DNA of 33,972 bases from a virus: positions 1 to 33,972 of the IMG/VR virus record IMGVR_UViG_3300046722_000061. The stretch is one strand, 5' to 3'. This document shows, piece after piece, positions 1 to 33,972 of this stretch. Under the pieces are notes generated by a model, which worked only from the letters and a program-made list of their open reading frames with translations, made no database searches and had not been told where the DNA came from. The position numbers and the translations under genes are program-made. Position 1 is the first letter of the stretch; each line of letters begins with the position of its first letter.

Positions 1-599
1 TCGCTGTTTGTAACGCAGATACCGCCCTCGCCTACCTGTAGATGCTTGTGGACGTTGAGCGAAAACACCCCGATATGGCCAACGGTACCAGCATAAATAC
101 TCTCTTCCTTGGCAAAGATGGCTTGGGCGTTATCCTCGATCAGATATACACCGAGCCCGTCGCAGATATCACGAAGTTCCCGTAAGTGAGCGGGATGACC
201 AAAAAGATTGGTAGCGATAACGGCCTTGGTTTTTCGAGTGATAGCATTGGACACTTCAACTGGATCGATGGTGAAGGTATCTGACTCGATATCCGCCCAA
301 ACGATGGTGGCGCCAAGTAACTTAGGTGCGGCGGCGGTTGCCGACATGGTATATGGGCTAACGATAACTTCATCTCCACGCTCCACGCCTATTGCCATGC
401 AGGCCGCCAGCAGGCCACTGGTGGCGCTATTGACGGCTACCGCATGCTTGACACCAAAGGTATGTGTCCACTCTCCCTCTAGCTTCATGCATTGATGGCC
501 GCCTATGGGACCAGAGCCGATGTATCCGGATAGTGGGCCATGAGCGGCCTCTTGAGCGGCGCCTATTTCCTCTTTACCAATCGTATTGAATTTTTTCAC
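1..599 (-). CDS. DegT/DnrJ/EryC1/StrS aminotransferase, PseC-like (partial, C-terminus cut by window edge)
   Basis: A sugar aminotransferase (PLP, fold type I) of the kind that aminates a 4-keto nucleotide sugar. I translated 199 codons from a GTG start at 599; the rest lies beyond the left edge. The fragment has the family signatures: the substrate and cofactor segment VNSATSGL near residue 57, the Asp of IEDNAQA near 156, and the PLP lysine at about residue 185 in FSLNVHKH followed by GEGG. The GTG overlaps the TGA of the upstream Tad2-like gene by four bases (GTGA), which fixes the start. Its neighbour is a PseB-like dehydratase, so a PseC role (UDP-4-amino-4,6-dideoxy sugar formation) is the natural inference. 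A legionaminic or other amino-sugar enzyme of the same family cannot be excluded. Confidence 0.88.
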   Translation of the reverse strand, partial: MKKFNTIGKEEIGAAQEAAHGPLSGYIGSGPIGGHQCMKLEGEWTHTFGVKHAVAVNSATSGLLAACMAIGVERGDEVIVSPYTMSATAAAPKLLGATIVWADIESDTFTIDPVEVSNAITRKTKAVIATNLFGHPAHLRELRDICDGLGVYLIEDNAQAIFAKEESIYAGTVGHIGVFSLNVHKHLQVGEGGICVTNS

Positions 600-889
600 G
601 CTAATTCCCAGTCCGCCGCCAGTAGGTCGGCCTGAGAGCATAACCAGCCCGGTTGCCATTGCTTCTTGGCGGTATACATTGCGATGTACGGTTGGCAGTC
701 GAGCGGCTGGTCTTCACCTATCCACTTAGCTGTACGATCATTGACCTTACGCTCAGTCCCTTGCGTGTTATAAGGCGGTAGTTTCAGTTGCGGCATAAGG
801 ACAATAAACATTCCCTTGCCGTTCCACCCAGTCCTGCGAACTGCAAGACCATTCTGCATTTGTTCAACAGCCCATCCAATTGTGTTCAT
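596..889 (-). CDS. DUF2829 / Tad2-like anti-Thoeris protein
   Basis: A 97-residue protein matching the DUF2829 pattern: an N-terminal helix, then GWNGKGMF at about residues 21-28, a hydrophobic strand ending LMP, and the C-terminal block PYIAMYTA ... PGWLCSQADLLAADWE. DUF2829 includes Tad2, a phage protein that binds and sequesters the glycocyclic ADP-ribose signal of Thoeris; some homologues also bind CBASS cyclic nucleotides. The length is usual for the family. ATG overlaps the PseB stop (ATGA) and its stop overlaps the next GTG, so it is translated as part of the sugar operon. Family assignment is by motif recognition. Anti-defence activity is inferred, since not all DUF2829 proteins have been tested. 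Confidence 0.82.
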   Translation of the reverse strand: MNTIGWAVEQMQNGLAVRRTGWNGKGMFIVLMPQLKLPPYNTQGTERKVNDRTAKWIGEDQPLDCQPYIAMYTAKKQWQPGWLCSQADLLAADWELA

Positions 890-1806
890 AGCATTCTCCT
901 TAAATCATCCACGCTCAGAAAGTGTTCGTTGGTATCGGAAGCATACCGGAAGCCCGGCTTGGTGTTATTGCTGGTATCCGGGTTCAGGATGTACCGATCC
1001 CACGCCTCCAACGCCAAATGACTCTCGTCATCCGTCAATAGGCACTCATGAAGCTTTTCCCCGGGCCTGATGCCGGTGACAACATGGGGACCCCCGGGGT
1101 CCATGGCTTCAGCCAAGTCCATGAGATGCATGGAGGGTATCTTGGGGATGAAAATCTCTCTGCCGTGCATCATCTCCGTAGAGCTAAGCACGAAGTCCAC
1201 AGCCTGATCCAAGGTCATCCAGAACCTTGTCATCCGTTGGTCTGTAATGGTCAGTGGTAGTTGTTTAGCAATGAGAGATTTGAATGCGGGTACGACACTA
1301 CCTCGGCTACCAACCACATTGCCATACCTAACCACGCTAAACTGCACGCGGCCAGCAGATAGATTGTTAGCAGCGACGAAAATCTTCTCTGCGGCAAGTT
1401 TGGTCGCCCCGTAGAGGTTGAGAGGGTTGACGGCCTTGTCTGTGGAGAGGGCGATGACTTTCGGAACTCCCGCAGCCATTGCGGCTCTACAAACATTCTC
1501 CGCTCCGTTGATGTTCGTCATAACGGCTTCAAAGGGATTGTACTCGCAAGTAGGCACTATTTTCATGGCAGCAGCGTGAACGACAAGGTCCACGCCTTGG
1601 GCGGCCATGGTCAGGCGGTGCACATCACGCACATCCCCTATCATAAAACGGAGGCGCTTGTCATCGAAACGACGGGCCATTTGTTCTTGTAAATATTCAC
1701 CTCGCGAATAGATCGCTATACGATCATAGAGGTCTTTTTTGAGAGCGTTAGCTACAAATGCCTGAGCAAAACTACCTGACCCTCCGGTCAACAATACAGA
1801 AGTCAT
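886..1806 (-). CDS. pseB: PseB-like UDP-N-acetylglucosamine 4,6-dehydratase
   Basis: An extended short-chain dehydrogenase/reductase of 306 residues. The PseB/FlaA1 family removes water from UDP-GlcNAc to give a 4-keto-6-deoxy sugar with C5 inversion, the first step to pseudaminic acid. Visible motifs are the NAD(P) loop TGGSGSFA at residues 7-14, the HAAAMK segment at 77-82, the catalytic run STDKAVNPLNLYGATK (T122, D123, K124, Y132, K136) and MTRFWMTLDQAV near 190. The third glycine of the usual nucleotide-binding motif is alanine here. Start and stop each overlap a neighbour by four bases. The family call is firm. Retaining dehydratases of the same fold (legionaminate or bacillosamine routes) are the main alternative. 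Confidence 0.9.
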   Translation of the reverse strand: MTSVLLTGGSGSFAQAFVANALKKDLYDRIAIYSRGEYLQEQMARRFDDKRLRFMIGDVRDVHRLTMAAQGVDLVVHAAAMKIVPTCEYNPFEAVMTNINGAENVCRAAMAAGVPKVIALSTDKAVNPLNLYGATKLAAEKIFVAANNLSAGRVQFSVVRYGNVVGSRGSVVPAFKSLIAKQLPLTITDQRMTRFWMTLDQAVDFVLSSTEMMHGREIFIPKIPSMHLMDLAEAMDPGGPHVVTGIRPGEKLHECLLTDDESHLALEAWDRYILNPDTSNNTKPGFRYASDTNEHFLSVDDLRRML

Positions 1807-2276
1807 GGGATCATCCTTGTGCCAAGGATGCGACCCTTAGCATCACGTATCATTACACGCTTGCCAGAGCGCCACTCTGATTTGCGCCTCTCGGAGATTA
1901 TCTTCAGTTTAGATTTTGTTTCTTTGGTTTTCTTTCTGGTCCAATGTTCATCCCCTCTTTTCAAGAGTTCTGGGTTATTTATTAGAACATTTTTACCTTT
2001 TTTGGTCCAATCCTGCATGTTGTCCTTTCCGGTTCCGATAAAGATATGATCAGGATTAACGCAAATGGGATTATCGCAGTGATGACACGCCATAAGTCCC
2101 TTTGGAATAAGTCCATTGGTTAACTCATATGAGACTCGGTGGGCGCCTTGACGCCTTCCATTTCTCCATACACGGCCATAGCCCTTACCATCGACGCCGC
2201 CCAGCCAGAGCCAGCAACCTTTACCTTTCCGAACCAAAGACCAGAAATATGGTTCAAATGGTCTCCACCGTGGCAT
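1803..2276 (-). CDS. HNH homing-type endonuclease
   Basis: A 157-residue free-standing HNH endonuclease of the common phage type. After the opening CWLWLGGVDGKGYGRV segment (about 21-36) comes the HNH core at residues 64-82 with Cys64, His65/66, Cys67, Cys72, Asn74 and His77, then GTGKDNMQDW. The C-terminal half is Lys/Arg-rich and probably binds DNA. I chose ATG at 2276 because it shares one base with the TAA of the upstream fusion gene (TAATG); an ATG at 2354 would add 26 atypical residues. It sits between the cytidylyltransferase fusion and pseB, where it has no obvious sugar role, so it is probably a selfish element lodged in the operon without breaking translational coupling. Confidence 0.88.
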   Translation of the reverse strand: MPRWRPFEPYFWSLVRKGKGCWLWLGGVDGKGYGRVWRNGRRQGAHRVSYELTNGLIPKGLMACHHCDNPICVNPDHIFIGTGKDNMQDWTKKGKNVLINNPELLKRGDEHWTRKKTKETKSKLKIISERRKSEWRSGKRVMIRDAKGRILGTRMIP

Positions 2277-4243
2277 TATCGAACCGATTTTCCCTGCACG
2301 ATACCGCCGTCCAGCTTCACGCCCCCAGCGATAGCCTTCAGGGTGGCGTCCCACGCGCTCAGCACGCGATCCAATTCTGGCTTTTTGTGGGCAGCGCAGG
2401 TGTTATGGCTGCCGATAATCAGGACGCCATTCTTGGCCATCTCCTGAATAAAGAGAGACTGGATAGTCTTATCGTCAAACTTGATCCGGTTCAGTTCTAC
2501 CTCTCCATAAAGCTGGATCGAGGAAATATTGTATGCTTTTAGTAACTCCCTAATCTCTTTCCGCAGGTAATTGCCAACCCGCTTTAGTTGCCGTGGAATA
2601 TCCAGCGTGTGGAGCTTGTCGATGGTGGCAATCGCGGCGGCGATGGACAGGGCTTCGCCAAAGAAGGTACCTGAGTAGGATATCTCTGGCATGCGGCTCA
2701 TGAATTCTCGCTTGCCTACCAGCGCGCTGATCGGCGTGCCGTTTGCCATGGCTTTGCCGAAGGTGGAGAGGTCCGGTGTTACCCCTACCACCTTCTGCAA
2801 GCCTCCCATTCCGCAACGGAAACCAGATATGATCTCGTCAAAGATCAGGATGATACCTCTGGCCGTGCAATCTCGCCGCATGATTTGCAACTCTCTCTGA
2901 GAGTAAAACTCAGGCTCGATAATGCAGGCCGCTATCTCCTCAGATGGCGTTCTTTGTTGGAAGGTGCAGCTTTGATCCCTAACCGGGGTTGGAATGCCTG
3001 AATTGCGTCCCTCGGTGTGAGCCAAAGACCAATCGTGCCATCCATGGTACCCTCCAACCATGATCTTATCACGCCCGGTAATATGACGAGCAAGGCGTAC
3101 AGCGGCGGTGGTTACATCTGATCCGTTTTTCCCAAACCTCGCCATTTCGGCAGACGGGATGTGAAAGCTGAGCCTTTCTGCAAGCTCTGTTTCAAGCGTT
3201 GTCGCAAGCGAGAACGAAATGCCGCGCGATAATTGGTCTCTAATGGCTTGATCAATATCAGGATCACGATAACCAAGAATATTAGGGAGAAGACCCCCAA
3301 CGAGATCAACATAGTCATTTCCGTCAACGTCATAGCAGTATCCTCCATCGCCATGAGTAAGAAATAAGGGTGCAGCCCCCTCCGGAAACTGCAATTTGGA
3401 TTTAGAAAAGGTCTGAGCCCCCAATGGTATAAGTTTCTCAGCCGCATCAAGGCAGGCCTTGGAATAACCATAGGTCCGTTTGACGCCGGTCTCGGCGGCT
3501 AGATCGGCATAATGCCGCTCGTTGCGGGTTAGACCCTCGATAGGTTCTCTCAACCACGGTTCTTCATCTAGGATAGCAAGAATGTCCAGATAGCTAGGAT
3601 GACTAATGCCACGCAGACCCAGCCTATGAGAAATCGCTGTAATGAAGGTGTGGTCTTGCGGGCTATCCAGAACCCACCTCTCCCTATCGAGCTTAGGTAG
3701 AGGACATACAAGGTTGGCGGCAGGGTAACGATGGCGATTACGGACCATAAAACGAGTGACAGTCTCCCTGTCGGTCCCTCTTGTCGCCTCGCGATGTGCA
3801 TCCTCCAGCGCAGCCCTCGTGAATACCTCAACGTCCAGTCCGTCAGGGTAAGTTGGAGGGTCGGTATTAGTGGCATAGGCAGCGTCCTTCATTTTGCGAA
3901 GCTGGATGACTTCGCCAATAACCTTGCTATCAAGGAAGGGGCAATCGCCGGTCAGGCGCACGACGATATCAGCGCCCGCGTCGGTCACGGCCTCCAGATA
4001 GCGCGAGAGTACATCCGTCTCGCTGCCTCTGAAGAACCTGACCTTACGACCCTTAGCCCAATCGGCTATCGGATCGTCTCCCGGCAACGTGGATGTAGCT
4101 ACAATTACCTCGTCTACGCCGGGAGCGCGTTCCGCAGCGCTTACCACCCAGTCCAGAGTTGGTCTACCGGAAATATCCATAAGGACTTTCCCGGGAAGTC
4201 TTGTGCTGCCCATTCTGGCTTGGCAAATAGCTATAGTCTTCAT
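2276..4243 (-). CDS. Fusion: SpsF/PseF-like cytidylyltransferase plus glutamate-1-semialdehyde-type aminotransferase
   Basis: A 655-residue two-domain protein. Residues 1 to about 250 are an SpsF/NeuA-like nucleotidyltransferase, with the CTP-binding signature QARMGSTRLPGKVL at 8-21 and RLTGDCPFLD at 96-105; the family activates nonulosonic or related acid sugars as CMP derivatives. Residues about 260-640 are a class III PLP aminotransferase of the GSA type, with GGYHGWHDW at 397-405, FDEIISGFRC at 468-477 and the PLP lysine at 497 in STFGKAM. The start overlaps the upstream 55-aa gene (ATGA). Both activities also occur as separate genes in flagellin and O-antigen sugar clusters. The fusion suggests they act in one pathway. 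The exact substrates cannot be read from sequence. Confidence 0.87.
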   Translation of the reverse strand: MKTIAICQARMGSTRLPGKVLMDISGRPTLDWVVSAAERAPGVDEVIVATSTLPGDDPIADWAKGRKVRFFRGSETDVLSRYLEAVTDAGADIVVRLTGDCPFLDSKVIGEVIQLRKMKDAAYATNTDPPTYPDGLDVEVFTRAALEDAHREATRGTDRETVTRFMVRNRHRYPAANLVCPLPKLDRERWVLDSPQDHTFITAISHRLGLRGISHPSYLDILAILDEEPWLREPIEGLTRNERHYADLAAETGVKRTYGYSKACLDAAEKLIPLGAQTFSKSKLQFPEGAAPLFLTHGDGGYCYDVDGNDYVDLVGGLLPNILGYRDPDIDQAIRDQLSRGISFSLATTLETELAERLSFHIPSAEMARFGKNGSDVTTAAVRLARHITGRDKIMVGGYHGWHDWSLAHTEGRNSGIPTPVRDQSCTFQQRTPSEEIAACIIEPEFYSQRELQIMRRDCTARGIILIFDEIISGFRCGMGGLQKVVGVTPDLSTFGKAMANGTPISALVGKREFMSRMPEISYSGTFFGEALSIAAAIATIDKLHTLDIPRQLKRVGNYLRKEIRELLKAYNISSIQLYGEVELNRIKFDDKTIQSLFIQEMAKNGVLIIGSHNTCAAHKKPELDRVLSAWDATLKAIAGGVKLDGGIVQGKSVR

Positions 4244-4407
4244 GTGGCCTTAGCTTCCTTTAGTAAGATTTCACCAAGTTTTAATGCCTGCTCTATCTCA
4301 AGGAACATCCATCCGGTACCATAATTGACACGGATCGATTTAATGCCGCCGTGTTCAACCACTTCAACCTCAATGTCCCTTTTATTCTTATGCTGGATAA
4401 GGATCAT
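4240..4407 (-). CDS. Small unknown protein, 55 aa
   Basis: A short gene found by reading the gap between the oxidoreductase and the fusion gene. ATG at 4407 overlaps the TGA of the upstream gene and the TGA at 4242-4240 overlaps the ATG of the next, both as ATGA. The protein starts MILIQHKNKRDIEVEVVEHG, continues with IKSIRVNYGTGWMF, and ends in an amphipathic Lys/Glu-rich helix. It looks like a compact beta-beta-alpha protein. I do not recognise the family. The two exact stop-start overlaps argue that it is genuinely translated, perhaps as a partner of one of the flanking sugar enzymes. Confidence 0.7.
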   Translation of the reverse strand: MILIQHKNKRDIEVEVVEHGGIKSIRVNYGTGWMFLEIEQALKLGEILLKEAKAT

Positions 4408-5309
4408 GGCTCTTTGTCCACCAATCCAGCCATTGATCTGACGGACAGGATTACGTCCAGCGCATCTGCTCCCTCTAGACCGGAGGCAAGAGCGTCAGTT
4501 TTGTTGATCTGGCCTTTATCGCAGGCCTTGATGAATTGCTTTATTTCCACAAGATAATTTTCATCCCAATTATCTCTCATCTGAGCGGTCTCAGAAACAA
4601 GAAGATTGGATAGCTTTATGGTGCGCGCCACCAAATCAACCTCGATTACTCCATTGGAGCCAACCAGCTTGTAACCTCGCCTCTCTGGCTCCGTGAGATA
4701 ATCCATGTGAATGGCAGAGAACGTTCCGCTGTCATGCTTCATGGAGAATTTCATCATAACGTCATTATCATCGATCTTCTGGCATTCGATGATCTCGGTG
4801 GCCTGCCCGGGTCCAAGCAGGTATAAAGCAAGATCGATCTCATGGGCGCCCCAGTTCCTAGATACCCCATCCCTCAGGTATGGCGCATTCTCGCTCTTCT
4901 GGAGAACCCAGAACTCAGCCCAGCCGATCTCGCCAATGAGATGCTTGGCCAGCATCTTCTTGGTTTCTATGACGCAATGATGAAAGCGCAGGTTATTTCC
5001 TACAGCCACGACTTGTCCCATAGTAGACTTGCCATGGCAGAAGCCGCGTACCGCTGGCGCTGGTGCATCAAATGCAATCGGCTTCTCCACAAAGATGTGC
5101 TTGCCGTGAGCGTCTACCATGTCCCTGAAATGCTCGCGAGTTGGCGTGCAGATGATGACGGCGTCTGATTGTTGTAAAACCTCTTCGCGGGTATGCTTGC
5201 CCGGCATCATGGGGTCATAGCCAATGACCTGATGGCCAAGGTACATCAGGTTCTTGCCATGGCGCGATCCAATGGAGCCAGCGAAGCCTAAGATGCCCAG
5301 TTTCAGCAT
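4404..5309 (-). CDS. Gfo/Idh/MocA-family oxidoreductase
   Basis: A 301-residue NAD(P)-dependent oxidoreductase acting on sugars or sugar acids. The N-terminal Rossmann domain begins LGILGFAGSIGSRHGKNL, and the EKP motif is at residues 75-77 in HIFVEKPIAF. In the C-terminal domain, GAHEIDLALYLLG (154-166) carries the usual catalytic/structural His and Asp. I start at 5309: the Rossmann strand then begins at residue 2 as usual and overlap with the upstream methyltransferase is seven bases. An ATG at 5330 would add MAIGGGA. Similar enzymes accompany SpsF-like and GSA-type genes in nonulosonate clusters, probably tailoring the sugar or a precursor. Confidence 0.87.
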   Translation of the reverse strand: MLKLGILGFAGSIGSRHGKNLMYLGHQVIGYDPMMPGKHTREEVLQQSDAVIICTPTREHFRDMVDAHGKHIFVEKPIAFDAPAPAVRGFCHGKSTMGQVVAVGNNLRFHHCVIETKKMLAKHLIGEIGWAEFWVLQKSENAPYLRDGVSRNWGAHEIDLALYLLGPGQATEIIECQKIDDNDVMMKFSMKHDSGTFSAIHMDYLTEPERRGYKLVGSNGVIEVDLVARTIKLSNLLVSETAQMRDNWDENYLVEIKQFIKACDKGQINKTDALASGLEGADALDVILSVRSMAGLVDKEP

Positions 5310-5920
5310 GGCGCCGCCTCCAATGGCCAACCGGCAGCGATATCCTTCTTGAGGACCCAGACTGCCGCGCCATCTTCAGTGGTTGTTTTATTCACCAATG
5401 AATAAGTTGGATTGGCAAGCCATAGCTTGCTATAATCCTGCTTGTACGACAATAAGCCCTCGGCGTGCCGATATGGGACGCTGTGTGGATGCTCTGGATC
5501 GAAATCATGGATAATGAGGTGACCCTTATCTCGCAGGACGCCATCTCCTATTGCGGCAATGCGCGAGAGCTTGTCTCTGTCGCACAAATAGAGACAAAAC
5601 CCATAGATCACCACATCGAACTCATTAGGAGGGAATTGGTGATTGGCGGTACCGCAAATGAAGTTAATATCATGGTATCGTTCACGGCCAACGGTAGTGG
5701 CTACGTCAGAGGGGTCAATGCCGGTACACTTGCAATCGTATAGGTTCTGAAGATCGAACAGATACCTGCCATCACCGCATCCTATTTCTAGGATGGATGA
5801 CGGCTCCGAGATATGATCGGCTATGATATGATTACGACGATAGATGCCCGGCTTATCCTTGTTGCGGGCATACCATTGATCGCCTTCGCCGTTTAGGAAC
5901 TCAGTTTCTTGTCGTCCCAT
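5303..5920 (-). CDS. SAM methyltransferase, pseudaminic-acid-associated methylase type
   Basis: A 205-residue class I SAM methyltransferase. Motif I is SSILEIGCGDGRYLF at residues 41-55, followed by the acidic strand end CTGIDPSD and motif IV-like FDVVIYGFCLYL. The N-terminus, TEFLNGEGDQWYARNKDK (6-23), resembles the characteristic opening (TEQEKFW.GEFG.EYI.RN) of methylases annotated as associated with pseudaminic acid biosynthesis. That supports a role in methylating the sugar or its amino substituent. A GAGG about eight bases upstream of ATG at 5920 is a good ribosome binding site. It overlaps the gene before it by 28 bases. The methyltransferase fold is firm; the specific subfamily is by resemblance. 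Confidence 0.82.
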   Translation of the reverse strand: MGRQETEFLNGEGDQWYARNKDKPGIYRRNHIIADHISEPSSILEIGCGDGRYLFDLQNLYDCKCTGIDPSDVATTVGRERYHDINFICGTANHQFPPNEFDVVIYGFCLYLCDRDKLSRIAAIGDGVLRDKGHLIIHDFDPEHPHSVPYRHAEGLLSYKQDYSKLWLANPTYSLVNKTTTEDGAAVWVLKKDIAAGWPLEAAPC

Positions 5921-6759
5921 GTACCAGCCTCGTTTTTCAAAACAAACAGGAAGTTAGGTGAACAGGCATAATACTCACCCATTGTGGGCAATTGTGAGGC
6001 GATAGCATTGATGGTGTGATTATAATCAGGCTTGATCTTCTGATCCTCGCACATCTTGGCGTAGATCAAGCGTGAGGCGATGTAATACATATTACCGATG
6101 TTTTCGACATATTCCGGAGTTAGAAGACTGCCTTTTATTCCATCAAGAAACTTCATCAGGTCTTGTTGCGGTAAATAGTGATTATGCCAAGGTGGCTTGA
6201 TCTGGCTTAAGCCAAGCTTGACGCGAAGCTGGTTAAGGTTATCCAGCCCCTCCTGAACGTTCTCCACCAGAACCATCTTGCCTTCCGGCGCGAGTAACTT
6301 ACGCATTTCCAAGATGCCGACCTTCTGCTCCTCCCAATTGGCTAGATTGATCAAGCACCGGGAGCTAAGCACCACGTCATACTTCTGGCCAAGCAGATGC
6401 TTGTTGCGTGAGAGAGATAGAACATCACCCTCGAAAAATTCCACATTCGGCACGACCTTCTTCATGGCTTCCGAGATCATGGCGCCAGAGAAATCAATGC
6501 CCGTAATCATCGCGTCAGGAAATTTCTTGGCCAACTCCAGCGTGGTATAACCATTGCCGCAGCCAACATCCAAGATGGTCTCATGCGGAACGGCCTCGAT
6601 CACACGCTTGATGCTGTCGATCTCCAAGGTCCGATAATGATGATCCGGCGCGGTCGCCAGATCGGAGCCACCATGCTTCTTGGCCTGCTCCTGCCAAAAC
6701 TCGTAAACGTCACCCGGATTTTTTGAGGGAGATGATTTGCGCTTCGCGGTATTTGCCAT
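5893..6759 (-). CDS. Class I SAM-dependent methyltransferase
   Basis: A methyltransferase of 288 residues from ATG at 6759. Motif I is TILDVGCGNGYTTLEL (61-76), followed by TGIDFSGAMI, the Gly-Asp strand EGDVLSL and a motif IV region YDVVLSSRCLINL. The N-terminal FWQEQAKKHGGSDLA segment is common in methyltransferases of surface-sugar clusters. I prefer 6759 over the ATG at 6786 because AGAGGA lies upstream and the overlap with the acetyltransferase falls to 50 bases. No later start would keep the conserved N-terminus, so the overlap is real. The C-terminal third (about 180-288) is likely the acceptor-binding part. Substrate unknown; probably the same glycan as the rest of the operon. Confidence 0.85.
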   Translation of the reverse strand: MANTAKRKSSPSKNPGDVYEFWQEQAKKHGGSDLATAPDHHYRTLEIDSIKRVIEAVPHETILDVGCGNGYTTLELAKKFPDAMITGIDFSGAMISEAMKKVVPNVEFFEGDVLSLSRNKHLLGQKYDVVLSSRCLINLANWEEQKVGILEMRKLLAPEGKMVLVENVQEGLDNLNQLRVKLGLSQIKPPWHNHYLPQQDLMKFLDGIKGSLLTPEYVENIGNMYYIASRLIYAKMCEDQKIKPDYNHTINAIASQLPTMGEYYACSPNFLFVLKNEAGTWDDKKLSS

Positions 6760-7255
6760 AGAATAATGCGTCCTCTGGTTTTCCATTAAGCAGGCAATGG
6801 CCGCCCAATGTAGCTTCGTATCTAAACTTCTGCTTTTCCAATAGCCGGATCATGCCTTGATTGCATGCCATGCACCCGGCCTCGATCTTGCGGCACCCTT
6901 CCTCAAACAAGAATTGGCAGACCGCATCCCAAGCCTCGGACGCATAGCCATGTCCCCATAGCCGGGGATTGCCTATCATGACGCCTACATTGGCGATCCT
7001 ATTTGGAATGTCGCGATAGGCTGTAATGCTGCCGATGGGCACCCCAGTACGCTGGATTTCCCAGAAATAGTTTTCCGAGTCCACGAATGAACTTAGATAC
7101 TCGTACTGGGTCTCATTGGTATGGGTAAGGTGCCGCTGTTCGGAATACTTGGTGACCGTCTCGTCGCTAAGCCATCGCAGGTAATGATCCAGTGGCATGT
7201 TGTCATGCACGATTGGGAACGCCAGCGTGAGCCGGGCTGTCTTGATGGTAGGCAT
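6710..7255 (-). CDS. GNAT acetyltransferase, RimJ-like; candidate sugar N-acetyltransferase
   Basis: A 181-residue GNAT protein of the Acetyltransf_3 type. The acetyl-CoA loop is RLWGHGYASEAW at residues 98-109, preceded by the strand NVGVMIG; the C-terminal CNQGMIRLLEKQKFRYEA is the usual last helix and strand. PseH, which acetylates the 4-amino group of the pseudaminate precursor, is also a GNAT, and the position in the operon suggests that role, but sequence alone cannot separate it from a ribosomal-protein-like or other sugar acetyltransferase. Its ATG shares a base with the TAA of the upstream gene (TAATG). Confidence 0.83.
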   Translation of the reverse strand: MPTIKTARLTLAFPIVHDNMPLDHYLRWLSDETVTKYSEQRHLTHTNETQYEYLSSFVDSENYFWEIQRTGVPIGSITAYRDIPNRIANVGVMIGNPRLWGHGYASEAWDAVCQFLFEEGCRKIEAGCMACNQGMIRLLEKQKFRYEATLGGHCLLNGKPEDALFYGKYREAQIISLKKSG

Positions 7256-7428
7256 TACTTCTTCACCGGCTTTGGCTGCTGGCTTATGGCGTGATCGATC
7301 AGTCCACGCATGTTGCTGAGCAACAGGATCATATGCTTGGCGTTGGCGTCAAACTCTCCGAGCGCGTAGCGTTCGTTCAGAGCCTCGTCAACATCATCCC
7401 GCAATTCCAGCAATTCTTTCTTATTCAT
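7255..7428 (-). CDS. Small unknown protein, 56 aa
   Basis: Begins MNKKELLELRDDVDEALNER and is predicted mostly helical, with a second helix MILLLSNMRGLIDHAIS and a basic tail KPVKK. I set the start at 7428, where ATG overlaps the upstream TGA by four bases; an in-frame ATG at 7476 would add an unconvincing 16-residue leader lying inside the upstream gene. I do not recognise the family. A two-helix small phage accessory protein is all that can be said. Confidence 0.68.
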   Translation of the reverse strand: MNKKELLELRDDVDEALNERYALGEFDANAKHMILLLSNMRGLIDHAISQQPKPVKK

Positions 7429-7664
7429 GGTCCCTTGATCTCCAAGGTCTCGATGGCGTTTCGCACCAATTCCCACGCCCCATCGTCTCGGAAGTGGATT
7501 ACGTTGTCTTGGTATAATCCAGCCTTCTTTGGGGAAAGATCGATGCAGCCATATTCATGGGCCTCTCCGCATGGACCTTTGTTGAAGATATCCAGCCTGC
7601 CGATTTCATATGCCCTGTCTTCGTCACCAAACGGAACGACCTGTAGCGTTACTCTGAGGACCAT
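7425..7664 (-). CDS. Conserved-looking unknown phage protein, 79 aa; first gene of the minus-strand operon
   Basis: Starts MVLRVTLQVVPFGDEDRAYE and ends WELVRNAIETLEIKGP. The pattern (a hydrophobic beta-strand, 'PFGDE', a central beta region, then 'G.W.LV..A') resembles small proteins of unknown function that I recall from phages and prophages of Alphaproteobacteria. It is the first gene after the divergent control region. The mRNA has GGGAGG followed by a run of G before the ATG, a strong though unusually G-rich ribosome binding site. No function can be assigned. Confidence 0.72.
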   Translation of the reverse strand: MVLRVTLQVVPFGDEDRAYEIGRLDIFNKGPCGEAHEYGCIDLSPKKAGLYQDNVIHFRDDGAWELVRNAIETLEIKGP

Positions 7665-7665
7665 A

Positions 7666-7673
7666 CCCCCCCC
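7666..7673 (-). promoter_or_regulatory. G-run in the ribosome-binding region of the minus operon
   Basis: On the minus strand the leader reads UAGGUAGGGAGGGGGGGGUAUG, placing eight G between the GGGA-type Shine-Dalgarno sequence and UAUG. A tract this long in the spacer can slip in replication, which would change ribosome spacing. I see only the tract; variation is not shown. Confidence 0.45.
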
Positions 7674-7700
7674 TCCCTACCTAAAAAAATCTGTGAAAAC

Positions 7701-7722
7701 CCAACTTGTCCCACCATGTTGG
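7701..7722. promoter_or_regulatory. Imperfect palindrome in the divergent intergenic region; possible operator
   Basis: CCAACTTG and CATGTTGG are separated by six bases and match as an inverted repeat at seven of eight positions. The adjoining TTGGCCAA (7719-7726) is a perfect eight-base palindrome. This is the only divergent intergenic space in the window, so a regulator acting on both operons could bind here. No regulator gene is visible in the window. Confidence 0.35.
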
Positions 7723-7748
7723 CCAAATTAGGGCAACTGGGTTATATT
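7719..7748 (+). promoter_or_regulatory. Possible sigma70-like promoter for the terminase gene
   Basis: TTGGCC (7719-7724) and TATATT (7743-7748) are 18 bases apart. If used, transcription would begin about at the terminase ATG (7756), giving a leaderless or nearly leaderless message, consistent with the lack of a Shine-Dalgarno sequence there. This is weak evidence based on consensus alone. Confidence 0.35.
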
Positions 7749-7755
7749 CCAATTC

Positions 7756-9417
7756 ATGACAGAAGCCTTTCTAAGATCGGAGAAAATCCAGCGGGTATCG
7801 CTGGCGGCCCGAAAGCTGCGTGAGAAGCAGGAAGCCAAAGCCTATGAGGGCAACCTAATTGATTTTGTCGAATATGTATGGCCTGTGGTCGAACCGGCCA
7901 TCCCCTTCGTCAAGGGCTGGGTGCTTTCGGCCATTGCCGAGCATCTTCAGGCGGTAACCAAGGGTGAGATAAGAAGACTCTTAATTAACGTGCCTCCGGG
8001 CTTTACAAAAAGCCTGTTGACCGATGTGTTCTGGCCCGCGTGGGAGTGGGGGCCTCAATCCAGACCATGGTACCGGTACATCTGCGCCTCTTACTCCAAC
8101 CATCTGACCGAGCGCGATAACATGCGCTGCCGCAATGTGGTCCTATCGGATCGCTATCAGCGGCTTTGGGGCAACCGTTTCCGGATATCCAACGAGCAGT
8201 TTACCAAGGTCAAGTTTGCCAATGACCGTACCGGCTGGAAGCTGGCCACGTCCACGGGCGGTATCGGCGTAGGTGAGCGCGGTGACAGGTTCATCATCGA
8301 TGACGCCAATAACACCATGCTGATGGAGTCGGAGGCCGTCCGATACACCACCAATATGTGGTTCACGGAAGTCGTGCCAGACCGATTGAACAACCCCAAG
8401 GAAAGCGCAATTGTCGTTATACAACAAAGACTTCACGAAGAAGACGTATCCGGCGTGGCTCTGGATCGTGATCTGGGCTACACTCATTTGTGCGTTCCTA
8501 TGGAGTACGTCCCCCATGGTTTCGTGAATGGCTATGACGTAAACGGCAAGATCAAGACCTTTGATACGTGGGACCCCGACTGGGATACCACTGAGATGGT
8601 CAAGGAGTTCTGGAGGGACCCCAGAACGGAGGACGGCGAGCCCGCGTGGCCTGAGCGGTTCAGACAAGAAGAAATTGCCGAACTAAAGAACGCCAAAGGT
8701 CCCTATGCGTGGGCTGGCCAATACCAGCAGACCCCGGAAGTCAGGGGCGGTTCGATTATCCGGCGCGAATACTGGAACAACTGGGAAGCCGATAAGTATC
8801 CGGAGAATATTGAGTATATTCTGGCCTCTGTAGACACCGCCTATACAGAAAAACAGGCCAACGACGCCTCTGCATTAACAATCTGGGGCGTGTTCAGGGA
8901 TATCAATAATAACCCCAAAATCATCCTGATGCATTCTTGGCAGGAAAGACTGGAAATTCATAAGCTTGTTCAGAAACTTATAGATAGTTGCACGAGGGAC
9001 AACCGAGAGGTTGCGGGGCCCCGGTTTCAGGTCGATAGGCTCTTAATTGAGGCCAAGGCTTCTGGCTTGTCGGTAAGCCAAGAGATAAGGAGAATACTTG
9101 GCTTCAACGGTAAATTCGGTATAGAGCTAATAAACCCGACGAAACAAGGAGATAAGGTGGCTCGTGCCCATAGTGTCCTGCATCTATTTTCTGACGGGAT
9201 GATTTATACCCCGACCTCGCGGAAATGGGCCTCTGATGTCATCGATCAGTGTGCGATCTTTCCCAACGGCTCTCATGATGACTTGGTTGACTCCACCACT
9301 ATGGCACTCCGGTTCCTGCGGGATAATGGGCTAGCCGCGCGGCGGGAGGAGAGCGAATTTGATCAGGAGGAGGAACTGAAGTACCGTCCTCGCGCACGCG
9401 CCCTCTATCCGTGCTAG
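7756..9417 (+). CDS. terL: Terminase large subunit
   Basis: A 553-residue DNA-packaging motor. The ATPase half has a Walker A-type loop VPPGFTKS at residues 79-86, Walker B FIIDD at 179-183 and the coupling region TNMWFTEVVPDRL. The nuclease half has Asp360 in LASVDTAY, LLIEAKASG near 434 and the terminal acidic motif SHDDLVDS at 506-513 (Asp508/509/512). It translocates DNA through the portal and cuts the concatemer. The length is typical. No Shine-Dalgarno sequence precedes the ATG, and the N-terminus before the conserved PFVKGW region is Lys/Arg-rich. The terminase small subunit is not recognisable nearby. Confidence 0.95.
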   Translation: MTEAFLRSEKIQRVSLAARKLREKQEAKAYEGNLIDFVEYVWPVVEPAIPFVKGWVLSAIAEHLQAVTKGEIRRLLINVPPGFTKSLLTDVFWPAWEWGPQSRPWYRYICASYSNHLTERDNMRCRNVVLSDRYQRLWGNRFRISNEQFTKVKFANDRTGWKLATSTGGIGVGERGDRFIIDDANNTMLMESEAVRYTTNMWFTEVVPDRLNNPKESAIVVIQQRLHEEDVSGVALDRDLGYTHLCVPMEYVPHGFVNGYDVNGKIKTFDTWDPDWDTTEMVKEFWRDPRTEDGEPAWPERFRQEEIAELKNAKGPYAWAGQYQQTPEVRGGSIIRREYWNNWEADKYPENIEYILASVDTAYTEKQANDASALTIWGVFRDINNNPKIILMHSWQERLEIHKLVQKLIDSCTRDNREVAGPRFQVDRLLIEAKASGLSVSQEIRRILGFNGKFGIELINPTKQGDKVARAHSVLHLFSDGMIYTPTSRKWASDVIDQCAIFPNGSHDDLVDSTTMALRFLRDNGLAARREESEFDQEEELKYRPRARALYPC

Positions 9418-9425
9418 GGACCTAG

Positions 9426-12236
9426 ATGGCCACAAACACAGACCCTATTAGATTACCGGACCTCAACGAGGCGAATAATCCCTTCTCGTTGCCATCTACT
9501 ATTGATTTAGGGCCTAATAATGGCAGTACGACGACTATTCAGAACGGCGCCGCCAAGACCGAGAACCCGGACGGCTCTCTGACGATTGATTTCTCCCCCA
9601 AATCCATCAAGCAGCCCAAGGGGGACTGGTTTTCCAATCTGGCCGACGAAATAGACGAAGGCGAGCTTTCCCGCATCGCCAATGACCTTCTGGACGGCAT
9701 TAATCTTGATGATATCTCCCGTAAGGATTGGCTAGACACCCGGGCGCGCGGTATCGGCCTGCTTGGCTTAAAGCTGAATGAGCCCAAAGGAGAGGCTACC
9801 TCAGAGGGCGTCTCGACCGTCCAACATCCTCTTCTATTGGAAGCCACCTTACGGTTTCAGGCCAATGCCCGTGGCGAGCTTCTTCCTGCCGCTGGTCCGG
9901 TCAAAGTCCGGAATGACGCGCCTACCCCTCCTAAATTACCTCCCGCACCACCAATGCCGCCTCAAATGGGCCATAATGGCGGTCCACCGTTAGGTGGGGC
10001 TGGCGGACAACAGCCTGCTGGCGGCGCCCCGTTGACAGGGGCTATGCCCGGCATGGGAGGGGGACCACCTCCCGGGCCGTCCGCTGCTCCACCTATTCCA
10101 ATCCCGCCCACCCCGTCCGCAGGTGTAGGCGGGCCAGCAGGAGGTCCACCGCCTCCACCTCCCCCGGCTACTGGTGCTGGGCCTCCTGCTCCTCCTCCGA
10201 CTGGTCTGATGGCGCCGCCAAAGCCCGTGATCCCGGGTGGCATGTCCACGGCCTCTGACGATCTTGCTGAAGCCCTCGAAACCGACATGAACCACTGGCT
10301 GACCGCCGTGGCGACGGAATACTATCCGGATACCGACCGGATGCTGTTCTGGGTGGGGTGTGGCGGCCAAGGCATCAAGAAGGTCTATAACTGCCCGATC
10401 CGACGCCGACCGGTGTCTGAGAGCGTTGATGCTGAAGACCTGATTGTCTCCAACGCCGAAACCAATCTGGAAAACTGCACCCGTGTTACGCACCGCATCA
10501 AGATGCCGCCCTCTTGGCTAAAACGGATGCAGTTGGTAGGCGCCTATCGAGATATCGATATCACCAGCACGCAGATGATGCTGCCCGATCCCGTTAAGGA
10601 TAAGAAGCAGGAAATTCAGGGTATTAGCCCCCATCCTCAGCGTCCCAAAGATGCCGATCACGAAATCTATGAATGCTATTGCGAACTGGATATCGCCGGT
10701 TTCGAGCATAAAGAGCGTGGCAAGGAAACAGGCCTCCAACTCCCCTACGTTGTCACTATCCATAAAGAGAGTAGGCAGATTTTGGCCCTGCGCCGTAACT
10801 GGCGCAAAGACGATAAGATGTGTCTGGCCAAGGAATACTTCGTGGACTTTGCGTTCGTCAAAGCCCTTGGCTTCTACGGTATCGGCCTTATCCATATTCT
10901 GGGAAACACCACCAGCGCCCTGACCGCCGCATGGCGCATCCAGCTTGACGCTGGCATGTTCTCGTCGTTTCCCGGCTTCATCTACGCCAAGCAGTTTGGC
11001 AGGCAGCTTACCAATCAATTCCGGGTACCGCCCGGGGGCGGTGTCCCCATCGATACAGGTGGTCTACCAATCAATCAGGCGATTATGCCGCTGCCATATA
11101 AAGAGCCCGGCAGCGCCTTCATGCAGCTTACCCAGAATATAGAGACATTGGGCCAGCGCGTTGGTGGCACCGCCGAGATGCAGATAGGGGAGGGCAAGCA
11201 GGACGCCCCGGTTGGCACCACGCTAGCCCTGATCGAGCAGGCCACCAAAACCATGGACGCTGTTCATAAGCGTCTTACCTCTGCACAGGCCAAGGAATTT
11301 GGCCTTCTCAAGGAACGGTTCAAGGAAGACCCGGAAGCCTTCTGGCGACATGCGTCCAAGCAGACCATGCGCTGGGAAAAGGTCCAATTCTTGGAAGCGC
11401 TTGAACACAACAACCTTGTCCCGGTTGCTGACCCGAACAACCCCACCTCCATGCACCGCATTGCCAAGGCGGTTGTCATCAAGACGCTTCAGCAGGGCGC
11501 CCCCGATCTCTATGATCCAATTGCGGTCGATACGCGGATTATGCGGATCGCTGGTATCGATCCTGAGGGCCTGTTCAGGGCTACCCCGGCACCTCCTCCG
11601 CCGGACCCGTCTTTGATCGCCGCTCAGGCTAAGCAGCAAGCCAACCAACTTGCCCAACAAAGCCAGCAACTCCAGATGCAAATCAAACTGAAGATCGCGC
11701 AGCTTCAGTCGCAAGACAAAATGCAGGACCGGGCTTCGCGCGAGAAGGCCGAACAACTGAAAATCATGCTGGAGAGACTGAAGATACAGGAAGAAACCAT
11801 TATCCACCGTGACCAAGCGCATCACGATATGCAGCTAGAGGCCACGAGGATGCTGATGGATCATCACCGGGCTCAGGCCGAAAGCCAGAACGATATTGCC
11901 ATCCAGCGGCAGCAGAGCGCTGCCGATCTCCAGCAGCAGCAGCAGGAAAACGCCGCCGACCAGCACCTAAAGACGGGTGGCATGGTCATGGACGCGATGC
12001 GAGATCAGGCCGCGCATCAGCAGGAAATGGCGCTCCAACGGGACAAGCACGAGCGCGAATTGGCCCATAAGCATGCGATGGCTCAACAGGACCTAGACCA
12101 TAAGCACGCCATGGCCAAATTCGAGATGGAGCATAAGGAGAGACTGTCCAAGATCGATGGTGACAACAAGATCAGGGTGGCCAAGGCTACGGCCAAGTTC
12201 AAACCGAAACCCAAGCCAGCGGCGAAGAAGAAATGA
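9426..12236 (+). CDS. Portal protein with Pro/Gly-rich insertion and long coiled-coil tail
   Basis: At 936 residues it is long for a portal. It lies directly after terL, and its core resembles portals of podovirus-like phages: an N-terminal part to about 165 (ending LRFQANARGELLPAAG), then DMNHWLTAVATEYYPDTDRM, TRVTHRIKMPPSWLKRM, a stem/clip region, and FPGFIYAKQF with NQFRVPPGGG. Residues about 166-272 are a low-complexity Pro/Gly/Ala insertion with a run of seven prolines. From about 727 to the end lies a Gln/Lys/His-rich coiled coil, probably the barrel extending into the head. It forms the dodecameric DNA gate. The stop overlaps the next ATG. The portal call rests on position, size and motif resemblance. 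Confidence 0.88.
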   Translation: MATNTDPIRLPDLNEANNPFSLPSTIDLGPNNGSTTTIQNGAAKTENPDGSLTIDFSPKSIKQPKGDWFSNLADEIDEGELSRIANDLLDGINLDDISRKDWLDTRARGIGLLGLKLNEPKGEATSEGVSTVQHPLLLEATLRFQANARGELLPAAGPVKVRNDAPTPPKLPPAPPMPPQMGHNGGPPLGGAGGQQPAGGAPLTGAMPGMGGGPPPGPSAAPPIPIPPTPSAGVGGPAGGPPPPPPPATGAGPPAPPPTGLMAPPKPVIPGGMSTASDDLAEALETDMNHWLTAVATEYYPDTDRMLFWVGCGGQGIKKVYNCPIRRRPVSESVDAEDLIVSNAETNLENCTRVTHRIKMPPSWLKRMQLVGAYRDIDITSTQMMLPDPVKDKKQEIQGISPHPQRPKDADHEIYECYCELDIAGFEHKERGKETGLQLPYVVTIHKESRQILALRRNWRKDDKMCLAKEYFVDFAFVKALGFYGIGLIHILGNTTSALTAAWRIQLDAGMFSSFPGFIYAKQFGRQLTNQFRVPPGGGVPIDTGGLPINQAIMPLPYKEPGSAFMQLTQNIETLGQRVGGTAEMQIGEGKQDAPVGTTLALIEQATKTMDAVHKRLTSAQAKEFGLLKERFKEDPEAFWRHASKQTMRWEKVQFLEALEHNNLVPVADPNNPTSMHRIAKAVVIKTLQQGAPDLYDPIAVDTRIMRIAGIDPEGLFRATPAPPPPDPSLIAAQAKQQANQLAQQSQQLQMQIKLKIAQLQSQDKMQDRASREKAEQLKIMLERLKIQEETIIHRDQAHHDMQLEATRMLMDHHRAQAESQNDIAIQRQQSAADLQQQQQENAADQHLKTGGMVMDAMRDQAAHQQEMALQRDKHERELAHKHAMAQQDLDHKHAMAKFEMEHKERLSKIDGDNKIRVAKATAKFKPKPKPAAKKK

Positions 12237-12445
12237 CCCAGCCAGCGCAGCTAGACCTATCTAATCTTGTGCTTTTGAAGGATTTTTTGCCTCTTTATCC
12301 AATTGGGACTACAGTAAGGCTGAAATCGGGCAGTCCGATACTAACCGTGACAGCCATTATCGAGGGTCATGCCGAAGTTCAGTGGTTTGAGGGCCGGGAG
12401 GCCAGACAGAAGATTTACCCCGTAGCCGCGCTAGAGAAAGATTAG
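12233..12445 (+). CDS. DUF2158-like small protein
   Basis: A 70-residue protein. Residues about 24-67 (TVRLKSGSPILTVTAI ... AEVQWFEGREARQKIYPVAALE) match the pattern of the DUF2158/YodC-type small beta-barrel family: V.LKSGGP.MTV, then WF.G..... F...L. The molecular function of that family is unknown to me. It is coupled to the portal gene by an ATGA overlap. Confidence 0.72.
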   Translation: MTQPAQLDLSNLVLLKDFLPLYPIGTTVRLKSGSPILTVTAIIEGHAEVQWFEGREARQKIYPVAALEKD

Positions 12446-12448
12446 TCC

Positions 12449-12628
12449 ATGGCTAAACTTCACATGCAGGAATGCCATACCAGCGGTCGCGAGAAGATGG
12501 CCAAGGTCTCTGGCTCGCCCAAGAATTTCGAGAGCCAAGCCGACAAGGCTGAGCGGTTCTGCCGTGGCGGCTACAAGGACGGTGGGGCTTGCGGTCAATC
12601 TCCCTATGACGACGAAGGCAAGGAATAG
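12449..12628 (+). CDS. Small Gly/Cys-containing unknown protein, 59 aa
   Basis: Read directly between the DUF2158-like gene and the next ORF. It starts MAKLHMQECHTSGREKM and contains FCRGGYKDGGACGQS near residues 37-51, ending YDDEGKE. Three cysteines (9, 38, 48) and the RGG segment tie it to a set of small RGG/KGG-containing proteins in this genome. Start at 12449; the stop at 12626-12628 is shortly before the next ATG. It could be a minor virion component. Not recognised as a named family. Confidence 0.68.
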   Translation: MAKLHMQECHTSGREKMAKVSGSPKNFESQADKAERFCRGGYKDGGACGQSPYDDEGKE

Positions 12629-12632
12629 ATAA

Positions 12633-13160
12633 ATGGCGCATCCGTATCGTGATCAGGCCCACTCTTCCCATAAGACCAAGACTGGAAATATGGGAAAGAT
12701 GAACAATCTGGATATCCCGGTCATGCGGGCGGTTGGAGAGAATAAATCCGGCGCCCCCCACGTCAGTCATTCCAGCATGCAGCATATGAAGCAGGCTGGC
12801 GCTGATGGCATGAAGCGTGGCGGTCATGTGGGCAAGCCCAAGCACCACAAGCCAAAAGTTGTAATAGCGGCCCCTGCCCCGGACCCGGCTACTCCTCCCA
12901 TGCCCGATCCAGCTATGGCCGCTGCTGGAGCGGGCGCCTCACCTGCTCCAGCGCCTATGGGGCCTCCGCCGATGCAGAAGCGTGGCGGCGCGGTTCACTC
13001 CGACGAGAAGGCGGATAGGGCGCTGATCGATAAAATGGTGAAACCCAGCGCCAGATATGCCCGTGGCGGCAAGGTGACCGGCCAAAAGGGCGGCGCCGAT
13101 ACCGGAGAGGGGCGGCTGAATAAAATCAAGATGTACGGATTGAAGCCCATCAAGGGGTAA
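12633..13160 (+). CDS. Basic, Pro/Ala-rich protein with RGG motifs
   Basis: A 175-residue low-complexity protein. The His/Met/Lys-rich N-terminus (SHSSMQHMKQAGADGMKRGG) is followed by a Pro/Ala linker (about 78-112) and a basic C-terminus. Three RGG motifs occur: MKRGGHVG, QKRGGAVH and YARGGKVTG. AGGA lies before the ATG. Such proteins are often found among phage head genes without known function; a minor or internal virion protein is my guess. The composition makes homology inference unreliable. Confidence 0.75.
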   Translation: MAHPYRDQAHSSHKTKTGNMGKMNNLDIPVMRAVGENKSGAPHVSHSSMQHMKQAGADGMKRGGHVGKPKHHKPKVVIAAPAPDPATPPMPDPAMAAAGAGASPAPAPMGPPPMQKRGGAVHSDEKADRALIDKMVKPSARYARGGKVTGQKGGADTGEGRLNKIKMYGLKPIKG

Positions 13161-13163
13161 TCC

Positions 13164-13352
13164 ATGGAGGTTTTATTCGAGAAGCTTTTAAGAGAAAAAA
13201 TTGCCCTGATGCTGGATATGCGGCGTCAGACGATGGAAGACCCCGGATTTGGGAATTTCGAAGACTACAAGCATGCTCTTGGGTATCTAGAAGCGCTCAG
13301 GCGCGTTCTAGATGCCTGCGATGAGGTTAATTCAGACATGAGGAAAGACTAA
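13164..13352 (+). CDS. Small helical unknown protein, 62 aa
   Basis: Starts MEVLFEKLLREKIALMLDMR; it is predicted as two helices separated by DPGFGNFEDYKHALGYLE. AGGGG precedes the ATG and its TAA directly abuts the next gene's ATG. The pattern of a short helical protein in the head operon, sometimes seen beside GroES-like genes, suggests a small structural or assembly accessory. No family recognised. Confidence 0.72.
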   Translation: MEVLFEKLLREKIALMLDMRRQTMEDPGFGNFEDYKHALGYLEALRRVLDACDEVNSDMRKD

Positions 13353-13763
13353 ATGGGAGTTGTTACTGCTCGTAAGACCGCCATGCTGGCCATGGCGACG
13401 GACCCCAAGAAAGCCCTGTTTGATGCCGTGGGGGACCTATCTGGATACGATATCTTCCATAATCAGATTTTGGTCGCGACCTACGTTCGCCCTGAGATCA
13501 CCGCTGGTGGCATTATTCGCCCGGGCCAGAATGTAGATGAAGATGAATATCAGGGAAAAGTCGGGTTGGTTGTAAAAGTCGGCCCAACGGCCTTCTTGGA
13601 CACGGATGACCAAGACTTCTGCGGCCAGAGCTTGGCCCCCGGAGACTGGGTGGTTTACCGCACGGGCGACGGCTGGCAACTGACCATTCGCGATACGGCA
13701 TGCCGCATCCTGACAGACAGGACCATTCGCATGCGTATCCAGAGCCCGGGAGATATTTTCTAA
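13353..13763 (+). CDS. GroES-like co-chaperonin
   Basis: A 136-residue protein whose residues about 34-131 follow the GroES beta-barrel layout: a first strand IFHNQILVATYVRPE, a mobile-loop-like TAGGIIRPG (50-58), then YQGKVGLVVKVGP, a LAPGDWVVYRTGDG segment and a final strand containing CRILTDRTIRM. Phage GroES analogues (T4 gp31, RB49 CocO) adapt host GroEL to fold the capsid protein. Its location between portal and capsid fits. The N-terminal 30 residues are extra relative to GroES. The fold call is by motif; GroEL partnership is inferred. Confidence 0.8.
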   Translation: MGVVTARKTAMLAMATDPKKALFDAVGDLSGYDIFHNQILVATYVRPEITAGGIIRPGQNVDEDEYQGKVGLVVKVGPTAFLDTDDQDFCGQSLAPGDWVVYRTGDGWQLTIRDTACRILTDRTIRMRIQSPGDIF

Positions 13764-14809
13764 TGCCCCGCATTAAACCAGCCCGCACACTGGAAGAGAT
13801 CAACGCCGTCCCGCAGGACAGAAGCGTGACCATCTCGCTTGAGCCAGAAGGTACCGTCATCTTGGACAAGGAAGCCGATGAAGCCGCTCTTAAGGCCCAA
13901 GAGGAAGCCTCAAAGGTTAAGGCAAAAACTAAAGCTCCGGAAGTTTCTGAAGAAGATGACAGCGCCGACCTCAGAAAGCAGCTTGAAGACCTCCGCAGAG
14001 CCAATGAAGCCTCCAATAAGCGCGTCCAAGACGAGATCGCTGCCCGGCAAGCCGCTGAGCAGCGAGTAAGAGAGCGTGAGCAGGAAGCATCTCAATCCAA
14101 GATCAGAGCGGAAGACGCTGAATATGATGCGATCCTCAATGCCATTGGGGCCGCCGAGAATGAGGCCGAAAGCGCTCAGCGCGATATCGCAACTGCTTCG
14201 GAGGCTTCGGACCCGAAGGGCATGGCTGAAGCCAGCCGACGACTAGCCCGAGCCGAAAGCCGCCTGAGCCAACTGGAAGATGGCAAGGCCGCGATTGAGC
14301 GCGCCAAGACGATTGCTGCGGCGCAAGCCAAGGAAGCCCCGCAACAGCGGGAAACTCAGAAGAACTTAGACGTTAATCAATATATTGATCAGCTTCCTAA
14401 CTTACTGCCAAGCCAGAGGGACTGGCTAAGGGAGCACCCTGAGACCCTTACCGACGCACGCAAGAACCAGCGTTTGCAGGGGGCTCATGTCGAAGCGGAA
14501 GACCAAGGCTTCCGTCCCGGCAGCCAAAAATACTTCAATTATCTGGAGGAGCGCCTTGGATATAAGGAGAAGGATGTGAACGATGACGACGATGATAACG
14601 AGCGACAACAGGATGCTGGTGCTGCTCAAGTATCAGCGCCTCCTTCACGCAACGCAACTAACCCCGGTACGGGAAGGCCTAGCAACACACGTATTACCCT
14701 CACTCCGGAGCAGCGAGAAGTTGCAAGGCTATCTGGCATTGACGAGATTACCTACGCCCGACAACTCCAGCGAATGAATGAGTTGAAGGCCAACGGCCAA
14801 CTTCAATAG
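13763..14809 (+). CDS. Putative scaffolding protein
   Basis: A 348-residue, acidic, largely coiled-coil protein starting MPRIKPARTLEEINAVPQ; ATG at 13763 shares a base with the TAA of the GroES-like gene (TAATG). Long Glu/Lys/Ala-rich helices run from about 40 to 205, followed by a more ordered region (INQY-like helix, LPSQRDWLREHPETLTD near 215), an Asp-rich stretch DDDDDNER and a C-terminal helix TPEQREVARLSGIDE. Size, composition and position just before the capsid genes are typical of scaffolds, whose C-terminal helix usually contacts the capsid protein. No enzymatic motif is seen. Confidence 0.78.
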   Translation: MPRIKPARTLEEINAVPQDRSVTISLEPEGTVILDKEADEAALKAQEEASKVKAKTKAPEVSEEDDSADLRKQLEDLRRANEASNKRVQDEIAARQAAEQRVREREQEASQSKIRAEDAEYDAILNAIGAAENEAESAQRDIATASEASDPKGMAEASRRLARAESRLSQLEDGKAAIERAKTIAAAQAKEAPQQRETQKNLDVNQYIDQLPNLLPSQRDWLREHPETLTDARKNQRLQGAHVEAEDQGFRPGSQKYFNYLEERLGYKEKDVNDDDDDNERQQDAGAAQVSAPPSRNATNPGTGRPSNTRITLTPEQREVARLSGIDEITYARQLQRMNELKANGQLQ

Positions 14810-14820
14810 GAGATTAAACA

Positions 14821-15345
14821 ATGGGGCGTCCCCCGGGAATTAAGAACAAGCCGAAGGCCGTTGTCGAAGGCGATACCGCGCCAGTTGCCAAGAAGGCCAA
14901 GCCGGTCAGGATCGATTACGACCGTCAAGCAGCCTTGGAGGAAGAGAGCGATATGCTCCATATTCCTGCGGAAATTATCCCTGACGGCATGCGCTATAAC
15001 TGGAAAACCATGTCGGTACTGGGCCAACAGCAAGCCCGCCGCTTTGGCCGATATCAGGCTACCGGCTGGGAGCCCGTCCCGGCCTCCCGCCATCCCGGTT
15101 TATTCACCCCGAAGGGATATGAGGGCGAGATCGAATATGACGGCCTCGTGCTTATGGAAAAGCCAGAAGAGATGTGCCGTCAGACCGAAGCCCGGGAGCT
15201 TATGAAAGCCCGCTCGCAGGTGCAGGCCAAGGAGCAGCAGCTTCGGGGCGGCGATGTCGGCACTACGCTTGACAGCAAGCACAGGTCCGCTCTGAACAGT
15301 AACCGGATTAATAAATCTTACGAAAAGATTGATGTTCCGGAATAG
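14821..15345 (+). CDS. Conserved-looking head-operon protein of unknown function
   Basis: A 174-residue protein with a basic N-terminus MGRPPGIKNKPKAVVEG, a central ordered part (YNWKTMSVLGQQQARRF, then GWEPVPASRHPGLF and EYDGLVLMEKPEEM) and a helical Gln/Arg-rich tail. The 'W.PVPASRHPG.F' block resembles unnamed proteins located between scaffold and capsid genes in other podovirus-like phages. TAGGAG is eight bases before the ATG. A capsid assembly or minor capsid role is inferred only from position. Confidence 0.72.
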   Translation: MGRPPGIKNKPKAVVEGDTAPVAKKAKPVRIDYDRQAALEEESDMLHIPAEIIPDGMRYNWKTMSVLGQQQARRFGRYQATGWEPVPASRHPGLFTPKGYEGEIEYDGLVLMEKPEEMCRQTEARELMKARSQVQAKEQQLRGGDVGTTLDSKHRSALNSNRINKSYEKIDVPE

Positions 15346-15386
15346 AATATGGCGGGAACTTGACCTAAACATATTTCTGCCATATT
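15346..15386. repeat. Eight-base inverted repeat flanking the capsid promoter
   Basis: AATATGGC (15346-15353) and GCCATATT (15379-15386) are perfect inverted copies 33 bases apart centre to centre, about three helical turns. They bracket the -35 box and overlap the -10 box of the promoter, an arrangement compatible with a repressor or looping site. The same arms could form an RNA hairpin, but no U-run follows, so a terminator is unlikely. Confidence 0.4.
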
Positions 15387-15388
15387 AA
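15360..15388 (+). promoter_or_regulatory. Sigma70-like promoter for head/capsid genes
   Basis: TTGACC (15360-15365) matches five of six bases of the -35 consensus. TATTAA (15383-15388) matches four of six of the -10 consensus, with the ideal 17-base spacing. It lies in the 137-base gap before the first of the two head genes that should be most highly expressed, and would give a leader of roughly 90 bases. Confidence 0.6.
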
Positions 15389-15420
15389 TACCGAATTAGG
15401 CCGCGCTGGTCTTAATCCCC

Positions 15421-15467
15421 CCATCACGCGCCGTGGTGGCTTCTTACAGATCGCGAATAGTCGCGAT
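15421..15467 (+). promoter_or_regulatory. Two hairpins in the leader of the capsid transcript
   Basis: CCATCAC/GTGGTGG (15421-15439) forms a seven-pair stem with one G-U pair. ATCGCGA-ATAG-TCGCGAT (15450-15467) is a perfect seven-pair stem with a four-base loop, ending three bases before the Shine-Dalgarno AAGGAG. Structures in this position often stabilise phage late mRNAs or serve as processing sites. The absence of a U-run argues against a terminator. Confidence 0.5.
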
Positions 15468-15482
15468 GCAAAGGAGCTATCC

Positions 15483-16100
15483 ATGGCCAATACTTCTGCC
15501 CCCTTCGGTTTCCGCCAGTTCCGTCGCCTTGATGGCGGCGCGCCGACTGCTGGCTTCGACACCCTCACCATTGCCTCCAGCGATACCAACGTCATTGGTA
15601 CGGGTGATGTGGTCGCCACGTCTACCACTGGCCCCTACGTCACTGTGCTTTCGTCTGGCCTGAGCCAAGTGCGCGGCGTGTTCATGGGTTGCGAGTTCTA
15701 CAGCCCGACCTTCCAGCGCAAGGTATGGTCTCCCTATTTCCCCGGCTCCGTGGCCACGACTTCCGGTACCAATGACGCCCAAGCGTGGGTCTGCACCGAC
15801 CCTGAGATGCTTTTCACCGTGCAGTGCTCAACGAGCAGCACGGTTAGTGCCAGCCAGATCAATATGAACTTTGGCGTTTCGTCCGGCACGTTTGGTGCCG
15901 CGAACACCACGACCGGTATTTCCGGCATGACGCTGGCTTCCACCTCATTCGCCACTACGGCAACCCTGCCCTTCCGTCTGTGGGACCTTTGGTCCAACTG
16001 GGCGCCTCCCGGCGTGAACGGCACGGACAATACCTCTGCCGGAAATGTCGTCGTCGTCCAGCCCAATAACTGGGATCGTAACAACACCACCGGCATCTAA
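15483..16100 (+). CDS. Putative head decoration/structural protein
   Basis: A 205-residue Ser/Thr-rich beta protein beginning MANTSAPFGFRQFRRLDGG. The 'MAN..APFGFR' opening recurs in structural proteins encoded immediately before the major capsid gene of podovirus-like phages. The body has repeated short strands (TVLSSGLSQVRGVFMGCEF, SPYFPGSVATTSG) and a C-terminal VVVQPNNWDRNN. A strong AAGGAG ribosome site follows the promoter and hairpins, so high expression is expected. A capsid decoration or head-stabilising role is inferred from position and composition. Confidence 0.75.
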   Translation: MANTSAPFGFRQFRRLDGGAPTAGFDTLTIASSDTNVIGTGDVVATSTTGPYVTVLSSGLSQVRGVFMGCEFYSPTFQRKVWSPYFPGSVATTSGTNDAQAWVCTDPEMLFTVQCSTSSTVSASQINMNFGVSSGTFGAANTTTGISGMTLASTSFATTATLPFRLWDLWSNWAPPGVNGTDNTSAGNVVVVQPNNWDRNNTTGI

Positions 16101-16112
16101 GGAGTGATCTAA

Positions 16113-17027
16113 ATGCCCGTCGCACTCGCGCAAATCAAAGACCTCCTGCTCCCCGGCTTGTGGGGCGTGTCGGGCAAGTACGATCAGATCGAGCGTCAGT
16201 GGCCCAAGCTCTTCAAGACCACTGACTCCAAGATGGCGCTGGAGCGTAGGGCTTCCATGCGCTACCTCGGTCTTGCTCAGTTGAAGCAAGAGGGTGGTGT
16301 TACCGCATTCGATAACGCCGCTGGCCAGCGCTATATCTACAACCAAGAGCATAACGAAATCGGGCTGGGTTACGCCATTACCCGCAAAGCCATCGATGAC
16401 AACCTGTACAAGGCAGAGTTTGGACCCTCCAACGATGGTCTGATGGCCTCCTTCCAACAGACTGAGGAAATCTACGGCGCCAACGTGTTCAACACGGGCT
16501 CCGTCTTCAACCAGAACGTAGGTGGCGACGGTCAGGCGCTCTTTAGCACCGCCCATCCCATCGATGGCAATACCATCGGTAACCGTCCCTCTGTGGACGT
16601 GGACCTGAACGAAACCTCGTTGCTCAATGGCGGTATCGCCGTTCGCTCAACGTGGCGGGATAACGCGGGCCTGAAGATGTACGCCCGCGCAAGGAAGTGC
16701 GTTATTCCGACCCAGCTTGAGCCGGTCGCGCTTCGTCTATTCCGCAGCGAGCTTCGCCCGGGAACCACGACCAACGATGTCAACGCCATCCTCGGCATGA
16801 ATGACTCCTTCAAGGAAGGCTTCATCGTCAACGACTACCTGACGAGCGGCTTTGCTTGGTTCCTGCTCACCAACGTTGACGGCCTGATCTTCATGAACCG
16901 TATCCCGTTTGAGATGGATATGTCCGTGGAGTTCACCACCGACAACCTGCTCGTGAAGGGCTACCAGCGGTATAGCTTCGGCTATTTCGACTGGCGCTCG
17001 GTCTGGGGCACGTTCCCGCTGTCTTAA
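16113..17027 (+). CDS. Major capsid protein, Mu gpT-like
   Basis: A 304-residue protein of the Mu major head subunit (gpT) type, expected to have the HK97 fold. Recognisable blocks are AITRKAIDDNLY with a following long helix, the DGQALFSTAHPIDG motif, NETSLLNGGIAVRS, the strand CVIPTQLEPVALRL, LRPGTTTNDVNAI, and the terminal FDWRSVWGTF. Strong AAGGAG precedes the ATG. Proteolytic maturation is not obvious; the protein lacks a long N-terminal delta-domain, consistent with a separate scaffold gene upstream. The assignment is secure at family level. Confidence 0.92.
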   Translation: MPVALAQIKDLLLPGLWGVSGKYDQIERQWPKLFKTTDSKMALERRASMRYLGLAQLKQEGGVTAFDNAAGQRYIYNQEHNEIGLGYAITRKAIDDNLYKAEFGPSNDGLMASFQQTEEIYGANVFNTGSVFNQNVGGDGQALFSTAHPIDGNTIGNRPSVDVDLNETSLLNGGIAVRSTWRDNAGLKMYARARKCVIPTQLEPVALRLFRSELRPGTTTNDVNAILGMNDSFKEGFIVNDYLTSGFAWFLLTNVDGLIFMNRIPFEMDMSVEFTTDNLLVKGYQRYSFGYFDWRSVWGTFPLS

Positions 17028-17036
17028 GGATGGATT

Positions 17037-17165
17037 ATGATTAACCATTATTTTCCATTCTCGGTCTATAATTCGGTAGTTACAAAAATCGGGACAAGCC
17101 CCGTTTTGGTCAGAAGCACAGATGGTGCAAGCGAAATAGCGAACCACAGAATGAAAGAGCGATAA
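17037..17165 (+). CDS. Small unknown protein, 42 aa
   Basis: A short gene read directly downstream of the capsid gene. AAGGA is six bases before ATG at 17037, and its TAA (17163-17165) directly abuts the next gene's ATG. The product MINHYFPFSVYNSVVTKIGT... ends MKER. The good ribosome site and exact fit between neighbours support it; the AT-rich codons differ from the flanking head genes. No family recognised. Confidence 0.55.
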   Translation: MINHYFPFSVYNSVVTKIGTSPVLVRSTDGASEIANHRMKER

Positions 17166-17498
17166 ATGGCACAGTCAATTACACTTTCCTCGGCTGGAAC
17201 GGCCACGATTGTCCTCAATCCTGTGGCTAGGACTACCTCGGTCATCTTCTCTTGCACGGGCGGCTCATCGGTAACGGTTGGTCAGGCAGAGGTATCGCTG
17301 GATGATCCCAGCACGACCCCGGCGCCGACCATGACGTGGGCTCTTCTCAGTACCACGTCAGGGATGACCTCTTCGACCGCGCTCGCGTTGCTTTACACCA
17401 TCTCCTCTCCGGTTGGAGCGGTACGCATCAACTCTTCGGCTAGCGCTGGCTCCAGTGGCGTCTTTACTCTGAAAGCCCTTCAGTCAGTTACCTCTTAA
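17166..17498 (+). CDS. Ser/Thr-rich putative virion protein, 110 aa
   Basis: Starts MAQSITLSSAGTATIVLNPV and is about one-third Ser/Thr with alternating hydrophobics, as expected for a small beta-sandwich. No catalytic motif. Position after the capsid gene suggests a capsid-surface or minor structural protein. The composition would also make it a candidate acceptor for O-glycosylation, though that is only speculation. Confidence 0.7.
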   Translation: MAQSITLSSAGTATIVLNPVARTTSVIFSCTGGSSVTVGQAEVSLDDPSTTPAPTMTWALLSTTSGMTSSTALALLYTISSPVGAVRINSSASAGSSGVFTLKALQSVTS

Positions 17499-17508
17499 GG
17501 AGAAGCAC

Positions 17509-17748
17509 ATGGCCAATCGTCATAAATTTGCTCGCGGTGGTAGGTCTGGGGCAGAAAGCACGGCTTATTCTGGCGGCGAGTCCAACGTGGCCAAGGATGC
17601 CAAAAGCACCACCGATAGCTTCAAGAAGGGCGGCAAGGTCATGGGCAAGAAGTCCAAGGGCCGAATGGACAAGTTCGCCCGTGGTGGCAGAACCGGTGGC
17701 TCTCCGTTCTCGTCTGCCAAGATCAAGGAAAATACCAGCGCGTCTTAG
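17509..17748 (+). CDS. Basic RGG/KGG-motif small protein, 79 aa
   Basis: Lys/Ser/Gly-rich, with near-repeats at both ends: HKFARGGRSGAES near the start and MDKFARGGRTGGS near 54, plus FKKGGKVMGKKSKG in the middle. It has no predicted globular core. TAAGGAG is a strong ribosome site. Related motifs occur in the products at 12449, 12633 and 30994, implying a shared role such as DNA or capsid-interior binding. Function unknown. Confidence 0.7.
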   Translation: MANRHKFARGGRSGAESTAYSGGESNVAKDAKSTTDSFKKGGKVMGKKSKGRMDKFARGGRTGGSPFSSAKIKENTSAS

Positions 17749-17756
17749 GTAGAGCC

Positions 17757-17936
17757 ATGGCTAAAAACTGGATCAAAGGTGCCATCAAACACCCCGGGGC
17801 TCTGCATAGCCATCTGGGGGTACCGCAGGGGCAGAAGATACCTGCGGCCAAGCTCGCGAAGGCTAGTCACTCGTCTAATCCGACGATCAAGAGAGAGGCC
17901 GCTCTAGCCAAGACGCTGAAGGGCTTCCACAAGTAG
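17757..17936 (+). CDS. Small basic phage protein, 59 aa (WIKGAIKHPGAL family)
   Basis: Read directly from the sequence. Starts MAKNWIKGAIKHPGALHSHL, followed by GVPQGQKIPAAKLAKASHS and the tail KREAALAKTLKGFHK. The 'WIKGAIK.PGALH..LGVP.G.KIPA' layout is one I recognise from unnamed small proteins in many tailed phages. ATG at 17757, TAG at 17934-17936. Highly basic; function unknown, possibly a minor virion or DNA-binding protein. Confidence 0.75.
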   Translation: MAKNWIKGAIKHPGALHSHLGVPQGQKIPAAKLAKASHSSNPTIKREAALAKTLKGFHK

Positions 17937-17946
17937 GAGCCGCTTT

Positions 17947-18291
17947 ATGCCGCAGATGCCGGTCTATATCACGATGTCATCTACGGGCGTCTCCCGTATC
18001 GTCAACGTCGATTACAACAAACCAACTCCATGCAATATAGCCGTAGGCGCTTCCTTTAGCTCCACGTCCGCCATGACGTGTACCTATGGTGTCGAATTCA
18101 CCATGGACGATACCAATTTGCAGGCCCTTTATGGCTCAACAAGGGCTGCCGTCTGGCAAGCAGATGCGAACCTTCCGGCTGGGACTTCTTCCGAAGCGAC
18201 GACCAATTATATGTTTCCCCCGGCGGCATTGAGGTTTACAGTCAGCGCGATCTCGTCTGGATCAGTAACCTTCTCGGTCATTCAAGGATAA
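17947..18291 (+). CDS. Putative beta-rich structural protein, 114 aa
   Basis: Starts MPQMPVYITMSSTGVSRIVN with AGGAG seven bases upstream. Alternating hydrophobic and Ser/Thr residues (SFSSTSAMTCTYGVEFTMDD, then FPPAALRFTVSAISSGSVTF) predict a beta-sandwich. The 'YNKPTPCNIAVG' segment resembles small structural proteins of phages, but I cannot name a family. Probably virion-associated from position. Confidence 0.68.
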   Translation: MPQMPVYITMSSTGVSRIVNVDYNKPTPCNIAVGASFSSTSAMTCTYGVEFTMDDTNLQALYGSTRAAVWQADANLPAGTSSEATTNYMFPPAALRFTVSAISSGSVTFSVIQG

Positions 18292-18300
18292 CCCCCTTGG

Positions 18301-18792
18301 ATGGCCATTTCTTTAGATGCCAAGGGTCAAGCGGGGGGCGGGGTCACCCTCTATGGTGACGGCTTAAGCCTGCTCACCAACAATATCACCCTGATCTCTG
18401 AGGGCATCCAGCTAACGCCGGTTAATGCGGCCACGCTTGGTCTGAGTGGCGGCACACTCAACCTCTCTGGCCAATCGGCCACCACCACCTCCAGCGTCGG
18501 CACCGTGGTTGGGTCCTTTAGTGTGACGAACGGGTCCACTAGGACCTACACCTATAGCCTTACCAGCAATCCCGGGGCGCTGTTCTCGGTTAGCGGAGCT
18601 AACCTTACAGTGGCGGCGGCCTTGAGCGCTGGTACCGATCCGATCACGGCGAAAGCCAGCGACACCGGCACGTCCACCATCACCGGGTTCTTCAACATCA
18701 CGGTCACCAGCACCATTGCGGGTACTCAGGCCCTCAAATTTAACTTTGCGAGCAATTCCATGTATATTCCGATACTTGGAGGAATAGGATAG
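18301..18792 (+). CDS. Structural protein with a cadherin/Ig-like domain, 163 aa
   Basis: Residues about 60-135 (GSFSVTNGSTRTYTYSLTSN ... FSVSGANLTVAAAL ... PITAKASDTGTSTITGFF) follow the cadherin/Ig-like repeat pattern: 'G.V.G.F.V..G', 'Y.L', 'F.V.G..L..A', 'Y.I...A.D', 'F.I.V'. The N-terminal 55 residues (MAISLDAKGQAGGGVTLYGD) are a Gly-rich lead. Such domains on phage virions usually mediate weak adhesion or decorate capsid or tail. Ser/Thr-rich. Which particle part carries it is unknown. Confidence 0.72.
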   Translation: MAISLDAKGQAGGGVTLYGDGLSLLTNNITLISEGIQLTPVNAATLGLSGGTLNLSGQSATTTSSVGTVVGSFSVTNGSTRTYTYSLTSNPGALFSVSGANLTVAAALSAGTDPITAKASDTGTSTITGFFNITVTSTIAGTQALKFNFASNSMYIPILGGIG

Positions 18793-18796
18793 CGCC

Positions 18797-20071
18797 ATGA
18801 GCGACAACCTTACGGTACTCAACTCTACTGGCGGAACCGCCACCATTCGTATGCGGGATACGACTGGGAGCAGCGGCCCGCTGGCTAATATGTCCATTCC
18901 CACGGATACCGCTGGCAATGCCATGATGGTCTTGCCCGGGGCTGCGGTTACCTCGACCGCTCAGGGCGCCGCCGTTGTGGTCGTCTCCTCCTTATCGCCA
19001 AGCCATACAGTCACGCTTTCCTCAAATCCAACGGTTATTCCATCCTCGGCCATTCAGGTCACTCTGACCAGCAATACGGTAGCCCTGTCTTCCAATCCCA
19101 CCGTTCTTCAGGGTGTTACTCCGTGGGTTACGAGCCTGACGACTGCGGCGGGCGCTAATACCATCACGCTGTCGTCTGCCATTTCGGCCACTACGGTTAT
19201 TTCCTCGGCTTTGTCGGTAACCCCGACCAGCGCAATAGTTGTTACGCTGTCCACGGCGGCTGGCGCCAATACGGTTACCTTGTCTTCTGCCATTAATGCC
19301 ACGGCTACCTTCTCGTCAGGCACGTTCACGCCTTCATCCAATCTAACAGTGACCCCATCTAGTAACTTCACGGTAATTCTATCCTCCAACCCGACGATTA
19401 CATCGCTATCATCCGGCACCATTGTCGTATCCAACGGTACGAATATTGCTAACGTCATAGCAGGGTCCTCAACCGTCACTTCCACTATGGCGGCGCTGGT
19501 AGTCGCCATGTCGTCCAATGGGGCTGGCATTATCGCCACGGGTACTCAGGCCTCCCCAGCATCTCAATATCTTTCTGTAATATCCGCAGGCGATATCGCC
19601 AGCGGCGTGCTTGACACCGGCAACCCTGTCAAGATCGGCGGCCTTTACAATTCCACCAATCCAACATCGGTAACGTCAGGCCAGCGCGTCAATGCTTGGT
19701 TTGATAAATCCGGAAAACAAATCGTTAATAGCGCACTGCGATCCCTTAAGGGAATTACTCTCACTGCCATTTCGTGCAGCGCCACCGAAACAAATATCAC
19801 CCCATCGAGTACGGGCGGTAACTTTATTGATCTATACGGACTGGTTATTGCCAATCAAAGTTCCGCCAACGTACAAACAGTAACCATTAAGGACTCTTCT
19901 GGAGGAACGGCAAGGTCCATCTTCCAAGTTCCGGCAAACGAAACCAGAGGGTTCATGGGGCCAGTAGACGCGGCATGGGTTCAGTCGGCATCAAGCCAAG
20001 CGTGGACTGCGACGGCAAGCAATTCAAGTGGAGCGTTGCAGATAACCACGCTCTACGTCACCAATCTCTAA
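18797..20071 (+). CDS. Long Ser/Thr-rich repeat protein, putative virion fibre/decoration, 424 aa
   Basis: The N-terminus (MSDNLTVLNSTGGTATIRMR) and C-terminal domain (about 270-424, ending LQITTLYVTNL) appear globular and beta-rich. Between them, about residues 60-240, is a repeat region built from units such as LSSNPTV (three near copies) and AAGANTITLSSAI / AAGANTVTLSSAI. It is one of the most Ser/Thr-rich products here. It probably forms an extended beta structure on the virion. No enzyme motif. It is a plausible O-glycosylation acceptor given the sugar operon, but this is a hypothesis. Confidence 0.72.
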   Translation: MSDNLTVLNSTGGTATIRMRDTTGSSGPLANMSIPTDTAGNAMMVLPGAAVTSTAQGAAVVVVSSLSPSHTVTLSSNPTVIPSSAIQVTLTSNTVALSSNPTVLQGVTPWVTSLTTAAGANTITLSSAISATTVISSALSVTPTSAIVVTLSTAAGANTVTLSSAINATATFSSGTFTPSSNLTVTPSSNFTVILSSNPTITSLSSGTIVVSNGTNIANVIAGSSTVTSTMAALVVAMSSNGAGIIATGTQASPASQYLSVISAGDIASGVLDTGNPVKIGGLYNSTNPTSVTSGQRVNAWFDKSGKQIVNSALRSLKGITLTAISCSATETNITPSSTGGNFIDLYGLVIANQSSANVQTVTIKDSSGGTARSIFQVPANETRGFMGPVDAAWVQSASSQAWTATASNSSGALQITTLYVTNL

Positions 20072-20084
20072 TGAGATAATTATC

Positions 20085-20786
20085 ATGTTAATGGGCCTCA
20101 TAGATGATGGTCGAAGCGTCATTGTATCCTCTGGTGGCGGGGCTTCTCCCCTCTGGACTCAGACGGACGCGCAGGCCGTGCAAACTAGTCCATTTGCTCA
20201 ATCATTCTCCTTCAATATGGCGACAGCCCCCGGTCTCCTTGTTGTTGGAATTGGTGGCAGCAATCAAGGAGCACCGACTGGTGACATACAGTCTGCTTCT
20301 ATCGGGGCTAGTAGTTCTAACCCGCTCACACTGGCCGTTACTACCGGCAGCACCACTTACCCGGTTTCAATATGGTATGGAACGCTCGCCTCCTCTGGAA
20401 CCCAGCAAATAAACGCAACATTGCCGACTGGGGGGCAATGGACGACATTTGGAATGGCTGTAGGGTCCTTGACTAATCTTGGATCAAGCATTCCAACCAC
20501 AACATCATTTGGCTTTTACCCCGGTAGTCAAGCCTCGCCATATCCCACCACGAGCCCTTCCTCCACGGTTACCGTTCCGGCGAGTGGATATGCCATTGTA
20601 TTCTGCTCGCAAGGTTCCAGCCTTGCAATTAGCGCGGCGAGTTCAACCTTTACGATGGATCAGAACGTAGTTGGTTTCGCCGCCAGTGTAGGTATTGGCC
20701 ATAATCATACGGCTGGAAGTGTAAATCCTAGTTTCAACGGTGTAAATTTTATTACAGCAGGCATCGTGGCGGCCACTTGGAGCTAA
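20085..20786 (+). CDS. Putative beta-sandwich virion protein, 233 aa
   Basis: Starts MLMGLIDDGRSVIVSSGGGA (an ATG six bases later is an alternative). The body has the layout of secreted/virion beta-sandwich domains: 'LLVVGIGGSN', 'PVSIWYGTLASSGTQQINAT', 'TFGMAVGSLTN', 'SGYAIVFCSQGS', and the C-terminal FITAGIVAATWS. A similar order of elements is seen in the product at 24100. No catalytic motif. The codons are more A/T-ending than in the head genes, as in the next gene. Confidence 0.68.
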   Translation: MLMGLIDDGRSVIVSSGGGASPLWTQTDAQAVQTSPFAQSFSFNMATAPGLLVVGIGGSNQGAPTGDIQSASIGASSSNPLTLAVTTGSTTYPVSIWYGTLASSGTQQINATLPTGGQWTTFGMAVGSLTNLGSSIPTTTSFGFYPGSQASPYPTTSPSSTVTVPASGYAIVFCSQGSSLAISAASSTFTMDQNVVGFAASVGIGHNHTAGSVNPSFNGVNFITAGIVAATWS

Positions 20787-20787
20787 G

Positions 20788-23187
20788 ATGGCCGGATGGT
20801 TTCCTCTCACGTTATTTGGCGCGCAGGGCTTCTTTCCATTTAAGTTGGGGGCTGGTGGTCAGACAACCAATATATCAATAGCTTCAGATGGTACCAAGGT
20901 AGCCAGAACGGATACCGGCGTAGCCTTCTATTATAACTCTACTGCGGCCAATCCCGGCAATGCCGGTGGGATCGGTTGCTGGCAAAACATTGTCACGCAA
21001 CAGTCCATCCCCGGATCAATATCTGGAACGACAACGGGAACTTGGGACGGAACCATCAATTTTGATGGCGTCTATGAAATAGTAGTTTGCCCAAGCAACA
21101 CGAATAGATTTTACTTATTCGCATTTCATAATGTTTTGCGGAGTGACAATCGTGGAGCAACATGGGTTACCACCGGCTTCACTCCGGTTGTCGCTGGAGG
21201 AAATGTATTTACCAAGTTTTTCGGCCCTTATATGGCCGTTGACCCAAATAATGCTGATATCGTTTATGTTGGAACTCCAGCCAGCGGAGTTTTTGTTTCA
21301 ACGAATGCCGGAACTTCCTTTTCGCCGGTTTCGTCGGTGGGGGCTGGCGTCGTGTACAGCGCTCTAGGAACCAGTACTTCCAGCAATACAATCAGTACAG
21401 GTTCCAATCTAACATTCGTAACTCAAGCTGGTCTTGGATTAAACCAAGGCAATATTCAGATTTATGAAACGAGCAATCCAGCAAACTGGGTAATGGCTAC
21501 ATCGCTAGTTTCATATACCGGAACATCCCTCGTAATAAACCCAACTACATCAGGAGGGTCTGGCACCCATACAGATTGGACTCTAGCCACAGGTTTTCAG
21601 GGTGGCGGCAACATTATTGCTTTCGATGGCTCTGCCACGATATACATCTCGACTTACGGGACCGGAGTTTTCAAAAGCATAAATTCAGGGGCAAGTTTCA
21701 CCCAAATATCTTCCGTATCAACTAGTGGTCCAATTAATCATCAGCATATGGTTGTCGATCAAAATCACAATCTGTGGTTAGTCGATAATACTTCAAATGA
21801 AGCTGGAGCATTGTGGAAATATAATGGAACGACATGGACTTCTGTAGCCGCCGCAGGAAGCAGTCTTTCGACCGTTTTGGTCGATCCCGCCAACGCCTCA
21901 AATGTAACGGCAGGTAATGCTGGCGGCGGCTTAAATTTATCAAAAGATGGAGGCGTTACTTGGACCGGCCTTCCGGGCGGAACAATCCGAGTTGCTAATG
22001 ATATTCCATGGCTCACTGTTAACGAGTCATTTATGACGAACGGAAACATGGCCTACGATCCATCCGTATCTAATACGGTTTGGTTTGCGGAGGGGATCGG
22101 AGTCTGGACAACTAATCCGCCAGCGACAGGCAACGCAATTACATGGACTTCTCATAGTGCTGGAATTGAAGATTTGGTTTCCTTGTGGGTTATAAGTCCC
22201 CCCGGAGGGCAGCCCGCATTTTTTGTAGAAGATCGCGGTGTATACCGGGGCGCTGGCGGTATATTCCCGTCTGGATACGGTCCAAACTATAATCAGAATT
22301 TAATAAATGGTTCATCCGGGGACTGGGCCTCATCGTCTCCCGGGACTCTTGTTGTGCTGGCATATTCCGGAACAAACTGGCAGTCATCAAAATCAATAGA
22401 TGGCGGAGTGACGTGGACTGTGTTTAGCGGAACACCATCAGATGTGGCATCTGGGGTACAGGCTGGCGGTATGATGGCGGCAAGCACACCGTCTAACATT
22501 ATGTATATTGGCGGAAATAATGGCAATCCATATTATACCACGGATGGCGGGGCGACTTGGAACCTCGTAACCATTGCTGGAATTTCTTCTGGTGACGGTT
22601 ATTCGTCATTCTCTGGCGCTTTATTTAATCGCCAAACGCTCTGCTCTGATCGGGTGGATGCAAATACCTTCTATTTATATAACTCCGGAACAGGCGCTCC
22701 CGGCATTTACATCTCTACCAACAGCGGAGTTTCATGGACACAAAAAAAGTCCGGCCTGTTTATCGCTGGGGAAGTCAATGCCAATGCATGGCTGAAGTCG
22801 GTTCCCGGCAATTCTGGGCATCTTTTTTATTCTGGCGGCATCCAAGTAGGGGCCTCTCACCCGACAACCGCTGCATTTTACCGATCAACCGATCATGGAG
22901 CCACTTGGTCAACCATAACTAACATGAATGATGTTTGGGCCTTTGGGTTTGGCGCTCCAAAACCCGGAGGCGGCGGATACCCATCCATATATGTTTATGG
23001 ATGGTATACCGGTAGTATTGGCGTTTGGCGATCCATAGACAATGCTGCAACATGGCAAAGTATCGGTGACGGCTTTCCGGGTGGAAGTTTTAGTCAGGTG
23101 CGGTGCGTGGAGGGTGATAATAATACCTACGGATATGTGTATTTAGGGACTGGCGGACAGGGTTTTTTCTATGGGTATGTTCCTTAA
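20788..23187 (+). CDS. Asp-box (BNR/sialidase-like) beta-propeller protein, putative receptor-binding or glycan-active virion protein
   Basis: A 799-residue protein with about nine Asp-box-like motifs (S-x-D/N-x-G-x-T/S-W/F) at roughly residues 119, 171, 297, 385, 536, 584, 643, 700 and 749, e.g. SKDGGVTW, SIDGGVTW, TTDGGATW, STNSGVSW, STDHGATW. This pattern marks beta-propellers of sialidase, VPS10 and GH74 type. I cannot identify the Arg triad or a catalytic pair with confidence, so binding without hydrolysis is possible. GGAG precedes the ATG. The gene uses more A/T-ending codons (GGA Gly, TCA/ACA) than the head genes, suggesting recent acquisition. Likely acts on a host surface polysaccharide; enzyme class unknown. 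Confidence 0.83.
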   Translation: MAGWFPLTLFGAQGFFPFKLGAGGQTTNISIASDGTKVARTDTGVAFYYNSTAANPGNAGGIGCWQNIVTQQSIPGSISGTTTGTWDGTINFDGVYEIVVCPSNTNRFYLFAFHNVLRSDNRGATWVTTGFTPVVAGGNVFTKFFGPYMAVDPNNADIVYVGTPASGVFVSTNAGTSFSPVSSVGAGVVYSALGTSTSSNTISTGSNLTFVTQAGLGLNQGNIQIYETSNPANWVMATSLVSYTGTSLVINPTTSGGSGTHTDWTLATGFQGGGNIIAFDGSATIYISTYGTGVFKSINSGASFTQISSVSTSGPINHQHMVVDQNHNLWLVDNTSNEAGALWKYNGTTWTSVAAAGSSLSTVLVDPANASNVTAGNAGGGLNLSKDGGVTWTGLPGGTIRVANDIPWLTVNESFMTNGNMAYDPSVSNTVWFAEGIGVWTTNPPATGNAITWTSHSAGIEDLVSLWVISPPGGQPAFFVEDRGVYRGAGGIFPSGYGPNYNQNLINGSSGDWASSSPGTLVVLAYSGTNWQSSKSIDGGVTWTVFSGTPSDVASGVQAGGMMAASTPSNIMYIGGNNGNPYYTTDGGATWNLVTIAGISSGDGYSSFSGALFNRQTLCSDRVDANTFYLYNSGTGAPGIYISTNSGVSWTQKKSGLFIAGEVNANAWLKSVPGNSGHLFYSGGIQVGASHPTTAAFYRSTDHGATWSTITNMNDVWAFGFGAPKPGGGGYPSIYVYGWYTGSIGVWRSIDNAATWQSIGDGFPGGSFSQVRCVEGDNNTYGYVYLGTGGQGFFYGYVP

Positions 23188-23268
23188 AGTATCCGTTTTT
23201 GACTTTTTTAAATCTTTCTCTAGGTTCTACCGCGCCAACTAGGCGATGCAGCGGGAAGGGATAATCCT

Positions 23269-24090
23269 TTGAGTATACTTACTCCGACGACCAATGACAG
23301 GCTAAATGGTGGCCATAAACTCAGGGCAAAGGCGCCTCCTGACAAGGCCCCTCCTGTCTTTACAGATAGCCACAAGACTGAAGTTAGTGAGTCAACTACA
23401 AAACCCCTTAAAATCGCCATGCTTGGCACCGCGCCATCCTCGCGCGACCTAGCCCCCTTTAATGATCCGGAATGGACCATCTGGGGGTCCTCGCCGGGAA
23501 ATATGGGCCAATTGCCCCGGGTAGATGCTTGGTTTGAAATCCATAGCAACCTGCTGTTTCCGGAATGCATCGCCTACGGCAAGCCATATATAGAATGGCT
23601 CAAACAGCAAACTTTCCCGATTTACATGCAGGATCAACGATATATCCCAAATGCTGTATCCTTGCCGATCCAAGAGCTAGTGGCTGAGTTTGGAAAGTAT
23701 TTCTTTACCTCTACCTTTGCCTACATGCTTGCCATGGGCATCAAGGCTGGCGCCAAGGAAATGGCCTTATTCGGCGTCGATATGGCCTCCAAGGACGAAT
23801 ATATCCTCCAGCGTCCGGGTGGTCATTACTTCATGCAGAAAGCCGCCGAACGGGGAATTCTCGTAAGCGTTCCCTATGAGAGCGACCTTGCCCAGCCGCC
23901 TGAGTTGTATGGCTACGGGGATAGCACGCCGTTTGGCAGGAAGATCAACATCCGCAAGCAGGAACTAGATGGTCGCATTGCCCAGATGAAGGCCGAACGT
24001 GATAGGTTAAGCCATACCATTATCCATCTGGAGGGCGCATCCGAAGACGCGGACTACGTGAAATCCATCTGGGGCGGCATTCAGACGTAG
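23269..24090 (+). CDS. Putative glycosyltransferase-like protein, GT42/DUF115-type Rossmann-like fold
   Basis: 273 residues from a TTG start at 23269 supported by GGAAGGG about ten bases upstream; the first in-frame ATG (residue 51) would cut into the domain. Motifs: GTAPS at 53-57 after a hydrophobic strand, VDAWFEIHS near 85, and TSTFAYMLAMGIKAGAKEMA then LFGVDMAS (147-173). The order 'G.GPS ... S..Y....A...G.KEI.L.G.D' is that of GT42 sialyltransferases and the DUF115/Maf motility-accessory group, which use CMP-nonulosonates in known cases. The C-terminus is a short coiled coil. Similar phage proteins are usually unnamed. Fold resemblance is moderate evidence; donor and acceptor are unknown. 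Confidence 0.65.
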   Translation: MSILTPTTNDRLNGGHKLRAKAPPDKAPPVFTDSHKTEVSESTTKPLKIAMLGTAPSSRDLAPFNDPEWTIWGSSPGNMGQLPRVDAWFEIHSNLLFPECIAYGKPYIEWLKQQTFPIYMQDQRYIPNAVSLPIQELVAEFGKYFFTSTFAYMLAMGIKAGAKEMALFGVDMASKDEYILQRPGGHYFMQKAAERGILVSVPYESDLAQPPELYGYGDSTPFGRKINIRKQELDGRIAQMKAERDRLSHTIIHLEGASEDADYVKSIWGGIQT

Positions 24091-24099
24091 GAATAAGCT

Positions 24100-24966
24100 A
24101 TGGCGGTCTTAGTTAGCTCCACTGGGACCGCCGTCTATAATTTTCTAGCGACGACGCAGAATTTTACCTTTACCGTTAACGTAGGCGATACCCTTGCCGT
24201 CTTCTATGTCGGTCAAGATGATAATGTCAGCAATATTCTAAGCGCTACATGGGACACGGGAGGAACCAACCAAGCCTGTACGCTGATTGGTTCCAAGACG
24301 GTCCCCAGCGGCGGTCTGGAGGTTTTTGCCTTTGGTGTTGTCAATCCGACCCCGGGTACTCATGTTTTTACCGTCACCATTCACGTCGCAACCGACATAG
24401 GATGCTGCTTCCAGTCCTATACTGGGACCTCGACGGCCTCAGTTGGAGATGCCTGTGTCAATTTCTTGGCGGCTAACGGTAACACCACGGGCATTATTGG
24501 GACGGCGGCGCAGTCTGGTGCCGCTGGTGACCTGTATGTTTCTACCTATCTGACGCCTATACCTGCCGGGCTTAGCGCGATTTCAGATACCGTTATCTTT
24601 AATCTACAGCCTGTTGCGGACAATAATACCGCAGCCAATCTCTTCCCCTCCAGTGGATTGCCGTATGCCTTGACGGCCACGACCGTCGCTGGCAGCCCGG
24701 CTTGGGCCGCCATCAGCTTCAATATCGCGCAAGCCGTTCCGGTCATCCCCCCGATCATTCCCCCGGTTATCCCGGCGCTCAACCGCTTGCTATCTGCCAG
24801 CGTCAGTATTCTTGAGAAAGACCCGAATTATAGGGGCATTTTGGGCGTCATTGAGAATGTGGCAGAACCTAGTATAGTCACCTCCATCTCGGAACCTACC
24901 ACGGTTCCGGCCTCGGGGGCACCAGTTCCCGGGGTCGCGGGAGCTAGGGTGGCGATCATCAGCTAA
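24100..24966 (+). CDS. Putative beta-rich structural protein, 288 aa
   Basis: Residues 1 to about 215 form a beta-sandwich-like domain (FTFTVNVGDTLAVFYVGQDD, TLIGSKTVPSGGLEVFAFGV, GTHVFTVTI, CCFQSYTGTSTAS). A proline linker, VPVIPPIIPPVIPAL, is at about 221-235, and a short C-terminal part (KDPNYRGILGVIENVAEPS) follows. Element order resembles the product at 20085. AGGAA precedes the ATG. It is Ser/Thr-rich with no enzyme motif. Probably a virion accessory or tail-tip component. Confidence 0.68.
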   Translation: MAVLVSSTGTAVYNFLATTQNFTFTVNVGDTLAVFYVGQDDNVSNILSATWDTGGTNQACTLIGSKTVPSGGLEVFAFGVVNPTPGTHVFTVTIHVATDIGCCFQSYTGTSTASVGDACVNFLAANGNTTGIIGTAAQSGAAGDLYVSTYLTPIPAGLSAISDTVIFNLQPVADNNTAANLFPSSGLPYALTATTVAGSPAWAAISFNIAQAVPVIPPIIPPVIPALNRLLSASVSILEKDPNYRGILGVIENVAEPSIVTSISEPTTVPASGAPVPGVAGARVAIIS

Positions 24967-24980
24967 AGAAGGTCTTAAAG

Positions 24981-25490
24981 GTGAAATCTAAAATACCGGA
25001 ATTTACCCACGGATATCTCTTATCGGTTCTTCAGTACGATCCCGAAAGGGGGGTTTTTGTCCGCATCAAGAAGACTAATCGCAACCATCGAGTTGGGACG
25101 GAGATGGGTAATGTCAGACCAGATGGCCGATGTTGCATCGTTTTCTGCGGCGCTAGAGTTCTCCGGTCTCGGCTAGCTTGGTTCTACATGACCGGATCAT
25201 GGCCAAAAGAGGAAATCGATCATAAAAACTGTATTTATGGCGATGATAGATGGACCAATTTGAGAGAGGCAAGTCCTTCTCAAAACAAGGCAAACCGTCG
25301 CCTTCTTGCTACAAATACCTCTGGTTACAAAGGAGTTAGTTGGCTCAAGAGAGAGCGAAAATGGCACGCCTGTTTATGTAAGGATGGAAAGATTTGTTAT
25401 CGTGGATATTTTGATGACCCAAGGGAGGCATTTGAGGCATTAAAACTGGCAGCCGAAGACGCCTATCAGGGTTACTGGAGGGCCGCATAA
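24981..25490 (+). CDS. HNH endonuclease with AP2 DNA-binding domain
   Basis: 169 residues from a GTG start, with GAAGG about eight bases upstream. HNH part: RLAWFYMTGSWPKEEIDHKN (64-83) with the DH pair at 80-81, then DDRWTNLREAS with Asn93 and SQNKANR. The AP2 domain follows at about 112-165: NTSGYKGVSWLKRERKWHA and GYFDDPREAFEAL. This is a common architecture of mobile phage HNH genes. The usual His just before RLAW is replaced (RSRLAW), so first-His function may be lost or supplied elsewhere. AT-richer than its neighbours; probably an inserted selfish gene. Confidence 0.9.
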   Translation: MKSKIPEFTHGYLLSVLQYDPERGVFVRIKKTNRNHRVGTEMGNVRPDGRCCIVFCGARVLRSRLAWFYMTGSWPKEEIDHKNCIYGDDRWTNLREASPSQNKANRRLLATNTSGYKGVSWLKRERKWHACLCKDGKICYRGYFDDPREAFEALKLAAEDAYQGYWRAA

Positions 25491-25778
25491 ATGTGTCCAA
25501 CCAACATAACCCTTGGAAACACCGCTCAGTTCATTGCTGAGTTCTTGGACGTTAACGGGGTAACCGTGGTGCCATCCGGGGGCACGCTGAATATCACCTA
25601 TCCCACGGGCCTGACTACGGCCTCTACAGCCATCACCATGACCCTACAAAACAGCTTTTTTACGGCAACATGGTCCTCCAGCGTGTCCTCCTTGGGCACC
25701 GCAACATGGACCATAGCCTCCGTTGGCAGCAGTTCAGCGCCCTCTGCCATGGGTGATTTGAGGATAATTTCACCATGA
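25491..25778 (+). CDS. Small Ig-like putative structural protein, 95 aa
   Basis: MCPTNITLGNTAQFIAEFLD ... SGGTLNITYPTG ... TMTLQNSFFTATWSSSV ... GDLRIISP. Alternating hydrophobics and the 'ATW' strand ends suggest a single Ig-like beta-sandwich similar to short neck or tail accessory proteins that describe 'input/constraint' Ig folds. GGAGGG is upstream. The stop overlaps the next ATG (ATGA). Function uncertain. Confidence 0.7.
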   Translation: MCPTNITLGNTAQFIAEFLDVNGVTVVPSGGTLNITYPTGLTTASTAITMTLQNSFFTATWSSSVSSLGTATWTIASVGSSSAPSAMGDLRIISP

Positions 25779-26479
25779 GCCCACAAGTCACCAGCGGCAC
25801 CTATGCCTTCGCGCCCAGCTTGGGCGAGGTGGTCCTGAACGCCTTCTCCCGCATTGGCGTGCGCCGGACGGAGATTTTGCAGACGCATATGGCTGACGCC
25901 AAAATGGAGTCCAACCTGCTTCTTGCCAAGATGGGAAATCTACAACCCAATCTCTGGACGGTAGATCAGCAGGCCATTCCCCTTTTGCAGGGCACCGCGA
26001 CCTACACAGTCCCGGCAGAAACCGTGATGATTTTGGACGCTTTTTTGCGGTACGGCTCCCCACAAACAGACCGTTCCATATATCCGATCAGCCGCTCGGA
26101 ATATGCCACCTACCCCAACAAGACCATTCAATCGTTTCCAACCGTCTATTGGTTCGACCGCCTGATCTCGCCCACCATCACGCTTTGGGCGGTACCAGAC
26201 GGTAATGGACCCTATACACTGTTCTATTATCGCGTTCGACAAGTCCAAGACGCGGCTTATAGCGACGGCACCAACGCGCTGGATATCGAAATCCCCTATC
26301 TCTGGTTGGATGCCTTTACCGCTGGTCTGGCTTATCGCCTAGCACGGCTTTATGCGCCACAACTGGAAGGCCAGCGCAAGATGGATGCCGATGAGGCTTG
26401 GCAGACAGCGGCAACCCAAAATGTCGAGAATGTTAACTTGATGGTCAATCCGGGCCTCTCGGCCTATTTTAGGAACTAA
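25775..26479 (+). CDS. Head-tail adaptor (podovirus gp4-like/tail accessory)
   Basis: A 234-residue protein of the neck-adaptor kind: N-terminal helices (SLGEVVLNAFSRIGVRRTEI, AKMESNLLLAKMGN), a beta insertion (QGTATYTVPAETVMILDAFL, SRSEYATYPNK, SPTITLWAVPDG) and a C-terminal helical bundle (YLWLDAFTAGLAYRLARLYA). This matches the general layout of podoviral portal-bound adaptors (P22 gp4-like, T7 gp11-like) and not of siphovirus connectors. It binds below the portal and seals the head after packaging. Family-level certainty is moderate. Confidence 0.74.
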   Translation: MSPQVTSGTYAFAPSLGEVVLNAFSRIGVRRTEILQTHMADAKMESNLLLAKMGNLQPNLWTVDQQAIPLLQGTATYTVPAETVMILDAFLRYGSPQTDRSIYPISRSEYATYPNKTIQSFPTVYWFDRLISPTITLWAVPDGNGPYTLFYYRVRQVQDAAYSDGTNALDIEIPYLWLDAFTAGLAYRLARLYAPQLEGQRKMDADEAWQTAATQNVENVNLMVNPGLSAYFRN

Positions 26480-26481
26480 GA

Positions 26482-27186
26482 ATGCGTCCGCACGGCAGGG
26501 CCAGAGCAGATCGTCATGACCCCAGAGCGTGGGCCGTCTGCGATAGTTGCGGCTTCCTATACAACAAGATTGAATTGCGCTGGCAGTACGAGTGGGCGGG
26601 CAATCGCCTTGTGAACCAGAACGCTCTGGTATGCGAGGAATGCTATGACGTTCCGCAGGAACAACTTCGTGTCATCATCCTTCCTGCCGATCCAGAGCCC
26701 GTCGCCAACCCACGCCCTGAGCGATATACGATTGACAATAACCCGATTGATACCATCGGCAACAGCATAGGCACCCTGATCCAGAACGCCGGTATCGCCG
26801 CCGCATTTGACTCCAATACCAACAAGCCGTTCTTTCTCAGCGCGGCCCTTTGGTCGTCTACCGCTGGCTTGACTAATACGGTTGGTAAAGACTGGACTGG
26901 TCTCGATCCCAATAACACGAATGGCGTAACTGTCAGTCGCTTTGTCGTAACGGCCCCTAATGACGCCAAGTTTCTGGCATCCGGACCATCCGTGTATGAA
27001 TTCCAAGGGTCCAATACCCCTCCGGTCTGGACAACGCTGGCCACGGGCAGCACCGCTGGGACGGTTGGCGAGGTACTTGATGTGACGATTACACCGGCCA
27101 CCGGATATCTGTTTCATCAGTTTGCGCTGACCGGCGACGGCACCTCGGCCTCTATCGCGCAACTCCAGATATATAGGGCGGGATAA
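26482..27186 (+). CDS. Zinc-ribbon phage protein with C-terminal beta-sandwich
   Basis: 234 residues. Two Cys pairs, CDSC (20-23) and CEEC (51-54), around LRWQYEWAGNRLVNQNALV form a zinc-ribbon-like N-terminal domain followed by DVPQEQLRVIILPADPEPV. This block is familiar from unnamed proteins in the neck gene cluster of proteobacterial podophages. The C-terminal part (about 90-234) is a galactose-binding-like/discoidin-like beta-sandwich (KFLASGPSVYEFQGSNTPPV, FHQFALTGDGTSASIAQLQI). Probably a neck or tail-tip structural protein with Zn stabilisation. Exact role unknown. Confidence 0.76.
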   Translation: MRPHGRARADRHDPRAWAVCDSCGFLYNKIELRWQYEWAGNRLVNQNALVCEECYDVPQEQLRVIILPADPEPVANPRPERYTIDNNPIDTIGNSIGTLIQNAGIAAAFDSNTNKPFFLSAALWSSTAGLTNTVGKDWTGLDPNNTNGVTVSRFVVTAPNDAKFLASGPSVYEFQGSNTPPVWTTLATGSTAGTVGEVLDVTITPATGYLFHQFALTGDGTSASIAQLQIYRAG

Positions 27187-27187
27187 A

Positions 27188-27913
27188 ATGGCTCTGAATT
27201 ACGCATCGTACATCTCGGAGATCGCGGCCATCACCGTGATATCGTCCAATGTGCTGGTGAATGGCGATGCCAACTTCGGCCCCATTGCCCCGGGCATGAT
27301 CGATTACGCGGAGCAGCGAATTTATCGTGAGGGAGATTTTCTATCTACCTACATCACAGATAACAGCACTACCGTTGTGGCCAACCAACGGACCTTTTCC
27401 TATCCAACCTCACAAGGCACCTTCCTTGTTATCGATCAGGCTTATGTTCTGACGCCGGTTGGCACGACTTCATCCAACGGAACGCGGGTGCCATTGGAGG
27501 TCGCATCCAAGCATTTCATCGATACAGTCTATCCCAGCAATGCCACAGCCGTTGGTGTTCCCAAGTATTTTGCGCCAGCGACGGCTACAACGTGTTTGCT
27601 TGGACCTGTGCCAGATCAGGGCTACAGCATTGAGATCATCGGCACGCAGCGTCCAACACCACTCTCAACCAGCAATTCCAGCACGTTCCTGACGCAGACA
27701 TTACCCGATCTATTCGTCGCGGCATCGATGATCTTCATGTCCGGATATATGAGAAATTTCGGATCACAGGCTGATGATCCACAGATGGCACAAAGCTGGA
27801 GCGGCCAGTATGACAAACTGTTTGCTTCCGCTGGCATGGAAGAGCAGCGCAAGAAGTATGGATCGCAGGCTTGGCAGGCTCAGATACCCAATCCTATTGT
27901 GCAGAGGGTATGA
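27188..27913 (+). CDS. Phage adaptor protein (SU10-adaptor-like)
   Basis: 241 residues. The N-terminal helix SYISEIAAITV, then PGMIDYAEQRIYREGDFLST, the beta region TFSYPTSQGTFLVIDQAYVL, a VGVPKYFAPATATTCLLGPV hairpin, PTPLSTSNSSTFLTQTLPDL and a C-terminal helix pair are the usual order in podoviral adaptors such as that of phage SU10. It should join the portal/first adaptor to the nozzle. Position between the zinc-ribbon protein and the nozzle candidate supports this. Subfamily name is by resemblance. Confidence 0.78.
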   Translation: MALNYASYISEIAAITVISSNVLVNGDANFGPIAPGMIDYAEQRIYREGDFLSTYITDNSTTVVANQRTFSYPTSQGTFLVIDQAYVLTPVGTTSSNGTRVPLEVASKHFIDTVYPSNATAVGVPKYFAPATATTCLLGPVPDQGYSIEIIGTQRPTPLSTSNSSTFLTQTLPDLFVAASMIFMSGYMRNFGSQADDPQMAQSWSGQYDKLFASAGMEEQRKKYGSQAWQAQIPNPIVQRV

Positions 27914-27919
27914 TCTCTT

Positions 27920-29956
27920 ATGCCTATGACTTCTGTGACATTGCGGCCCGGCGTCAACACCATGATGACGCTCTCACAAAACGAGGCTGGGGTTAGCCAA
28001 TCCAATCTTGTACGTTATCAGCAAGGCATGATCCAAAAATATGGCGGTTGGTCGCAGTATTTTCCGATTGCCATAGGCTCTACCATCCATGAATTGTTTG
28101 GCTGGCAGGGTCTCCTTGGAAACAGCTATCTGGGAGTAGGAGCACAAAACTCTCTGAGTGTGATCACCTCTGGTGGCGCTGGTTCCAATACCGATATCAC
28201 GCCGCAAACATTGTTATTCGACAATCCACCTAACTTCTCGATATCGTCAGGCAGCAATGTCGTGACGATTGTAGACGCGGGCTCCAGTGTTACCACGTTT
28301 GATGCCGTGTATTTCAATACGCCGGTTGCGATTGGTAATCTGTTGATCAACGGCGGCCCCTATCAGATTAACTCCGTGCTTGGAGCAAGCAGCTATACCA
28401 TCCTCTCCAGTATAGCCGCCAGTACCACGATCACCAGCAGCGGCATTCTGCCAACCTTCGCCGTTTCATCCGGAAGCGCTCAGGTCATCGTGACGCTTCC
28501 GAACAATAATTTCCCGGCCACGCTTGGCCTAGATCAGCAGTTCATCGCACCTACCTCTGTAGGTGGCCTCACCATACAGGGACCTTATGTGGTCCAGACC
28601 GTTATCGACTCCACGCGCTTTACAATTGCCGCGAACAACCAAGGCTCCAGCGCTGCCACTGCCACCATGAATGGCGGCAATGCAGAAATGCAGTATTTCT
28701 ATGCGCTCGGCCCTCCATTGACGCTGGGTTATGGCGGTGGTGGCTATGGCTCAGGCGGTTATGGTACTGGCGCGGCGGCTCCCGCAGGTACAGGTACGCC
28801 GATCACGGCCAATGACTGGACCATGGCCAACTGGGGTGAGACGCTTTTGGCGTGTCCCACTGGAGGACCCATCTATTCTTGGTCTGCTAATAGCGGTCTT
28901 TTCAATGCCGCTATCGTGCCTAACGCCCCATTCTTCAATGGCGGCATCTTCGTTTCCCAGCCCCAGCAAATCTTGGTGGCGTGGGGCTCTGTACAGAGTA
29001 CAGGCGTCCATGACCCTCTGGTCGTGCGCTGGTCCGATGCGCTGAATTACAATAACTGGGTGGTCAACTCTCAGACATGGGCTGGATCGTTTCATATCTC
29101 TACCGGCTCCATCATCAGGGGCGGTATCCAGTCCGCGCAACAAGGCATTATCTGGACAGACATTGATTGTTACGTGATGCAGAACGTTGGCCAACCTATC
29201 GTGTTTGGCTTCAACCTCGTTGGTTCTGGCTGTGGTCTGGTCGGCCCCCATGCCATGGGCGTTCTGAACGGGAACGTCTATTGGATGGGACCGAATAATC
29301 TATTTGAACTTGGCGTTGGTGGCGTAAGGCCGCTCCCTTGTCCGGTATGGAATTTTATCTTCCAGAACATCGATCAGCAGCACATCAACAGAGTAACATG
29401 CGCCGTCAACAGTCTGTTTAACGAGATCGCTTGGTTCTTCCCGGCGTTTGGTGGTCTGGGACAGAACACGCTTTACGCCAAGCTGAACGTAACGGAGGGC
29501 GAGTGGGACTACGGCGTCCTTGGTCGCTCAGCTTGGATCGATGTGACTGTTCTCGGTAATCCAATTGCGGCTGATCTAGGTGGAGTTATCTGGCAGCACG
29601 ATACCGGCTTTAACGCTGGTACAGTGGCCATGGATAGCTCATTCCAAACCGGCTACTGGTCCATCAGCGATGGCAACGAGCTTGCTTTTGTGGACTGGAT
29701 CATGCCGGACATGACATGGAATGATTTTGCCCATGAGTCCACAACTGCCAGCCTGACCCTAACCTTCTTTGCCGTTGATTATCCCGGCGACACGCCCCGT
29801 CAATACGGACCCTATACGTTCAGCCAAGGCACGGAATTTATCAACACCCGCATCCGTGGCAGGCTTATGTCTCTTAAGGTGGAAGGCGCCGATCTGGACT
29901 CCTTCTGGAGGATTGGCCGCATTCGCTATCGCTTCGCGGTAGACGGGAGGCGCTAA
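27920..29956 (+). CDS. Putative tail nozzle / DNA-stabilisation protein (gp10-like beta-propeller)
   Basis: 678 residues, starting MPMTSVTLRPGVNTMMTLSQ with YGGWSQYF and HELFGWQGLLGNSYLGVGAQ. The propeller-like repeats include TPITANDWTMANWGETLLAC, QQILVAWGSVQ, VVRWSDALNYNNWV, RGGIQSAQQGIIWTD and NELFELGVGGV-like strands. The Gly/Tyr stretch GYGGGGYGSGGYGTG (about 270-284) precedes the second half. This matches large nozzle proteins of podoviruses (P22 gp10/T7 gp12 role), which close the tail and carry fibres. Stop overlaps the next ATG (TAATG). Good contextual support; the fold is inferred. Confidence 0.78.
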   Translation: MPMTSVTLRPGVNTMMTLSQNEAGVSQSNLVRYQQGMIQKYGGWSQYFPIAIGSTIHELFGWQGLLGNSYLGVGAQNSLSVITSGGAGSNTDITPQTLLFDNPPNFSISSGSNVVTIVDAGSSVTTFDAVYFNTPVAIGNLLINGGPYQINSVLGASSYTILSSIAASTTITSSGILPTFAVSSGSAQVIVTLPNNNFPATLGLDQQFIAPTSVGGLTIQGPYVVQTVIDSTRFTIAANNQGSSAATATMNGGNAEMQYFYALGPPLTLGYGGGGYGSGGYGTGAAAPAGTGTPITANDWTMANWGETLLACPTGGPIYSWSANSGLFNAAIVPNAPFFNGGIFVSQPQQILVAWGSVQSTGVHDPLVVRWSDALNYNNWVVNSQTWAGSFHISTGSIIRGGIQSAQQGIIWTDIDCYVMQNVGQPIVFGFNLVGSGCGLVGPHAMGVLNGNVYWMGPNNLFELGVGGVRPLPCPVWNFIFQNIDQQHINRVTCAVNSLFNEIAWFFPAFGGLGQNTLYAKLNVTEGEWDYGVLGRSAWIDVTVLGNPIAADLGGVIWQHDTGFNAGTVAMDSSFQTGYWSISDGNELAFVDWIMPDMTWNDFAHESTTASLTLTFFAVDYPGDTPRQYGPYTFSQGTEFINTRIRGRLMSLKVEGADLDSFWRIGRIRYRFAVDGRR

Positions 29957-30843
29957 TGGCCTCCCTTACAGATGTACTTAGCGTCATCCAGAATGGCGTT
30001 GTTGCGTTCAATAACTTCAGCAAGCAGATGGCTGGCTCGCTGCTGAATATCTCTGGTCAACTAACTACCGACGCTACCAACATCGCAGCCAACACCGCCA
30101 AGATTACCGCCTTGCAGTTTCCGCGCGGGGTCTTGGGTGGACTAACATTATCGACGGCGGGAGGGTCCGCAACATTTGCGGTAGCGGCGGGGTCAGCCAC
30201 GGATAGCACCAACGTCAGATTTATTAACCTAGCTGCCTCGATCAGCAAGACAACGGCAGCATGGGCAGTCGGAACCGGAAATGGATCGCTCGATACCGGT
30301 TCGATTACTACTAATGGTTGGTATCACGTCTTCCTCATCACAAGACTGGATACCGGCGTGGTGGATATCCTTATTTCGCTTTCACCGACAACCCCGACAC
30401 TCCCGACAAATTATACCCTCTTCCGAAGAATAGGAGCGATGGCCACTGATGTCTCTTCGCATTGGCAATTTTTTCACCAGTTGGGAGATAATTTTCTGTG
30501 GGATGTGACTAGGCAAGACGCGGCTGCGGCTACAGTACAAGCGGCTGGTGCCCTAGTGACCCTATCAGTACCTACTGGTATTCAAGTATACGCCTCTTTT
30601 ACCTACTATATTAACTACGTAGCCCCAAACGTCTATTCGGTATTGACGTGCCCTGATGTTACATCGGCTGCGGCCTCTGTCACTAACTTCGACTCTGCGC
30701 TTAATCCCGGTCAGCTTATGATGGCTCCATTCTCGATCAGAACCAATACAGCCGGGCAAATTCGTGTCCGTGGAGATGCCGCTGGCGGAAACTATTATAT
30801 CATCACCAAGGGCTGGACCGATACACGCGGCAGGGATGCATAA
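29956..30843 (+). CDS. Tail-fibre-like structural protein, 295 aa
   Basis: The N-terminal helix (SLTDVLSVIQNGVVAFNNFS) followed by GQLTTDATNIAANTAKITAL looks like a virion-attachment and trimerising segment. Then comes a conserved-looking fibre domain: NGWYHVFLITRLDTGVVDIL, SLSPTTPTLPTNYTLFRRIG and HWQFFHQLGDNFLWDVT. The 'YHV..I.R.DTG.VD.L.S.S.T.P..P.NYT..R.IG' block recurs in tail proteins of other proteobacterial phages. It is probably part of the tail tip or receptor-binding apparatus. Start and stop both overlap neighbours as TAATG. Confidence 0.75.
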   Translation: MASLTDVLSVIQNGVVAFNNFSKQMAGSLLNISGQLTTDATNIAANTAKITALQFPRGVLGGLTLSTAGGSATFAVAAGSATDSTNVRFINLAASISKTTAAWAVGTGNGSLDTGSITTNGWYHVFLITRLDTGVVDILISLSPTTPTLPTNYTLFRRIGAMATDVSSHWQFFHQLGDNFLWDVTRQDAAAATVQAAGALVTLSVPTGIQVYASFTYYINYVAPNVYSVLTCPDVTSAAASVTNFDSALNPGQLMMAPFSIRTNTAGQIRVRGDAAGGNYYIITKGWTDTRGRDA

Positions 30844-30980
30844 TGGCGGACAACAGCAGCAGCAGCCAGCAGCAGTCCCAGTCTGGGATCATAGGCTCGA
30901 TCATTACCTCCCTCCAGCAGGGAGTGGTGGCTATCAATAACGTGACGAAAACGCTACAATCCACGTTTCCTAGCTCCTGA
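30843..30980 (+). CDS. 45-aa protein resembling the N-terminal anchor helix of the preceding tail protein
   Basis: Read directly from the sequence: MADNSSSSQQQSQSGIIGSI then ITSLQQGVVAINNVTKTLQS. The second segment aligns with the start of the upstream tail protein (VLSVIQNGVVAFNNFSKQM), sharing GVVA-N. ATG overlaps the upstream TAA (TAATG) and TGA is at 30978-30980. It may be a stand-alone copy of an attachment helix. Function unknown; a minor tail or capping subunit is possible. Confidence 0.62.
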   Translation: MADNSSSSQQQSQSGIIGSIITSLQQGVVAINNVTKTLQSTFPSS

Positions 30981-30993
30981 ACTGGAACAGGCC

Positions 30994-32988
30994 ATGCCAT
31001 CACATAGCGTAAAGCAGGCTAAAACCATGAGCGCGATAGCGCATGGATGGCGCCCCAGCGGACTGGATATCCCCGTGAAGGTGGCCAAGGAATTCCACGC
31101 CGCTGATGCTGGCCACAAGTACGGCAAGGGCATGGATAAGAAGTCCAAAGCCCTGCGTGCCACCAAACATTACCGGAAGGCCCGTGGCGGCAGCGTCGAG
31201 GGCGATGGCAAGGATGACACATCCTACGGCGGTACCCTGCCGCGATCCATCCAGCCGATGACGACGCAAATCCCAGAGAGTTGGACTCGGCTTCCCGTAA
31301 ACCCGCCTCCGAAATATGCCGAAGGTGGCGCGCTGGATGACGCAGATCAGGCCGCCATGATGCCTGAGACCTACGCTAACCCATTGGTTAGAGAGAAACT
31401 TGGCCAAGCATTTTCTCTTCCCCAGCGCTTGGTTGAAAGCGCGGGGGAGGCTACCCCGGGCTTACGCCGGGAGGACTACACCGATAATCCCTATGCGCCG
31501 CAGCCTAACCAAGAGCTTTATAATACCGCTGGTGAGACGGCGATGCAGGCCATGGGCAATTCCGGCGTCAGGCCAACGGCTGGGACGGCTGGCGTCTTTG
31601 TCGGGCCCTATGGCGCCCATATGTTGCGTGCTGAACAACGTGCGGCTGGATTGCCACCCACCGTCCACCCCGTTGTGGCGCAGGATATAGCTGAGAGGGC
31701 CAACAATATTCATCCCGCGCTAAGAGATATCTACAAAGGTGGGGCGCAGGATTTGCGTGACGCCCAAGCCAGAAGCACCTTGGAGATGCGCCAAGCCAGC
31801 GGCAACCCTGCGGATCAAGATGTCTGGAATGCTTCAGGCTGGTCGCGCGGCGCAGAAGGGATGCCCAGAAAGGAAATCCCCGATATTGGTGCCAAGCTGG
31901 TACCACTCCCCGGTACGGACAATTTTTTGCTTCAGCACCCAGCGGGAGACCTTCACAAGATTTACGATATCCCGCCCATCTCCTTCAATAAGGATATCCC
32001 GGTCGGGGATGGCAGAATGTATCCTGAAACCAACAAGATCGAATTAGGAGGTCACCCCACTCAGGCAAACCTGAAAGCTTCTGTTGGCCCCGTGCTGCAC
32101 GAAATACAGCATGCCATTCAGAATAAGGAGGGATTTTCTCAAGGCTCAAATCCAATGTTGGAGACGGGGAGCCATGAATTCTATAAATCTCTTGGTCACG
32201 CAGAGCCAAGCGCCGAGAGCATCCATCGGGCGCAGTTGGGGATACAACTAGGAATTCCCACGACTGAGCGAGCGGTAGCCTTTGACAACTACCGCAGGCG
32301 CTCGGGAGAGCAGGAGGCCGAGAACGTCATGAACCGAAGGGCCAAGAGCTTCCGTTATTTGACTAAGCCCGAATATACCGAAGGCGTAGGAAGGGGCGTG
32401 CAATTGCCACAGGACGTGCGAGAAAGTCTTATTCCAGAAGCGCGGGCCTCTCTTGGTATTAAACGGGCCAGCGGCGGCAGGATTAATAATTTTAATCCGG
32501 AGCGCGCTGCTGCCTTCGGACTTGCCAGACAGGGCATGATCCAGTCCTCTGTCCCGGGCCGCACGGACAAGATCAACATGAACGTGCCGTCCGGCAGTTA
32601 CATTATTCCAGCGGATATCCCCGGCGCCATCGGGCAGGGCAACTCCGTCGCTGGCGGCAGCATCTTGGACAAGATGTTCACCAAGGGTCCTTACGGGATG
32701 AACCTGAACAAATCCTCAGGGCCACGGATGGGAGCAAGGCAGAGTTCGCTGGCAAAGATGGGCACGATGCATATGAAGATGCATTTTGCCAAGGGTGGCA
32801 ATGTTGGGAAGGTTACCCCCATCGTCGCGGCTGGCGGGGAGTATGTGCTGCATCCTGATACCGTAGCCCAGTTAGGCCACGGCGATATCACGCTTGGCCA
32901 TAAAATCCTTGATGCCTTCGTGAAGCATGTTAGGTCCAAACATATTACCACCCTCAAAGGGTTGAAGCCGCCAAAGGGAAGTAAATGA
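30994..32988 (+). CDS. Large polyvalent virion protein with zincin-type (HEIQH) metallopeptidase-like domain
   Basis: 664 residues. A basic N-terminus with KARGGS (about 62-68) is followed by a linker and a central domain of the LPD23 kind. Residues 369-373 are HEIQH after VGPVL, with AIQNKEGFSQGSNP after it, the HExxH zinc motif seen in polyvalent-protein zincins. The C-terminal part carries SGSYIIPADIPGAIGQGN (533-550) and VAAGGEYVLHPDTVAQLGHG (612-631), motifs of phage proteins linked to internal virion parts. It might be carried in the head and injected, cleaving a host or envelope protein. Activity is not proven. Stop overlaps the next ATG. Confidence 0.8.
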   Translation: MPSHSVKQAKTMSAIAHGWRPSGLDIPVKVAKEFHAADAGHKYGKGMDKKSKALRATKHYRKARGGSVEGDGKDDTSYGGTLPRSIQPMTTQIPESWTRLPVNPPPKYAEGGALDDADQAAMMPETYANPLVREKLGQAFSLPQRLVESAGEATPGLRREDYTDNPYAPQPNQELYNTAGETAMQAMGNSGVRPTAGTAGVFVGPYGAHMLRAEQRAAGLPPTVHPVVAQDIAERANNIHPALRDIYKGGAQDLRDAQARSTLEMRQASGNPADQDVWNASGWSRGAEGMPRKEIPDIGAKLVPLPGTDNFLLQHPAGDLHKIYDIPPISFNKDIPVGDGRMYPETNKIELGGHPTQANLKASVGPVLHEIQHAIQNKEGFSQGSNPMLETGSHEFYKSLGHAEPSAESIHRAQLGIQLGIPTTERAVAFDNYRRRSGEQEAENVMNRRAKSFRYLTKPEYTEGVGRGVQLPQDVRESLIPEARASLGIKRASGGRINNFNPERAAAFGLARQGMIQSSVPGRTDKINMNVPSGSYIIPADIPGAIGQGNSVAGGSILDKMFTKGPYGMNLNKSSGPRMGARQSSLAKMGTMHMKMHFAKGGNVGKVTPIVAAGGEYVLHPDTVAQLGHGDITLGHKILDAFVKHVRSKHITTLKGLKPPKGSK

Positions 32989-33230
32989 AAACCTGCTGTC
33001 AGTGTTATCACTATATGGAGCTAGGTGAGGGTAAGAACGGCAATGGTAAGGCCGTCCAAGTCGGACACTGTTTTCGCTATCCTCCCACAGTCTCCAGCGG
33101 AGGGTCCGCCTATCCAATCGTCGGCGCCGTAGAGCGTCAGTGCGGTGAATTCAAAGAACTCAGACCGGTCAGAAAGGCCGCCAATGACATACGACGAAGC
33201 TCTCGCCATCGCAGCCAAGTTCGCGCCTGA
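32985..33230 (+). CDS. Cys-rich small protein, possible zinc finger, 81 aa
   Basis: Cysteines at 4, 5, 7, 29 and 53 in MKTCCQCYHYMELGEG, VGHCFRYPPTVS and VERQCGEFKELR. The order 'C..C.Y...C.RYPP ... CGEF' is that of small unnamed phage proteins with a metal or iron-sulfur-like site. ATG overlaps the upstream TGA. The C-terminal 15 residues overlap the next gene and are Arg/Ser-rich, so only the first 60 residues are likely folded. Function unknown. Confidence 0.74.
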   Translation: MKTCCQCYHYMELGEGKNGNGKAVQVGHCFRYPPTVSSGGSAYPIVGAVERQCGEFKELRPVRKAANDIRRSSRHRSQVRA

Positions 33231-33420
33231 ACTAAAGGTTATGCCGCCTTTTCCGGACCATCCGGACTTATTCGCGGTTGAACGGCCCGGGAACAGTACG
33301 CCATTCTCAATCAATCTTCCCAACGCGAGAATTGCGCGTCCTGATCTTTCGGCAGAGCAGGCTCTTAAGGAAGAGACAACGATATTTAAGCAAGCGCTGG
33401 AGATGGCAAAAACCTCATGA
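33184..33420 (+). CDS. Small unknown protein, 78 aa
   Basis: From ATG at 33184: MTYDEALAIAAKFAPELKVM then PPFPDHPDLFAVERPGN and SAEQALKEETTIFKQALEM. AGAAAGG lies upstream of the start, which falls inside the previous gene (47-base overlap). An ATG at 33145 would add an unlikely 13-residue leader. Its TGA overlaps the following ATG. Helix-loop-helix-like with no recognisable motif. Confidence 0.66.
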   Translation: MTYDEALAIAAKFAPELKVMPPFPDHPDLFAVERPGNSTPFSINLPNARIARPDLSAEQALKEETTIFKQALEMAKTS

Positions 33421-33959
33421 CGACCACGCCATCCACTATCCGCAAAGCTATACCTCAGGATGCCCCTGAAATCTGGAGGATGTTCCTGCAACTCCATCGG
33501 GAGAATGGACTATTTGAAATCGACCCCCAGAAGGTCACTAACTTTATGGATAGGGCGATCCATCCGGAACGAATACCAAACTGGGATACCGGCCCCAGAG
33601 CCCAGATCGGGGTTATCGGCCCTCCCGGCAAGCTGGAAGCCGTGGTTTTCGTGCTGATAGCCCAGTTTTGGTATTCCAGCGAATACCACCTTGAGGAACT
33701 TCTGGTTTATGTAGACCCCGAATGTCGCAAATCACGTCACGCTATCGCCTGCGTGACTTGGATGAAGGCCTTATCCGATCAGCTTCAAATACCGCTTCTG
33801 ACTGGGATTATATCCAAGGATAGAACGGCAGCGAAAATAAGGCTTTATGATCGGATGCTCCCCAGAATAGGAGCATTTTATTTCTATCCGAAGGAAGACG
33901 AGGAGCTAGTTAAGCCAGAAAGCGTCATGGGAGAGATAAAAAGACGCAAAGTTGCCTGA
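33417..33959 (+). CDS. Phage GNAT-family acetyltransferase
   Basis: 180 residues. STIRKAIPQDAPEIWRMF is the usual GNAT opening helix. The acetyl-CoA region is HLEELLVYVDPECRKSRHAI (91-110), strand plus the pyrophosphate-binding R/K-x-S-R-H-A loop, followed by a helix and PLLTGIISKDRTAAKIRLYD, typical of the last half of the fold. GNATs of this type are frequent at the ends of phage structural operons; targets are unknown (host protein, toxin or small molecule). It is unlike the GNAT at 6710, so the two are not recent copies. ATGA overlap with the previous gene. Confidence 0.83.
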   Translation: MTTTPSTIRKAIPQDAPEIWRMFLQLHRENGLFEIDPQKVTNFMDRAIHPERIPNWDTGPRAQIGVIGPPGKLEAVVFVLIAQFWYSSEYHLEELLVYVDPECRKSRHAIACVTWMKALSDQLQIPLLTGIISKDRTAAKIRLYDRMLPRIGAFYFYPKEDEELVKPESVMGEIKRRKVA

Positions 33960-33972
33960 CGGTTACCATAAA

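Follow-up and report, generated by a model that had tools for sequence, protein, structure and literature searches.

The phage from which the window derives (the whole 33,972-nucleotide stretch analysed here, from IMG/VR record IMGVR_UViG_3300046722_000061) and its relatives, a family of uncultured phages, probably encode most of a CMP-activated pseudaminic-type nonulosonic acid pathway, together with a dedicated transferase that would decorate their own virion proteins. The observations behind this reading are the gene set itself, the presence of PseI in relatives, the conservation of the operon, its co-occurrence with a GT42-like gene, the fold similarity of the protein encoded by that gene, and the location of the gene in the capsid region.

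The sugar operon and its junction with phage genes

The named genes of the sugar cluster are all present and intact on the minus strand of positions 1-7255, and the terminase gene (TerL) starts at 7756 in the divergent orientation, in agreement with the preliminary description, which had placed the sugar genes together on the strand opposite the packaging genes:

3-659, minus strand: DegT/DnrJ/EryC1 aminotransferase, 3' end cut by the contig end (PF01041, 2e-48; Lys motif HKHLQVGEGG)
596-889, minus strand: Tad2-like gene between pseB and the aminotransferase gene (PF11195, 7.6e-22)
886-1806, minus strand: PseB, UDP-GlcNAc 4,6-dehydratase (inverting) (NCBIfam TIGR03589, 415.9 bits, cutoff 407.75; motif TDKAVNPLNLYGATK)
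1803-2354, minus strand: HNH endonuclease, mobile, inserted in the operon (PF13392; PHROG 1872)
2276-4243, minus strand: SpsF-type cytidylyltransferase (N-terminal) fused to a class-III GSA-like aminotransferase (C-terminal) (PF02348 and PF00202)
4404-5330, minus strand: Gfo/Idh/MocA sugar oxidoreductase (PF01408; NF040723, UDP-GlcNAc 3-dehydrogenase, 70.6 bits, below cutoff)
5303-5920, minus strand: SAM methyltransferase MT2 (PF08241, 6.4e-13)
5893-6786, minus strand: SAM methyltransferase MT1 (PF13649, 1.9e-18)
6710-7255, minus strand: GNAT acetyltransferase, putatively PseH-like in role (PF13302, 5.1e-19)
7255-7476, minus strand: small conserved gene heading the operon (43-64% in relatives, at the equivalent position)
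7756-9417, plus strand: terminase large subunit, whose divergent position next to the operon establishes the phage context (PHROG 38, 3.2e-82)

The cluster lies divergent from TerL, at the identical junction, in at least 25 independent metagenome contigs, and its gene order is repeated in more than 20 other contigs, which excludes chance as the source of the grouping. The cluster is real and the phage's own. Metabolic genes at a contig end, on the opposite strand, might have arisen by misassembly of host DNA onto phage DNA near 7.7 kb, the danger that the preliminary description had pointed out, but this is refuted to near certainty by the junction common to these contigs from many metagenomes and by the phage-type genes encountered beyond PseI in L007 and L010. 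Adjacency of the operon to TerL was not seen in relatives with less than 50% TerL identity, and no tRNA-based hint of the host was found.

The operon is interrupted by the HNH endonuclease gene and the Tad2-like gene, neither of which had been listed previously. The former also occurs in L005 and is missing from most relatives. The latter probably stands outside the sugar pathway; in L001 and L007, pseB and the DegT gene are adjacent without it.

Enzymes of the operon and type of sugar

Catalytic motifs are intact, and several earlier assignments are borne out: the PseB-like dehydratase scores above the cutoff of the PseB model, the SpsF/GSA fusion contains both expected domains, and the Gfo/Idh/MocA enzyme and the GNAT are recovered by their Pfam families. 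The fusion recurs in 10 phage relatives (51-72%), and its PDB matches are GSA aminomutase and sugar C-6' aminotransferases. The GNAT belongs to a generic family and has no NCBIfam PseH match. As for the pseudaminate-associated-type methylase, methyltransferases are indeed present, two of them, but the match to the corresponding model TIGR03587 is weak (30.9 bits vs. a cutoff of 112.05). Not every relative has MT1, and the operon of one that lacks it includes a formyltransferase gene.

The aminotransferase at the left edge, whose true start is probably near 600, had been described as PseC-like, and this assignment does not hold. Full-length relatives fail the PseC model TIGR03588 (162-171 bits vs. 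a cutoff of 423.5), and the tree places the enzyme outside the PseC clade, so that its identity with PseC was rejected. It branches with "DegT-2", another DegT family, whose members accompany true PseC in bacterial clusters.

A PF03102 search of the record found no PseI, the record ending inside the aminotransferase gene. When the left flank was followed in relatives for PseG and PseI homologues, as had been suggested, only the latter appeared: a PseI/NeuB synthase adjoins the cluster in seven phages of the clade, beyond the position of the window's left edge, and the protein of L007 passes the PseI model TIGR03586 (349.1 vs. a cutoff of 340.25), that of L010 being near but below. PseG is encoded in none of 11 phage contigs (which may be fragments), nor was a PseG-type gene seen among the cluster proteins of the window that were scanned; it was recovered from the bacterial and archaeal genomes used for comparison. 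With neither true PseC nor PseG found, this is not the canonical Pse pathway; their absence leaves the supply of the free hexose required by PseI without an explained route, which speaks against the proposed pathway.

Judged by its sequence, the SpsF-type PF02348 domain may be the cytidylyltransferase counterpart to PseF. The scores of the PseB and PseI models favour a product of the pseudaminic rather than the legionaminic type. A legionaminic acid pathway was considered and rejected, as LegB (51 bits, cutoff 475) and NeuB_NnaB (240-252, cutoff 399.65) remain far below their cutoffs. The PseI-type synthase in relatives, the recurrent junction, and the fact that bacterial and archaeal clusters with the matching enzyme set are nonulosonate clusters uphold and strengthen the earlier proposal of a phage-borne nonulosonic-acid-like pathway of a kind known from bacteria. 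A PseI-like gene was found in only three of 50,697 deposited phage records, none of them an isolated phage of this kind, and a search of the available literature yielded no report of a phage nonulosonate pathway.

A GT42-like protein in the capsid gene region

The following features of the capsid region are relevant here:

16113-17027, plus strand: major head protein (PHROG 371, 1.5e-12)
18797-20071, plus strand: protein rich in Ser/Thr (32%) and encoded in the variable capsid-associated region, a candidate acceptor (from composition; homologue in L138)
20788-23187, plus strand: Asp-box/BNR beta-propeller protein whose gene directly precedes that of the transferase, a candidate acceptor or receptor binder (PF15902, PF02012)
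23269-24090, plus strand: predicted CMP-nonulosonate transferase, GT42-like (CstII-like), encoded among the head genes (GT42 first among profile matches; model vs. PDB CstII, E 5.5e-6)

The predicted transferase, which had gone unnoticed in the preliminary description, belongs to a family with no name in Pfam or PHROGs. A PDB profile search placed eight GT42 sequences on top (E 0.07-0.35), and the AF2 model matches CstII best (E 5.5e-6, probability 1.00). For a second family member, 32% identical, GT42 entries occupy ranks 1-9 of the model search. The GT42 fold is thus the best PDB match for both models, with modest TM-scores (0.37-0.54); there are weak matches to DUF115/MptE-like folds as well. 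We call the protein "GT42-like" and not a member of the GT42 sequence family, as it has no Pfam match and a PDB profile E of only 0.07.

Both NeuB and the transferase are encoded in 11 phage records, and neither is present in any of the 15 TerL relatives that have no pathway. The transferase gene overlaps that of SpsF within the nonulosonate operon of L012, in another group of phages, and an MT2 homologue directly follows it in phage L018. In L163, L167 and L015 it is found close to major capsid genes, which belong to different families. Two records encode the transferase but no NeuB: L163, which is a fragment of 48.6 kb, and the cultured Microcystis phage Mvi-Yong1342-1, whose annotation lists no nonulosonate genes and calls the family member a methyltransferase. 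None was found in 398 Pseudomonadota genomes at 1e-8, in a search run without a positive control. The interval between the major capsid protein and p25775 is 3.9-11.8 kb in the clade vs. 1.2-2.1 kb in three pathway-less relatives. Ser/Thr content was rejected as an acceptor marker, the richness of the region not being specific to pathway-bearing phages.

Proposed pathway, alternatives and known systems

In the route that we propose, in which the sequence of substrates, the stand-ins for PseC and PseG, and the acceptor are inferred, PseB would convert host UDP-GlcNAc to a 4-keto-6-deoxy UDP-sugar, which would be aminated by a PLP enzyme (DegT or the GSA domain) and acylated by the GNAT. Condensation of the sugar with PEP would fall to PseI, encoded just past the window, and formation of the CMP-sugar to the SpsF domain. 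Gfo and the other aminotransferase may oxidise and then aminate a further position, to be capped by the methyltransferases or, in one relative, the formyltransferase. The GT42-like protein would then move the sugar onto Ser/Thr-rich capsid-associated proteins; virion glycosylation by this sugar is a prediction from genes and folds. Only tentatively, and with slightly less than even confidence, do we extend the proposal to the whole unnamed GT42-like family, which, located among capsid genes in several unrelated groups of phages, may put nonulosonic acids from PseC- and PseG-independent phage pathways on virions.

It is possible, although unlikely, that the phages carry only branch enzymes that divert a host nonulosonic acid pathway, re-decorating the host's sugar and depending on host PseC and PseG. 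The absence of these two from the phages, and their occurrence together with phage-type enzymes in bacterial clusters, are consistent with this. However, such a host would also supply PseB and PseI, which the phages keep, and several other viral contigs encode PseB, GSA and NeuB without any DegT match, which suggests functional replacement. A different acidic or amino sugar, and no nonulosonic acid, is a very improbable product: the PseI/NeuB of relatives, which in L007 exceeds the cutoff of the PseI model, and the SpsF-type enzyme, of a kind that activates with CMP, argue against it, even though the trio of Gfo, DegT and GNAT resembles that of 3-amino UDP-sugar pathways (WbpB/WbpE/WbpD) and the best PDB matches of DegT are varied sugar aminotransferases.

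The sugar might instead be destined for LPS, capsule or flagellum on the surface of the host, e.g. to block superinfection or change a receptor, with the GT42-like enzyme acting on a host glycan or being unrelated. Known GT42 enzymes sialylate lipooligosaccharide, prophage-encoded acetyltransferases alter the nonulosonic acids of Acinetobacter capsules (PMC6586298), and in the window's clade the operon lies outside the structural block. We nevertheless consider this rather improbable, as pathway and transferase are situated between structural genes in L012, L013 and L015, the transferase gene lies beside capsid genes in several phage types, and no gene for polysaccharide export, a flippase or a lipid-linked glycosyltransferase was recognised in the operon. 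The choice between virion and host surface, left open before, is tilted toward the virion because the GT42-like gene is capsid-linked.

To our knowledge, glycosylated virions have been described for few phages, in each case solely via glycosyltransferases. If the proposed virion modification is correct, a near-complete nonulosonate pathway with a capsid-region transferase would mean that phages make their own sialic-acid-like coat, which would matter for adsorption, for the stability of the particles and for how hosts, or animals that encounter the phages, recognise them. It would also give a name to a protein family currently unannotated or, in the Microcystis phage, labelled a methyltransferase, and pose the biochemical question of how PseI is supplied with substrate without PseG.

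Bacterial and archaeal nonulosonate clusters of the type PseB-PseC-(AKR or Gfo)-SpsF-GSA-PseGH-PseI, the closest known systems, occur in Methanoregula (L201), Burkholderiales (L170), Bacteroidales (L238) and Leptospirales (L173). Like the phages, they have PseB, SpsF and GSA (fused in L170), Gfo and PseI, and the Leptospirales cluster also has homologues or counterparts of phage MT1, MT2, DegT-2 and GNAT; in the phages, by contrast, PseC, PseG and the aldo-keto reductase are missing and the cluster lies beside TerL. With the GT42 sialyltransferases CstI and CstII, the best fold for two divergent members, the phage proteins share a Thr-Ser...Gly-Ile/Val-Asp segment, but identity is only about 15%, Pfam does not recognise them and they are encoded in phage head gene clusters. 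Chlorovirus and mimivirus bear capsid glycans made with virus-encoded sugar pathways, and there too the virus makes both nucleotide sugar and capsid glycan, although these are eukaryotic viruses with other sugars. The capsids of mycobacteriophages Che8, Rita and Maravista are reported to be glycosylated by phage-encoded glycosyltransferases (PMC11256854); there, glycosyltransferases alone are described, whereas here a dedicated operon for sugar biosynthesis is linked to a predicted transferase. The phage-encoded acetyltransferases that modify Acinetobacter capsule nonulosonic acids (PMC6586298) likewise represent phage genes acting on such sugars, but as a single enzyme directed at the host capsule, with no biosynthesis.

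A probable nonulosonate module divergent from TerL

The window comprises 33,972 bases and is a record of IMG/VR. Outward from TerL (7756-9417, plus strand), the minus strand carries a small gene (7255-7476) and then the module (1-7255), with genes for a GNAT protein, two SAM methyltransferases (MT1, 5893-6786; MT2, 5303-5920), a Gfo/Idh/MocA enzyme and an SpsF-GSA fusion (2276-4243). Further out on the same strand are genes for an HNH endonuclease and PseB, a Tad2-like gene and, truncated at the contig end, the gene for a DegT aminotransferase. The catalytic motifs of the cluster enzymes are intact, and PseB scores above the cutoff of its curated model. The preliminary description named a pseudaminate-associated-type methylase; two methyltransferases are present, and the match to the methylase model is weak (30.9 bits, cutoff 112.05). 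Accessory genes are as follows.

596-889, minus strand: Tad2-like gene with a Thoeris anti-defence domain (PF11195), flanked by pseB and the aminotransferase gene
1803-2354, minus strand, and 24981-25490, plus strand: two HNH endonuclease genes
L003:14195-14410, L008:14677-14892, L057:3262-3456 and similar in other relatives: conserved small ORF by DegT

Tad2-like relatives lie directly after TerL in the compared loci L042 (near 2692) and L043 (near 5289), and HNH genes of relatives occupy the same regions as the two in the window, with shifting positions. The small ORF (~60-100 aa) adjoins DegT, and in most relatives lies between DegT and PseI.

The fusion protein was found encoded end to end in ten viral contigs (49-70% identity), and the same contig family was recovered by a TerL search. 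Mapping of the window proteins on all loci revealed 25 contigs, from many metagenomes, with identical gene order and the same junction divergent from TerL, and no module beside TerL in TerL relatives below 50% identity. A misassembly near the junction is thereby excluded, and the module is a marker of this clade. Three other TerL-bearing viral contigs (L016, L021, L029) have separate SpsF, PseB and GSA and a short NeuB; thus more than one phage lineage, indeed several, has acquired or kept modules of the nonulosonate type.

Departure from the canonical Pse pathway

The left flank, which the preliminary description proposed to check for PseG and PseI homologues, has a NeuB/PseI gene beyond the aminotransferase in seven relatives (L001, L002, L003, L006, L007, L008, L010). 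PseG was found in 0 of 11 phage contigs by a search that detects it in bacterial and archaeal comparison genomes. In L007 and L010 the gene directly follows the aminotransferase, and phage-type genes on the opposite strand come next; against TIGR03586 the L007 protein passes (349.1, cutoff 340.25) and that of L010 falls below (310.8), both being far under the NeuB_NnaB cutoff. In the phage contig L018, pseB and the aminotransferase gene are separated by a gene (3768-4088, minus strand) with weak similarity to MazG, a nucleotide pyrophosphohydrolase, and this gene might conceivably replace PseG.

The aminotransferase had been called PseC-like, an assignment we withdraw: full-length phage relatives reach 162-171 bits against the PseC model, whose cutoff is 423.5, vs. 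549.7 for PseC of the Burkholderiales cluster L170, and in the tree they form one clade within a second DegT group, present in L170, the Leptospirales cluster L173 and L196. This second DegT is accompanied by GNAT and, in L170 and L173, also by a Gfo enzyme, and adjoins true PseC in both. Since PseB, GSA and NeuB occur together without a DegT match in several further viral contigs, the GSA domain may perform the PseC step.

In L052, MT1 is absent and a formyltransferase lies within the operon, a difference that would be expected of genes whose products cap an amino or hydroxyl group on a variable glycan. The nonulosonate operon of the L012 phage includes formyltransferase-like and PIG-L deacetylase-like genes (11884-12414, 12383-12952).

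A predicted GT42-like transferase in the capsid gene region

The protein encoded at 23269-24090 (plus strand) has no family in Pfam or PHROG. In a PDB search with a profile of 22 relatives, GT42 sialyltransferases took the top ranks with weak E-values (0.07-0.35), and the AlphaFold2 model (pLDDT 80.6) best matched CstII (E 5.5e-6, probability 1.00, TM 0.40-0.47). For the divergent L012 member (~32% identical), matches 1-9 of a separate model were all CstI or CstII (TM 0.47-0.54 by query length), the two models being not fully independent because their alignments share some members. We term the protein GT42-like rather than a GT42 member. It also gives a weak MptE/DUF115 signal, indicative of a related fold, that of the Maf flagellin glycosyltransferases. 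A large Asp-box (BNR/sortilin-like) beta-propeller protein of the structural region (20788-23187) adjoins it.

NeuB and the transferase are both present in eight clade phages and both absent in fifteen module-free TerL relatives (Fisher p about 2e-6 for 8/0/0/15, overstated as records share ancestry); where a clade contig has only one of them, its sequence ends before the other region. Both also occur in the phages L018, L161 and L167, which have no detectable relation to the window capsid or portal genes among the loci compared. L012, L013 and L015 each have structural genes around a nonulosonate operon that includes the transferase gene, which in L012 shares a few bases with the start of SpsF; in L018 an MT2 homologue follows the transferase, and in L163, L167 and L015 it has a major head protein nearby, from differing PHROGs. 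The interval from the capsid protein to p25775 is larger in the clade than in three module-free relatives. L163 and a cultured Microcystis phage have the transferase but no NeuB; in the Microcystis phage the homologue is annotated 'type 11 methyltransferase' and adjoins the terminase genes.

L265:19902-20705 (PP496355.1 34781-35584): GT42-like homologue of Microcystis phage Mvi-Yong1342-1

Proposed function and comparison with known systems

In the simplest reading, the phage would make a CMP-pseudaminic-type sugar and transfer it to capsid-associated proteins, for which capsid glycosylation by mycobacteriophage enzymes (PMC11256854) is a precedent; its weak points are the absent PseG, the modest TM-scores and the two phages with the transferase and no NeuB. 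Modification of the host surface instead is possible, and it too has a precedent, in phage-encoded acetyltransferases that act on capsular nonulosonic acids (PMC6586298).

PseI-like genes were found in 3 of 50,697 deposited phage records, none an isolated phage of this kind, and the literature searched, with incomplete coverage, held no description of a phage nonulosonate pathway. A virus-made virion glycan is of a known kind; what appears to be new is the nonulosonate pathway, together with its linkage and the family of the transferase. The closest counterpart of the module is found in bacterial and archaeal clusters of the type PseB-PseC-(AKR or Gfo)-SpsF-GSA-PseGH-PseI, and the Leptospirales cluster has homologues of nearly all of the phage cluster genes.
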